Assembly: GCF_020911925.1 (NCBI RefSeq)
Contig: NZ_CP087134.1
Location: 4,154,001-4,218,000, forward strand
DNA: 64,000 nt
From: Flavobacterium cupriresistens
GTDB lineage: Bacteria; Bacteroidota; Bacteroidia; Flavobacteriales; Flavobacteriaceae
Reading direction: 5' to 3'
This document shows positions 1 through 64,000 of this stretch, in pieces (positions within the stretch are counted from its first letter, which is position 1; each line of letters begins with the position of its first letter). The position numbers were made by a program, and so were the translations under genes. The notes beneath the pieces are model-generated. The model ran no database searches. It saw nothing but the letters and a program-made list of their open reading frames with translations, and had not been told where the DNA came from.

Positions 1-3000
1 AATCGGGTATACAAGGATAACTTCGACATTTTCTTTGCTTGTTATTACTTGCTTGATTATTGCTATAGTCTTCTCAAAATAAACTTCGGGAGACGCAGCC
101 TCAATCATTTCTATATCCGCATTCAAAAATTCATTAAAATGTGGTACCATTTCCGGTACTGCTTCGCAGATTATTATTTTTCGCTTTACTTCAACATTCC
201 TTTTACTGCTTATCGGGGTTTCTTTCCAAACAGCTTTATAAAGTTGTATTTCTTCAGTAGGTATTGTTTGAGGTGCAGTTTTTCTTTCCGGTAGAAATAA
301 TACATTCTGAAATGCAATTAATACTTCTCCATTCTGATTGCAAATATCTACATCATAATTAATGACTTCGTCTGATTTGTTGTTCTTACTTTTTCGTACA
401 TAAGACCATATATTCTCTTCCAATGGCTGGCAAATGTCTATTTGCTCTACGCTAAAAGGGAATAATAAACCTGTTACTTCTTTCTCCAGATTAATTCCTA
501 TACAAGTTTGTAAAGCACTATCCATTATTCCAGGAGTCAAAGCATATCCTTCTCCTTTTGGAAGTTCAATCTTAGAAATTGCTTCCGAAGAACTGAACCA
601 CAAGTGTTGTACTCCTCGAAAAGAAGCTCCTAGTTCTAATCCTATTTCTTGGTATTTTTCATAAAAAGTATCTCTCGAAATATTCTTGCTAAGGGATTTT
701 TTAATCTTTTCTATATCGTGTTTTACAGGTGCCGAGGTTTCGGTTGAAGTTAACTCTCCTTGCCCATGAATTTGCTTTTCCTGACCTGAAACTCCTGCTG
801 TTGCTATAGTACTATATATAACATACTGAAGGCTATCTCCTTGTTTTATAATTTCTGTTTCAATTTCTATCGTCTTATCTCGATGCCATATAGGTTGAAG
901 CCATAACACATTTTTGAATTGCGTAATGCTTTTTTCTATACACTTTTCTCCAGCCGTTTTGGCTATCTCCAGATAGGCTACTCCCGGCAATATTTTTTCA
1001 TTCCTAAAAATATGATCTCTGAAAAAATGTTCCTCTCCTAAATAAATACTATTAAATTTTTGATTTCCTTCAGCAACGTTTATCCTTTGGTGTAGCAACG
1101 GATGTAGCTTCTGTACTGCAGAATTCGATTCGATTATCGTATTAGATTTTAACCAATATCTTTCTTTTTCAAAAGCATATGTAGGTAAACTTATTCTTTG
1201 AGGCCGCTCTTTATTATTTCTGTATAATTTATTCCAATCGACAGTTACTCCCATTGCCCATAAATTTGCTAAAGACTGGTATTCATTATGTTCTGTTGCA
1301 TACTTTATATAGGCTTCTCCTGCGCCGTTTGACAAAAAAGTTTTGAATTGCTCTTTTTCTTTTGCAGAAATTGCATTGGAGCTCACTAAGCCTTTATTAT
1401 TTTTTAACTTACTTACAAAATCTGCTATAGAATCTGCTATAAATACGCTACGAAATTCCATTGGTTGGCGTCCTACTTGCCATGTATAAGCTACATCAGA
1501 AATAGAAATCCCCGGTTTTTGTTCCAGGTAATCAATCAGATTTATTATTTGACGTTCTAGCGCTTTCTCGCTTTTTGCAGATATTGGTATAACAAACTCT
1601 TTACTGGAACTATTTTTTTGATGTTTGTTTTCATACTCTTCTACAACTAAATGCGCATTTGTTCCGCTAAATCCAAAACTACTTACAGCTGCCCTCCTTG
1701 GTGTTCCTGCAGAAGAAGTCCAATCTTGTATCTTATCTGTTATATAAAAAGGGCTATTTTCTAAATTGATTAAACTATTTTTTGCTTCATAATTTATGGT
1801 TGGAGGTATTATTTTTTCCTGTAATGCCAATAGTACTTTTTGTACTCCTGCTACTCCTGCGGCATAAACTGTATGCCCTATATTCGTTTTTACACTCCCT
1901 AATCCGCAATAATTTGTATTAGTGGTTTGCTTTTTAAAAGCACGTGTTAATCCTTCAAATTCTATAGGATCGCCAAGAGCAGTTCCTGTGCCATGTGCCT
2001 CTACATAAGTGATACTCTCCGGATGAATATCATATTTTTGATATACTTCATTTTCTAACTCTTCCTGAGATTTCATACTTGGTGCCAAAATTCCATTAGT
2101 AGTTCCATCCTGATTGGTTTCTACTCCCTTGATTATACCATGAATATAATCACCATCTCTTTTTGCATCTTCTAATCTTTTGAGTACTAAAACGCCTACT
2201 CCTTCTCCTGGTACAAATCCGTTGGCACGATGATCAAAAGCATAACATTGACCGTCTTTACTTAGCATACCTGCCTTACTTGACAATTTGTAAAATCTGG
2301 GTGTTGTATTAATAAATACTCCACCGCTTAGTGCTATATCAACTTCTTTATAATACAAACTTTTACAGGCCATCTCTATTGCTACCAACGATGATGAACA
2401 TGCTGTATCTATAGCAATTGCTGGTCCTTTAAGATTAAGAAAATAGGATATTCTTGAAGCTAAGATTGCGCTGCTGTTTCCCCAATAAATTGCTGCATTT
2501 TCCAGATTAGTTGTCTGTACATAATCTCCTTGCCCGGCTCCGACATATATTCCGCATTTTGCTCCATTTAGCTTATCTGTTACAATAGCGGCATCTTCAA
2601 AAGCTTTCCAGCAATGTTCTAAAAACAACCGTTGTTGCGGATCCATTCCTTCGGCTTCTTTACCTGATATTCTAAAAAACAAGGGATCAAATTTATCTAT
2701 GTCTCTTAAAAAACTTCCCCATTTACTATAGGTTTTATTCGCTACTTCTTGATCTGCAGAGAAGTGTTCGTCAATATTCCATCGCTCATTTGGCACTTCT
2801 TCGATCAGACTTTCTCCTCCTTTTATTTTTTGCCAAAAATCATTTAAATCCTTTGCACTACCATATTGCCCACTCATTCCTACTATGGCAATATCCAATG
2901 CTTTGGTGTTTTGACTGGATTGTTTAATTTCTTTAAAACTACTTGATGGAATTTCTGTCTGCGTCGTTCTTACTGAATTGGCTTTGACAATCACTTTCCC

Positions 3001-5502
3001 AATATTATCTCTGTCCTCAAGTATTTTATAGGCTTTTTTATAGTCTTCAAAAGGAACTTCTGTACTGATCACTGATTTTAAAATCCCTTTTTCTATATAT
3101 TGTTTACATTCTGCCCATAAACCTTCAATGTATTCCCGATCTTCGCCTATCAGTTTTCTTAGATCAACGGCTATAAAGGTTTGATTGTTTGAAAATTTAC
3201 TCAAATCAATATGATTTGCCGATTTTAAAGCCGTCATTGATAACTCAATATATTGCCCTCTTTTTCCTAAACAGTTGATTCCTTTTTGAATATTTTCGCC
3301 CGAAAGGGTATTTACAACGACTGTAACTCCTTGCCCATTCGTTATTCTATTTACGGCTTCTTCAAAATCTTGTTCTCGATAATTAATCGCATGCGTTACG
3401 CCTATTTCCCTTAAATACTCAATTTTATGAGTACTCCCCGCTGTAGCAATAACCTTTAATTCTAAATGCTTGGCTAATTGTATAGCAATATGCCCAATAC
3501 CACCAGTGGCGGTTTGAACCAAAATATAATCTCCTTTTTTAACGTGTACTCTTCTAAAAGCTTCAACCATTGTCATTGCTACCGTAGGAATAGCACATGC
3601 TTCTTCAAAGGATTGATTTTCCGGTATAGGTAGCAATTGTAATTCATTAGCAACACAATGTGTACTATGCAATCCGTAGCTGCCATCTGTCATTACTATT
3701 ACTCTATCTCCAATGCTGAAATTGATTACTTTATCTCCTCTTTCTATAATAATTCCCGAAGCCTCAAAACCTGGAGAAAAAGGATATGGAGGCATTGTAG
3801 GATATAATCCTTTCACACAAAGTAAATCCCCAAAATTGAGCGAAAAATGAGAAATCTCAACCAAAACCTCCTCTTGTTGTATTGCAGGTAAATCAAAATT
3901 CACAATACTAATATCATCTATTGTAGCAGGTTTTTCCAGCCATAATCGCTGTGCTTGGCCTTTTTCTTTATTGACAGAAAATGGTGTCTCTTCCTTTTTT
4001 ACCGTTTCTAATTGTTGGCTTAGAACTTCCTTTTCTGGTTTAATTTCGTTTTCTGATACTGTTGGCTGTATCGTAAAAGCCGAACTATGTTCTTCTGCCA
4101 AATATTTAGCGAATTCTTTTATGGTAGGATAATCAAATAAAATCGTAGTTGGAATTGCATTTGTTAATGTCTCATTTATTTCCTTTATTAATTCTAAACC
4201 TATAATTGAATCTACTCCATAATCCGACATTGGTGTTATCTCGTCAAACTCCGAAATCTCCATTTTTAGCACTAAGGCTAATTTATTCTTTATAAAATTT
4301 GCGATCTCCTTACTGTCTACAGCTTGTGCGATCCCCACCGCTTTTTGAGATACTATTTCTTTCTTATCGGGTTTAGTATCTTTTAAACTTTGCTCGACTT
4401 TAGCATCTTCGTCAGCCAAAATAATTTCTCCATCACTTTGAGATATTATAATTTGCTGAAACAATTCTTCGTCTTCCGGGTAGCTCATTGTATTGACAAA
4501 TCCTGTATCGGTTAATACTTTTTGCCATCCTTTTGGAGATAGACCGGGACTTCCTCCCAACCTAACTTCTGCATCTTCATACAACCACCAGCCATCGAGT
4601 AATCCAAATGTGAGGGTAGCATATATATCGTTTTGTGCTATTTCGTTTAATACCAACACTCCGTTTCTCTTGAGTACTCCTTTGATATTTTGAAGACTCT
4701 TTCTAATATTTTTTGTTGCATGTACTACATTTGCCCCAATTACCATATCAAAACTTCCCAAGGCTAGCTCCTGATTTTCCGGTGACCTTTCGATATTAAA
4801 AAGTTTCGTTTCTAAATAAGGTGCAATTGCCTTGTAATGCTTCTCTGCATGAAACAGAAAACTTTTAGACAAATCTGTATATACATAGCTTATCTTGTCT
4901 TTGTATGCACTTAATACCTGAAACAATAAGTTACTTGTTCCTCCTGTACCTGCTCCAACTTCCAGAATGGTAAACTTTTCTCCTTCTCCTAAGTTTTCGA
5001 TATTATCTGCTACAATATTTTCTACTACCTGGCACAATATATCATTGAAATAATCTGCTTGTTCATTGCCCTTATAAACTCCAGAAACAAGCTCCATACT
5101 TCCATCTGGAAACATTACATCTGTTGCATTTATTTTTCCTTGAAATATAGACTGTAACCCATCTAAACATCCTTGTAATAATTTAGCATGACCTGCCATC
5201 TCCGGCATTTCTGCAAAGATATTTTGCAATGTTACTTGTCTGTCAAAATCTTTTAATTCCTCCTGAGCTCTTGTAGTAAGGGTAAATACCGCTTCATTTT
5301 CCTGAAGATAATCACAGCTTTTTAAACTACGAATACATTCTTCCAGCAAACGGGTATGTTTGTCAACAATTTTTAATTCTATTTTTAACAGATCTATATC
5401 ATTAGCTATGCCACTTCTAAACCCCATATTTATCAAAATACTGAGTAATGAGTTATGACATATTCTTTGCATCTCTATGGCATTATTTTTTATGGTAGTC
5501 AT
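1..5502 (-). CDS. trans-AT polyketide synthase, 5' part of gene (cMT-ACP-ER-KS-DH-KR...), runs off left edge
   Basis: The reading frame is open from the ATG at 5502 to position 1 (1834 codons seen). Domains in order: C-methyltransferase (about residues 1-330, SAM motif EVGAGTGGT near 180); ACP (about 390-470, YGVDSI); enoylreductase (about 505-850, NADPH loop TGGIGHIAIQ); KS (about 865-1295, DTACSSS, EAHGTGTALGDP and GHTVYAAG all present); DH (about 1470-1745, RDHIFRNEKILP and MDSALQ); then the start of a KR structural subdomain. The cMT, ACP and ER complete the module whose KS-DH-KR sits at the end of the upstream protein, giving an alpha-methylated, saturated unit. ER after ACP is a common trans-AT order. 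The ATG directly abuts the TAA of the upstream gene, so translation is probably coupled. There is no AT domain. The domain calls are firm; the end of the gene is not visible. Confidence 0.93.
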   Translation of the reverse strand, partial: MTTIKNNAIEMQRICHNSLLSILINMGFRSGIANDIDLLKIELKIVDKHTRLLEECIRSLKSCDYLQENEAVFTLTTRAQEELKDFDRQVTLQNIFAEMPEMAGHAKLLQGCLDGLQSIFQGKINATDVMFPDGSMELVSGVYKGNEQADYFNDILCQVVENIVADNIENLGEGEKFTILEVGAGTGGTSNLLFQVLSAYKDKISYVYTDLSKSFLFHAEKHYKAIAPYLETKLFNIERSPENQELALGSFDMVIGANVVHATKNIRKSLQNIKGVLKRNGVLVLNEIAQNDIYATLTFGLLDGWWLYEDAEVRLGGSPGLSPKGWQKVLTDTGFVNTMSYPEDEELFQQIIISQSDGEIILADEDAKVEQSLKDTKPDKKEIVSQKAVGIAQAVDSKEIANFIKNKLALVLKMEISEFDEITPMSDYGVDSIIGLELIKEINETLTNAIPTTILFDYPTIKEFAKYLAEEHSSAFTIQPTVSENEIKPEKEVLSQQLETVKKEETPFSVNKEKGQAQRLWLEKPATIDDISIVNFDLPAIQQEEVLVEISHFSLNFGDLLCVKGLYPTMPPYPFSPGFEASGIIIERGDKVINFSIGDRVIVMTDGSYGLHSTHCVANELQLLPIPENQSFEEACAIPTVAMTMVEAFRRVHVKKGDYILVQTATGGIGHIAIQLAKHLELKVIATAGSTHKIEYLREIGVTHAINYREQDFEEAVNRITNGQGVTVVVNTLSGENIQKGINCLGKRGQYIELSMTALKSANHIDLSKFSNNQTFIAVDLRKLIGEDREYIEGLWAECKQYIEKGILKSVISTEVPFEDYKKAYKILEDRDNIGKVIVKANSVRTTQTEIPSSSFKEIKQSSQNTKALDIAIVGMSGQYGSAKDLNDFWQKIKGGESLIEEVPNERWNIDEHFSADQEVANKTYSKWGSFLRDIDKFDPLFFRISGKEAEGMDPQQRLFLEHCWKAFEDAAIVTDKLNGAKCGIYVGAGQGDYVQTTNLENAAIYWGNSSAILASRISYFLNLKGPAIAIDTACSSSLVAIEMACKSLYYKEVDIALSGGVFINTTPRFYKLSSKAGMLSKDGQCYAFDHRANGFVPGEGVGVLVLKRLEDAKRDGDYIHGIIKGVETNQDGTTNGILAPSMKSQEELENEVYQKYDIHPESITYVEAHGTGTALGDPIEFEGLTRAFKKQTTNTNYCGLGSVKTNIGHTVYAAGVAGVQKVLLALQEKIIPPTINYEAKNSLINLENSPFYITDKIQDWTSSAGTPRRAAVSSFGFSGTNAHLVVEEYENKHQKNSSSKEFVIPISAKSEKALERQIINLIDYLEQKPGISISDVAYTWQVGRQPMEFRSVFIADSIADFVSKLKNNKGLVSSNAISAKEKEQFKTFLSNGAGEAYIKYATEHNEYQSLANLWAMGVTVDWNKLYRNNKERPQRISLPTYAFEKERYWLKSNTIIESNSAVQKLHPLLHQRINVAEGNQKFNSIYLGEEHFFRDHIFRNEKILPGVAYLEIAKTAGEKCIEKSITQFKNVLWLQPIWHRDKTIEIETEIIKQGDSLQYVIYSTIATAGVSGQEKQIHGQGELTSTETSAPVKHDIEKIKKSLSKNISRDTFYEKYQEIGLELGASFRGVQHLWFSSSEAISKIELPKGEGYALTPGIMDSALQTCIGINLEKEVTGLLFPFSVEQIDICQPLEENIWSYVRKSKNNKSDEVINYDVDICNQNGEVLIAFQNVLFLPERKTAPQTIPTEEIQLYKAVWKETPISSKRNVEVKRKIIICEAVPEMVPHFNEFLNADIEMIEAASPEVYFEKTIAIIKQVITSKENVEVILVYPI

Positions 5503-8500
5503 TTAATTTAAGATTTGTTTTGGAGAAGTTATTTTTATCCTTTTAAGTTCTATTGTCGCCTCTTTTGGAGGTAGAATTTTTCTCTTTTTTAATTGAAAAA
5601 TGTTCATTCTCTTAATTACAGCATCATTTAAAAATTTCATTACGAAAAGTTGGCCTTTTTTTTGTGCAAAAACTTTTTCTAACGATTGCATTCCCTCCTC
5701 TTCAGTAATACTTCCTATCCCCATTTGTTGCATGCGTTGTTCATAGTCTTTAGAAGAAACAATACCTGTATTCCCCCAATATCCCCAATGGATTACATAG
5801 GTTGGAATTCCTGATTTTTGCTGTACTTGTTTTGCTAAACTATCTTTATAAGTGCATCCTGCCGAGTAATTAGATTGACCGGCAGCTCTGAAGAAACTTT
5901 GAGCTGAAGAATAAAAACAAATAAAGTCCAGTTCTTCCTGACTAAAAGCTTCTATAAAATATTGACTTCCAACTGATTTTGGATAGAATGATTTTGTAAA
6001 ATCTTCTTCACTCATATTGGCTACTATCTTATCATTAAGTACAATAGCGGAGTGAAAAATTCCATTGATTTCATCGGATGTAAGTTTGATTTGCGTATAG
6101 GCCGATTGCATACTTAACCTATTGTCTGCATCGCATTGAATATAAGTTGGGTATACTCCATATTGCCCTATTTCTTCAATTGCTGCTGTAATAGCTGCAT
6201 CTTGTTCTCTTCTTCCTAACCAATACACTTTGGCTTGGTACTCTTTTACCAGGTATGAAGTGGTTACTTTTCCCAAACCACCGGCTCCTCCTAAAATCAC
6301 ATATACGCCGCCTTTTCTAAGTTTAGAATATTGTTTTTCTATCTTATCTTCTACTGGTATGAGTATATTTTGATATAAATCGAGATTTCTGATTGCTAAG
6401 GATTCTCCCATTTTAGAATAGGGTGTATCAAGAATGCGCATCATATCATTAGGATGCGAAACATCTACACTTTTAAAACTCCAATTCATTTCTTCCTTTA
6501 CTAAAGAACCAACTAATCCAAGAATACCGGCACCTTTTTCTGTAACAATATCAGAAAAGGTTACTTTTTGTGTTTGCTTAGTTACAAATACAACCTCTAG
6601 CTTTTCAGCACTTCTTTTTTGTAATGCCTTAATATTCTTGAAGACGTTTACTTCTATTTTATCAATCTGCTCAAGCACCTCATTTTTATCATCGGCATCC
6701 CATATCCCTTGCAGGAAATAAACAGATTTAATGTCTTGCGGAACATCAGTTGCATTTTTATACCAATTTACACTTCCGCCATTGGTTTGTATTTCTTTTT
6801 CTAATGCTGCCGTATATTCGTTTTTGGCTCCTATAAAAGCATTCTTTTTATGCGGAACTATCGCCGATTTTTCAAAAGATATTTCCTCCCATATCGATTC
6901 ATAATAAATTCCAATAGACTCCTCTTTATTTTCTTGAGTTGTTTTTGTTTCTGGACTTAATGGAATCGATACAAAATCTCTCATTCCGATCAATACATTC
7001 CCATCTTGATCCAGTATTTGCATGGAATATTTGTGTACTCTACTTTTTTCTTTATTTTTTTGTACATAACACCAAGAAGCTCTTGATAAATCTTTAGAAT
7101 AGATGTCTACCGCCTGAAGACTGTATGGCAATTGTAAGCCTCCTTGTTTGTTATTAAAATCTACCCCTATGGTTGCTTGTAATGCTGCATCTATAACACC
7201 CGGATTTAAGATAACTCCTTCCCATGCCGGTAAATCAATACTAACTAATGATTCATTTTCATTGAAATACATTTTTTTGATCCCTTGAAAACTATCACCA
7301 TATTCTAAGCCTACCGTTTTAAAAGCTTCATAACATGCTTCGCCTTCTTTCTCGCCTTGCATACGCTCTTTTAAAACCGAAATATCATATCGCGAGCCTT
7401 GTTTTAAATCTTCTCTGCCTAATTTTATCTCCACATGCGTTATACTTTTTCCTTCTTCTTTACTCGATATTTGAACTAAAATCTCGTTTTTATCTTTTGT
7501 TACAAGAGTGATTACTTCTGTACTTTTATCCTCCACTTTTAACGGTTTCAACCAAGTAATCTCTTTGAGCTGTAATACCTCTTGATGTGTTACTTCTTCT
7601 AAAGCTTTTCTGGCCAGTTCTATATAAGCAACTCCCGGAAATAGTTTTTCAGAATTTACTAAATGGTCTTTTAAGAAGGTTTCATTTCCTGAAAAATCAC
7701 TATGAAATTTAATTCCGTCCAAATCAGATTTGTTTATATGAAGCATCGGATGTAAATCATCCACTCCATTTAATGTTACTCCATTTTCATTTGTTTTATC
7801 AGTTTTAGAGAACCAACAATATTTTTTTTCAAAAGGATAGGTAGGCAAACTTACCTTTTGCGGTAATTGCTTTTTATTGTAGTAGGCAGACCACTCTATA
7901 TTTCTTCCCAAAGACCATAATTCTAATATTCTTGCATCTCTATTTTTCCATAAACTTTTGATTTCTGTAGCTGTTACATCTTCCATTGTTGAAGCTTCCG
8001 GGTCTGTAATCCTGCAATAATAATCTAATAAAACTCCGTCTAGATAGGCGTTTAACTGAGCTGTAGCTTCCTCTGTAGTTGTAGCATAAAAAGCGAGTCG
8101 GTGTGACATTGCTTCTCTTCCTACTTGTAAGGTATATGCCACTTCTTCCGGCAAAAGTTTTTCTTGATTTTTTATAAAATGCAATAACTTCTCTGCATAT
8201 TCCCTGAGCTGTTTTTCTGATTTTGCAGATAGGACCCATATGGGTATTGGTTGGTCATAATTTTGTTGCTTCTCTTGCTTATTATATTCTTCAATAATCA
8301 AATGAGCATTACTACCACCTGCACCAAAACTACTAATACCTGCTATTCTTGCTTTTCCGTCCGTGTTCCATGGTTCTAATGTTTTTTGTACTCTAAATGG
8401 AGTATCATTAAAATTAATATTAGGGTTTTGTTTCTCGGCATGAATAGAGGGCACTAATTGCTGATTCTTCAATTGCAACAGCACTTTTGTTATTCCAGAT

Positions 8501-11500
8501 ATTCCCGCTGCAGATTCACAGTGTCCTATATTAGATTTTACAGAGCCTATCTTACAGATATAATCTTCCTCTTCTACCTGAAATGCTTTTTTCAGACTCG
8601 CAACTTCTATCGGATCTCCCAAACTTGTTCCTGTACCATGTGCTTCGATATAGGAGATTTGATCTGCTTTGAGGTTTGCTTTTTCCATGGCTCTTTTAAT
8701 TACCGAAGTTTGAGCTTTAGGATTCGGTACTGTATATCCATTCGTTTTCCCTCCATGATTTAAAGATGCTCCTCTGATAACTCCATAAATGTGATCTCCA
8801 TCACGTTCCGCATCTGATAATTTCTTTAGCAAGACAGCTCCAACTCCTTCAGACGGAACATATCCGTCTCCTCCTTCTCCAAAACTTTTACAACGCCCTG
8901 TACTTGATGCAAATCCTGCTTTACTTAAAAGCAAATATTTATTAGGATGAATGCTTACGTTTACTCCCCCTGCAATTGCTGCCTTACAATCACCATTCAT
9001 AATGCTTTGGCATGCAAGTTCTACTGCAGTTATTGAGGACGAGCACATCGTATCTAAAGCCATACTTGGCCCATGAAAATTAAAGAAATAGGAAACTCGA
9101 TTTGCTATACTACTTGGGTTACCCACAAGATGAATCTGATTGCCTTTATGCTGTTCTTCTATACCATATAATTGATATTCTTCATACATAACTCCCACAA
9201 AAACACCTACATTGCCAGTCATTTCATTTGTTTGGGTGGACCGTCCTAATTGTTCTCTAGTATAACCAGCATCTTCTATAGTTTCCCATGCCGTTTGTAA
9301 AAACAATCGTTCTTGAGGCTCCATTATTTCAGCTTCACGAGGGGATATCTTAAAAAATAACGGGTCAAACTTGTTTACGTCTTCTATAAAACCTCCCCAT
9401 TTACTATAACTTGTACCTGATTTACCTTTTTCTTCATCATAAAAACTGGTCATATCCCATCGATCACTTGGTATTTCGGTAATACTGTCTTTTCCTTGTT
9501 TTAGATTTTCCCAAAACTCTTGTACATTATTTGCACCAGGATACTTTCCTGCTAAACCTATAATCGCTATTTTTTCTTCATTGTCCGCATTTCTGACCGC
9601 TGAAAAGTCATCTTGAGATTTTGGATTATCTTCTATTACAGATTGGTCTGAATCTTGATTTCTCTCTTCAATACCTTCACTTACAAATGTTTCATTATGT
9701 GCTTCTTCAGGAGATACTGGATCTTCATTTTTTAACAACAATTCTTGTATCGCTTCTTGTTGATTTTCCAGAAAATAACCAATCAATTCTTGAAGTGATT
9801 GGTATTCAAAAAATAAGGTTCTTGGAATATCATTAAAAACCGCATCAAATGTGTTTGTTAACTTCGTGATACTAATGGAATCTATTCCGAAATCTTCAAA
9901 ATATTTATGGGCTTCAAATCGCTCTTTGGGCAACTTAAATTCTGTTGATAAAAGATCTATTAGATAAGATGTAATAAATACTTTTAACTCCTCTTGCTTG
10001 TATTCTTTGATTTTCTTCTCATTAACTTCCTTTACAACCTCCTTATTACCCTGTTTTTGTATTTCAATTCTTTCTAATAAACCATATACCGGTATTACCT
10101 GGCTCTGTTCACCAGATAATATAAAATCAAAACTATTTGTACCTACCTCATTAGGCATTGGTAGCATACCTGTCTGATTTTTTATATATTGTTTTTGTTC
10201 TTCGGACATTTTCATTCCTCCATTTTCCCATAGCGGCCAATTGATACTTATACTTTTACCAAATCTTGTCTTTTGCTCGTATTTTGTTCTTCTATCAGTC
10301 ATAAAATTGTCCATAAAAGCATTGGCAGAAGCGTAATCACTTTGCCCCTGATTTCCCTTTACTGCCGCTACAGCAGAAAAACTTACAAAAAAATCTAACT
10401 TTTCATTTTTAGTAACTTCATCTAAAAATAGGATCCCATCGATTTTAGGTTTTAACACTTCCTCTGCCTCTTCTGCACTTTTATGAATTATCAAACTATC
10501 TTTAATAATTCCCGCACTATGTATAATTCCATCTATAGTACCAAATTGTTGTTTTATTTTTTGAAACTGTAGTGTTACAGCTTCTTTATCAGCGATATCA
10601 CAAGAATTATATAGCACATTAGAATAGGAGTTTACAATTTTATTATAAGCATCGTTACTACTACTTCTGCCGGTAAGAATTACTTTCGTATCCTTAGTTT
10701 TTAAAATATGCTCCAAGAATATTTGTCCTAAACCACCCATTCCTCCAGTTATCCAATACACTCCTCCCTCCTTGATTTTTATCTCCGGAGTTTGTTTTTG
10801 CGGCGTTAAAACCTCTAGAATTCTTTCTTCTCGCTGTCCGTTTATATACCGAACCTCCGGGGCTTCTAACTTACTTTCTGATGCTACAATTTCAAGAATC
10901 TCTTCTATACTCTTTTTAGATTCATTATCCAGAACTATTACTTTTCCCAATATTTTTGAATACTCTAATTGAGCAGATTGAAGTAATGCTGCCAAATGGC
11001 CGTATTGCTTATAGCTATTGTTTTCTATGACGATAGTAAGCTCAACTTCTTCCTTTACTTCTACAATTTGTTTGAGTTTCTTAAAGATAACCTGAAACCC
11101 ATCCGTTGGATCTTCACTATCTTCCAGTAACCTAACCTCCGGACTATTGTTCTTTATTTTTTCTTTTATTGTACGCTCAAATCCTGCCAAATAAACCAAT
11201 TGTTTATTTTCTTTACGCTTACTTATTTGCGGGGCAACATTTTTCCATACCGCATTAAAATATCGAATTCCTTCTTTCTTATCTTCTTCACTTTCCTTTT
11301 TATCTGCAAGAATATTTTCTAATGGCAATAGCGTAAATTCGTCTAACTTTAAGATAATTTCTCCCACGCTATTCACTAAAATCATATTGTATTTTCGAAT
11401 ACCGGATGTGCTGGATTTTGTTGCAACCTGCTCCACTAAACACCAAGCTTTAAGAGGTACTTCTTTATAGATACTAACCCTCTGTATGCTATATGGAACA

Positions 11501-14500
11501 TAAACTGTATTTGTTTTTCCTTCTAATGAAAGCCCTATTGTACATTGAAATATACTATCTAATAGGCCCGGTTCTAAAACAAATTGATCCTGTTTTTTGA
11601 ATGTCAATTCAACAACTGCTTTATCCTGAGAATAGCTGATATTTTCAATTCCTTGAAAGTTTCTTCCATAATCAAATCCCAGATCACTAAAATGTTCGTA
11701 AACTTCTTTTTTGCTTTTAATTTGTGGCAAACCGGCTATTATTTCAGCTACATCTAATTGCTTTGAAGGTGTAGTATTAGCAGATTGTTTTCGCAGTTTA
11801 CCTGAGCTATGTATGCTTTTTTTCTCTTTATGAATTGAATATATTTGATATTGATATTCTGAACTTGTAATTTCTGAGATCACCGTATTAAGCTCCATCC
11901 CTTTATCTTTATTTCTTAAAGGTTCTTGCCACGTAATATCATATAACTCATTTATCATATCATTCGCACTGATTTTTCCGGCTTGCAGTGCCATTTCTAT
12001 ATAGGCAGCTCCGGGAAATAAACCAGAACCGTTAACGATGTGCTCTTTTATAAAATACTCATCACCACTAAAATTACTTTCAAATTTCTGTTCCTTAATA
12101 GTCGAACTATTTTGATGAAGTAAGGGATGTATTTTTGAAGTTTTTTCTGTCTGTTTTTCTATTTCTTCAATCCAGTAACGATCTCTCTCGAATGGATATG
12201 ATGGGATTTTAATTTTCTTTATTTTTTGATTGTAAAATAACTCCCAATCAATTCTTACTCCTTGTGTCCATAATTCAGCTACAGTTTCTAATTCAGCGTG
12301 TTTAATTGCACTTTCTACAAATGCTTTCCCAGAAATACCTTTTATAGTCGTATTCTCCTGAACTCTTATATTATTTGTATAATAATTTAAGGCTCCGGAT
12401 TTCTCACCCTCTGGATTTAAAAAGTTTTTCAACTTCATAATTAATTCATCATGATCCTGCGCAACACATGCAAAGCGCTCTTCCATTGCTGTACGTCCAA
12501 CCTGAAATGTAAATGCTAAAGAATTTAATGATACATTGGAGTTATCTTGAACAAACAATACTACTTTTTTACAATATCTCTCCAGACTATTTCTGTCTTT
12601 TGCAGATAGTACAAGGATTACTTTGCCATTAATTTCTTGTTCTTTTTCTGAAACGGCAGGAATGTATTCTTCAATAATTGCGTGTGCATTAGTGCCACTA
12701 AATCCAAAACTGCTAATAGCCGCTCTTCTTTTACCACCTATGTAGTTATCCCAAGATTTAAGGGCTGTATTTACATAAAAAGGACTGTTCTCAAAATCGA
12801 TAAATTCATTATTTCTTTGATAATTCAAAGAAGGCGGAATTTGTTTATGTTGCATTGACAAAATCACTTTTTGCAATCCTGCTAATCCTGCTGCATGGAG
12901 TGTATGCCCAATATTGGTCTTTACGCTCCCAATACCACAGTAATTCCTTTTTTGTGTTTTGGATCTAAAAGCTTTAGTAAGAGCTTCAACCTCTATGGGA
13001 TCTCCTAATTTAGTTCCTGTACCATGTGCTTCTACATAACTTATCGTTTCCGGATTTATCTGAAATTTTTCATACACTTGTTTTTCTAAAGCTTCTTGTG
13101 ATGGTGCACTTGGTGCCAAAATGCCGTTGGTTGCTCCATCTTGATTCGTTAGAATTCCCTTAATCACTGCATGAATACTATCTCCATCTCTTAGCGCGTC
13201 TTTTAAGCGTTTAACTACCACTATGCCTACACCTTCACCCGGTACAAATCCATTTGCTCTATGATCAAATGTAAAACACTGCCCATTCTCGCTTAACATT
13301 GAAGCTTTACTTGCCATTTTATGAAATAGTGGCGTGGCTGCGAGACTTACGCCTCCACAAATCCCCATATCAATATGGCCGGATTGCAGGTTTCTACAAG
13401 CTGCTTCTAATGCTACTAATGATGACGAACACGCTGAATCAATTGCTAAGGCAGGTCCTCTTAGGTTTAGATAATAAGAAATTCTGGCTGCAAGAATTGA
13501 ATTATCCATACCCCAAAAAACAGACACGTGCTTGTTTTTAGGATTCTGAATATAATCGCTATTACCTACTCCAGCATAAACTCCCACTTGCTTACCGTCT
13601 AAATGGTCTTGAGTTAAATTTGCGTCTTCTAATGCATGCCAACAATGTTCTAAGAACAAGCGCTGTTGCGGATCCATATTTTCAGCTTCTATGCCTGATA
13701 TTTTAAAAAACCCAGCATCAAACTTGTCTATATTATCCATAAAACCACCCCATTTACTATAGGTTTTATCTTCTTCACCTTTAATAGGGCTGTAATGAAG
13801 TGTGCTATCCCATCTTTCTATTGGAGTTTCTCTTATCAAATTTTCTCCTCCTTTTAGAGCTTCCCAATATTCTTCCAGATTTGATGTTCCTGCATAAGCT
13901 CCACTCATACCAACAATTGCTATATCGTCTGTATCTTTTTGTTCCTCTTGTGGTAGATATTTTATATTCTCTTCCTCTTTAAGGACTGGTATATTTACAT
14001 TCTTGTCTTTTATAATCTTATGTTTCCAACCCTCTTTATTTTCGATAATATATTGTACTAAAGATCGAATACTAGGATAATTAAATAAATCCGTTGGTTG
14101 AATATCGATACTCAGTTCTTTATTTATGTAGTCACTAAGTTGATTACTCAGAATAGAATCATAACCCATTGCCGCGAATGGTTCGTCTAAATCAAACTCT
14201 TCCTGAGGAAGCTTGATTAAAGACGCTGCTATTTTTTGTACTTTGTCTAATACAATATTTTGATGTTCTTCTGTATCTGCAGTCTCTAACTCAAATTGAT
14301 TTATCAGGGTTTTCTCTTCGGTAATTTTATTTACTGAACAGGCTTTTTTTATTCTCGAGGCTAAACTTTTTGCAATCGGTTTTTTAGAAAACTTAACTGC
14401 ATATATTTCCTTTAGTTCGCCATCCAGAATTTTCTCTAAGGCGGCCATTCCCTCTTTTGCTTCAATGCTCCCTATCCCCATTTGATCCATTCGATCTGCA

Positions 14501-16431
14501 TATTTGGAGTCTGAAGCCACACCAATATGCCCCCAATACCCCCAATTAATTGTATATGCAGGTATCTTATATTTTTGCTCAACTACTTTTGCTAAGGTAT
14601 TTTTATAAGTACAACCTGCTGCATAATTGGCTTGTCCGGGACCATTAAAAAACCCTTGAATAGAGGAATAGAAACACATAAAATCCAACAACTCATTCCC
14701 GCATACCTGAACTAAATTTTGAACTGCTGTTGATTTTGGAGCAAAGGCTTTGGTAAAGTCAGAAAAACTCATCGCATAAAATGGTTTATCTTCTAACACT
14801 AAAGCTGAATGAATGACACCATTTATAACTTCTCCACCAGATTTTATTTGCTCAAAAGCCGCTCTTATATCTTCTACTTTATTTGCATCGCATTGTATAT
14901 AAACGGGTTTCCTTTCATAGCCTGAAAACTGCTCTATACCAGCTTCTACTGTTTGGTCTGATGCTCTTCTTCCTAACCAATATACTTTGGCATTATATTT
15001 ATTAATCAGGTACTCTGTAGTGATTTTACCTAAACCACCAGCTCCTCCAAGAATTACATAAGTTCCATTTTTTCTAATTCTGTTAGAATAAGATACTGTT
15101 GGTAATGTGGCTATTGGACTTAATAATTTTTTATAAAAACTTCCGTTTCTATAAGCCACTAAAGTCTCACTCGTTTGTACTATTTTAGTAGCTAATTCTT
15201 CAAAATCTATGGGTTCATTCTCATTGATATCAACTACTCTAAAATTCCAAGTAGGCATTTCTGCTGCTACTGTCCCAACTAAACCGAAGATTCCGGCTCC
15301 TTTTTCCTGAACTGTATCGGTAGAGAAAACCTGCTGTGTTTGGTTTAGAATAATGTGAATCTGAAAATTATTATTTTTTAATTCTACTAGTTTTTTTAAA
15401 CAGGTAAAAACAAACTCTTCTTCTTTTCCATAAGATCCATTTTCACTGTCCTGGGCTACCAAAGAACGGTTTGGAAATATAAAGACGTAATCAAAAGATT
15501 CATCGATATCATCCATAGCTGAAACATGAATAACTTCTGCATTTTGTTTTGTTAAGGCCTTTTTAAAGTCAAAAAGCAAATCCGTATCATCACCCAAACA
15601 TAAAATTTTCTTTTTCTGAAAAGGATTTTTTTCCTGAGTTATCTCTTTAGTCTCTTCCCATTTTTCTTCAAAATATTGCAATTCTAAAGCACTATCACCC
15701 GGAAGCAATTTCACTCCTTCAAATACAAAAAGAATCTCCCCTTCAGCGCTAAGTAAATTAACCGTAAAAGAATCCTCTTTACTTTCTTCTTTAATTGCCT
15801 GGCACCAATGCGTATTCGTAATATCGCCATACATATACATTGCCTCAATGCTTTCTATCCTTGAAATATTCTCCTTTTGTCCATTTAAGGTCTGAAAAGC
15901 GCTTTCTACTATATTTAAGGGCAACACATACGGCTCTTCTTCCTTTTTAGGAATAACTCTGGACCAAACTTGATTTTGAATTTGAAATACAGAATGAATA
16001 CTCTGCAATTCATTTGTATATTCTGCTAAATTCTTCCCTAATTTTTTATAGAACGCTTCTTTGTATAACTCTGGTGTTATGCCTATTAAGTGCTCTAACT
16101 CAATCTTTGCAGGTGTTTTTTCAGATACCTTTAATAAATCTCCTTGTGCATATATTGTTTTATGAAAATCATCATTATCCTGATAGAATTCAAACGAAAA
16201 TCCTTCATTTTGTTCCTTAAATTCAATATGAAGTACTAGTGGTTCATTTTCTATTACTATAGGCTGATTCCATTTAAAGTTTCGTATGGCATTAATTTCT
16301 CCATTATTTACTTTACTCCCTGCTACTCTTATCATTTCGATATAAGCTGATAATGGTAATGTTTTCTTTCCGTTGACTTTAAAATATTGAAAGAATGATT
16401 CTTTTCCTGTATATATAATCTTGAATTTCAT
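5503..16431 (-). CDS. trans-AT polyketide synthase (DH0-KR-ACP / KS-DH-KR-ACP / KS-DH-KR), 3642 aa
   Basis: Residues 1-250 are a DH fold that starts abruptly inside the domain. Its catalytic His is Phe (QYFKVNGKKTLP) and its catalytic Asp is Glu (VESAFQ), so it should be inactive. Next: KR (about 270-680; GGAGGLGK loop, tyrosine motif YAAGC); ACP (Ser near 757); KS (about 832-1255; DSACSSS, EAHGTGT, GHTLHAAG); DH (about 1434-1700; EHIVNGSGLFP, LDSIFQ); KR (catalytic part about 1889-2070; YASAN); ACP (about 2143-2220; GIDSI); KS (about 2284-2715; DTMCSSS); DH (about 2895-3150; DHLVNSEKLFP, IDAALQ); KR (about 3374-3600; YSAGC). The N-terminal DH-KR-ACP completes the KS at the end of the upstream protein. 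The terminal KR is continued by the cMT-ACP-ER of the next protein. Predicted units: a hydroxyl (module 7), an olefin (module 8), then an alpha-methyl reduced unit (module 9). Confidence 0.95.
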   Translation of the reverse strand: MKFKIIYTGKESFFQYFKVNGKKTLPLSAYIEMIRVAGSKVNNGEINAIRNFKWNQPIVIENEPLVLHIEFKEQNEGFSFEFYQDNDDFHKTIYAQGDLLKVSEKTPAKIELEHLIGITPELYKEAFYKKLGKNLAEYTNELQSIHSVFQIQNQVWSRVIPKKEEEPYVLPLNIVESAFQTLNGQKENISRIESIEAMYMYGDITNTHWCQAIKEESKEDSFTVNLLSAEGEILFVFEGVKLLPGDSALELQYFEEKWEETKEITQEKNPFQKKKILCLGDDTDLLFDFKKALTKQNAEVIHVSAMDDIDESFDYVFIFPNRSLVAQDSENGSYGKEEEFVFTCLKKLVELKNNNFQIHIILNQTQQVFSTDTVQEKGAGIFGLVGTVAAEMPTWNFRVVDINENEPIDFEELATKIVQTSETLVAYRNGSFYKKLLSPIATLPTVSYSNRIRKNGTYVILGGAGGLGKITTEYLINKYNAKVYWLGRRASDQTVEAGIEQFSGYERKPVYIQCDANKVEDIRAAFEQIKSGGEVINGVIHSALVLEDKPFYAMSFSDFTKAFAPKSTAVQNLVQVCGNELLDFMCFYSSIQGFFNGPGQANYAAGCTYKNTLAKVVEQKYKIPAYTINWGYWGHIGVASDSKYADRMDQMGIGSIEAKEGMAALEKILDGELKEIYAVKFSKKPIAKSLASRIKKACSVNKITEEKTLINQFELETADTEEHQNIVLDKVQKIAASLIKLPQEEFDLDEPFAAMGYDSILSNQLSDYINKELSIDIQPTDLFNYPSIRSLVQYIIENKEGWKHKIIKDKNVNIPVLKEEENIKYLPQEEQKDTDDIAIVGMSGAYAGTSNLEEYWEALKGGENLIRETPIERWDSTLHYSPIKGEEDKTYSKWGGFMDNIDKFDAGFFKISGIEAENMDPQQRLFLEHCWHALEDANLTQDHLDGKQVGVYAGVGNSDYIQNPKNKHVSVFWGMDNSILAARISYYLNLRGPALAIDSACSSSLVALEAACRNLQSGHIDMGICGGVSLAATPLFHKMASKASMLSENGQCFTFDHRANGFVPGEGVGIVVVKRLKDALRDGDSIHAVIKGILTNQDGATNGILAPSAPSQEALEKQVYEKFQINPETISYVEAHGTGTKLGDPIEVEALTKAFRSKTQKRNYCGIGSVKTNIGHTLHAAGLAGLQKVILSMQHKQIPPSLNYQRNNEFIDFENSPFYVNTALKSWDNYIGGKRRAAISSFGFSGTNAHAIIEEYIPAVSEKEQEINGKVILVLSAKDRNSLERYCKKVVLFVQDNSNVSLNSLAFTFQVGRTAMEERFACVAQDHDELIMKLKNFLNPEGEKSGALNYYTNNIRVQENTTIKGISGKAFVESAIKHAELETVAELWTQGVRIDWELFYNQKIKKIKIPSYPFERDRYWIEEIEKQTEKTSKIHPLLHQNSSTIKEQKFESNFSGDEYFIKEHIVNGSGLFPGAAYIEMALQAGKISANDMINELYDITWQEPLRNKDKGMELNTVISEITSSEYQYQIYSIHKEKKSIHSSGKLRKQSANTTPSKQLDVAEIIAGLPQIKSKKEVYEHFSDLGFDYGRNFQGIENISYSQDKAVVELTFKKQDQFVLEPGLLDSIFQCTIGLSLEGKTNTVYVPYSIQRVSIYKEVPLKAWCLVEQVATKSSTSGIRKYNMILVNSVGEIILKLDEFTLLPLENILADKKESEEDKKEGIRYFNAVWKNVAPQISKRKENKQLVYLAGFERTIKEKIKNNSPEVRLLEDSEDPTDGFQVIFKKLKQIVEVKEEVELTIVIENNSYKQYGHLAALLQSAQLEYSKILGKVIVLDNESKKSIEEILEIVASESKLEAPEVRYINGQREERILEVLTPQKQTPEIKIKEGGVYWITGGMGGLGQIFLEHILKTKDTKVILTGRSSSNDAYNKIVNSYSNVLYNSCDIADKEAVTLQFQKIKQQFGTIDGIIHSAGIIKDSLIIHKSAEEAEEVLKPKIDGILFLDEVTKNEKLDFFVSFSAVAAVKGNQGQSDYASANAFMDNFMTDRRTKYEQKTRFGKSISINWPLWENGGMKMSEEQKQYIKNQTGMLPMPNEVGTNSFDFILSGEQSQVIPVYGLLERIEIQKQGNKEVVKEVNEKKIKEYKQEELKVFITSYLIDLLSTEFKLPKERFEAHKYFEDFGIDSISITKLTNTFDAVFNDIPRTLFFEYQSLQELIGYFLENQQEAIQELLLKNEDPVSPEEAHNETFVSEGIEERNQDSDQSVIEDNPKSQDDFSAVRNADNEEKIAIIGLAGKYPGANNVQEFWENLKQGKDSITEIPSDRWDMTSFYDEEKGKSGTSYSKWGGFIEDVNKFDPLFFKISPREAEIMEPQERLFLQTAWETIEDAGYTREQLGRSTQTNEMTGNVGVFVGVMYEEYQLYGIEEQHKGNQIHLVGNPSSIANRVSYFFNFHGPSMALDTMCSSSITAVELACQSIMNGDCKAAIAGGVNVSIHPNKYLLLSKAGFASSTGRCKSFGEGGDGYVPSEGVGAVLLKKLSDAERDGDHIYGVIRGASLNHGGKTNGYTVPNPKAQTSVIKRAMEKANLKADQISYIEAHGTGTSLGDPIEVASLKKAFQVEEEDYICKIGSVKSNIGHCESAAGISGITKVLLQLKNQQLVPSIHAEKQNPNINFNDTPFRVQKTLEPWNTDGKARIAGISSFGAGGSNAHLIIEEYNKQEKQQNYDQPIPIWVLSAKSEKQLREYAEKLLHFIKNQEKLLPEEVAYTLQVGREAMSHRLAFYATTTEEATAQLNAYLDGVLLDYYCRITDPEASTMEDVTATEIKSLWKNRDARILELWSLGRNIEWSAYYNKKQLPQKVSLPTYPFEKKYCWFSKTDKTNENGVTLNGVDDLHPMLHINKSDLDGIKFHSDFSGNETFLKDHLVNSEKLFPGVAYIELARKALEEVTHQEVLQLKEITWLKPLKVEDKSTEVITLVTKDKNEILVQISSKEEGKSITHVEIKLGREDLKQGSRYDISVLKERMQGEKEGEACYEAFKTVGLEYGDSFQGIKKMYFNENESLVSIDLPAWEGVILNPGVIDAALQATIGVDFNNKQGGLQLPYSLQAVDIYSKDLSRASWCYVQKNKEKSRVHKYSMQILDQDGNVLIGMRDFVSIPLSPETKTTQENKEESIGIYYESIWEEISFEKSAIVPHKKNAFIGAKNEYTAALEKEIQTNGGSVNWYKNATDVPQDIKSVYFLQGIWDADDKNEVLEQIDKIEVNVFKNIKALQKRSAEKLEVVFVTKQTQKVTFSDIVTEKGAGILGLVGSLVKEEMNWSFKSVDVSHPNDMMRILDTPYSKMGESLAIRNLDLYQNILIPVEDKIEKQYSKLRKGGVYVILGGAGGLGKVTTSYLVKEYQAKVYWLGRREQDAAITAAIEEIGQYGVYPTYIQCDADNRLSMQSAYTQIKLTSDEINGIFHSAIVLNDKIVANMSEEDFTKSFYPKSVGSQYFIEAFSQEELDFICFYSSAQSFFRAAGQSNYSAGCTYKDSLAKQVQQKSGIPTYVIHWGYWGNTGIVSSKDYEQRMQQMGIGSITEEEGMQSLEKVFAQKKGQLFVMKFLNDAVIKRMNIFQLKKRKILPPKEATIELKRIKITSPKQILN

Positions 16432-16460
16432 GCTGCTTAATTTTGAAATAATGGATGTAT
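16431..16460 (-). other. Gene boundary that cuts a DH domain in two
   Basis: The upstream protein ends VIHPLFQN, the exact opening of other DH domains here (HPLVHEN, HPLLHQN). The next protein opens MKFKIIYTGKESFF, matching the stretch that follows it in those DHs (QKFSSCLTGRESIL). Only TAA plus five bases lie between, and the frame changes. Compared with intact DHs about ten bases are missing, so a small deletion in an already dead DH could have created the two genes. The short gap suggests coupled translation. Confidence 0.8.
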
Positions 16461-19400
16461 TACTTTTGATACCTTTTCTCTTTTCTCAAATTTCTCAGAG
16501 ATTTCCGGTATCCAATACCTCTTCTTTACAAATGGATAGGTTGGGAGACTTATTCGCTTAGGCTGTGTATTGTCGTCATATAACTTTTCCCAGGCAATAT
16601 ATTCTCCTTGAATCCATAATTTTGCCAGTTCATTCAGATCCTTATTCTCTAAAGCTCTTTTATACAAAATGCTTATATTGTCTGTTGTATTTAACTCATA
16701 ACTTTTCAAGCTTTTTTGATGCCCCGAAAATTGATCTTGCAGGTAGTTATGAAGTTCCTTCCTGAGTGATTTTACAGAGGTAACTTCTATACTTAATCTG
16801 GTTTCCATAGCAACTCTTCCTACTTGTAGTGTATAGGCTAAATCAGTTAAAGAAATAGTTTCCACTTCGTCCAGAAATTTAATAAGCTCTTCTGCTTTCT
16901 GTTTTAAACGTTCTGTATTCTTAGCCGATAAAACAATGAGTACCGACGCCGTCTCAGCTCTATCTCTATCATCATTTCTTTGGTATTCTTCGAGTATAAC
17001 ATGTGCGTTACTTCCTCCAGCTCCAAAGCTGCTTAAACCTGCTCTTCTTTTTTCTGTATCTGTAATGATCCAATCTGTTAATTCTTGCTGAACTTCAAAT
17101 GGACTTTCGTTAAATTGAATATTCTTATTCAGGATATTGCTATGAATCGAAGGGGCAATTTGTTTATACTTAAATTGAAGTAAAATTTTTGTTAATCCCG
17201 AAATTCCGGCTGCGGACTCGCAATGCCCAATATTCGATTTTACAGATCCTATTTTGCAAGTGACATTATGGTCTAAGTTTAAAGCCTGAGTCAAGCCTGC
17301 TATTTCTATCGGGTCTCCTAAACTTGTACCTGTACCATGAGCTTCTATATACTGTAACGACGAGGATTGTATTCCTGCTTTTTGAATTGCTTTTTGAATA
17401 ACTTTGGCTTGCGCATTAGGATTAGGCACATGAAACCCATTAGATCTTCCGCCATGATTAATCGTTGTCGATCGGATTACTCCATAGATTTGATCCTTAT
17501 CTTTTATCGCTTCCGATAGCGGTTTTAAAAGTACCGCTCCAACACCTTCACCTGGAACATACCCGTCAGCTCCTTCGCCAAAAGCAGCGCATTTTCCTTC
17601 GCTGGATACAAAACCTGCACTACTGAGCGAGAGATATTTGTACGGATGCAAATTAAGATTAACTCCACCAGCAATTGCGGTTGTGCATTCGCCTTTTCGG
17701 AGACTCTCACAAGCTAAATGTATAGCGGTGACGGAAGAAGAACACATGGTGTCGATAGCCATACTTGGTCCCTCAAAATTCATCACATAAGAAACCCTGT
17801 TAGCAATACTGCTATGAATTCCTTTTGGTGTCGCAAACTGCCCCTCGTGCATCGTATCTATACCAAACATAGCATACTCACTATACATTACACCAACAAA
17901 AACACCTACTTTTTGATTCAGGTCTTCCGGAGTATATCCTGCATCTTCTACTGTATTCCAGGCCGTTTGCAAAAATAAACGTTCTTGCGGATCCATTAAC
18001 TCAGCTTCTTTGGGTGATATATTAAAAAAAATAGGATCAAATTTGTCTACATCTTCTACAAAACCACCCCACTTACTATACGTCTTTCCTTCTTTGCCTT
18101 TTTCTCGATCAAAAAATAATTCGGTATTCCACCTGTCTTCCGGAATTTCCGTAATACTATCTCTACCTGTTTTTAAGTTCTCCCAAAATTCTTCCAACGT
18201 ATTGGCTCCGGGGTATTTTCCTGCTACACCAATAATTGCAATTGGTTCCTCAATAGGGTTATAATTAGTTTCTTGTTGCTCTTTTTCTTCTTTATTAGTG
18301 TAAAAAGCTTCTATTTTATCTTCTGCAATTACTTGATTTTCTTCCTGATTTTCTGTGAGTTTCAGCATCGAATCAGAATAATTCTTCATGAAGTATAGGG
18401 CTAAATCATCTAGAGTCGGGTTCTCAAAAAACAAGGTATTTGAGACGTCTTCAAAATCTTCATTTAATTTATTCGTCAGTTTCACGATACGAATAGAATC
18501 CATTCCATACGTTTCAAATGGTGTTGTTAAACCAATTCTTTCCGGTTCTATTTGCAACTCTTCGCCGATCAGATTTCTGAAATATCTTACACAAACCTCC
18601 TTTGTAATACCAAAAGTATTCGCAACGGGTGCTGTCTTTTTATGCGCTTTCTTTTCTAAAAGCTTAGATGCTTTCTCATATACAACCATTACTTGCGAAG
18701 GTGCTTCTTTAAATATATAAGATAATGCCTTGAGTCCCTCGGCTGTAGGCAACGGCAGCATTGCCCAATAATGCTCTAAATATTTCCGGCTTTCTTCATT
18801 TATTTGCAGTCCACCCTCTTGCCATAATCCCCAATTAATCGTAATAGATTTTCCTGAGCGTTTTCCTTCTTTTACCAATTGATTTCTGTGTACTGCATAA
18901 GCATCCATATAAGCATTGGCAGAGGCATAGTCCGCTAATCCTATATCTCCCATAATGGCAGAAATAGAAGATATATACATCATAAAATCTAACGATAATT
19001 GTTGCGTTAGTTCATCCAGAATTCTGGTTGCATCAATTTTTGGCGCCAATACTTTATGTATTTCTTCAGGAGTCTTTTTTATTATCTGACTGGCTGTTCC
19101 TATTCCTGCATTATGAATAATTCCATTAATTTGTCCTTCTTCCCTAAGAATTTCATTGATCACTACTGAAATAGCTGCTCGGTCGGTAACATCACAACGG
19201 ATATACTTTGCCTTGTTTAATAGCCTGATCTCACTTTTCTTTTCGGGAGATAATTCGCTCCTTCCGATTAAAAAGAGCTTCGTATTTTTGAATTGATTCA
19301 AATAGTTTGCAAAAATCATCCCCAATCCTCCAGCTCCTCCTGTTATGATATAGACCCCATTGGGTTTAATAACAATTGCATTCTGATCGGATACTTTGTT

Positions 19401-22400
19401 ATAGATTCCTATTTCTCTGACTTCCCGATTGTTGTTTATATACTGAACTTCAGCCTCTTCCGTGGTTCTTTCTTCGTTTATAATCTTGCAAAGAAGGTCT
19501 ATATTCGCTACAGAAATTTGGTCTACAGCTATTGTTTTTCCTGAGATTATTGGGTTTTCTTTGTTTGCCGATTTCAATATTCCCGAAACAAAACTATAGG
19601 ACAAAGCTTCTTGCTCTTCAAATAGTATTAAGAAATGCTGTTCTTTTTTATTGACTAAATGCTGTTTAACACGATCTAGAATAATTCTAAAGAACTCTTC
19701 TTCGTTCTGACTTTGTATGCTTGTTACCTCGATTTCTAACTCATCTGTTAATCGTTCGGCCATTTCTGATGTTGCACCGGCCAAAATAACTTCATAATTT
19801 CTGTTCGCATTGCTTATTACCTTCTCTGTGATTGGTTTTGATTTCCAGTCATAAGAATATAATTGCGTATACCCCTCTATTTTATTCGATGCAGCTTGTT
19901 CTTGGCTAACAAAAGGTAGCGTTACAAAATCGATAAAACTCATGATCACTTCACCACTACCATCTATTAATTTTACATCATAGTGTATCGGTGTATTTTT
20001 TTCTTCACTTTGTTCTCTTATCGTTACATAAGACCAAAACTCTGAAGGTAATTCTTTGTAAATATTTACCTCTTTAACGCTAAATGGGATTGATAATGGT
20101 AATTCTCTTGTATTTCCTTTAAGATGAATTCCTAAACAAGTTTGCAAGGCACTATCCATTGCTTGAACAGTCCAGTAATTGTCTGAAAGATCTTGATTGA
20201 TGCTAATTTTGGCTAAGGCTTCGTTTCCGGAATATCGGATATATTCTATCCCTTGAAAACTCGTTCCATAATGAAATCCGAGTTCTTTGAATAGACTATA
20301 ATAGGCCTCTTTATCCAGAACATCTCCTAATCGATTACCAATTAATCGTATATCCAATTTCTCTATTTCCTCTGTAAATACGGAACTAATCTTACCTTGG
20401 CTTAAGATGATATTTTCTTGTTCCTGATCTTTAACTGTAAACGTAATTTCTTTATTTACTGTTTGTAATTCTGTAACTATTGATTTGGAGTGTCCATTAA
20501 CTTGTAGCGGTGACATCCAGAATACATCTCTTAATTGAGCTATTTTTTGGTCTGTATAGCGTCCGCCCGACACTCTTGCTATCTCCAGATACGCTACACC
20601 CGGTAAGATTTTTTCTGTATGCAGTATATGTTCTGACAGAAATTGTTCGGTACCGGAATATTTACTTATAAATCGAGAACTATCTGCTTTATTGGCTTGT
20701 TGATGTACCAGCGGATGTTCCTTTTTTATTGCTGTAACCTCAGTCGCATCTTTTGGCTTAAACCAACAATAATCTTTGGCAAATGGATAATTAGGAAGAC
20801 TAATAACAGTCGGCATTTTATCGTATAATTGATTCCAATCAATGCGTTCTCCCTGAGCCCATAAAGTGGCTAAAGCTGTTTGATCTTTTTGTATTAAAGC
20901 TTCTTCAACTGCATTGCTTATTTTTGAATAAGCCATCAACTTATTTGCCTCTATTTCGCCCACTATTCCTGTTGCAGGATCTTCTAAATATTGCTTTAGT
21001 TTTGTAACTAATTGTTCTGTATTTGCAACAATAAAAGCTACTCTGCTCTCCATGGCTTCTCTACCGATTTGCAAGGTATAAGCGACATCATTAATCGTCA
21101 GGACCTTAATATTCTCTTCCAGAAATTGACTTATTTTTTGAACATGTTCTTTTAATTGAACACTGTTTTTAGCCGATAGTGGAATGATAACAGGTTCTTG
21201 TGAGTCGAGAAAATTCTGCGAATCTTTTTTATATTCTTCAATCACAAGATGTACATTGGTGCCTCCCGCTCCAAAACTGCTTATTCCGGCTAGTCTTGGT
21301 CTGCCATCTAACGTAATCCAGTCTTCTAATTCTTGCTGTACTTGAAAAGGGCTATTTTCAAAATCGATATTGGTATTTAATTTCTTAGAATGTAATGACG
21401 GAACGAGTTGTTTATTCCTAAGTTGCAAAAGCACCTTGGTAACCCCGGATATCCCTGCTGCTGCCTCACTATGTCCAATATTCGATTTTACAGAACCTAT
21501 TTTGCAAAATTGATTTGTTGTACCTGTAAATGCTTTTTTGAGTCCGGCAATCTCAATAGGGTCTCCTAATTTGGTTCCTGTACCATGGGCCTCAATATAA
21601 CTATAGGCTTCAGGCGAAACTCCTGCCCTATCCATTGCTTGCAGAATTACCGCTGCCTGAGCATTAGGGTTAGGTACGGTATATCCGTTTACTTTTCCGC
21701 CGTGGTTTATAGCACCACCTTTAATGACTCCATAAATTTGATCTCCGTCTTGTTTTGCTTTTGCCAATGATTTTAACATGATTGCGCCAACTCCTTCTGA
21801 AGGCACATAACCATCTCCTCCTTCTCCAAAAGTTTCACATTTCCCTTTTTCTGAAACCAGATGTAAATCACTCAACATTAAATATTTCCCGGGATGTATA
21901 CTTAAATTAACACCTCCGGCTATAGCTCCTTCACAGTTCCCTAAATGTATATTTTCGCAAGCCATCTGAATCGCAATTAGCGATGAAGAACACATCGTTG
22001 CTACTGCCATACTCGGCCCATGAAGGTCTAAAAAATAAGAAACTCTATTGGCTATACTACTGGCATTTCCGGTTGGAGCAATAAAATTACCTTTTAGTCT
22101 TTCTTCTATTCCGAACAATTGATATTCTTCATACATAACTCCAACAAAAACACCTACATTACCACCTGTATCTGTAGCCGATTTTTTTCCTATATTTTGT
22201 AATTTCTTTTTGGTATAACCTGCATCTTCAATCGCATGCCAAGCCGTTTGCAAAAACAACCGTTCTTGCGGATCCATCATTGAAGCTTCGCGTGGCGAAA
22301 TATTAAAAAACAAGGGGTCGAACTTATCTATATCATTAATAAAACCACCCCATTTGCTATAACTTGTTCCTTTTTTTCCTTTCTGTTCATTATAAAACTC

Positions 22401-25400
22401 CTCAATATTCCATCGTTCTTCCGGTATCTCTGTAATACTGTCTTTACCAGCTTTAAGATTCTCCCAAAACTCAGCAATATCATTTGCTCCGGGATAGATT
22501 CCACTCAATCCGATTATGGCTATATCCTCACTTTTTATTTCTTCCTTTTTAATAACCGGAACTAATTTAGGTTGCATAAAGCGCTTGTATTCCTTTGCTT
22601 CAAGTATAGAAAACGCTTCATCTCTAATTACTTTATCCATCTGAACAGGAACTTCATGAGTACCTTTTGCCGTATTTAATGTTTGTAAAGTATCTGAATG
22701 TTCTTTAACAAAATAGGATACAAGCTGATCTATTGTCTGATATTCAAACAGTAAGGATACCGAAACATTATCAAAAATATCGCTCAATCTATTGGTTAGC
22801 TTTACCACTAACATAGAATCGATTCCATATTCTTCAAAAGGCAATTCAGTTTGAATGTGCTCTTCTTTTAATTTTAGTTCTTTCTTAAATATTTCGACTA
22901 TTTTCTCATAAGCAATTGTACTTAAGTCTACTGCCGATTCTCCTGAGGTCTCTTTTTTATCTATAGCGACTACACTGTTCGCTTTAACTCCAAAGGTTTT
23001 GTCCAGTTTATTTTTAGAACCATAAACAATAATTGTTTGTTCATTTGCCAGTTGCAGTACTTTATCCAATGCTTTTGCTCCTTCTGCTTCCGGTAAAGGA
23101 AACATGCCCCATTGTTTGGATAAAAATTCTATACTCTCAGCATTTGCCTGCATTCCGCCAGTTTCCCATAATCCCCAATTCACAGAAATTGTAGTTCCTT
23201 TACGTTTACCGTCTTTAACTAAACGATTTCGTTTTTTTGCAAAATGGTCCATATAGGCATTAGCGGCAGCATAGTCTGACAACCCTATATCACCTAATAC
23301 TGACGAAATAGAGGAGCAATACATCATAAAATCTATTGTTTCATTTTGTAATGCCTTGTCTAAATTTTTTACTCCTGCAATTTTTGGTGGCAATACCTTA
23401 TAGATTTCTGTTTCTGTTTTCTCTATAATTGTACTGGCCAGACCTATACCTGCACAGTGAATAATCCCATCTATTTTTTTGTAATCTGTTAAAATAGTTT
23501 GTATTACGTTTTCTACGTCTTCGTACTTAGTAACATCACATGCGTAATATTGCGCATTTGGTAAGCTTTCTGTATACTTCCGGATTGTATCATTATTAGT
23601 TCTTCTACCTGTAAGTATAAGTTGCGTTCCTTGGGTTTTGGCAATATGTTCTGCAAAAACACTTCCGATTCCTCCTGCACCACCAGTAATCAAATAAACA
23701 CCTCCTTCTTTAATCCTAAGATCAGAAATTTGATTTTGAGATACTAAGCTAGCGCTCTTTACTGCTCTGGTTCCGTTTAGATAACGTACTTCTGCCTGTT
23801 CATCAAGATTTTCGTTTTTCAAAATTTGCACTAATTCATTTCCTGTCTTAACATTCATAGATGCTATAGAAATAAATTTAGTTTTAACTCTTGGATTTTC
23901 TTTTGAAGCCGATTTCAACATGCCGATAATAAATCCATACTTATCATAATCTGTCTCATTTATAAGCACCGAAAATTGCCCCCGTTGTTTTTGTGACATT
24001 CTGTTTCTGAGAAGCTCCAGTATTTTCAGAAAATAGGATTCTTCTATTTCTTCGTCTACACTATATACATTTCCATCAAATTCCCGGCTAAATTGTTGTA
24101 CCAAATTTTGAGTAGCCCCAGCTAAAATCACATCATTGTAATCTGTAGTATGCGCATACGTTTTTTCCAGTTCAGTTGCTTCCCATTGGTAATCATAAAT
24201 TTCTGTCGCTACGGATTCTTTTCTTGAATTTTTATTTAGAAATCCTCCATCGTATGGTAAAATGACAAAATCTTTAAAACTTACCACAACCTCACCTTTG
24301 TCGTTTAATAAATCCATATCACATTTAGGTATAGTTGCTTTTGGGTTAGCATTCGGGCTAAACCTTGCATATGACCATACCGGAAATGTAATCTCTTTAT
24401 AAACCGTTACTTTACCTACGCTAAATGGGATAGACAATGGCATTTTACCTTCATCTTTTAACAGTAGCCAGGCTAAACATGCCTGAAGCGTACTATCTAA
24501 TACTCCGGGATCTAAGGTCATGTCCCCATGTTGTGGCAATGTAATTTTGGCTAGTGCTTCTGTATCATTATAGTATAACTCTTTTATACCTTGAAACCTT
24601 TCTCCATATCCAAATCCAAGGGCGCTAAACATTTTATAACATTCTGACTCAGAAGCTGTCTGATTAGTACGGGATTTGATCGTTATCAAATCATAGGGTT
24701 TAGGTTCTTCTTGAGCCCTTGTAGTTACAATTCCCTGACCATGAATATATTCTTCTTCTTGGTCTTTAGAATATACCACATATCTAATCTGCTCACCGGA
24801 AGGTTCCAGTCTAATAACAACTTTTTTGGGTTGTTCTAATACTTTTATAGGATGCAACCATGTTACGTCCTGAAATTGTGTTACTTTTTGATGTGTACTT
24901 CTTTCTATCGCTTCCCTGGCCATTTCCAGATAGGCTACACCTGCAATTACTTTTTCGTTTTGAACAAGATGATCTTCTAAAAACCATTCAGTTCCTTTAA
25001 AAACACTCGCAAATTTCTGAGCTTCAAAATCTGATTCATTCGTATGAAGTAATTGATGCAGTTTAGAAACTGATTCGTTTTTTACAGCAGTATTTGTTGT
25101 TTGTACCCAATACCTTTCTTTAGCAAAAGGATAGGTAGGCACACTTATTCTTTGTAAAGGACTATTACCCGAATTCAGTAATTCCCATTTTATTTCAACT
25201 CCTTTTGTCCATAGTTGCGCTATAGATGCTATTTCTTTTTCTTGAATAGCTTCTTTAATATATGCGGCGCCAGCTTTACCTTTTAGGAGAAAATCATTGC
25301 TTTCATCTTTACTATTAGCCGTAAAAATATCTTCTGCTAAACGCACATCATTTTTAACAAAATTCTCTAATTGTTGCACCAGCTCTTCTTTAGAACCGGT

Positions 25401-28400
25401 CACTATTGCCAATCGTTCTGACATAGCTTCTCTACCAATCTGCAAAGTATAAGCTATATTTTGTAAAGCTTCCGGAGTTTTTTCTATATAACTTAATAAT
25501 CGACCGGCATAAGCTTTTAATCTATTTTTGTTTTTAGCCGACAAAACTATTATGACCGGTTCTTTACCAAAATCAGTAGTTCTCTCCGTTTTCGGATACT
25601 CTTGTATGAGGATATGTGCATTGCTTCCTCCTGCACCAAAACTGCTAATACCTGCAGTTAACAATGTTTCGTCTTGATCGGACCAAGGTTCTAATTCTTG
25701 CTGAACTAAAAAGGCAGTTTGATCAAACTGTATATTAGGGTTTAATAGAGACGAATGAATGGATGGAACCAACTGTTTGTATTTAAGTTGCAACAATACT
25801 TTAGTAATTCCAGAAATACCTGCTGCCGATTCGCAATGTCCAATATTAGATTTTACAGAACCTATACGGCATTTATTTGCAGTTGTTCTTTCTAATGCAT
25901 TTTTTAGCCCTACAATTTCTATCGGGTCTCCTAAACTAGTTCCTGTACCATGTGCTTCGATATAAGAAATAGACTCCGGTTTGATATTCGCTTTTTTAAT
26001 AGCTTCCCTAATTACTGCTGTTTGCGCCTTAGGATTTGGAACCGTATATCCTGTCGTTCTTCCTCCATGATTTAATGCAGATCCTTTAATTACTCCATAA
26101 ATATGATCTCCATCTTTTTCGGCTTGCTCAAGAGATTTTAACAAAATAGCACCAACACCTTCTCCGGGAACATAACCATCTCCACCTTGTCCAAAACTCT
26201 CACATTTTCCTTTGCTACTGGCAAAACCGCCATCGCTAAGCATCAAATATTTATTAGGATGTACACTCAAGTTTACTCCTCCTGCAATAGCCATACTGAT
26301 TTCTCCTTCTTGTATGGCTTTGCATGCTAAATGAATAGCTGTACTTGACGAAGAACACATCGTGTCCAGAGACAAACTAGGTCCATGAAGATCAAAAACG
26401 TACGAAACTCTATTGGCTATACTACTTGAACTTCCTCTAAGTGTTGTTGGGTTTCCTTTTACTGTTTCTTCTACTCCGTATAACTGGTACTCTTGGTACA
26501 TAACTCCAACATATACCCCTACTTTTCCGTCTTGTTCTCCTGTATAAGGATTCCTTTTTAAAGTTTCATTAGTATATCCTGCATCTTCTACTGTTTCCCA
26601 AGCTATTTGCAAAAACAAACGTTCTTGCGGATCTATTTGCTCAGCCTCTAAAGGTGTTATATTAAAAAATAATGGATCAAACTTATCCATATCATTTACA
26701 AAACCTCCCCACTTACTATAGCTACGTCCTGATTTTCCTTTTTCGGTATCAAAAAATCCCTCCATATTCCATCTGTCTTCAGGAATCTCTGTGATGCAAT
26801 CTTTCCCTATTTTAAGATTTTCCCAGAATTCTTCTATAGAATCTGCTTGTGGATATCTACCACTTAATCCTACAATAGCCACATCGGTACGCTTTATTGT
26901 ATCGTCTTGTCTCGTTTCTGAAAGTTGCACAAACTTATGCGGTACTGCTTTTTTAAAAGTCGCCTTTATTTCTGATGGAATACTAATTTGTTCTTTTATG
27001 TCAACCGGTATTTTTTTACTGCTGTCTATGGCATTTAACTCATTTGAATATTCCTCAACAAAGTACATAACCAATTCTTCTATGGTTAAGAACTCAAAAA
27101 ATAAGGTCTTCGGAATGTTCGGAAACGTTTCTTCTAAACGACTAGTGAGACTCGTCATCATTATAGAATCTAAACCGTATTTTTCAAAAGTATCTGTAAT
27201 TTTAAATTTACTAACCGGAAAACGCAGTTCTTCGGCTAAAATCCCAACGAGATATTCGTAGGTAACTTCTTTTAAACTTTCTTCCGTTAATTCTTCCGTT
27301 ACATTTTCATTTTTTATAGCTACACTACTTTCCGGTACTTCTTTTAAATCCGATAAAAATATTTCGGGTAAAGGTGCTTTTCCATAATGCAAGACTACTG
27401 ATTCTGCGGTGCTGCCCAATAATTTTTCTAACCAATATATTCCTTCCTCTTGCGGTAGAGGAACGATGTTCAGTTTCTTTTCCAGCGATTTCTTGCTTTC
27501 ATCATTTATTTGCATTCCACTACTATCCCATAATGGCCATGCTATACTTATTGTTTTACCAAAAGCTCTTTGTTGTGCTACTTCTTTATTTCTGAATTTT
27601 GCAAAATCTCTTAAATATTCATTTGCTGCAGCATAATCTGCTTGTCCTGAATTTCCTAAAACAGCAGCTAATGATGAAAATACCATCATGAAATCTAACG
27701 AAATATGCTGTGTAGTTTCATGAAGATTACGTATCCCTTTCGTTTTTACTTCTAAAACTTCTAATGCTTCACCACTATTTTTTTGCTGAATAAAATTGTC
27801 ATTAATGCTACCTGCTGCATGAATAATTGCGTTTAGTTTACCGTATTGGTTTTGTACCTCATCAATTAATTGTTGAGTGGCTAACTTATCCGTAATGTCG
27901 CAACGGTAATAGGTCAGGTTCTCGAACGATTTTACATATTCCTGATTATTTGAATTTAAAACAGACCTCCCGCAAGCCATAATTTTAATATCATTATAGG
28001 TATCAAAAAGGTATTCTATCAGCATTTTTCCAATGCCACCCATACCACCTGTAATGATATAAACTCCGCCTGGAATGAACTTGATATTTTCATTTGACTC
28101 GGTTAGTGGTGGTGCAATTGGTACGATTGCTTTTACTTCTCGTTTTAAATCCTGGTATCGGACTATTGTTTCTCTTTCATTTAATTCCTCCGTAATAATT
28201 TTCGATAGTTGTTCTGCATTGCTGTTTTTATCTAAATCAATACCTATACATTTCCATAAAATCTTAGGGTTTTCAATTGCAGCGGTTCTTAATAATCCTG
28301 ATAAAAACTGTACCTCATGTTCGGTCTTATCATCATAAATAATGACAAAACGTACCGGAGTTCTGGACGTCATAGCTTGCTTAACTTTATCAAAAACAAC

Positions 28401-31400
28401 AGAAAATAAGATGCTTTCTTCACGATCCGTAATTCTTGTTATAGTGCCCGCTAATTCGACTTTAGGAAAATCACCTACAACTATAAACTCGGTAGATAAA
28501 ATAGAAAGATCTGCTCTGTTACGTGTGCTTATCTTTGGCTGCCATATCGATTCATATAAATAGGTTTGTGCTGTATTAGGCTTAATTTTTAAGATAGGCA
28601 TCATTTTATATCCTGATAGTGCTATAACAATTTCTCCTGATGCACTTAATAGTTCTACTTCAAAACTTTTCTTATTTTCCTTATCCGAATAATAGGCATA
28701 GCAGTACTTAATTTCCTCTTCTAAATTATACCATGAAATTTTTTCAATAGAATAAGGTAACGCCAGCGCATCAGAATCTTGCAACCATAATAATGCAGCT
28801 GTCTGAAGTGCATTATCTAATTTTTCGACTGGAAGTTTAAATTCACTTTTATCAAAAACTGAAATACTTGTAAGTACTTCTTCTTTTAGAACATGAACAG
28901 AATTTATGAGTTGTAAACTATCTCCATAATTAATTCCTTTTGTTCCAAAAATTTGATAACATTGATCACTTGTATATGATGTACTACTTTGCTCTTTTAT
29001 AGCCGATATATCTCTATAACCAAGTGCTGTTGTTTTTTGATTTTCTTCTAAACTGGCTTGAAAATGAATGGTGGCTTTCTCATTTTTTATACTCCTTATT
29101 TCGATAAAAGTGCCTTCTGCATTTGCATAAACTTCAGTTTCAATCCGGACTGACTCTTTATTTATCTCTATGGGTTGCAACCATTTTATATCCGAGAAAC
29201 CAGGTACTACATTTAATCCACTTCGTTGTAATGCTTCCCTTGCCATCTCTACATAGGCAACTCCCGGAAGTACCTTTTTTCCTTGCACTATATGATCTGA
29301 TAGGATCGATTCTCTTCCTGTTAAACAAGATGAAAATTTTTGTGATTCAAAATCTGATATATTTTCATGTACTAATGGATGTAATGTTTTTACATTAGAT
29401 GATACTATTTCTGTTTTAGGAGTTATCCAATAGGACTCTTTTGCAAAAATATAGGTAGGTAAATGAATCTTTCTAGGTTGCTGTACAGTGTACAAACGCA
29501 ACCAATCTATAGTATTTCCTTGTTCCCAGTATTTTGCCAGTTCAGTATATTGCTTCTTATGAATGGCTCGTTGAATTTCAGCTTCATTAACTTCATTATC
29601 CTTTCTGTAAGAACTAACCGTTTCCTCTTGAGCAAACTGTTGCAATTGATCTGTTAATTCTTCTATATTACTTACAACAAAAGCTTTACGGCACTCCATT
29701 ACTTTTCTGCCTATCTGTAATGTATAGGCTATATCATGAAGGTTTAAGTTCTCTTCTTTTTTAATAAAATGAACCAGTTGCGTTACTTTTTTCTTTAAAC
29801 TTTCTTCATTTAGTGCAGATAAAACTATTAGTATGGGTTCATCACTTGCTCCTGAAAGGCTATTTTTTTGTACATACTCTTCTAAAACAACAAATGCATT
29901 TGTGCCACTAATTCCAAAACTACTTACCGAAGCTCGTTTGGGTGTTTTGCTATCCCAAGAAGTTAATTTCTCCTGAATAATGAAAGGGCTATCTTTTAAT
30001 TGAATGTGTTGGTTAAGGTTTTCATAATTAATTGATGGAGGCAATTGCTTGTTTTTCATGGCCAACAATACTTTAATAATACCTGCCATTCCTGCCGCTC
30101 TGAGTGTATGTCCCAGATTTGTTTTTACACTACCAATCCCGCAATAATTTACTTTGGATGTATGCGCCCTGAAAGATGTTTTAAGAGCTTGCAATTCTAT
30201 AGGATCGCCCAGTTTTGTTCCTGTTCCATGAGCTTCTACATAAGTAATTGTCTCAGGATTAATTTCATATCTATTAAAAACTTCCTTTTGAATGTCTTGT
30301 TGAGATAGCACACTTGGAGCCGTAATTCCGTTGGTTGCTCCATCCTGATTGGTAAGAATTCCTTGTACTACAGCATAAATGGGATCACCATCTCTTACAG
30401 CATCTTCCAATCGTTTCATAATAAGTACACCTACACCTTCACCGGGTACAAATCCATTTGCTCTTTCATCAAAAGTATAACACTGACCATCGGGAGATAA
30501 CATTCCTGCCATACTGCTTAGTTTGTAAAACTCTGGCGTTACAGATAATGAAATTCCTCCGGTTATAATAAGATCTGTTTCTTTTGTCAATAAACTTTTA
30601 CATCCCATATCCATTGCTACCAATGAACTGGAACATGCTGTGTCTATTGCTACAGCAGCTCCTTTCAAATTAAGAAAATATGAAATACGCGCTGCCAATA
30701 TAGAACCCGAAATTCCCCAAAATGCAGAAGCTTCATTTGCTTCTTCTAAATAGGTTTTGTAATAATCTCCATCTGTTGCACCAACATAGACACCACACTT
30801 AGAATCGTGCAAAGTATTTGGATCAATTGCTGCGTCTTCCAACGCTTTCCAACAATGTTGCAAAAATAGGCGCTGTTGCGGATCCATGTTTTCTGCTTCT
30901 TTACCGGATATCTTAAAAAATTCCGGGTCAAACTTATCTATGTCTCTTAAAAAACTTCCCCATTTGCTATAGGTCTTCTGTTTGGCTTTTGGATTTTCGT
31001 CAAAATGTAATCCAACATCCCATCTATCTTCAGGAACTTCTTCTACAAGACTTTTTCCATTTTTTAGAACTTCCCAAAACTCCTCAAGATCATTTGCTTT
31101 CCCAAATTGCCCACTCATTCCGATGATAGCAATTTTATCCTTTTCTTGCTTACTGTCAATTTTCGAGAAACTTGGTTCTTCGACCTCTTTTTCAGTAATT
31201 GGTTCAAGTACTTGTGCTGCTATTTTCTTTTTTTCATCCAGTAACTCGGGGCGTATATCTAGTATATGCAGAGCCAATAGCGGAATAGTTGGATAATTGA
31301 ATATAGCCGTAACATCCAGCGTTATCTCGAGGGTTTTATTAATGTTTTTGATCAGTGTAAGCCCTAAAATGGAATCAAAACCATAATCTGAAAATGGCTT

Positions 31401-32729
31401 TTCTTTCTTAAAAGCGGTTACCGGAAGTTTGATAGTGCCTGCTGCAATAGCAATTAATTTCTGTTGAAAATCATTTAAATCTATTGCCGTATTTAAGGAG
31501 CTTGGTATAACCTCTTTTACTATTTCTTCTGTTGCCGTTTTAGAGAATTCTTCCGGTTGTTGTTTATCAATTAATACTCTGCCATTACTCCTGGCAATTA
31601 TTATTTGTTGTGGAATATCTTCTTGTTTGGGATATACATCACAATCAACAAAACCAACTTCAGATAATACTTGTTTCCATTTATCGAAAGTTAATGCCGG
31701 ACTACCTGAAATTCGTAATTCTTTATCTTCATGATTCCACCAGTCAAAAAGCAAACCGAATGTTAATGTCGTAAACATTTCCAATGCGTTCAACTCATTC
31801 ATAATCAGAATCCCGTCTTTCTTAAGAATTGGTTTTATATTCTTAAGTGTTTCAGCAATATTAGCGGTAGCATGAACAACATTGGCTCCTATCACAATAT
31901 CATATTTGCCCATTGCGATATCCTGCATTGCTGCAGATTGGGTAATATCAAATCTCTTAGTTTCAAAATAAGGTATGATGTCTTCAAATTTTTCTACTGC
32001 TTCAATTAAAAAACTTTGAGAAACATCTGTAAAAGTATATTTTACCTGATTGCCATATTTTTTTAACTTTTCCAGAATACGCACCGTTGTTCCTCCTGTG
32101 CCTCCTCCTACTTCTAAGATGTTTATTTTTTGATTAGTTCCTTCATAGTTTCTGACTGTATTTTCTACAATTGATGCCACTATTGAATTGAAATAATTAG
32201 ATCTGTAATCGCCATTATAGATCGCGCTTACCAATCTGGAATTTCCTTCTGGAAACAATACATCAGTAGCTTTCGTCTTTCCAATCAAAATTTCCTCAAA
32301 AGCACCAATCGTTTGATTCAATAATGCGTAATAACTATGATGACTATTTGCCTCTTTTTTTGCTTTTAATAACTTATTGTGCAGAGAAAAGGAGGCCGCT
32401 CTTTCTTCAATATCTATTGGTACAATTACGCTTTGATTCGTAATTTGGATATAGGATATTTTCTCGAGTTCTTTAATAATCGTTTGAAATAGAGAATCAT
32501 ACTGAGGAATGATATTTAATTCTTTTCGCCATTCTTCAATTGTATTTGCACGCAAGGATTCAATTCCCATTCGCATTACTATTTGCAATACGGCCAGAGC
32601 ACAATCTTCTTTAAAATCATTCTCGGCAACCAGATCCTTTTTATATAAAGTTAAATTTGGAATTTGAGGCGTTAAAAGTGTACTTTCCTGCACCAAAGTC
32701 ACTTTTTTATTTTTATTAATCTTAATCAT
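16437..32729 (-). CDS. trans-AT polyketide synthase (cMT-ACP / three KS-DH-KR-ACP modules / terminal KS), 5430 aa
   Basis: N-terminal cMT (about 1-385; EVGGGTGGT near 206) and ACP (Ser near 450) finish module 3. Module 4: KS (about 531-950; DTACSSS), DH (1115-1376; DHIVQGKKVLP, LDNALQ), KR (1551-1743; YAAAN), ACP (Ser near 1853). Module 5: KS (1948-2376; DTMCSSS), DH (2558-2823; DHLVQNEKVIA, LDSTLQ), KR (3008-3210), ACP (Ser near 3300). Module 6: KS (3401-3830; ATMCSSS, where Asp is Ala), DH (4003-4273; EHILHTEKILP, MDSALQ), KR (4460-4653; YASAN), ACP (Ser near 4743). Module 7: KS (4828-5250; DTMCSSS) and flank, ending in VIHPLFQN, which is the opening of a DH. All KS have Cys-His-His. The KRs of modules 5 and 6 have Ala where a B-type KR has Asp. 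Predicted output is an alpha-methyl olefin followed by three more double bonds. The gap to the upstream gene is 34 bp. Confidence 0.95.
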   Translation of the reverse strand: MIKINKNKKVTLVQESTLLTPQIPNLTLYKKDLVAENDFKEDCALAVLQIVMRMGIESLRANTIEEWRKELNIIPQYDSLFQTIIKELEKISYIQITNQSVIVPIDIEERAASFSLHNKLLKAKKEANSHHSYYALLNQTIGAFEEILIGKTKATDVLFPEGNSRLVSAIYNGDYRSNYFNSIVASIVENTVRNYEGTNQKINILEVGGGTGGTTVRILEKLKKYGNQVKYTFTDVSQSFLIEAVEKFEDIIPYFETKRFDITQSAAMQDIAMGKYDIVIGANVVHATANIAETLKNIKPILKKDGILIMNELNALEMFTTLTFGLLFDWWNHEDKELRISGSPALTFDKWKQVLSEVGFVDCDVYPKQEDIPQQIIIARSNGRVLIDKQQPEEFSKTATEEIVKEVIPSSLNTAIDLNDFQQKLIAIAAGTIKLPVTAFKKEKPFSDYGFDSILGLTLIKNINKTLEITLDVTAIFNYPTIPLLALHILDIRPELLDEKKKIAAQVLEPITEKEVEEPSFSKIDSKQEKDKIAIIGMSGQFGKANDLEEFWEVLKNGKSLVEEVPEDRWDVGLHFDENPKAKQKTYSKWGSFLRDIDKFDPEFFKISGKEAENMDPQQRLFLQHCWKALEDAAIDPNTLHDSKCGVYVGATDGDYYKTYLEEANEASAFWGISGSILAARISYFLNLKGAAVAIDTACSSSLVAMDMGCKSLLTKETDLIITGGISLSVTPEFYKLSSMAGMLSPDGQCYTFDERANGFVPGEGVGVLIMKRLEDAVRDGDPIYAVVQGILTNQDGATNGITAPSVLSQQDIQKEVFNRYEINPETITYVEAHGTGTKLGDPIELQALKTSFRAHTSKVNYCGIGSVKTNLGHTLRAAGMAGIIKVLLAMKNKQLPPSINYENLNQHIQLKDSPFIIQEKLTSWDSKTPKRASVSSFGISGTNAFVVLEEYVQKNSLSGASDEPILIVLSALNEESLKKKVTQLVHFIKKEENLNLHDIAYTLQIGRKVMECRKAFVVSNIEELTDQLQQFAQEETVSSYRKDNEVNEAEIQRAIHKKQYTELAKYWEQGNTIDWLRLYTVQQPRKIHLPTYIFAKESYWITPKTEIVSSNVKTLHPLVHENISDFESQKFSSCLTGRESILSDHIVQGKKVLPGVAYVEMAREALQRSGLNVVPGFSDIKWLQPIEINKESVRIETEVYANAEGTFIEIRSIKNEKATIHFQASLEENQKTTALGYRDISAIKEQSSTSYTSDQCYQIFGTKGINYGDSLQLINSVHVLKEEVLTSISVFDKSEFKLPVEKLDNALQTAALLWLQDSDALALPYSIEKISWYNLEEEIKYCYAYYSDKENKKSFEVELLSASGEIVIALSGYKMMPILKIKPNTAQTYLYESIWQPKISTRNRADLSILSTEFIVVGDFPKVELAGTITRITDREESILFSVVFDKVKQAMTSRTPVRFVIIYDDKTEHEVQFLSGLLRTAAIENPKILWKCIGIDLDKNSNAEQLSKIITEELNERETIVRYQDLKREVKAIVPIAPPLTESNENIKFIPGGVYIITGGMGGIGKMLIEYLFDTYNDIKIMACGRSVLNSNNQEYVKSFENLTYYRCDITDKLATQQLIDEVQNQYGKLNAIIHAAGSINDNFIQQKNSGEALEVLEVKTKGIRNLHETTQHISLDFMMVFSSLAAVLGNSGQADYAAANEYLRDFAKFRNKEVAQQRAFGKTISIAWPLWDSSGMQINDESKKSLEKKLNIVPLPQEEGIYWLEKLLGSTAESVVLHYGKAPLPEIFLSDLKEVPESSVAIKNENVTEELTEESLKEVTYEYLVGILAEELRFPVSKFKITDTFEKYGLDSIMMTSLTSRLEETFPNIPKTLFFEFLTIEELVMYFVEEYSNELNAIDSSKKIPVDIKEQISIPSEIKATFKKAVPHKFVQLSETRQDDTIKRTDVAIVGLSGRYPQADSIEEFWENLKIGKDCITEIPEDRWNMEGFFDTEKGKSGRSYSKWGGFVNDMDKFDPLFFNITPLEAEQIDPQERLFLQIAWETVEDAGYTNETLKRNPYTGEQDGKVGVYVGVMYQEYQLYGVEETVKGNPTTLRGSSSSIANRVSYVFDLHGPSLSLDTMCSSSSTAIHLACKAIQEGEISMAIAGGVNLSVHPNKYLMLSDGGFASSKGKCESFGQGGDGYVPGEGVGAILLKSLEQAEKDGDHIYGVIKGSALNHGGRTTGYTVPNPKAQTAVIREAIKKANIKPESISYIEAHGTGTSLGDPIEIVGLKNALERTTANKCRIGSVKSNIGHCESAAGISGITKVLLQLKYKQLVPSIHSSLLNPNIQFDQTAFLVQQELEPWSDQDETLLTAGISSFGAGGSNAHILIQEYPKTERTTDFGKEPVIIVLSAKNKNRLKAYAGRLLSYIEKTPEALQNIAYTLQIGREAMSERLAIVTGSKEELVQQLENFVKNDVRLAEDIFTANSKDESNDFLLKGKAGAAYIKEAIQEKEIASIAQLWTKGVEIKWELLNSGNSPLQRISVPTYPFAKERYWVQTTNTAVKNESVSKLHQLLHTNESDFEAQKFASVFKGTEWFLEDHLVQNEKVIAGVAYLEMAREAIERSTHQKVTQFQDVTWLHPIKVLEQPKKVVIRLEPSGEQIRYVVYSKDQEEEYIHGQGIVTTRAQEEPKPYDLITIKSRTNQTASESECYKMFSALGFGYGERFQGIKELYYNDTEALAKITLPQHGDMTLDPGVLDSTLQACLAWLLLKDEGKMPLSIPFSVGKVTVYKEITFPVWSYARFSPNANPKATIPKCDMDLLNDKGEVVVSFKDFVILPYDGGFLNKNSRKESVATEIYDYQWEATELEKTYAHTTDYNDVILAGATQNLVQQFSREFDGNVYSVDEEIEESYFLKILELLRNRMSQKQRGQFSVLINETDYDKYGFIIGMLKSASKENPRVKTKFISIASMNVKTGNELVQILKNENLDEQAEVRYLNGTRAVKSASLVSQNQISDLRIKEGGVYLITGGAGGIGSVFAEHIAKTQGTQLILTGRRTNNDTIRKYTESLPNAQYYACDVTKYEDVENVIQTILTDYKKIDGIIHCAGIGLASTIIEKTETEIYKVLPPKIAGVKNLDKALQNETIDFMMYCSSISSVLGDIGLSDYAAANAYMDHFAKKRNRLVKDGKRKGTTISVNWGLWETGGMQANAESIEFLSKQWGMFPLPEAEGAKALDKVLQLANEQTIIVYGSKNKLDKTFGVKANSVVAIDKKETSGESAVDLSTIAYEKIVEIFKKELKLKEEHIQTELPFEEYGIDSMLVVKLTNRLSDIFDNVSVSLLFEYQTIDQLVSYFVKEHSDTLQTLNTAKGTHEVPVQMDKVIRDEAFSILEAKEYKRFMQPKLVPVIKKEEIKSEDIAIIGLSGIYPGANDIAEFWENLKAGKDSITEIPEERWNIEEFYNEQKGKKGTSYSKWGGFINDIDKFDPLFFNISPREASMMDPQERLFLQTAWHAIEDAGYTKKKLQNIGKKSATDTGGNVGVFVGVMYEEYQLFGIEERLKGNFIAPTGNASSIANRVSYFLDLHGPSMAVATMCSSSLIAIQMACENIHLGNCEGAIAGGVNLSIHPGKYLMLSDLHLVSEKGKCETFGEGGDGYVPSEGVGAIMLKSLAKAKQDGDQIYGVIKGGAINHGGKVNGYTVPNPNAQAAVILQAMDRAGVSPEAYSYIEAHGTGTKLGDPIEIAGLKKAFTGTTNQFCKIGSVKSNIGHSEAAAGISGVTKVLLQLRNKQLVPSLHSKKLNTNIDFENSPFQVQQELEDWITLDGRPRLAGISSFGAGGTNVHLVIEEYKKDSQNFLDSQEPVIIPLSAKNSVQLKEHVQKISQFLEENIKVLTINDVAYTLQIGREAMESRVAFIVANTEQLVTKLKQYLEDPATGIVGEIEANKLMAYSKISNAVEEALIQKDQTALATLWAQGERIDWNQLYDKMPTVISLPNYPFAKDYCWFKPKDATEVTAIKKEHPLVHQQANKADSSRFISKYSGTEQFLSEHILHTEKILPGVAYLEIARVSGGRYTDQKIAQLRDVFWMSPLQVNGHSKSIVTELQTVNKEITFTVKDQEQENIILSQGKISSVFTEEIEKLDIRLIGNRLGDVLDKEAYYSLFKELGFHYGTSFQGIEYIRYSGNEALAKISINQDLSDNYWTVQAMDSALQTCLGIHLKGNTRELPLSIPFSVKEVNIYKELPSEFWSYVTIREQSEEKNTPIHYDVKLIDGSGEVIMSFIDFVTLPFVSQEQAASNKIEGYTQLYSYDWKSKPITEKVISNANRNYEVILAGATSEMAERLTDELEIEVTSIQSQNEEEFFRIILDRVKQHLVNKKEQHFLILFEEQEALSYSFVSGILKSANKENPIISGKTIAVDQISVANIDLLCKIINEERTTEEAEVQYINNNREVREIGIYNKVSDQNAIVIKPNGVYIITGGAGGLGMIFANYLNQFKNTKLFLIGRSELSPEKKSEIRLLNKAKYIRCDVTDRAAISVVINEILREEGQINGIIHNAGIGTASQIIKKTPEEIHKVLAPKIDATRILDELTQQLSLDFMMYISSISAIMGDIGLADYASANAYMDAYAVHRNQLVKEGKRSGKSITINWGLWQEGGLQINEESRKYLEHYWAMLPLPTAEGLKALSYIFKEAPSQVMVVYEKASKLLEKKAHKKTAPVANTFGITKEVCVRYFRNLIGEELQIEPERIGLTTPFETYGMDSIRIVKLTNKLNEDFEDVSNTLFFENPTLDDLALYFMKNYSDSMLKLTENQEENQVIAEDKIEAFYTNKEEKEQQETNYNPIEEPIAIIGVAGKYPGANTLEEFWENLKTGRDSITEIPEDRWNTELFFDREKGKEGKTYSKWGGFVEDVDKFDPIFFNISPKEAELMDPQERLFLQTAWNTVEDAGYTPEDLNQKVGVFVGVMYSEYAMFGIDTMHEGQFATPKGIHSSIANRVSYVMNFEGPSMAIDTMCSSSVTAIHLACESLRKGECTTAIAGGVNLNLHPYKYLSLSSAGFVSSEGKCAAFGEGADGYVPGEGVGAVLLKPLSEAIKDKDQIYGVIRSTTINHGGRSNGFHVPNPNAQAKVIQKAIQKAGIQSSSLQYIEAHGTGTSLGDPIEIAGLTQALNLDHNVTCKIGSVKSNIGHCESAAGISGLTKILLQFKYKQIAPSIHSNILNKNIQFNESPFEVQQELTDWIITDTEKRRAGLSSFGAGGSNAHVILEEYQRNDDRDRAETASVLIVLSAKNTERLKQKAEELIKFLDEVETISLTDLAYTLQVGRVAMETRLSIEVTSVKSLRKELHNYLQDQFSGHQKSLKSYELNTTDNISILYKRALENKDLNELAKLWIQGEYIAWEKLYDDNTQPKRISLPTYPFVKKRYWIPEISEKFEKREKVSKVIHPLFQN

Positions 32730-32763
32730 AATTATTTGTTTCGATTAGTGTGATCTTAGGCTT

Positions 32764-35700
32764 TTATAAAAATTTTGCAGCAATAACTTGTTGGTATTCT
32801 TGCGCAATGACTTCTTCTAAAATTGCCATTCCTTCCTCTGCTTCTATGCTGCCAATGCCTAATTGTTTCATCTTATTTCTGTATCCATCTGAGGCTACTA
32901 CACCTACAGATCCCCAATAGCCCCAGTTAATGATCTGTACCGGAATATTGTATTTTTGTTGAACCGTATAAGCAAAACTATCTTTATACATACAGGCAGC
33001 AGCATAATTTGCTTGTCCCAAAGCATTTACCTGAGATTGCATTGAGGAATAAAAACATATAAAGTCTAATGATTCTTTGGCAAATACATCTATCAAATAA
33101 TGGCTGGCGGTTGCTTTGGATTCAAAAACTTCGACAAAAGTACTTTCGTCCATTTGGTGAATTAAACAATCCCTAAGTACCAATGCGGAGTGAAATACAC
33201 CATTAATATTTTGATAGGTTTGCTTAATTTTATGATAAGCCGATTTTACTTCTTTTTCTAAAATTGCATTACATTGGATATAAACCGGTTTTGGCCCCCA
33301 TTCTGCTATTTCTTCTTGTGCTTTTAGGATGGTTTGGTTTTCGGGGCTACGTCCTAACCAAATTATTTGGGCTTGGTATTTTTTAACCAAATAGGCCGAA
33401 GTAACTTTTCCGATACCACCTGCACCGCCCAGAATTACATACACGCCTCCTTTTTTAAATTTGGTTGTAATCGTTTGTGCTTCTAAAGGATATAGATTTC
33501 TTGTATAGGTATTTTGATGACGATACGCTATTATTTCTCCATTAGCGTCATACGGTATTCTTAATAACCTCATAATATCCTGAGCTGTTATTTTATCTGA
33601 TGTATCTACATCGATAATACGAACATTCCAATTGCTCTGTTCTTTGGCTAATGAACTCATTAATCCCAAAATCCCACTGCCTTGATACTGTACTTTATCA
33701 CTGATCAATACTTTTTGTGTACGATCTGATAAAACAGTAATGTTTAATTCTTTATGTATGTAAGGAGAAGACAATAGTTTTTTGAGCTGTTTAAAGACTT
33801 CTAATTCATTTCTCTCCCAAAATCTTTCTAATGTTGTAGAGGTGTTTTCCTCAGGTGCATCATGAACAATATATACAGCTGTAATTTTTTCTGGTATTAC
33901 AGACAATTCATCAGAATTAAAAATGGCTACGTTTTTATGGATTAAATATTCTCTCAATTCATTTACCATTTTACTTCTTTTATTTTTATAAGAAATAATT
34001 AAGGCATTTCCGTTATGGCTCTCTTCCTGTTTCGATAATGTTTCTCTTTTCCATTCAGACACATACATCAAATCGTCTATCGAATAGGGTTCTTGTGTAG
34101 GTGCTGTCTTTATATCTAAAGCAACAAAACCTTCAAATTGAACTAAGATTTCACCATCTTCATCTATTAAATCTACATTATAAGTTGGGAGTGCTTCTCC
34201 GTTTTTTGGCTCTATTTTTTTAGCATATGACCAAAATTGTTGTGGTAATTCTTTATAAATCCTGACCTCTTTGACGCGAAAAGGAAGTTTTGTTGCATTC
34301 TTTTTATCAAACCCAAAACTAAGCCCCATCACGGTTTGTACTGCACTATCCAGTAAAAACGGTGAAAGCATATAGTTCTTTTGCGTTTCTGTCAAATAAA
34401 TCTGTGTCAGGACTTCCGTATCTGAATACATAATATCCTGGATACCCTGAAAATGCTTTCCGTAAGTGATTCCTTTATCCTTTAGCAGTTTATAGTACTC
34501 TTCCTGACTTAAACTATTAGGCAATCGCAAGGCTATATTATCTATCGCTACTGATTTTATTGCTGGCAGTGAATCGTATTGAATACTACCATTACTGTAA
34601 ATAGATGTTGGATCTGATTTCTTTCTAAAATCATAACTCAACCCTTTTTCAGTTTCTTCTAATACAACAACAACCTCAACTCGTTCGTTGTCATTTTCTT
34701 GAATAGGTTCTCTAAAGACTACATCAGTAATCCTGGTCACAGCTTGTTTCTTGTACTGATTTCCTACTTCGCGAATCCATTCTATTTGCGCTGCACCCGG
34801 TAAGACATTTATTCCATTTACTTTATGTGAAGCAAAAATGGGTTCCAGACCGGAAAAAACACTTTCGTAAGTTGAATCATTTACAATTGTTTGTACTAAT
34901 GGATGCGCCTTTTGATAAGTCTTTGCTACCGTTTCTTTAGTGTTTTTTGTAGAAACAAACCAATAGCGATCTTTCTTAAAAGGATAGGTAGGCAAATGAT
35001 TTTTTTGAGGTGTTTTATTTCCATATAAAAGTTCCCAATCCATTTCTACACCCTGACTCCATAATCTGGCAATTGTATCTGCCTCTTTATCTCTAATCAA
35101 ATTGTTCATAATATCCTGAAAATCTTCTTTATCAGGACTATGCATAGTATCTTCATTATTACCAATATACATATCGGTTGATACATAATTAGTTTCAACA
35201 AATTCATTTAATCGATTGATACATTCTTTTCGATTATTTACAACAAATGCCAATCGACATTCCAGCACTTCTCTTCCGGACTGCAGCGTATACAATACAT
35301 CCTGAAAACCAGTGTCATTACTACATGATAAATACTCAATCATCGATTTAACCAGACGATTTAAACCATCAGAATCTTTGGCTGATAATACAAAAACAGG
35401 TAATGCTTCTGAAGAATGATTTGTTAACTGATCTTCTATATATTCTTCAATAATTATATGCGCATTTGCACCTCCAAAACCAAAACTACTTACACCGGCA
35501 ATTTTATGTTGCCCTTCCTTCACCTTCCAATCTGTTGTATCTTTTTGAAGATAAAAAGGAGTATTCTCTAACTTCAAGTAATTATTCGGTTGATGCAATA
35601 ATGGATTTCCAGGGATTTTATTGTTTTTCATTGCCATCAAAACCTTGATTGCTCCCGCTACTCCTGCGGCGGCTTCCAGATGTCCAATATTTGTTTTGAT

Positions 35701-38700
35701 ACTACCAATAGCACAATGAGCTTCTTGTCCATAAGAAGACTCAGAGTCTTTGTATAATGTTTCAAAAGCTAACTTTAAACCTTCCGTTTCAATCGGGTCG
35801 CCTAGTGGTGTTCCTGTTCCGTGAGCTTCAATATAACTTACTAATCCAGGATCTATTCCTGCTGTTTTATATGCTTTTATTAGTAAACTTTGTTGGGCTT
35901 TTGGATTGGGAGACGTTAAAGTATTAGCTTTCCCTCCATGATTTTCCGCGCTTCCTTTTAAAATTCCATAAATAGGATTTTTATCTTTAATGGCTTGATC
36001 TAAATCTTTTAATATTAAAATTCCAACGCCTTCTCCTCTTACATAACCATTTGCAGCCTGATCAAATGTTTTACAACGACCATCTTTGCTTAGCATGCCT
36101 GCTTGACTAAATGACAATGTTAACTCAGGTGATAAAATAGCATTTACACCTCCCGCAATTGCCAATGTACCATGACCATTTCTTATATGTTCTGCTGCTC
36201 TGTGAATTGCTATCAAAGAACTGGAACATGCTGTATCGATAGGCTCACTTGGACCATGCAAATCAAAAATGTATGATATTCTATTTACTAAAACGGAATG
36301 CGCAGAACCGGTTGCAAATTGTGCCATACCAACTTGATTTGTCTGCTCTTTTAGTAAAGTTGAATAATCTGAACTTGATACTCCAATAAAAACCCCTGTG
36401 TCTGTTCCTTTAATTGTATTGATTGAAATTGCCGCATCTTCTAAAGCATGATATACTTCTTGCAATACTAATCGTTGCTGAGGATCCATCAATTCTGCTT
36501 CTACGGGCGAAATATTAAAAAACAAAGGATCAAATTCATCTATACCGTCCAGAAAACCTCCCCACTTACATAAAGTAGTATTTTCTTCCTGTTGTGGATC
36601 TCCATAATACTTTCTCCAATCCCATCTGCTTTCAGGAACTTCTGTAATTAAATCTTCTTTATTTTTTAAATGCTCCCAAAGCTCATCTACATTTGCCGCA
36701 CCTGGAAAACGCCCACTCATACCAACTATGGCTACTTCTTTTCTACGCGCAACTTTATTTGAATCGGTATCAAAACTTGCTTTTTCCGTCTCTTCTCGAA
36801 CTGTAGCAATCGCTATGTTCTCCTTTTCATCATTAAGAGCTTGATCCTCCTCTACCGAAAGGGCATAATTCGATTCTAAATGTGCTGCTAATTCCTCTAA
36901 CGTTGGGTAATTAAAAAACAATGTTGGAGTTATATCCAATCCAAAAAGCTCATTAATTTCATTGCAGAACTGTGTATATAAAATCGAATCAAATCCATAA
37001 TCTCCAAGTTCTATATGCGAAATTATTTTCTGTGGATTCATTTTAACCAATGTAGCTGCTAGTTGCGTTAATTTTTCCAGCAACGTTTTGGTCGAAATAC
37101 TATAAGAATTGGTCGTATTTTCTACCTTCACCGGAACCTTTTCTGACGAAACTTTATAGATAACTGAAGCTTGAACACAATCTGAGTTCAAAATTTGTTT
37201 CAATGCTTTTATACCTTCTTCATTTGGCATCGCCTGCATTCCCCACTTTTTTAGTAAAAATGTTTCTGTCTGGGCATTAATTTGCATTCCGCCATTTTTC
37301 CAAAAAGGCCAATTGATACTTTTAGTTATCCCGTAGCGATTTCCTTTGCTACGCTGATTTTCTCTATATCTTGCATAATCATCAAGAAAAGTATTCGCTG
37401 CTGCGTAATCTATCTGCCCTATATTGCCATGAATAGCGGCTAGAGAAGAGAACAAAACCATGAAATCTAAAGAATCCTCTTTCGTTTCTCTATCAATATT
37501 CTTGATACCCTCTATCTTTGCTTTTAAAACTTTTGTAACCTCTGTTGCTGTTTTATTTTTTGCAAAACCATCAGCAGTACTACCAACGAGATAAAATATA
37601 CCATTGATTGTACCAAATTGCATCCTAATTTCTTTAAAAACGCTGGAAACAGAGGATGCATCCGTACTATCACATTGATAATAATATGCCCCTTCAGGCA
37701 CTCTTTTGTTAGGTTGTTCACTTCTTCCTAACAGAATCACTTTAGTGTCAAAAGTTTCAAGAATAGAGTCGCAAACGGTACGCCCTATCGCTCCGGTACC
37801 GCCTACTAATACATATACTCCTGATGTTTTAACTAAGTCATCTTGCTGTTTATGAATCGTAAATTCTGCGTTTCTTTTTTCGAGTCTTTCAAGAGCTGTA
37901 TATCGTACTTCAACTGCTTTACTAAATTGTTCTTTATTTAATATTTCAAGTATCTCATGGATATTATGAATTGAAAAATCTTCAATAGCAATTACTTTCC
38001 CTTCTAAATTAGGATGTTCTAATGTTAGTGTTTTCAGCATTCCCGAAAGGAATCCAAACTGTTCATATTCTTCGTTTGATCCTAGAACAATTAATTGTAT
38101 TCTTTCTTTTGTATGAAGTCTTTGTTTTACATCTTCAAAAATTTGGATATAAGTCGAAATCTCATTTTCAATAGTTATCGATTGAATTTCTGCTTCATAA
38201 GAATTTCTGATGGCATCCTCCAAAATTGGATTACCTCCAATCATATATACAATTGTATGGCTATGAACCGAATCCTGATTTTTGAGACAGGCCACTTTTT
38301 GCCATACAACTTCTTGGATATCCAGTGCATTACCAGACTCTTTTTTTCTTTTGTCTTTTACAGGAAGAAATACACATTGTTGAAATTGCACTAAAACATT
38401 ACCTTGCTCGTCTAAAATATCTATATCATATTCTTGAACTTTATCCGTTATTTGGTTTGATTTACTTTTGCGAGCATACGACCAAAATGTTTCCGGCAAT
38501 TGATCCACAAATCGATAACATGTTTTCATACTAAACGGGAGTGCCTGACTTAGTACTCCCTCGATCATAATCCAACCTAATGCATTTTGCAGTGCACTAT
38601 CCAAAGCACCCGGTTGCATCTTGTAACCTTCTTGTAAAGGCAACTGTATTCTCGAAATAGAAAATTCCGGGGTTGAATACTGCTCTTGTACTCCCCTAAA

Positions 38701-41700
38701 ACTTACTCCTAAATCAAAACCTTCTGTTTTCAGAAAAGCATAGAATTCTTCTCTTGAAATCTTTTTTTGACTTAAACTCAACAACCTTCTTACCTCTATT
38801 TTTTCGGGTTGTAATGGCTCTTCCAAAATAGCAGTTCCTTTACCATGAATTAAAATACTTCCGTTTTCTTTAGTATAAATCTCATAGTTATGATTTTTCG
38901 AGTCTGAATATATTCTGGTAAATACATCTTTTTGAGTATTTGCCAAAAGAGGTTGTTGCCAAAAAATGTCTTTCAGTCCCCATATTCGTTTCAAAGTAGC
39001 TTCCGCTAAAGCAATACTAGCTTGTTCTATATAAGCAACTCCTGCCAGAACTTTGTTACCATTCACTACATGGTCCTTATAAACCGTTTCTTGTCCTGAA
39101 TACGTGCTTACATACATGTGCCCATCCGATGTGACAACATTGCGATGTACTAATGGATGCAATTGATTCTGAACAGGTTCTAAAGCCGATTCCGTTATTA
39201 TATTTGATTTTACGGGTTCTATCCAATATCTGTCTTTTTCGAAGGCATATGTTGGCAATTGAACTTTTCTTATCTGTTCTTTATCATATAATAGTGCCCA
39301 ATCTATCTCTATCCCTGAAATCCATGTTTCCGCAAGAATTCTGTAGTTCTTTTTGAGGATAGCAGTATCTAATTCCTCTGAACTAATAGATGTTGTACTC
39401 TTTTTTCGCTTTTCAACTGTTCCTCTTAATACTGCATGATTAGATGTATCAAGAAATTTAGAAAGATGTTGTATGACTTCTTCTTTAGAGTTTCCTACGA
39501 CGGCTAATCGTTCTTGCATAGCATCTCTTCCCAATTGTAGCGTGTACGCAATTGCTCTTAAAGATTCTTTAGACTCTTTAAGGTAATCCAACATTTGCTG
39601 CACTTGCGTTTTAAGACTATATTCTGTCTTAGCAGAAAGTAGTATTAATTGTTCCGTACCGTCATCTGCCATTGCATCTGCTTGTAATTCCGGATATTCT
39701 TCCAAAACCAAATGGGCATTGGTTCCGCTAAATCCAAAACTACTTACAACTGCACGTCTAAGATTTTCGTTGTTAAGTTGCCAGGGTTTGAGCGTAGTAT
39801 TAATATAAAATGGGGACTTTTCCAAAGATATTTCATCATTGAGCTGCTCAAAATGCAAGCTAGGTGCAAGGTACTTGTTCTTAAGCATGAGTATGGTCTT
39901 AATGACTCCCGAAACCCCTGCAGCTTCAGCAGCATGACCAATATTTGTTTTTACCGATCCTAGTGCACAGCTATTATCTACTGCTGATTTAGTACCGAAA
40001 CTCGTTTTTAGTGCTTCAATCTCTATAGGGTCTCCCAACTTAGTTCCGGTACCGTGAGTCTCTACATATTTAATGGTTGCCGGATCGATATTATATTGGT
40101 TATAAATGCGCTGTTGGAGTAAAGCTTGTGCTGCCCCATTAGGCGCAGTAATACCATTGGTTTTACCATCTTGATTGATACCACTAGCTTTAATTACAGC
40201 ATGTATTTGATCTCCGTCTTTTATAGCGGCATCTAATCTTTTTAGGAATAGTACGCCCACCCCTTCTGATGAAACAATACCATCGCCTTTATTATCGAAG
40301 GTTTTACATTTTCCATCCTTAGAAGCCATTCCTACTTGACTTGTCCAAATGTGCAATAACGGTGTACACATTAATTTTACGCCTCCTGCCAAAGCCATAT
40401 CTGATTCTCCGGATACGATACTTTGATACGCTCTATCAATAGCGACTAACGAAGATGAACATGCCGTATCCAGCGTTAAAGCTGGTCCTTTTAGGTTCAG
40501 TAAAAAAGCAATTCTTCCCGCCAATATAGCTTGGGAATTTCCCATAAAAGCAAAGCCCTCTTTGTCAGCTTGATTTTGTGCCAATAGCTGTTGATAATCA
40601 CCTGAACTCGCCCCTACAAAAACTCCTATGTTTTGTTTATCAATTGCCTTTGATGTATAACCAGCGTCTTCTATTGTTCTCCAACATTCTTGTAAAAATA
40701 AACGATGCTGAGGATCCATTACTTCTGCCTCACGAGGTGATATTCCAAAAAACAAAGGGTCAAATTTATCTTTGTCTTTTATAAAACCAGCCCACTTACT
40801 ATACGATTTTTTCTGCTGCTTGGGGTCTTTATTATACCAATCGATGTCTTGCCATTGTTCTAAATCTATTTCAGAAATAGAATCGACACCTTCCTTTAAA
40901 TTTTCCCAAAACGCTACTACATTTTCTGCTCCCGGAAAACGGCATGACATTCCGATAATAGCCACATCAGATGCTATAGGTTTCTTAGAATTTACAATAT
41001 CCTCTACCTGTACTTCTGCGCTTACTTTTCTTTCTTGTTGTACTGCTAATTGCTTCTGATCAATTTTTACAACTTCTAAGTTTTTAATTGTGATCAATTT
41101 ACCATAATCCGAAGCTATTTCTATCGAAAAAAGAAATTTATCATCCTCTGCTTCGTGGCAAATCATACGACAATCATAATTTACATCAGACTGTGCCGCT
41201 GCGTGAATATTGATCGCTTCTATACGGTAAGGCAAATACATGACTCCATCTATTTTTCCTTGACGTTGTTGTATTGCTGCATACTGTATGGCAAATAATA
41301 GTGCTCCATCTAACCACTGAGACACATAACTAATAGCCCGATTCTGTGGTTTTGTAACTGCAACGATACCATTAGCAAATTCTCCTTCAATTTCCAGAGA
41401 CTTTCTTACTTGAAAATAACTATCAGACAAAATATCTTTAGTCCAATCTGTTAGTGCTTCGAGGTCTAGCTTAGTTCCTGATGTTTTAGGTGTATAAAGG
41501 AAATCATCGATTAAACCAACTTCTTCTACAATAGTTCCCCTAACATAAACCTTCTGTGATTCTTTGTTACTAATTATAAAGCGAATTATTCCTTCGCTAA
41601 CTTTTTTTAAATTCAGTACAATAGGAACGATTTCTCCTTTTTTGGCAATTAAAACTTCCGAGATGCGGAATTGTTTTAACGTCAAGCATTTTTTACCTAA

Positions 41701-44700
41701 TTGCTCTCTAAAAAAACTATATAATAATTCAACATAAGCATCTGTTGGTAAAATGTATTCATTGAATACTTTATGATCTCTTAAACATGGTGTATTTGCG
41801 ATACTTAAGTGATATTCAATATCAGATTCACTATCCTTTTCTATATTTCCAATGATAGCAACTGGCTTAAAAAAAGAATTAATACTACCATTTCCTTCTT
41901 CTTGTCTGTTGCTTTTAATTCTATAATTCGAACCCAAATAGGCATACAACTCAGATAAAGTTGGGTAACTGTAGAGTAAGGATGTCGGGCATTGTGTACC
42001 AAACTCTTTGTTTATTTTCTTGACAAATTCTACACCCAAAATAGAATCTAAACCTAATGATACAAAAGTATCTGTACCCGAAACTTCTTCTTTCTCTAAG
42101 TATAAAAGTTCTGCCAGAATATTTTTTAGCTCCTCTTCTTCAAATACATTTATAATTTCCTGTTCAATGCTTTCTACAAAAGACTCTTTTGTTTCGTTAG
42201 TTGCTGTTAATTCAAGACTTGATATTATATAATTACTTAATTCTTCTACATTAGGATAGCTATAAATTTGTGATGCAGGAATTGAAAGCTGCCATTTTTT
42301 ATTGATTTTCTTCACCAATTCTACTCCCAAAATAGAATCTAAACCTAATGTTACAAAAGTTTGTGTGTCGTCTATTTCAGATTCTTCCAAATACAATAAC
42401 TCTGATACCAATAGCAACAACTCCTTTTGAATAGTAGGATGTTGAGCGCTATAATTATCTTGTACTGCGTAATTTTTATCGCTTTCTTTACTTGATAAAG
42501 ATGTTTTGTTCTCGCGAGTGATTAAAACCTCGTCACTGCTGTCTATTACCTGTAAGTATACTGCTAATTCTTTTACAGTTGGATGGCTATACAATTGTGC
42601 TGTTGCAAAATCAATATTCCATTGTTTTCTGATTTTTTTCGTGAATTCAACTCCTAAAATAGAATCTAATCCCAGTTCTACAAAAGTCTGGTCGGGTCCT
42701 AATTCTTCCGGGGTCACATATAATAAATCACATAGAAGTTCATTTAGCTTTTTTTCATACCTCTCCATTAGAGTTTCAGTCGATAGTACTTCCGTTTCAT
42801 TCTCAATAGTAATTTGCGGATCACCAAAAGTTTCGATTGGTTGCAACTTAATTTTAACAATGTCTTCTTTTTTATTCGGAATAGTTGGTTGGACTAGTAT
42901 CTTAAATGCATTTGCTAACTCTTTTACCGAAGGATGACTATACAGCTTTGCCGTACTTACGGAAATCCCTAAAGCTTTATTTATCTTTTTTATAAATTCA
43001 ACACTTAAAATAGAATCTAAACCTAACTCTGCAAACGTCTGATCTTCCTTAATTTCTTCCTGTTCCAGATACAATAAATCTCCTAATATTTGAGATAATA
43101 GTAATTCTAAATTCTCTCCCAGATAAGGAGATACGGAAACAACTTCCTTCGCAACAGCAGGTATTTGGTTTAAAGGCACAAGCTTAATTTTAGCTGCAGT
43201 AAAAATCTTCTTTGATTCCATGGAGGCTACTACGTTTTCTTGGGGAGATATAATCGTTTCTTTTGTAAGCTCTGCTTGATGTATAATTGAAATGGTTTGG
43301 TTTTCTTTTCTTTCAATTTTTTTTCCTATCCAAAATCTTTTCTTAGCAAATGGATATATTGGCAATGCGATCTTTGAAATTTGAAGCTTATCATATAATT
43401 GTTCCCATTTTACAATTCCTCCTTTACTCCAAAACATCGCTAGTGCCTCAAAATTTTGTTCGATTATATACTGCTCTGCTATGGATTCCTCTTTATGAAC
43501 CTCTTTGCATTGTTTTATATTTTCTATATAGTACAATGCTGATTCTTTCTTTTCTTTCGAAAGGAAGCTTTCTAACTTATTTATTAAGTCATTATAATCT
43601 TTATATGTAAATGCTAATCGCTCTGCAAATTCTTCTTTGGCTGTTTGTAATGTATAGGCAAAAGAAGCTAATTGGATTACTTCTTGCTTTTGGATCCAGT
43701 TATACATTTCATGAGCATATCTTTCTAAACTTTCTTGGTTTAAAGCTGATAATACAAACACCTGCATCGGTAGCTGAATGTATTTGTCCATATCTAATCT
43801 CGGATTCTGATCATATGCTTCGATTACTACATGCGCATTAGTTCCTCCTATCCCAAAACTACTAACTCCTGCTCTAAGGGGCACGTTAGTAGATGATTTC
43901 CATACTTGTCCCTCAGTTTGAATTCTAAAAGGACTGTTTTCTAATTCGATATGTGGATTTAATGTTTCAAAATTTAATGTCGCAGGCAAATATTGGTTTT
44001 GCATTGACAACAGCACTTTTAATAATCCAGCAATTCCTGAAGCAGCTTCCAGATGTCCAATATTGGTTTTAACAGACCCTAAACTACACCACTTTGTTAC
44101 TGAATCAGTATGCTGCATTTGTTCAAAAGCATCTTTAAGTGCTTTAATTTCAATAGGATCTCCCAGTTTTGTTCCTGTTCCATGTGCTTCTATATAACTA
44201 ACCGTTTCTATCGGAACAGCAGCTTGCTTGTAAGCATTAGTTATTAATTTTTGTTGTTGAAACGGATTAGGTACCGTAATTCCTCCTGAATAACCTCCAT
44301 GATTAACTTCTGTACTTTTAATTATTCCTAAGATTTCATCCCCATCTTCCTGAGCTTTATCTAAAGGTTTTAAAAGCATTACAACAGCACCTTCTCCCCT
44401 TACATAACCGTTTGCTTGTATATCAAAAGTGTGACATTTTCCATCTTTACTAAGCATATTTGCATTACTGTACGCTATACTTTTTGTCGGATGGCACATC
44501 AAATGAATTCCTCCCACAACTGCTTGATCGCATTGTTTTTGTTTCAACGCTTTTACTGCCTCAGCTATAGCTACTAAAGATGAAGAACAAGCTGTATCAA
44601 TACTCATGCTTGGCCCTTCAAAATCATAAAAATAAGAAATACGATTCGCTAAAAGAGCAATTGCATTACCGGTAACAATTCCTTCTTGTGTTGCGTCATT

Positions 44701-46419
44701 TTCTGTCACTACACGTTCATAATCACTACCACTTACCCCAATAAACACGCCGGTATTACTCTTCTTATAATGACTTGGTTTTTGTTTTGCATTTTCGAAC
44801 AACTCCCAAGTTAATTGTAAAAGCATTCGCTGTTGCGGGTCCATTAATTGAGCTTCTCTGGGAGAAATTTCAAAAAATAAAGAATCAAAACTGTCTATGT
44901 CGCTTAAATAGCCTCCATAATTTATTCCTTCATATTTATTCTCAATTCCTTCAGGCCAAATCCATCTACCTTCCGGTGTAGTTGTTATTGATGAAATGCC
45001 ATCTTTAAGATTCTTCCAAAATAACTCGGGAGTATCGGCATTAGGCAATCTGCAACAAGTACTTATTATAGCTATATCAGAACTATGGTTTTCATTTTTT
45101 TCTTCTATCTTCTGATCTTCACTTACAGATTTCCCTAAGCAATACGATACAATTTGTTTGACTGTATACAATCCGAAGAATCGACTTGGATTTGTTTTTA
45201 ATCCACACTCCAGATTAAGATACTCTGATAGTTCGGTATAAATGATTGATTCTACACCTAATTTGCGTAAGTCTGTATTTAAATCGACTTCACTACTTTC
45301 ATAAACCGAATTAAAAAAGCCGATAATAATATCCGAAAGTTCTTCGGACGCTATTTTTATATTGCTATCAGCGATTTCTTCGTGAACTTTCTTGGGAGTT
45401 TCTGTTACTTCATTTTTAACAGACGCATTTTTTTTATCATTCTGTAAAATTTCGTTTTCTTTCTTTACCCTTTCTACAATTTCACTTGCTATACTTACTT
45501 TTTGATTTAGCTTCTTTACCGTAAAAATCTTGGCAATAATTTGACCGTCTTTTTCCCTGTACAATGACGATGTTAATCGTATGGTTAAATCATCTACCAA
45601 AAGGGCTTGATCAAGATGATATATTAATTTTTCATTAGGATTAGCATTTCCATAATAATGAATATCTCTCGCAGTACAAATAGCATGAATTGCCCAGTTT
45701 ATTTTTTCTCCATCTACAAGAATATGCTCTTCAAAAAAATGGCGTTCACATTTATCACTAATATTTGGGTAAGAAGCAAAATATAACAGCCCTACGCCGT
45801 TAATATCGTCGTAAGGTTCTACTTCATAAGTTCTGGTAAACAGCGGTTCTGCCAGTATAGTAAACTCTGAATCATAAAAATAATGCTTGTTAGACGTTTC
45901 TTCCTCGGCAGTAGGTAAAGAAGCTATGTGATTCTTTACATTAAAAAAAGCTTTAACGTATTTAGGTATTATTTTTAATAATGGTACTTTGGAATCGTCT
46001 TTTTGAACAGGTGTCCCTTTGACTAAATTTTGATTATCGTCATTCTTTCTCGCTGAAAAAATTGAGATCATTGAGGTTTGCAAAGTGCTATCACTTGTTC
46101 TGTTTTTTACAGTTCCATTGCTTAAAAACATTTTAGTTTTAAACTGCTCTAAACAGGACTCGATTATCGTTTCATCGTTCTCTACAAATCTTTTTAATCC
46201 TATATCGTTTTGGCAACTCCATTGTATTCTAACAAAACTGGCATAAAGACGTTCACCATTACTATCAAAGATAGCATCAGAAGGAGCTCCCAACCCTTTT
46301 GATATCATTTCCCAATGAATATCCCCTAATTCTTTTAAAAGCCAATTCTCAGACATTCTCCCATATAACATCTGAGGGATATTTAGAGAGTAATCTCTTT
46401 TTAAACAGTAAGTATTCAT
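32764..46419 (-). CDS. trans-AT polyketide synthase with LnmK/Pnap_2097-like loading domain, 4551 aa; first gene of the run
   Basis: Residues 1-325 resemble the LnmK/Pnap_2097 hot-dog family (SENWLLKELGDIHW; later NGVGLLYFASYP). Then: a loading ACP (GVESI, Ser near 391); KS1 (about 445-870; DTACSSS, EAHGTGT, GHLEAASG); four tandem ACPs (Ser near 1136, 1253, 1362 and 1459); a diverged DH-like domain (about 1530-1790); KS2 (1818-2240), DH (2418-2690; DHVVNGNKVLA), KR (2863-3060; YAAAN), ACP (Ser near 3143); KS3 (3228-3660), DH (3838-4103; SHKVNGINVLP, LDSAVQ) and KR (4320-4551; YAAAC). The last KR has no ACP here; the next protein supplies cMT-ACP. Module 1 has no KR, so its product keeps a beta-keto group or is beta-branched. 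Absence of any AT marks the trans-AT class. The start is the first ATG in frame, with the LnmK-like domain beginning about 17 residues in. Confidence 0.94.
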   Translation of the reverse strand: MNTYCLKRDYSLNIPQMLYGRMSENWLLKELGDIHWEMISKGLGAPSDAIFDSNGERLYASFVRIQWSCQNDIGLKRFVENDETIIESCLEQFKTKMFLSNGTVKNRTSDSTLQTSMISIFSARKNDDNQNLVKGTPVQKDDSKVPLLKIIPKYVKAFFNVKNHIASLPTAEEETSNKHYFYDSEFTILAEPLFTRTYEVEPYDDINGVGLLYFASYPNISDKCERHFFEEHILVDGEKINWAIHAICTARDIHYYGNANPNEKLIYHLDQALLVDDLTIRLTSSLYREKDGQIIAKIFTVKKLNQKVSIASEIVERVKKENEILQNDKKNASVKNEVTETPKKVHEEIADSNIKIASEELSDIIIGFFNSVYESSEVDLNTDLRKLGVESIIYTELSEYLNLECGLKTNPSRFFGLYTVKQIVSYCLGKSVSEDQKIEEKNENHSSDIAIISTCCRLPNADTPELFWKNLKDGISSITTTPEGRWIWPEGIENKYEGINYGGYLSDIDSFDSLFFEISPREAQLMDPQQRMLLQLTWELFENAKQKPSHYKKSNTGVFIGVSGSDYERVVTENDATQEGIVTGNAIALLANRISYFYDFEGPSMSIDTACSSSLVAIAEAVKALKQKQCDQAVVGGIHLMCHPTKSIAYSNANMLSKDGKCHTFDIQANGYVRGEGAVVMLLKPLDKAQEDGDEILGIIKSTEVNHGGYSGGITVPNPFQQQKLITNAYKQAAVPIETVSYIEAHGTGTKLGDPIEIKALKDAFEQMQHTDSVTKWCSLGSVKTNIGHLEAASGIAGLLKVLLSMQNQYLPATLNFETLNPHIELENSPFRIQTEGQVWKSSTNVPLRAGVSSFGIGGTNAHVVIEAYDQNPRLDMDKYIQLPMQVFVLSALNQESLERYAHEMYNWIQKQEVIQLASFAYTLQTAKEEFAERLAFTYKDYNDLINKLESFLSKEKKESALYYIENIKQCKEVHKEESIAEQYIIEQNFEALAMFWSKGGIVKWEQLYDKLQISKIALPIYPFAKKRFWIGKKIERKENQTISIIHQAELTKETIISPQENVVASMESKKIFTAAKIKLVPLNQIPAVAKEVVSVSPYLGENLELLLSQILGDLLYLEQEEIKEDQTFAELGLDSILSVEFIKKINKALGISVSTAKLYSHPSVKELANAFKILVQPTIPNKKEDIVKIKLQPIETFGDPQITIENETEVLSTETLMERYEKKLNELLCDLLYVTPEELGPDQTFVELGLDSILGVEFTKKIRKQWNIDFATAQLYSHPTVKELAVYLQVIDSSDEVLITRENKTSLSSKESDKNYAVQDNYSAQHPTIQKELLLLVSELLYLEESEIDDTQTFVTLGLDSILGVELVKKINKKWQLSIPASQIYSYPNVEELSNYIISSLELTATNETKESFVESIEQEIINVFEEEELKNILAELLYLEKEEVSGTDTFVSLGLDSILGVEFVKKINKEFGTQCPTSLLYSYPTLSELYAYLGSNYRIKSNRQEEGNGSINSFFKPVAIIGNIEKDSESDIEYHLSIANTPCLRDHKVFNEYILPTDAYVELLYSFFREQLGKKCLTLKQFRISEVLIAKKGEIVPIVLNLKKVSEGIIRFIISNKESQKVYVRGTIVEEVGLIDDFLYTPKTSGTKLDLEALTDWTKDILSDSYFQVRKSLEIEGEFANGIVAVTKPQNRAISYVSQWLDGALLFAIQYAAIQQRQGKIDGVMYLPYRIEAINIHAAAQSDVNYDCRMICHEAEDDKFLFSIEIASDYGKLITIKNLEVVKIDQKQLAVQQERKVSAEVQVEDIVNSKKPIASDVAIIGMSCRFPGAENVVAFWENLKEGVDSISEIDLEQWQDIDWYNKDPKQQKKSYSKWAGFIKDKDKFDPLFFGISPREAEVMDPQHRLFLQECWRTIEDAGYTSKAIDKQNIGVFVGASSGDYQQLLAQNQADKEGFAFMGNSQAILAGRIAFLLNLKGPALTLDTACSSSLVAIDRAYQSIVSGESDMALAGGVKLMCTPLLHIWTSQVGMASKDGKCKTFDNKGDGIVSSEGVGVLFLKRLDAAIKDGDQIHAVIKASGINQDGKTNGITAPNGAAQALLQQRIYNQYNIDPATIKYVETHGTGTKLGDPIEIEALKTSFGTKSAVDNSCALGSVKTNIGHAAEAAGVSGVIKTILMLKNKYLAPSLHFEQLNDEISLEKSPFYINTTLKPWQLNNENLRRAVVSSFGFSGTNAHLVLEEYPELQADAMADDGTEQLILLSAKTEYSLKTQVQQMLDYLKESKESLRAIAYTLQLGRDAMQERLAVVGNSKEEVIQHLSKFLDTSNHAVLRGTVEKRKKSTTSISSEELDTAILKKNYRILAETWISGIEIDWALLYDKEQIRKVQLPTYAFEKDRYWIEPVKSNIITESALEPVQNQLHPLVHRNVVTSDGHMYVSTYSGQETVYKDHVVNGNKVLAGVAYIEQASIALAEATLKRIWGLKDIFWQQPLLANTQKDVFTRIYSDSKNHNYEIYTKENGSILIHGKGTAILEEPLQPEKIEVRRLLSLSQKKISREEFYAFLKTEGFDLGVSFRGVQEQYSTPEFSISRIQLPLQEGYKMQPGALDSALQNALGWIMIEGVLSQALPFSMKTCYRFVDQLPETFWSYARKSKSNQITDKVQEYDIDILDEQGNVLVQFQQCVFLPVKDKRKKESGNALDIQEVVWQKVACLKNQDSVHSHTIVYMIGGNPILEDAIRNSYEAEIQSITIENEISTYIQIFEDVKQRLHTKERIQLIVLGSNEEYEQFGFLSGMLKTLTLEHPNLEGKVIAIEDFSIHNIHEILEILNKEQFSKAVEVRYTALERLEKRNAEFTIHKQQDDLVKTSGVYVLVGGTGAIGRTVCDSILETFDTKVILLGRSEQPNKRVPEGAYYYQCDSTDASSVSSVFKEIRMQFGTINGIFYLVGSTADGFAKNKTATEVTKVLKAKIEGIKNIDRETKEDSLDFMVLFSSLAAIHGNIGQIDYAAANTFLDDYARYRENQRSKGNRYGITKSINWPFWKNGGMQINAQTETFLLKKWGMQAMPNEEGIKALKQILNSDCVQASVIYKVSSEKVPVKVENTTNSYSISTKTLLEKLTQLAATLVKMNPQKIISHIELGDYGFDSILYTQFCNEINELFGLDITPTLFFNYPTLEELAAHLESNYALSVEEDQALNDEKENIAIATVREETEKASFDTDSNKVARRKEVAIVGMSGRFPGAANVDELWEHLKNKEDLITEVPESRWDWRKYYGDPQQEENTTLCKWGGFLDGIDEFDPLFFNISPVEAELMDPQQRLVLQEVYHALEDAAISINTIKGTDTGVFIGVSSSDYSTLLKEQTNQVGMAQFATGSAHSVLVNRISYIFDLHGPSEPIDTACSSSLIAIHRAAEHIRNGHGTLAIAGGVNAILSPELTLSFSQAGMLSKDGRCKTFDQAANGYVRGEGVGILILKDLDQAIKDKNPIYGILKGSAENHGGKANTLTSPNPKAQQSLLIKAYKTAGIDPGLVSYIEAHGTGTPLGDPIETEGLKLAFETLYKDSESSYGQEAHCAIGSIKTNIGHLEAAAGVAGAIKVLMAMKNNKIPGNPLLHQPNNYLKLENTPFYLQKDTTDWKVKEGQHKIAGVSSFGFGGANAHIIIEEYIEDQLTNHSSEALPVFVLSAKDSDGLNRLVKSMIEYLSCSNDTGFQDVLYTLQSGREVLECRLAFVVNNRKECINRLNEFVETNYVSTDMYIGNNEDTMHSPDKEDFQDIMNNLIRDKEADTIARLWSQGVEMDWELLYGNKTPQKNHLPTYPFKKDRYWFVSTKNTKETVAKTYQKAHPLVQTIVNDSTYESVFSGLEPIFASHKVNGINVLPGAAQIEWIREVGNQYKKQAVTRITDVVFREPIQENDNERVEVVVVLEETEKGLSYDFRKKSDPTSIYSNGSIQYDSLPAIKSVAIDNIALRLPNSLSQEEYYKLLKDKGITYGKHFQGIQDIMYSDTEVLTQIYLTETQKNYMLSPFLLDSAVQTVMGLSFGFDKKNATKLPFRVKEVRIYKELPQQFWSYAKKIEPKNGEALPTYNVDLIDEDGEILVQFEGFVALDIKTAPTQEPYSIDDLMYVSEWKRETLSKQEESHNGNALIISYKNKRSKMVNELREYLIHKNVAIFNSDELSVIPEKITAVYIVHDAPEENTSTTLERFWERNELEVFKQLKKLLSSPYIHKELNITVLSDRTQKVLISDKVQYQGSGILGLMSSLAKEQSNWNVRIIDVDTSDKITAQDIMRLLRIPYDANGEIIAYRHQNTYTRNLYPLEAQTITTKFKKGGVYVILGGAGGIGKVTSAYLVKKYQAQIIWLGRSPENQTILKAQEEIAEWGPKPVYIQCNAILEKEVKSAYHKIKQTYQNINGVFHSALVLRDCLIHQMDESTFVEVFESKATASHYLIDVFAKESLDFICFYSSMQSQVNALGQANYAAACMYKDSFAYTVQQKYNIPVQIINWGYWGSVGVVASDGYRNKMKQLGIGSIEAEEGMAILEEVIAQEYQQVIAAKFL
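41050..41830 (-). other. Diverged DH-like domain downstream of the tandem ACPs
   Basis: About 260 residues with a hot-dog/DH look sit after the four ACPs and before KS2, an unusual place for a DH. The His region reads RDHKVFNEYILP, keeping His and Pro but with Asn for the Gly of HxxxGxxxxP. The second motif is WLDGALLF: Asp kept, Gln/His of DxxxQ lost. Module 1 has no KR, so an ordinary dehydration cannot occur on its beta-keto product. It may act on a branched intermediate, isomerise, or be structural. Confidence 0.6.
41920..43120 (-). other. Four tandem acyl carrier protein domains of module 1
   Basis: Four ACPs follow KS1 with no processing domain between them. Each has the phosphopantetheine serine in a GLDSIL motif, and each is followed by SVEF, GVEF, GVEL or GVEF. 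Doubled or tripled ACPs usually mark beta-branching modules or raise throughput. In many beta-branching ACPs the sixth residue after the serine is Trp; here it is Phe, Phe, Leu and Phe. The four units are similar but not identical, about 95-120 residues apart. Confidence 0.9.
45130..46419 (-). other. Loading region: LnmK/Pnap_2097-like domain plus ACP
   Basis: The first ~430 codons encode an LnmK-like domain and an ACP. LnmK in leinamycin biosynthesis loads methylmalonyl-CoA, decarboxylates it and hands propionyl to an ACP through an acyl-tyrosine intermediate. Residues seen: GELS-like opening MSENWLLKELGD, ERLYASFVRIQW (Tyr59 is a candidate for that tyrosine by position) and INGVGLLYFASYP in the second half. 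The closest family feel is Pnap_2097, whose chemistry I do not know to be proven. The ACP motif is GVESI rather than the usual DSI. Position before KS1 suggests starter supply; supply of a propionyl branch is the alternative. Confidence 0.72.
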
Positions 46420-46549
46420 TTTTGGATGATTTTGCCTTTTTTTATTATAGAAGTAAATTCACATTGATTATTAAAGACACTATAAACATTTAAGCTTTTA
46501 ATCTCATATACTGGGCGTCAAATCCCACTTGATTTGGTTCTACATTTCA

Positions 46550-46557
46550 CAAAACTA
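46550..46557 (-). promoter_or_regulatory. Candidate -7 box (TAGTTTTG) for the PKS run
   Basis: On the minus strand TAGTTTTG matches the Bacteroidota TAnnTTTG -7 consensus, about 130 bases before the PKS start codon. No clear -33 TTTG lies at the usual distance, so this is only a candidate. Confidence 0.25.
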
Positions 46558-47036
46558 ATTTTCAATTCTATATTCTTTATAGCTTAATATTACGTAACCA
46601 TCAAATTCATTAATCAGTTTCTTTAACAAATAAATAGCACTTAAACTATATATTGAGCTATTGAATTTTTATTGATGAGACTATTAAAATAATTTGGTTC
46701 ATTTGCATTAGTAACGACACAAGGCAGACTATTTTGTTTCTGGTACTCCCTAAGAACTCCCTCTCTTTTTAATGCCCTTATCTTTCTATACCTTATAACC
46801 AAATCAATGTTATATAACACTTTATTCTTACCTATAAACTCAACATTTATATTTTTCGGGCACAACCAGCTTTCTATTGTACAACCTTAATTTAGTAACC
46901 ATTTTGAAAGATCATGTAAGACTCTTCATTTCTATTCTAAACTATTTTCTACAAAGTCTAAATTTCCCTTAAAAACATTAATTTTTAACGTTTAGGCATA
47001 ATCGATTTTACGCGAAAATAACAACAACATCTACTT

Positions 47037-47075
47037 AAAAATTACGGGCTTTTGATATAAAAATTACGGGCTTTT
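47037..47075. repeat. Perfect 17-bp direct repeat at 22-bp spacing, possible operator
   Basis: AAAAATTACGGGCTTTT occurs at 47037-47053 and again, identical, at 47059-47075. The spacing of 22 bp is about two helical turns, which puts both copies on the same face of DNA. It lies about 620 bp before the PKS start and 710 bp before the LodA-like start. LytTR-type regulators, common in Bacteroidota, bind direct repeats at this spacing, but the bases do not clearly match their consensus. Confidence 0.5.
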
Positions 47076-47220
47076 ATGATAGTTCCAATTTTTAAATAAA
47101 ATAAAATCAACGGAAAAGTCAGATCGTATTTTGTGATTTTACTATTCCTATTGTATTCTAAATATCGATTGATATAATTACTAAGGTTCGAGTCTTGTTA
47201 GGCCTAGGAAACAGTGAAAA

Positions 47221-47475
47221 TTATAGGATTTCACTATAGGCTTTCCTCTTATAGCAGTAGAGAACCGATTCAGTTAAATTCTGTTTATAATAATCGAGAT
47301 GTGCAAAGTCAAATATGGCATCAAATGCCTCAGATGGATTTCCTGCCACGAACCCAGCCCAAAACCTTGTTTCGAAGGGTACTTTATTCTTTTTCATAGC
47401 GGCGAGATTTAAAATTGAAAAGTGAAGTTCCACTCTTTCAAGAGGATAATCAATTCCATTTAAGCAGGATATCAA
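47221..47475 (-). other. Unidentified small open frame or gene fragment, 84 aa
   Basis: An open frame of 84 codons with a protein-like composition (mixed charged and aromatic residues, e.g. ETRFWAGFVAGNPSEAF). I do not recognise a family. It has no obvious ribosome binding site or partner gene. It could be a remnant of a decayed gene in this otherwise non-coding region, or chance. Confidence 0.22.
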
Positions 47476-47669
47476 TTCTATGCTATCGCGTTCAAAACCC
47501 TTTTAAGATCGAAGGCAAATTGTTTCGGATAGTACATTCTCATTACTTACTAAATCTAAAAATTATATTTCAATTCCATAATTGGCAAGCAATAAAAAGT
47601 AGGTCCAAAAATTAAAGAAATTTCGGAAGAACAAGTAAAACTACCTATACTCATTTGCAGGATAAATTT

Positions 47670-47677
47670 TAGATTTG
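47670..47677 (+). promoter_or_regulatory. Candidate -7 box (TAGATTTG) for the LodA-like operon
   Basis: TAGATTTG matches TAnnTTTG about 110 bases before the ATG at 47788. The nearest TTTG upstream (47654-47657) is closer than the usual -33 spacing, so support is partial. Confidence 0.28.
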
Positions 47678-47787
47678 TCAAGATGTACAACCCATAGTGG
47701 CTAACTATTGAGCTGTTAGGGTTGTCATAGTACCCCCTAATATATGCGATTTACCTACTTAGCGTAACAAACAAACAATTACTAAAT

Positions 47788-50700
47788 ATGGACAACAAAA
47801 AACGAATCGTTGAAAAACCTACTGCAAACAACGTAAAATGTTGGGACAGCAGTGGTAGTACTGAAATAGTAACACAGCGTCTTAAAGAGATGTTTGTAGA
47901 AATGGGTCAAAAAACCCGAATTGAAAAAGGGCAAAATCCAGCGGAACGTGCTGTTTTCAGAAAACAACATGGTATCACTTATGGGCAGTTCGTGATCAAT
48001 GAGGATATCCCTGAAGAATTCAAAATAGGCATTTTTACCGGCTCTCGTTATGACTGTGCTGTTCGTTTCTCCAGTGATACAGGCACTACTTCACCTGACT
48101 TACACACCACTATTGGAGTGGGCTTGAAGTTGTTTGGAGTGGAAGGACCAAAACTTTTTGGAGAAGGCCCTACTGCCGATTTCATTTTTCAGAATATCGA
48201 TCGCTTTTTTGCTAGTGATGCGCAGCAAATGTGTGCGTTTACAACCGCTGGTGCTATTGATAGGGATTACGATACTTATATCAACAAGCATCCTGAATTG
48301 GCCAGTATTTTGCAAGCTATGCAAAAAGAAGAGGCTAGTGTTTTAAGTGCCGGTTACTGGGCTATTTTGCCTTTTCAACTAGGGGAAAATCAAATTGTTA
48401 AATATCGTTTGGTTCCGGATGACACCTATAAAGGCGCACCCTTTGATGATGATAATTATTTACGATTGGATTTAGAAAAACGTTTACGCAATGGAGATGC
48501 TACTTTTAGATTTGAAATCCAATTGCGTACCAACGAAGCAACCATGCCTCTTAATGATGCACAGGTAGTTTGGAGTACTGAGGAAAGTCCGTACATCTGT
48601 ATTGCTAAGTTACATTTACCCCAACAAGATGTAACAGCAATTGGTCAGTCTGAATTTGGAAGTAATCTTTCATTCAATATTTGGAGAACTTTAGAGGCTC
48701 ATAAACCATTGGGCAGTATTGCAGACGCTCGAAAAACTGTTTATGCTGCTAGTGCTGAAGCCAGGCATCAAGCCAATGGACAACAACTACAAGAGCCCAA
48801 TATTATAAATCCACATTTTAGAGGCAATACAGACGAGGATAGTACTTGTATTGTTAGAGCTGGTATCTATCCTCCTATTGGTGTGATGCGCGTGGGAAAT
48901 AGTGAAGAGGAGTATTTCATAGGGCCTTTAGTAGACGAACCGGAAGCAAAAGAGGATGTGTATGCTTATCGTGATAAAACAGGAGCGATAAAACGTCAGG
49001 CTGCTCAGTTCCGAATTTATGGCTTCAATGCGGCTGGAAAAGCTATCAAAGAATTGACGATGGATAATGCTAAAATTACTTGGCATTCGCATTTGGCCAA
49101 TCAAAAATCATCTTGGTATCAATTCCAAATTGCCTTAGACATTCCAGATGCCTCCGATCCCAATGTTCCACCTTCTTTACTAAGAAATATTGATGTAAAA
49201 GACCGTCGTCAGTTATTGATTGATTGTGGTAGTGAAAGTATTTCAAAACCTAATATTACTGAAGGGAAAGAATTCACCGGAAAATTCATGGGAAAATCGG
49301 TTTATTTAGGAGAAATGCACACAGATGAAAAAGGGCGCCTAGTGATGCTGGGCGGTCATGGTAAATCGAAAAACATTAATGGTGATCGAGCTATTACCTT
49401 TGCCAATAATGAAGGTTGGTATGATGATATGTCAGATGGTCCTGTTACAGCCACAGTAGAATACGAAGGAGTAGATCTTGCTGTAGATCCTGCTTGGGTG
49501 ATTTGCGCTCCACCTGATTATGCTCCTATGCAAAAATCGGTTCGTACTATGTGGGATTTAATGCGCAGTGTTGCTGTAGAATCGGAAATGTTAGTAAGGC
49601 CTGCAAGACCTTCTTTCTCTAAAGACATCTTACCTATTTTTGAAAGAATGACCAATTTACAATGGGTAAATGCAGGATTTGCAGCTGCCTTTGGATGGGG
49701 AGGCCAATTTAATTATACCAGTGCAGCATGGGTAAAAAAACTAAATGACCCTACTTCTGCCAACTTAGAAATGCGTCGTACTATTTCCAATAATTTCCGT
49801 AGGTTTGATCAATCCGGTGCGCAAGCTCCACAGCTATGGCCTTGGTTATATGGTGATGCAGTTGCCATTCCTACACAAGGTTCTGTACGTCAACATTCAA
49901 CCTTATCGCATTTGCAATTGGAGTTTTTAGATCAATGGGTTGAAGGTGATTTTGATGCTGATTTTGTAGATACAACAGGCTGTCCTTATATTCCACCTGT
50001 TAAAAAAATTGATGATTATCCTATTGCTGAACAACCCGATATGTTAACTAAAGCAGCTATGGATTTCTGTTTGGCAGATGCTTTTCATCCGGGTTGTGAA
50101 ATGACTTGGCCTATGCGAACTTCTGGTATGTATATGGCTCCTTTCCGATTGAAACACGCTCCTAAAACACCAAAAACCGATTATCATTATTATGGTTCTA
50201 CTATGAATAGTGATGTGTTGACTTTACCTGCTGGTCCATTATTAGGTGGTCAAGTACCTGGAGGTGTAACGAGATGGATGGCTATTCCCTGGCAAACTGA
50301 TACGGCAAGTTGCAGAGATGGTTATACTACTGCATACGATCCTTATCTACCAACATTTTGGCCTGCCAGAGTTCCTAATAATATTTTGAGTGAAGAACGC
50401 TACAAAGAAACTTTAGATACACACTTAGCAGAAGAAACCCGTAGAGAGGCTTTTGCATATCGTTATTTTTGGTTAGATGATTTGCCATTAGATGGTGAAG
50501 ATCCAACACAAACCAATCAGATTAATGCTATGGTGAAATATTTTGACAAGTTGGCGATTGTGCAACCGCGTCCGGGTGTACCTGATAACGCTAATTTTCC
50601 ACCGGAAATGCAAATTGGTGTAGTTCCAAATGAGGAACAAAACCAACTGTTGTTGCAAGAGACAGAAGTCCGATTGAGAAAAATCTTAAATGACAACAAA

Positions 50701-51000
50701 CACTTGGATAAGAAAGAAGAATCTTTATTGCATATTACTTTAGAGCATTTGTCTAACGAAGGTTTGTTTACTGAACAAATTGTAATTGAAAGCACGCGCG
50801 AGCAACTGGTACAATTGATTCAAGATGAATTGGTTCAGGATGAAGCTTTAACAAGTGAAGTTCAAAAACTAGTTGATTTATTAGCTTCTAAAGCTCATAA
50901 ATTAACCAAAACAAGAACCGTTCCTCATTCCAGACAACCTCGAAAAGAGGTGGGTGTACCTGAACAATCAGTTCGTTTCCAACGTTTTATTCCAAAATAA
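47788..51000 (+). CDS. Catalase-like domain fused to LodA-like quinoprotein oxidase, 1070 aa
   Basis: Residues 1-340 are a small (SrpA-type) catalase-like domain: likely distal His61 (RKQHGITYGQF), the RFSSDTG strand, and a proximal RKTVY motif with Tyr319. Residues from about 360 to 940 match the LodA/GoxA family of cysteine tryptophylquinone oxidases: IYPPIGVMRVGNS opening and GPLVDEPE, then Cys770 in FHPGCEMTWP and Trp835 in AIPWQTDTASC. The 65-residue gap between these two equals that between the cofactor Cys516 and Trp581 of LodA. LodA-type enzymes deaminate amino acids such as lysine and release H2O2 and ammonia; a fused catalase could destroy that peroxide. Residues 940-1070 are a charged helical tail. 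LodA family members are about 700 aa, so the extra length is the fusion. The next gene is its likely maturation flavoprotein. Substrate unknown. Confidence 0.85.
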   Translation: MDNKKRIVEKPTANNVKCWDSSGSTEIVTQRLKEMFVEMGQKTRIEKGQNPAERAVFRKQHGITYGQFVINEDIPEEFKIGIFTGSRYDCAVRFSSDTGTTSPDLHTTIGVGLKLFGVEGPKLFGEGPTADFIFQNIDRFFASDAQQMCAFTTAGAIDRDYDTYINKHPELASILQAMQKEEASVLSAGYWAILPFQLGENQIVKYRLVPDDTYKGAPFDDDNYLRLDLEKRLRNGDATFRFEIQLRTNEATMPLNDAQVVWSTEESPYICIAKLHLPQQDVTAIGQSEFGSNLSFNIWRTLEAHKPLGSIADARKTVYAASAEARHQANGQQLQEPNIINPHFRGNTDEDSTCIVRAGIYPPIGVMRVGNSEEEYFIGPLVDEPEAKEDVYAYRDKTGAIKRQAAQFRIYGFNAAGKAIKELTMDNAKITWHSHLANQKSSWYQFQIALDIPDASDPNVPPSLLRNIDVKDRRQLLIDCGSESISKPNITEGKEFTGKFMGKSVYLGEMHTDEKGRLVMLGGHGKSKNINGDRAITFANNEGWYDDMSDGPVTATVEYEGVDLAVDPAWVICAPPDYAPMQKSVRTMWDLMRSVAVESEMLVRPARPSFSKDILPIFERMTNLQWVNAGFAAAFGWGGQFNYTSAAWVKKLNDPTSANLEMRRTISNNFRRFDQSGAQAPQLWPWLYGDAVAIPTQGSVRQHSTLSHLQLEFLDQWVEGDFDADFVDTTGCPYIPPVKKIDDYPIAEQPDMLTKAAMDFCLADAFHPGCEMTWPMRTSGMYMAPFRLKHAPKTPKTDYHYYGSTMNSDVLTLPAGPLLGGQVPGGVTRWMAIPWQTDTASCRDGYTTAYDPYLPTFWPARVPNNILSEERYKETLDTHLAEETRREAFAYRYFWLDDLPLDGEDPTQTNQINAMVKYFDKLAIVQPRPGVPDNANFPPEMQIGVVPNEEQNQLLLQETEVRLRKILNDNKHLDKKEESLLHITLEHLSNEGLFTEQIVIESTREQLVQLIQDELVQDEALTSEVQKLVDLLASKAHKLTKTRTVPHSRQPRKEVGVPEQSVRFQRFIPK

Positions 51001-51008
51001 CACTAGGT

Positions 51009-52103
51009 TTGGCGACAGAAAAAACAGATATATTAATTATAGGTGGTGGCATTGCAGGTTGCATTGCCGCCATTTCTTTAATAGATACTTATCAGGTAAC
51101 ATTAGTTGATAAGCTTCATGAACCTACTGAACGGATTGGAGAATCCTTAGCTCCTGCTTCGCAACGCATTTTAAAACAATTGAATTTATTGGAGGGTTTG
51201 GAAAACCAAGTAGACACTTTGTATCAAAAAAACGTAGGCATGCAGTCCTATTGGGGAAGTAATCAAGTATATCTTCTGGATGATTTAAGAAATCCTGATG
51301 GTTTTGTTAAAAATTTGGATCGACAAGCTTTTGAATCCTATTTAAGAAAAGTTGCAGAAGCTCGTGGAGTTCATTGCTTGTGGGGTTCCAAACTGCATAG
51401 TAGTTCTTATGAAGATTCTCATTGGCAAGTGCAACTAAGAGCTGGTGATACCTCTTTATCAACTTCTACAATTTCAGCCTCTTTTGTTATTGATGCCAGT
51501 GGGCGTCAATCACATTTTGCAAAGAGCTTGGGCATTAAACGACAAGTGGAAGATAAATTGGTTGCTTGTTGGGTTACTTTACCTAATAGCAGAACAAATA
51601 CCATGAGTACCATTTCAGCTAGTGAAAACGGATGGTGGTATAGTGCTGTTGTTCCTAATGACAAACGGGTGGTGGCTTTTCATACCGATGCTGATTTAGT
51701 GGTTAAAAACGAACTTAAAACTACTACCTCATTTTTGGAATTGGCAAAAGAAAATCCTGTTATTTTATCTTTACTAAACGAACATGAAAATGCTATTGTT
51801 TTTAAAGGTACAGTTGCCGCTAATTCTACTAAATTAGAACAAGTAGCAGGGCAACAATGGGTAGCTTTAGGTGATGCAGCATTAAGTTTTGACCCCTTAT
51901 CTTCGCAAGGCATGTACAATGCAATGGCCAGTGCCATGCAATTGCAAAATTTAGTATTAAAGTATGGATTTACTGAAACACTACAAAAAATACATACCGA
52001 ACAAACGGAGCGTATTTGGCACCATTACCTAAACCACAAAAGTATTTTTTACCAAGCGGAAACCAGGTGGAAAACAGCTGCTTTTTGGGAGAGACGATTG
52101 TAA
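51009..52103 (+). CDS. lodB: LodB-like FAD-dependent oxidoreductase, 364 aa
   Basis: The N-terminus has the FAD-binding GGGIAGCIAA motif about 13 residues in, which fixes the TTG start at 51009, since no suitable ATG precedes it. GDAALSFDPLSSQG near the C-terminal third is the second FAD motif of the tryptophan-halogenase/LodB group. Only 8 bases separate it from the LodA-like stop, so the two are an operon. In known pairs LodB is a cytoplasmic flavoprotein needed to build the cysteine tryptophylquinone of LodA; the pairing here makes that role the best reading. The symbol reflects family and context. Confidence 0.8.
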   Translation: MATEKTDILIIGGGIAGCIAAISLIDTYQVTLVDKLHEPTERIGESLAPASQRILKQLNLLEGLENQVDTLYQKNVGMQSYWGSNQVYLLDDLRNPDGFVKNLDRQAFESYLRKVAEARGVHCLWGSKLHSSSYEDSHWQVQLRAGDTSLSTSTISASFVIDASGRQSHFAKSLGIKRQVEDKLVACWVTLPNSRTNTMSTISASENGWWYSAVVPNDKRVVAFHTDADLVVKNELKTTTSFLELAKENPVILSLLNEHENAIVFKGTVAANSTKLEQVAGQQWVALGDAALSFDPLSSQGMYNAMASAMQLQNLVLKYGFTETLQKIHTEQTERIWHHYLNHKSIFYQAETRWKTAAFWERRL

Positions 52104-52239
52104 TGGTTACCGTTAGAATGAGGTTTATATTAATGCAAACTGCAGTTTTATAAAAAGTACGACCTGGATCAAGTGAGTAAAGAATTCTAAAAGCGTAAAA
52201 TTATTAGGTCCGTTGTTATTTTTGTTAAGGTTTTGTCTC

Positions 52240-52532
52240 GTTCTTCGAAGAGTTCTTGTGAAAAAGGCGAAGATCTCTAACTTTGTGCATTTTTTTTATC
52301 TGTTATAAAAACGTTAGGTCCTCAAAAGTCTCTTGCAATTTACGGTTATGTCCCAGATAATAAAACATAAGACGTTATGTTAGTAGGTTCAAAATCATTT
52401 TTTTTTGATATAACATTTACAAAATTTGCTTACAGTCGGAGACTTTTAGAGGTTTAAGGTTTTTAAAACTTTTTTTAAAAGCACAAAGTCAGAGACGTTT
52501 CCTCGCTTTTCACAAGAACTCTTCGCAGAACG
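52240..52532. repeat. Large imperfect inverted repeat
   Basis: The left arm (from 52240, CGTTCTTCGAAGAGTTCTTG) is matched by the reverse complement of the right arm ending at 52532 (CGTTCTGCGAAGAGTTCTTG). Arms of about 50 bases continue through AACTTTGTGC / GACTTTGTGC, with a second matching block CCTCAAAAGTCTC / CCTCTAAAAGTCTC. The whole could fold into a long hairpin after the LodB-like gene. Confidence 0.7.
52246..52377 (+). repeat. ~130-bp dispersed repeat, copy 1 (left of membrane protein)
   Basis: Starts CGAAGAGTTCT and ends ATAAAACATAAGACGTTA. It shares by eye about 80% of bases with 54198-54331, including the identical block ATCTGTTATAAAAACGTTAG. The two copies bracket the membrane protein gene in the same orientation. 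Confidence 0.75.
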
Positions 52533-52820
52533 TTTTTTTTATATACTAGATTTTGAATCAACTCTTTTTTAAACTTTTTTATAAATACTTAATTTACCGT
52601 TTCCCTAATGTCTCTACCTGCGCCCCACTTTGGAAAAATGTTGTTTAATTTAAAATTATACTGTCTAAATAATTAGTATAATTTATCTTAACAATATTTA
52701 TAAATTAGTAAAGATATTTTCTATATTCGCCAGAAATAAATACTAACTTATTGTATGAAGCTGATTAAATTTGGTTCTCTTGAAGCAATTGTATAGCTCC
52801 AATAAATAAGTTACAAGAAA

Positions 52821-54149
52821 GTGCCTAACCAGATTCATATGACCTTAACTACCTTTATTGTACTTCTTTCCTTCACAGTCTGTTTTATCGAAGTTTATTC
52901 AGAATTTCATATTCGAAACTATGGCACATTTCTCGAACGATTAGTTTACCTATTTAGCATTAAAACACTTTTTACATTACTAAAATTAGGATGCTTCATA
53001 TCGTTCGTATATATTCTATTTGACTTCAAATTCGTTAATAATGTTGCTGTACACGCTGAAAACTCTATTGTCAAAATCGCGTGGCCATACTGGTTTTATT
53101 ATCTAATTGGCCCTTTCGCTTTTGCGTTCTTTACAATTTCGTCCAATTCAAAAGAATTATATCGTCAACTTCGAGGGTTTAACATTGACAATGAAAGAAT
53201 TGATAACTTTTTCGCCAGTATAAAGTACTTAACAATCCGATTAATTTCTTTTGTTCTTAGTTTCTTAATTTTCAAATATGTTTTTGAGCTTATGCTAATG
53301 TTGCATGAATATTATATTGAAAAAGGTCTTTACATTTTCGATTGGCTAGTTTTTGACTTAACAGACGTTGATAATTATAACAAAGGCGTTTACTTTTCGC
53401 TAGCTCTAACTATAACTATTTTCTTATTATTCAATAATGCATTTATAAAAAACAATAGCGATACTTGGAGATTTAGAGAGATAAATTTTGCATATCTAAA
53501 ATACTTGTTTATATCCCTAATTTTAGCATTGGGACTGTTTTTTGGTTTTTTTTCAATCTTTAATGGTTTCCACAATCTTATTAACAATGGAGTGTCAGAA
53601 TGGATTACAAAAGAAAATGTTTTAGGCATTCTACCTATTAGACTATCCTCAGTTTTGATAGTATATTATCTCTTAACTTATATATATGCAGAGGTACTAC
53701 ATAAAAAACTAGGTAGTTTTCTACTTCTTGCTATTCTTCCAATTCGGCATATTTCTAATAATTATACAAGTATAAATTTTTCCAAAAGCGAAACATTATT
53801 TTTTGCGCAAATTGGATTTTACATCTTAAATATTGCGTTAGCTGAATTCTTCATCATAATCGGATTTAAAAGCGTCTACTTAAGTATTTTAAACTTTACA
53901 ATACTATTCATTTTAGATGATTTTAAAATTATCAACGATTATTCAAATGGCATGCAACGTGTAATGCCATGGCACTTTCTAAGAATTTGTCTATTTAATG
54001 TAATCATGTTGATGGTTGCGATAACATTACTCGCCTCACGCGAATATTATTATATCCTTGTGCTTTATATTATACTATTTCTTATTTTGTTTCGATATTA
54101 TATAAAAAATGCTGGTTCAATTTCAATTAGAAGTAGTACCTTCTGGTAA
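52821..54149 (+). CDS. Multi-spanning membrane protein of unknown function, 442 aa
   Basis: About nine or ten hydrophobic segments run along the whole protein, with short charged loops and no large soluble domain, so it is an integral membrane protein. I do not recognise a family and see no transporter or enzyme motif. The frame opens at GTG 52821; ATG at 52839 (residue 7) is a good alternative start. It stands alone, flanked by the two direct repeat copies, which suggests that it may have moved as a unit. Base composition is as AT-rich as its surroundings. Confidence 0.72.
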   Translation: MPNQIHMTLTTFIVLLSFTVCFIEVYSEFHIRNYGTFLERLVYLFSIKTLFTLLKLGCFISFVYILFDFKFVNNVAVHAENSIVKIAWPYWFYYLIGPFAFAFFTISSNSKELYRQLRGFNIDNERIDNFFASIKYLTIRLISFVLSFLIFKYVFELMLMLHEYYIEKGLYIFDWLVFDLTDVDNYNKGVYFSLALTITIFLLFNNAFIKNNSDTWRFREINFAYLKYLFISLILALGLFFGFFSIFNGFHNLINNGVSEWITKENVLGILPIRLSSVLIVYYLLTYIYAEVLHKKLGSFLLLAILPIRHISNNYTSINFSKSETLFFAQIGFYILNIALAEFFIIIGFKSVYLSILNFTILFILDDFKIINDYSNGMQRVMPWHFLRICLFNVIMLMVAITLLASREYYYILVLYIILFLILFRYYIKNAGSISIRSSTFW

Positions 54150-54197
54150 CAACGGTTTCGATAAATGGCGTGCAATGTGATAAATTCCCACGCTCCC

Positions 54198-54331
54198 TGA
54201 AGAGTTCTAATAAAAAGCTAGCAAATGTCTCTGACTTTGCGCAATTTTTTTATCTGTTATAAAAACGTTAGGCTCTCAAAAGTCTCCTGACTATTACGAT
54301 TATGTTCTAAATAATAAAACATAAGACGTTA
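54198..54331 (+). repeat. ~130-bp dispersed repeat, copy 2 (right of membrane protein)
   Basis: Starts TGAAGAGTTCT and ends AAAACATAAGACGTTA, collinear with copy 1 and shortly after the membrane protein stop. Both copies contain GTTAGGY, but a full integron attC structure is not evident. Confidence 0.75.
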
Positions 54332-54430
54332 ATAACAACAATTAGAATGGATACTAATTAATGGCTATGTAAAAGTAGTATCAAAATGATAAAACCTTAT
54401 CATTTTGATACACCAAGGCTTAAATACGCT

Positions 54431-54577
54431 CTATACAATTTGAGTTAGTAGTAAAACAGCAATAAAAAAAATGATACTAAACACCATTACATTTATAACC
54501 TTTTCTTTGCGCTGCATCGACTTATTGGACATATAATCCTTTGTAATTTCCCTGCTTCTTGTTTTATTTTTTTTCAT
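54431..54577 (-). CDS. Possible small single-pass membrane protein, 48 aa
   Basis: From ATG 54577 the frame gives a basic, charged N-terminal half (MKKNKTRSREITKDY) and one strong hydrophobic segment at the C-terminus (VFSIIFFIAVLLLTQIV). This is the look of a real tail-anchored small protein. No homolog known to me and no clear ribosome binding site. Confidence 0.35.
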   Translation of the reverse strand: MKKNKTRSREITKDYMSNKSMQRKEKVINVMVFSIIFFIAVLLLTQIV

Positions 54578-54878
54578 ATCGTGTGAGTGTGTGTTTGATT
54601 GCGTCAGAAAAAACACAAAGCCTATGCCAAAAAAAAAAATATGCTTTATTTGGAGATCCTACCTAAAATGGAAAGGAATATTTTGCGCAAAGCCACCAAT
54701 ATTCTCTTAGGTAAGGCACGGCTTAAATTTAAATTTATAAAACTGCAAAGGAGGACATAATTTGTTCTGAATTGTACCTTATTTCTACCTCGATAGCAGC
54801 AAGCACTAGATTGTTATTTTCTGCATCGGAGCGCTGTCTTGTTCTGTAACAACAAGCAATACCAGTATCTTTAATATC

Positions 54879-55010
54879 GCTTAAACCCAATGTCATTAAG
54901 TTAAGAATTGTTAAAGAAAGTCTCACGCAGATTTTAGCGGAATCAAATAGAAAAACCCGCAGAATCTGCGTGAAAAATTTTCTTAGCTTAATGACATTGG
55001 GCTTAAACCA
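54879..55010. repeat. ~130-bp palindromic element
   Basis: Outer arms CCCAATGTCATTAAG (left) and its complement on the right, and inner arms CACGCAGATT / AATCTGCGTG, form a two-part stem with a short central loop. Similar CGCAGATT / AATCTGCG hairpins recur between genes in flavobacteria, so it may be a dispersed non-autonomous repeat. Confidence 0.7.
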
Positions 55011-55139
55011 ACTGACCAAGCATTAACAAATCACCACTCATTTTCCATTCAGACCGAGGTATACAATACACTTGTGGGTAATTAGTTACTATATTAAGTA
55101 CTTGAAAGTTAATTACCACTAAACTTCTATATTCGTTGC

Positions 55140-56996
<1,857 letters not shown>

Positions 56997-57020
56997 TAAT
57001 TGATATATCAATTATATTTG
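56997..57020 (+). promoter_or_regulatory. 18-bp palindrome overlapping a -7 box, probable MarR operator and promoter
   Basis: TAATTGATATATCAATTA (56997-57014) is a perfect palindrome. TATATTTG (57013-57020) fits TAnnTTTG and overlaps its right end, 17 bases before the MarR ATG. AT-rich palindromes of this size are typical MarR sites, so autorepression is the likely reading. Confidence 0.6.
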
Positions 57021-57037
57021 TATCAAATAAAATAAAG

Positions 57038-57478
57038 ATGAAAAACAATACCCCAACAGGAACAGTACTTTATTCGCTGGAACAAGCCATAAAAGAATAC
57101 AGAAAAATTTCGCAAAAAAACATCAGCAAAATTGTAACCGATATAACTGTTGATCAATGTTTAGTGCTAATAATCCTCAATAAAAACTCTGATTATTCTC
57201 AAAAAGAAATCGCTAATCTTATTTTTAAAGACAATGCTTCCATTACAAGAATAATTGAATTAATGGTGAAAAAACACTATCTAAAAAGGGAAATAAATGA
57301 ATTTGACAGAAGGAAATTTAATCTCAAAATAACTGAAAAAGGACAAAATACCATAGAGCTATTATCACCTGTAATAACAAATAATAGAGAAACTGCTCTA
57401 AATGGATTAACTACTAATGAAATTGAATTCCTTGACAAAATCCTCAATAAAATAATCTCCAATTGTAAAACCAGCTAA
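57038..57478 (+). CDS. MarR family transcriptional regulator, 146 aa
   Basis: Length and layout fit MarR: an N-terminal dimer helix, then a winged helix-turn-helix with YSQKEIANLIF and NASITRIIELMVKK, and the wing motif NEFDRRKFNLKIT, close to the family's DRR signature. It is followed after a single base by the S41 peptidase gene, and preceded by a perfect palindrome over its own promoter. It likely represses itself and the peptidase, with a small ligand releasing it. The ligand is unknown. Confidence 0.88.
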   Translation: MKNNTPTGTVLYSLEQAIKEYRKISQKNISKIVTDITVDQCLVLIILNKNSDYSQKEIANLIFKDNASITRIIELMVKKHYLKREINEFDRRKFNLKITEKGQNTIELLSPVITNNRETALNGLTTNEIEFLDKILNKIISNCKTS

Positions 57479-57479
57479 A

Positions 57480-58811
57480 ATGAAACGTATCATCACTTTA
57501 TTGCTATTAGCTTTAACAACTTCTTTTTATTCGCAAAAAACAATAGCGACAAGAACAGAAGTCAATCTTACTGAATTAGAAAAAAAAGATATTTTAGACT
57601 CGCTAAACAAAAAGCTTATAGAATTTTATATACGCCCCAACGCGGTACAAAATATAAAAACAAAGTTGAGTGAAAACTATAAAAAAGGCAAGTATAATAA
57701 AAGTTCTGATCCAAAAGAATTTGCCTCCATGCTCACAACAGATATTGTAGATATTAGCAAAGATTTGCATTTTAATGTAATTTATGATCCACAATGGATA
57801 AATGATCAATTGAAAAGCAAAGATGATCTTTTACGAAAAAAAATTAAAGCTCAAGAACTAACAGAGGCGAAAAAAAAGAATTTTGGTTTTCAACAAACAC
57901 GAATATTGGAAGGAAATGTGGGCTATCTGGAATTTACCTATTTTCACGATCCGGTCGAAGCAAGTGAAGTTGCAACAACCGCGTTACAGTTTTTAAGCAA
58001 CACTGATGCTTTAATTATAGATTTGCGTAAAAATAATGGTGGAGCAATGGAGATGGGGCAATTTATCAGCAGTTATTTGTTTTACAATAAAGATTTACCG
58101 CTCTATAAATATTATTATTACGAAAGTGGGAGAAAAAAAATAGATCGAGAAATGTGGTTGTTGCCTTCTGTTCCCGGCAAACGATTAGATGAAATTGACA
58201 TTTATATTTTGACAAGTGGCGTAACTTTTTCCGCTGCTGAATGGATGAGTTATTCTCTTCAAAACCTAAAACGTGTCACTATTGTTGGGGAGCAGACAGC
58301 TGGTGGCGCCCATCCGATTGATCGAAAAATAATCACGAACGGCTTTTCTGTAAACATACCTTTTGGAGAAGTAACAGACCCTATTACAAAAACAGATTTT
58401 GAGGGTCGCGGCGTCACTCCGGATGTACTATGTAAAAGTGAAGATGCTGTGAATGTAGCTCATCTTTTAGCCTTACAAAAATTATCATCAAAAAATAAAG
58501 ATTCATTGCACCCTATTGATTGGATTATTCCGGTTGTTAAAAACAGACAAAAACCAGCGATTATAGATTCCGAAATTCTAAAATCATATCAAGGAAAATA
58601 TGGGAAAAGTGAACTGGTCTATGAGAATTCCAATTTGTATTATAAATGGAATAATACGGTTAGCTTTTTGCTTACCCCTTTAGAACAAAATCTGTTTCTG
58701 ATAAATGGGATAGATGAATTTCGTATAAAAATAATTTTAGAAAAAAATTCCATCTCTGGAATTAAAAGAATTTACCAAGATGGACATGAGCGAATGTATT
58801 TAAAAGAATAA
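57480..58811 (+). CDS. S41 family (tail-specific type) secreted peptidase, 443 aa
   Basis: Signal peptide MKRIITLLLLALTTSFYSQ. The S41 core carries DLRKNNGG (about 181-188), nucleophile Ser251 in TSGVTFSAAEW and GEQTAGGA after it. I see no clear PDZ domain; the N-terminal helical part (30-130) is typical of the IRBP-like branch. It probably acts in the periplasm or at the cell surface. It starts one base after the MarR stop, so the two are co-transcribed and likely regulated together. Confidence 0.87.
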   Translation: MKRIITLLLLALTTSFYSQKTIATRTEVNLTELEKKDILDSLNKKLIEFYIRPNAVQNIKTKLSENYKKGKYNKSSDPKEFASMLTTDIVDISKDLHFNVIYDPQWINDQLKSKDDLLRKKIKAQELTEAKKKNFGFQQTRILEGNVGYLEFTYFHDPVEASEVATTALQFLSNTDALIIDLRKNNGGAMEMGQFISSYLFYNKDLPLYKYYYYESGRKKIDREMWLLPSVPGKRLDEIDIYILTSGVTFSAAEWMSYSLQNLKRVTIVGEQTAGGAHPIDRKIITNGFSVNIPFGEVTDPITKTDFEGRGVTPDVLCKSEDAVNVAHLLALQKLSSKNKDSLHPIDWIIPVVKNRQKPAIIDSEILKSYQGKYGKSELVYENSNLYYKWNNTVSFLLTPLEQNLFLINGIDEFRIKIILEKNSISGIKRIYQDGHERMYLKE

Positions 58812-58981
58812 TGTCGGTGACCTTAATGCTATAAGTACTAATAATAAGCCTCTTAATTTTATAAGACGTTTATTGTTAGTAGTATTATTTATATCAAAAA
58901 TTGCACAAGATAACACTATAGCATTGTCTAAAATTTGCGATAACTTCATGCAACAAATATTGAACAACGAAACAATAATCT

Positions 58982-59956
58982 TTAAGATTCTTTAAAATAG
59001 TCTTCCATCGCTAAACTCCAATTTTCATTTAAAATATAACTAATGTCATCTTTAGCGTCACTTATTTCTTTTATTGAAAATTCCATTAATTCTTTATAAT
59101 TAAAATCTTCAGGTACATTTTGATTGTATAGCCCTTCGACCATTTCTTTAAAAAGCAATTCGTTGTTCATCGTTTTTTCAAGATTAAAGAACGCAATATC
59201 AAAGAAAGACTTCATTTTCATTTGTAATCGGTTAAAATAATATTCATGATACAACCAAATGGCAGATTGAAGAATAGGAAAGTCGTCAGCGCTTTCCATT
59301 AATGTCCTTAACTGACTTATAAAAGAGGTATATTTAATAAAACCCCAAACGCCTTGTGCTAAAGCGGATTTATCCTTTGATGTAATTATTTGACTTAATT
59401 TTTCGAATGATTTTAAACTTTTAATAACATCCGAAATATCGTATTCACCATAACTAACGTAATCTAGCATTGCCAAAAAAACGTCAACATCATCATCATT
59501 TTTTAAGAATCTGTTTAAACTGATATATTCATTAAAAATTCGCAAACTTTCCTCGTTTGTTTCTCCATTATATTCCATTTCATTTAACGAAAATTCGCAA
59601 GTATATCCAGCTAATTTATAAGGATAGTTTATTCTGTAGTACTCCACTACAGCTTCATAAGACATTATTTTATTAATTTCTTGTCTTAGGTCATTATTGA
59701 ATTTTCGAGGTATAAATCCAGCGAATACGGCAATTAATAAAAAGTTATAATACCCTATTAACTCATCCGTCCAAAATCGTTGTTGAAGTTCAAGTCCGTA
59801 ATAACTTCTTTTTTTATGATCATCCAGTAAAGCATATAAGTCAATCTTTCTATTTTCTAGAATTAACTGATTTATCAATTCAAATCCTTGCGACGGCATC
59901 TTCTTTTCATAAAATTCGGCCTTTAAAGAATCGTAATTTCTGTCTGTATTTTCCAT
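58982..59956 (-). CDS. Hypothetical protein, 324 aa
   Basis: A mostly helical, acidic soluble protein without signal peptide or membrane segment. I recognise no family. It lies 11 bases after the alpha/beta hydrolase gene on the same strand, so the two are probably one operon and may work together. Confidence 0.75.
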   Translation of the reverse strand: MENTDRNYDSLKAEFYEKKMPSQGFELINQLILENRKIDLYALLDDHKKRSYYGLELQQRFWTDELIGYYNFLLIAVFAGFIPRKFNNDLRQEINKIMSYEAVVEYYRINYPYKLAGYTCEFSLNEMEYNGETNEESLRIFNEYISLNRFLKNDDDVDVFLAMLDYVSYGEYDISDVIKSLKSFEKLSQIITSKDKSALAQGVWGFIKYTSFISQLRTLMESADDFPILQSAIWLYHEYYFNRLQMKMKSFFDIAFFNLEKTMNNELLFKEMVEGLYNQNVPEDFNYKELMEFSIKEISDAKDDISYILNENWSLAMEDYFKES

Positions 59957-59967
59957 AAATCCTTAGT

Positions 59968-60765
59968 TTAGATGATAGACTTAAGCAAGTCCAATGGTTC
60001 TATAAAACCACTTTTGGGTTTACAAACAGAGACATGACTTGTCTCTGCTAAAACAATCGGAGCTATATCATTTAGATAAGGAATATTTCTGACTACTTTA
60101 TCTCCCTTAGCATAGACAACTAATTTTGCTTTAGTACAATCGCCTTTATTTTGATTTTGAAATTCGTGAGTCCGTTCCTTTATGTAATGTATAATACCTT
60201 CCTCAGTATTATCTAAATCATTAAGAATTGGATATCTTAGTTTAGCAAAAATCCCAAGTAATCCGGTTAAACCAGGTAAAGCTTGCATTGCCAAGTTAAT
60301 AATGTTTGCTCCATGATGAGCCGGTGCAAACAATGCTAAAGTAACTTTATCAGCCCATGTCTTATTCTCATTGATCGCAAATATTAAAGCTTGTCTTGTC
60401 AAAATTGCTCCGAGAGAATGAGCCACTAAAATAATCCCATTATAGTTTCTTTCAGGCAATCCTTGTGCAATGGGCAAAATATGGTTGGCTACTGGATTTT
60501 CGACAAGATTTAAAAATTTGAAAAGTTCTCCGGAATGATCACCGGCTTGTCCTTTAAAAGTATCGTATCCGTAAAAAATAATATCAGATTTTGCAAACTC
60601 TTCTTCTGAAGTAATATAAGTTGGGAAATTATTCCATGTTCCTATAGAAGTGCCACCAAAACCATGAATAAACACAATTAGATTTTTAGGCTCACTATAA
60701 CTGAAAAAACCTTGCGAATTTAATCCGTGTTTTTGAATTCCAATACTAATAGTATGATTTGACAT
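59968..60765 (-). CDS. Alpha/beta hydrolase (lipase/esterase-like), 265 aa
   Basis: An oxyanion strand VFIHGFGG (about 31-38), nucleophile elbow AHSLG with Ser117, a later Asp (KGDKVV) and His (ETSHVSV) make a complete triad order. No signal peptide, so it is cytoplasmic. It resembles the esterases that open with a long HGFGG...GTW loop. Substrate unknown. First gene of a two-gene unit with the hypothetical protein downstream. Confidence 0.82.
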   Translation of the reverse strand: MSNHTISIGIQKHGLNSQGFFSYSEPKNLIVFIHGFGGTSIGTWNNFPTYITSEEEFAKSDIIFYGYDTFKGQAGDHSGELFKFLNLVENPVANHILPIAQGLPERNYNGIILVAHSLGAILTRQALIFAINENKTWADKVTLALFAPAHHGANIINLAMQALPGLTGLLGIFAKLRYPILNDLDNTEEGIIHYIKERTHEFQNQNKGDCTKAKLVVYAKGDKVVRNIPYLNDIAPIVLAETSHVSVCKPKSGFIEPLDLLKSII

Positions 60766-61085
60766 TTTCTAATTTTAAAGTTATTAGTAAAAGCTACTGA
60801 TTTTCAATTCATTTCATATAAGTTTAGAAAAGTATTGAAAATTAAAAAAAAATATTCAAAAACGCGTTTTTCAACCTGTAGTATTAATATAAAAACAATA
60901 GAGTTTTAACAACTATCTGAGAATTTATAGTGAATATATTTTATAGCTTGGAAATATTTAAAAGTAAAAAATAAATTACATATACTGCACAAGTATAAAT
61001 ACCCTTTTCTTTATTTTAAAAATTCTTATTTACTGCTAAATAACTCGAGAGTTTGCTCAAAAATCTAATTCAAAATTTACTTTAT
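60766..61085. other. AT-rich intergenic region
   Basis: About 320 bases between the hydrolase start and the subtilase stop. Very AT-rich; I see no gene, hairpin or clear -7 box. Confidence 0.5.
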
Positions 61086-62777
61086 TTACTTACTTTTTTT
61101 AGCTAATTCCATCGCGTTATACACATTTAGAACTTTTCCTGTTTTTGATAGCTCAGAGAATGGTGCTTTTTTGTCGTTTGTTCCCGGAACAATAACATTT
61201 ATATCATATGCCGTACCTGAATCTAAAATAATTTGTTTAACCTCTTTTACAGTAAGTTTAGGGTAATAGGACCAAATCAATGCAGCGGTTCCACAAACCA
61301 TCGGGGCTGCAAATGAAGTCCCTGATTCAAATTTATAGATGTTTCCTGCTCCGGTGGTGTAAATTTCATCGCCAGGTGCAAATAAGTCTACATTCTGCTT
61401 ACCATAATTTGAAAAATCAGATACAAATTTATCCCCTAATTGTTGAGTCGTTGAGCCTACATTAATAAAATTGTCATAGATCTCCACGGTATCATCATTA
61501 TTAAGGTCATTGGGGTAGTTAAGGAAATTATCTAAATTTTGGCTATCATTCCCAGAACTATGCACAAGAAGAACATTATGATCCTGGGCATATTTAAAAG
61601 CATCTATTACCCAATCTTTATGCATAGAAAACTCCTTGCCAAAAGACATGTTAATTATTTTAGCTCCATTATCTACAGCATACCGGATTGCCATGGTAAT
61701 ATCTTTGTCATGTTCATCACCAGATGGGGAAATGTTTAAAGGCATAATTTTCACATCAGCAATTCCTTTTATGCCAATAGCATTACTCCTATTTGCTGCA
61801 ATAATACCGGATACCATCGTATTATGATCCTAAATAGTTCTTACACCCTTTATAGTATTGCTGATCTTATTATTACCGTATCCTTTTTCTAAAACCGTTG
61901 GATTGTCCCCAATAGGAAGTCGTTCATTGTATGCTAAATTTAAATTTTTATTAACTACAGAATCTAATTGAACTTCTTGATCTTTTACATCATCAAAAGT
62001 TTTTTGATTAACTTCAAGATTACTCATCATAAAAAACACAAGTGCGCCAAGATCTTTGTCATTATCATCTCGTCTCTGGCGGTATTTTTTATTATTAATT
62101 TTGTATTTATTATACATGCTGTCCAATTGCTGATAAGTATAATCCTCTTTAGGAAAAAAATGTTTTAAAGTATCTTTTACCAAGGGATAAATTGCTACAC
62201 CATGTATTAAAGACTTGTGCCAGTTTTTATAATACTTATTTTTTTCCTCAAATGTTTTTAACGCTCTTTGGTATACTTTAAACTTGTACAAATCTTTAGT
62301 TTCGATTTGGGTTTCTTTTTTATCCTTAAATAATGTTTCCCATTCATTGACTATACGTACATATTCATATCGGTTCCATACCACGTAACCTCCACTTTTG
62401 GTACCTGTAAAACTCCAGCCGTTGCAATCGTCTATATACCCGTTGTTATCATCATCGATACCATTATCTGGAATCTCTTTTGCATTTGTCCAGATTACAC
62501 CTTGTAAATCTTCATGTTTTAAATCAATTTGGGTATCAATAACTGCAACAATAATGTTATTATTTTTTGGCTTCTTTTTATTTTGTGCATACCATTTATC
62601 CAAAGAAATTCCAGGTATATTATCCTTTTGAAAATCCTTTTTATACCATGTTTTTTGATCTGGAATATCGAGTTGTTTTTCTGTATCTGGTTTTAGAGTA
62701 GTAACTTTTGAATGCTTCGTTGATTTACATCCTATTAGGATTACTATAAATAATGATAAGATATAAAGTGATTTCAT
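61086..62777 (-). pseudogene. Subtilisin-like (S8) lipoprotein gene interrupted by one in-frame TAG
   Basis: From ATG 62777 a lipoprotein signal (ILIGC, Cys17) leads into an S8 protease. Asp81 is in VAVIDTQID. A ~200-residue insertion follows. Then GVRTI is followed by TAG (61830-61832, codon 316) and, in the same frame, DHNTMVSGIIAA, which carries the catalytic His two codons later. The Asn of HSSGN (about 410) and Ser of GTSFAAP (about 488) follow, and the frame ends at 61086. Apart from the TAG the 563-codon frame is intact, so the change is recent, a sequence error, or read through. A fragment starting at ATG 61817 would lack Asp and His. The gene follows the RNA methyltransferase by one base. 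A surface or periplasmic protease is the family role. Confidence 0.83.
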
Positions 62778-62778
62778 T

Positions 62779-63237
62779 TTAAGATCGCGGTTTAGACAAG
62801 TTTCTGTCGTACATAATAATAGTTCCTGCCACGGCCACATTTAAACTTTTTTCGGATTTAAATTTCACTAAATAATGGCATTTATCCATTACTTTTTTGG
62901 ATAAGCCATGATCTTCAGCTCCTAATAAATAAACACAACGTCTTGGATGTTCGAAGGTTTCTAAATCGCAGGCATTTTCATCTAATTCAACACCAACCAA
63001 TCGCGCTCCTTTTGGTAGATTTTCAAAAAAAGCTTCAAAAGTATCATAATGAAAATAAGGAATTGCTTTTACCGCATCGTGAGTGTCGCAGGCTTGTTTG
63101 GCATATCGATTCCCAATAGTAAATATAAAAGTAGCACCTAAGTTTTGAGCAGATCGCCACAAAACACCTAAATTTTCAGGAGTTTTACCATTTTGTATCC
63201 CTATCCCAAAATATTCATTTATAAAGTTATCATTCAT
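62779..63237 (-). CDS. TrmH/SpoU-type (SPOUT) RNA methyltransferase, 152 aa
   Basis: The start at ATG 63237 (MNDNFINEYFGIGIQN) is where similarity begins; the frame is open further upstream but without family sequence. SPOUT motifs: KTPENLGVLWRSAQNLGA, LLGAEDHGLS and SLNVAVAGTIIMYDR, which form the SAM-binding knot. It probably 2'-O-methylates a tRNA or rRNA ribose; the length is close to small TrmL-like members. The TAA is followed after one base by the ATG of the subtilase lipoprotein. Confidence 0.85.
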   Translation of the reverse strand: MNDNFINEYFGIGIQNGKTPENLGVLWRSAQNLGATFIFTIGNRYAKQACDTHDAVKAIPYFHYDTFEAFFENLPKGARLVGVELDENACDLETFEHPRRCVYLLGAEDHGLSKKVMDKCHYLVKFKSEKSLNVAVAGTIIMYDRNLSKPRS

Positions 63238-63593
63238 AAGGGCAAAAATACAAACTGTAAGTAGATAAATCAATTTTTTATTAAGTTGAAACGAAGATCC
63301 GGTATTGGTAATTCTGTATTGCAATTTTAGGAGATATCTATTAGCGAAAATAAATCCAATGAAAGTTAATGATGCGGCTTTTCGTTTAGAAACTTTTTTT
63401 TGCAGGTAAGGCCGAGTCAATTATGATTGACAAGATGTAAACCAGAAATGAATAATTGCTAAATATTAGCCTAAATAAAAAGCCGTAAATCTAAAATTTC
63501 TATACCCCTCTTCCTTCTTAAATTCTCGGTAAATAAAGGAAAAATACTTATTGCATTATAAAATAACAGCAAAGTCAATCTATCCACCTGACA
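63238..63593. other. Intergenic region
   Basis: About 350 bases between the phosphoesterase stop and the methyltransferase start. Part is an open extension of the methyltransferase frame without family similarity. I see no other feature. Confidence 0.5.
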
Positions 63594-64000
63594 TCATGAA
63601 AACCTTTTAATAAACTCCATCATATCACCAATTGTTTGTATATCTTCTTTTTGAGTATTGCCGAGTGCTCTAACCTTTTCAATATGCAGCAGACTCGTTA
63701 ACATTGCTTTTTGTAAACCGTTTAACGGATCTTTGCTTGTATCGGGCTCAGGAAGTAATTCTTCCAGACTTATGTGAGATGGAATATCGGGCCAATCTGT
63801 TCTTTTTTGATTGGAAAAAACCTCCGTAAATGGCAAAACACTTGGATCTTTATCTCTGTCGGTTAACGCATCCAGTCCCCATTTCTGACAAGCAGTTTTT
63901 ATGAATGAGGTGTGCTCAAACTGTCCGTTGATAATCGTATTTGGTTGGATATACGAGGATACCATTATCATAGGAACTCGAATGCCCAGACGGTCAAAAG
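63594..64000 (-). CDS. Phosphoesterase family protein (phospholipase C/acid phosphatase type), C-terminal part, runs off right edge
   Basis: The frame is open to position 64000, reading FDRLGIRVPMIMVSSYIQP before the conserved GQFEHTSFIKTACQKWGL. The RLGxRVPMIMVSSYI and HTS motifs are typical of the end of the PF04185 phosphoesterase domain, which hydrolyses phosphate esters. Only about 135 codons are visible, so signal peptide and metal ligands cannot be judged. Confidence 0.8.
   Translation of the reverse strand, partial: FDRLGIRVPMIMVSSYIQPNTIINGQFEHTSFIKTACQKWGLDALTDRDKDPSVLPFTEVFSNQKRTDWPDIPSHISLEELLPEPDTSKDPLNGLQKAMLTSLLHIEKVRALGNTQKEDIQTIGDMMEFIKRFS

Follow-up and report, generated by a model that had tools for sequence, protein, structure and literature searches.

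The polyketide synthase (PKS) line encoded in the analysed window, a stretch of 64,000 nucleotides from Flavobacterium cupriresistens, starts with a domain of the LnmK family fused to an acyl carrier protein of its own (ACP0), and this didomain quite probably acts in cis as a decarboxylating loading unit. The arrangement is genuine and shared by relatives, and departs only modestly from known chemistry. It opens pksA (32764..46419), the first PKS of the line, an open reading frame of 4551 aa with the domain order LnmK-ACP0-KS1-ACPx4-DH-KS2-DH-KR-ACP-KS3-DH-KR; the domain places come from our own seed segments, with three KS, six PP-binding, two KR and three DH_N stretches backed by Pfam. The following PKS proteins, likewise labelled with our own seeds, are pksB (16437..32729, 5430 aa), pksC (5503..16431, 3642 aa) and pksD (2576 aa), which is partly contained in the window (1..5502) and runs on outside it. 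All features of the window discussed here lie on the minus strand.

The original prediction placed the N-terminus of pksA in the LnmK family, and profile searches bear this out: the domain (45505..46419, aa 1-305) scores 145.4 bits against TIGR04098, the model for LnmK-type bifunctional acyltransferase/decarboxylases (AT/DC), above the curated cut-off of 100. The Pnap_2097 label attached at the same time is to be given up, as the score against TIGR04099 (111.3 bits) falls below the curated cut-off of 125. The predicted fold is a double hot dog, as had been anticipated, with LnmK as its closest counterpart in spite of only 18-19% identity. Tyr59 (codon 46243-46245), which had been proposed to match the acyl-tyrosine, aligns in sequence with index 62 of 6x7l_A, and thus appears to be the counterpart of LnmK Tyr62, which we take to be the acyl-Tyr position. 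A tyrosine occupies this place in 198 of the 203 near-full-length rows of the family alignment, whereas Asn207 (codon 45799-45801) is present in all 203; some family rows carry Leu, Cys or Asn instead of the tyrosine, and the Tyr is therefore dispensable within the family. The asparagine is carried by a loop of the LnmK type (NGVGLLYFASY), and a role in decarboxylation is given for the loop Asn of LnmK in the accessible part of the source (PMC8666670). The substrate or activity of the subfamily to which the pksA domain belongs may nevertheless differ from that of LnmK, because LnmK has Thr in place of His35, which is almost invariant in the subfamily, and Gln-Gln in place of Arg251-Asp252. The domain is under constraint: its dN/dS in three ortholog pairs is 0.045-0.065, while KS1 gives 0.078-0.095 and KS2 0.047-0.057. 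To our knowledge, which rests on a non-exhaustive search, no member of the subfamily has been assayed.

The fused head recurs across Bacteroidota, including an ortholog in F. hydatis (L017), and in Actinomycetota. LnmK, ACP and KS share one reading frame at 20 out of 20 loci examined (19 distinct ones, L010 and L023 being one and the same), while module 1 behind KS1 differs from locus to locus and may contain tandem ACPs, a single ACP or DH-KR-ACP; this constancy in front of variable module-1 contents supports the starter-loading role that had been suggested as one possibility. In the tree of LnmK domains, those from Bacteroidota make up one side of a branch with an SH-aLRT support of 97 (25 rows, including one unfused didomain, P0004), and the fusions from Actinomycetota form a separate branch (support 100, 16 rows), in which an elfamycin-type cluster shows the same domain order on its first PKS; among relative clusters with a nameable product class, this one is the nearest. 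As a point against this role, the KS tree (42 rows, 18 of them KS1) contains no single KS1 group: 11 KS1 rows group together, six others group beside KS3-type rows, and the KS1 of L025 stands apart on a very long branch; the KS1 sequences of L011 and L030 (too short) and of L010 (same place as L023) were omitted. Cuniculene was considered as a product of an LnmK-headed PKS, as its producer, Aquimarina sp. Aq78, has one (P0179), but we dropped the assignment because strain EL_43 has one too (P0178) and is not listed with the cuniculene cluster in the portion of the source available. The literature searched, which covered few subscription journals and comprised papers accessible in part, yielded no account of a PKS with a fused LnmK domain.

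The gene context fits loading as well. ACP0 (45124..45354, aa 356-432; PF00550, 27.9 bits), with the motif GVES and the carrier Ser391, has no KS upstream and directly precedes a KS with an active-site Cys, the arrangement of a loading module; both the fusion of the LnmK domain to its own ACP and its place right before KS1, as originally described, are found within the pksA frame. KS1 itself (43834..45087, aa 445-862), delimited by our own seeds and Pfam, is by its DTACSSS motif, with Cys611 retained, an extending KS. It is followed by four tandem ACPs (41947..43119) that are, as judged from the motif GLDSILxVE followed by F, F, L and F, of the beta-branching type; the accessible text on virginiamycin likewise reports Phe at the flag position of ACP5a/b (PMC10006238). 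A DH-like domain (41050..41874; PF21089, 40.5 bits) separates them from KS2 (39715..41004, aa 1806-2235; own seeds and Pfam). We envisage that the LnmK domain would take up a malonyl-type unit, either from CoA via Tyr59 or pre-placed on ACP0 by the cluster's trans-acting AT (G000:C1:4139232-4140203), or both, and that its Asn207 loop would remove CO2, so that a short saturated acyl group would stay on Ser391 of ACP0. KS1 would then accept this group as the starter and extend it with the malonyl units carried by the tandem ACPs, four in number. The domain annotation places no KR in module 1 of pksA, and therefore the beta-ketone probably becomes a methyl branch made by the HMGS cassette, module 1 thus being probably beta-methylated on its tandem ACPs. 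The chain start would be 3-methylpent-2-enoyl with a propionyl starter, or 3-methylbut-2-enoyl with an acetyl one.

If the didomain loads the line, a propionyl starter from methylmalonyl-CoA seems somewhat more probable than any other, and we slightly favour it over acetyl from malonyl, itself a serious candidate. The presence of methylmalonyl-CoA mutase was dropped as a discriminator between the two, because PF01642 matches 17 of the 17 genomes searched (G792 showing nothing beyond partial matches, the best at 317 bits); as eight of 14 control genomes match too, the match is weak evidence. A substantial though not leading possibility, which retains the loading role, is that the domain is a malonyl-ACP decarboxylase yielding acetyl-ACP0, with malonyl loaded by a trans-AT and Tyr59 a relic or a mere aid to substrate positioning. 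In its favour, the actinomycete domains related to the elfamycin-type head keep the Asn (45/45 readable sequences), yet the Tyr is replaced by Leu in 47 of 47. Elfamycin chains, too, begin with an acetyl unit. The available excerpt on AurAI and AurAII mentions acetyl-CoA extension (PMC9361827), and MadA/MadB, hot-dog enzymes with a catalytic Asn loop, are described in the accessible part of their source as making acetyl-ACP from malonyl-ACP (PMC8666670). Against it, the pksA domain retains Tyr59 together with the LnmK loop, unlike the Tyr-less group with its mostly NAAG, NGAG or NALG loops, and keeping the Tyr would be needless if malonyl came from a trans-AT. We tentatively propose a wider scenario in which PKSs fed by trans-ATs acquired LnmK-type domains as in-cis loading modules on two or more occasions, once in Bacteroidota and once in Actinomycetota at the least, and the domains came to work in two modes: Tyr-bearing ones such as that of pksA would use methylmalonyl-CoA for self-loading and yield propionyl-ACP, and Tyr-less ones would only decarboxylate malonyl placed by a trans-AT, giving acetyl-ACP; in pksA the propionyl starter would then be beta-methylated in module 1.

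The original prediction also allowed for donation of a propionyl branch to module 1. LnmK and LrgK are described in such a role in leinamycin-type clusters in the accessible part of the source (PMC9396626), and the beta-branching-type ACPs of module 1 and the HMGS in the cluster would suit a didomain that donates a propionyl (or acetyl) branch as LnmK-LnmL does. The HMGS cassette (G000:C1:4137813-4144520, beyond pksD and outside the window), however, has a small separate ACP (G000:C1:4144287-4144520; PRK07117-like at 76.9 bits, where the cut-off is 79), so LnmK-ACP0 is not its sole potential donor. This small ACP lies beside a decarboxylase-type KS of the PRK07103 type with, by motif, Ser at the Cys position, a gene context that suggests it is the donor ACP. 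The cassette holds the single PKS-type HMGS of the genome, a second, weak match (C1:700875) being presumably a mevalonate-type HMGS. Moreover, the search for a PKS-type HMGS came up empty in six of 17 distinct genomes with the LnmK fusion, several of the six being MAGs in which absence is unproven (20 genome entries were searched, 14 with a match, and three pairs were merged on identical match coordinates); among the six is G617, 99% complete and in 2 contigs, with a module 1 of the order KS-DH-KR-ACP. Since the cassette has its own ACP and KS and the fusion occurs without a matched HMGS, and with the didomain fused immediately before KS1, branch donation is improbable. About equally improbable is an editing or structural, thioesterase-like hot-dog domain devoid of decarboxylase activity.

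A recurring loading head of this kind would allow starters to be predicted from sequence for Bacteroidota clusters and could account for how elfamycin-type lines begin. Within one fold, the natural division into Tyr- and Leu-bearing domains may part acyl transfer from decarboxylation, so that the mechanism can be tested directly. Engineering would also profit from a starter module that is fused and portable.

Loading modules that make the starter in cis by decarboxylation are known in the GNAT-like and KSQ types, whose folds are unrelated to the LnmK type. LnmK of leinamycin (PDB 4hzn, 4hzo, 4hzp and 6x7l-6x7p) resembles the pksA domain in its double-hot-dog fold, acyl-Tyr position and Asn-bearing loop, but is free-standing, works on a separate ACP (LnmL) and supplies HMGS branching. 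Lom62/LomC of lomaiviticin, presumably a homologue of LnmK, differs from the pksA domain in being free-standing and in serving a type II PKS. According to the accessible parts of two papers, it decarboxylates methylmalonyl to provide a propionyl polyketide starter (PMC5321127, PMC7247197). MadA/MadB (PF09500) share the hot dog and the Asn loop, but consist of a single hot-dog domain and function in fatty acid synthesis, outside any PKS. The head of pksA is matched in S. globosus WP_114059171.1 (L099), the leading PKS in a cluster of the elfamycin type, where an LnmK domain (212.6 bits to TIGR04098), an ACP and a KS head the line as well, although with 28.9% identity over the didomain, Leu for Tyr and a place on a separate branch of the tree.

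The LnmK-ACP unit was recognised correctly in the original prediction as the head of a PKS: it is the 5' end of pksA, a minus-strand ORF of 4551 aa (window 32764-46419) in a genome of 5.74 Mb represented by one contig. Mapping with our own seed segments placed the LnmK domain at aa 9-305, ACP0 at aa 356-432 and KS1 at aa 445-862, followed by four tandem ACPs (aa 1101-1491), a DH-like domain (aa 1516-1790; window 41050-41874) and then KS2, DH, KR, ACP, KS3, DH and KR; Pfam models back up three stretches as KS, six as PP-binding, two as KR and three as DH_N. Three further PKS proteins follow downstream in the cluster. The closest named relatives of the head belong to Flavobacterium, namely Flavobacterium sp. 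FlaQc-50 (99% over the first 435 residues) and F. hydatis (92%). The PKS genes are adjoined by genes for a LodA/GoxA-like oxidase, whose N terminus carries a long extension, and a LodB/GoxB-like flavoprotein (window 47788-52103), both scoring under the NCBIfam cut-offs, and for a cytochrome P450 with a Rieske [2Fe-2S] domain at its N terminus (PF00355 and PF00067; minus strand, G000:C1:4149582-4151384 in the source genome, 15582-17384 of locus L005), an unusual arrangement for electron supply.

Tyr59 of the LnmK domain aligns with index 62 of the LnmK structure 6x7l_A, in agreement with its proposed match to the acyl-tyrosine; Tyr62 is reportedly the acyl-transfer residue of LnmK. The two proteins also have in common the loop NGVGLLYFASY, and PMC8666670 describes an Asn on a similar loop as the decarboxylating residue of LnmK and MadB. 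Among 203 near-full-length relatives (204 matched, one being short), Asn207 and His35 are kept in all, Arg251 in 202 (one gap) and Tyr59 in 198, the exceptions being Cys (3) and Leu (2); LnmK differs in having Thr and Gln at the places of His35 and Arg251. Purifying selection on the domain is strong: its dN/dS is 0.045-0.065 in three ortholog pairs, where KS1 gives 0.078-0.095 and the linker behind it 0.426-0.496.

Such heads have a wider spread than originally supposed. Of 398 genomes in the genus, six have a match to the LnmK model TIGR04098, which lies in a long frame (1284-4573 aa) in five of them and in a 372-aa ACP-LnmK protein in the sixth. A phylum sample gave matches in 3 of 395 genomes, one of the three far under the cut-off. 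When named genomes were scanned, 106 encoding stretches came up; among the best 80 of these (79 loci), 18 match to residue 428-430 (L015-L032), all from Bacteroidota (Flavobacterium, Aquimarina, Bizionia, Chryseobacterium, Chitinophaga, Fulvivirga, Cyclobacteriaceae, Saprospiraceae and others). LnmK-ACP-KS occupies a single frame in all 20 loci examined (these 18 plus L010 and L011), which represent 19 distinct loci, L010 being the same place as L023. The 204 family members listed comprise 122 of LnmK alone (an upper bound, since many sequences lie on short contigs), 56 ACP-LnmK, 25 LnmK-ACP-KS and one LnmK-ACP. ACP-LnmK, often of about 366 aa, is a common two-domain form outside PKS proteins (e.g. 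L014 1474-2589, and many protein entries). LnmK-headed PKSs also occur in Aquimarina sp. EL_43 (P0178, 6145 aa) and Aq78 (P0179, 6428 aa), one of these strains being the cuniculene producer.

The head had been proposed either to load a propionyl-type starter or to donate a propionyl branch to module 1. The first condensation product is likely to be beta-methylated, judging from module 1, where no KR was seen in the domain mapping and the beta-branching flag position of the four tandem ACPs reads Phe, Phe, Leu, Phe, and from the HMGS cassette in the cluster. Phe is likewise found at this position in virginiamycin ACP5a and 5b, whose authors argue against an important role for Trp there (PMC10006238). 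The DH-like domain between the tandem ACPs and KS2, common to loci L015-L017 and L026, may shift the double bond in a beta-methylated unit. The cassette, beyond the window, looks complete for beta-branching, own donor included: it comprises HMGS, a PRK07103-type KS with GAASASG as its Cys region, a small PRK07117-like ACP (76.9 bits, just below the cut-off of 79), PRK07112- and PRK07110-type crotonases, an AT and a PPTase. With the cluster HMGS as query, strong matches (at least 676 bits) were obtained in 11 of 17 distinct fusion-bearing genomes (20 handles, three taken as duplicates) and none in the other six, including G617 (99% complete, 2 contigs), whose line starts LnmK-ACP-KS-DH-KR-ACP-KS. 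The fusion goes with KS1, not with HMGS. KS1 itself is not one clade: the KS tree splits its 18 KS1 rows into a group of 11 (100/100) and a second of six (96/86) beside KS3-type rows, and places that of locus L025 elsewhere on a very long branch. Because the cassette appears to have its own donor, six genomes lack a strong HMGS match and the fusion follows KS1, LnmK-ACP is most likely a loading didomain, and the same evidence speaks against a branch donor.

A parallel exists in actinomycetes. A tblastn search against plasmids returned 17 records, of which two span 80% or more of the query, and the best match (residues 6-429, 28.9%) is a Streptomyces globosus PKS of 2024 aa (L099 19998-26072, NZ_CP030864.1) that starts LnmK-ACP-KS and has Leu for the acyl-Tyr. 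It is the first PKS in a cluster of elfamycin type, which encodes a facT-like elfamycin pump (97.5%, PLSDB prediction) together with NRPS proteins, a PPTase, two ATs and two P450s, as well as an aspartate decarboxylase and a crotonyl-CoA carboxylase. This gene set is close to those described for aurodox and kirromycin in PMC9361827 and PMC5818483. A protein search scoring only the candidates with most shared words found at least 46 relatives of this head, some of which need not be elfamycin lines. The Tyr59 place is Leu in all 47 members of the group (46 relatives and the query), and the loop Asn is kept in 45 of 45 readable ones; the 24 large Bacteroidota-type proteins have Tyr (23) or Asn (1) and, in the loop, Asn (23) or Ser (1). 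In quick trees, made without bootstrap, the 24 fused Bacteroidota rows share one branch (99; 100 rows) with P0004, an LnmK-ACP protein, and with P0005, a fragmentary sequence from a contig of 1094 bases. In the 71-row tree one branch (97) sets off the Bacteroidota group and another (100) the actinomycete group. That the latter joins unfused relatives, with support of 87 (below the mark of 95), points to two fusions.

Kirromycin-type chains have a penta-1,3-dienyl end and hence an acetyl starter. A Leu-for-Tyr domain that would only decarboxylate malonyl loaded on the ACP by a trans-AT fits this acetyl start. Where the Tyr is kept, the same logic hints that the domain may load itself from methylmalonyl-CoA, which an AT of malonyl type would not provide; PF01642, the methylmalonyl-CoA mutase family, has matches in all 17 genomes searched, only a partial one in genome G792. 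Since this argument from the kept Tyr is weak, we regard a propionyl starter as only slightly better than an even bet, and an acetyl starter as a serious contender.

Decarboxylating enzymes of this kind have known roles. In leinamycin-type clusters LnmK supplies propionyl to HMGS (PMC9396626), and the propionyl starter of lomaiviticin is made by a free AT/DC (PMC5321127 and PMC7247197), so starter formation by decarboxylation with such an enzyme is already known. Within a literature incompletely covered, what appears new is the covalent LnmK-ACP-KS head in modular lines, its spread and its Tyr/Leu split.
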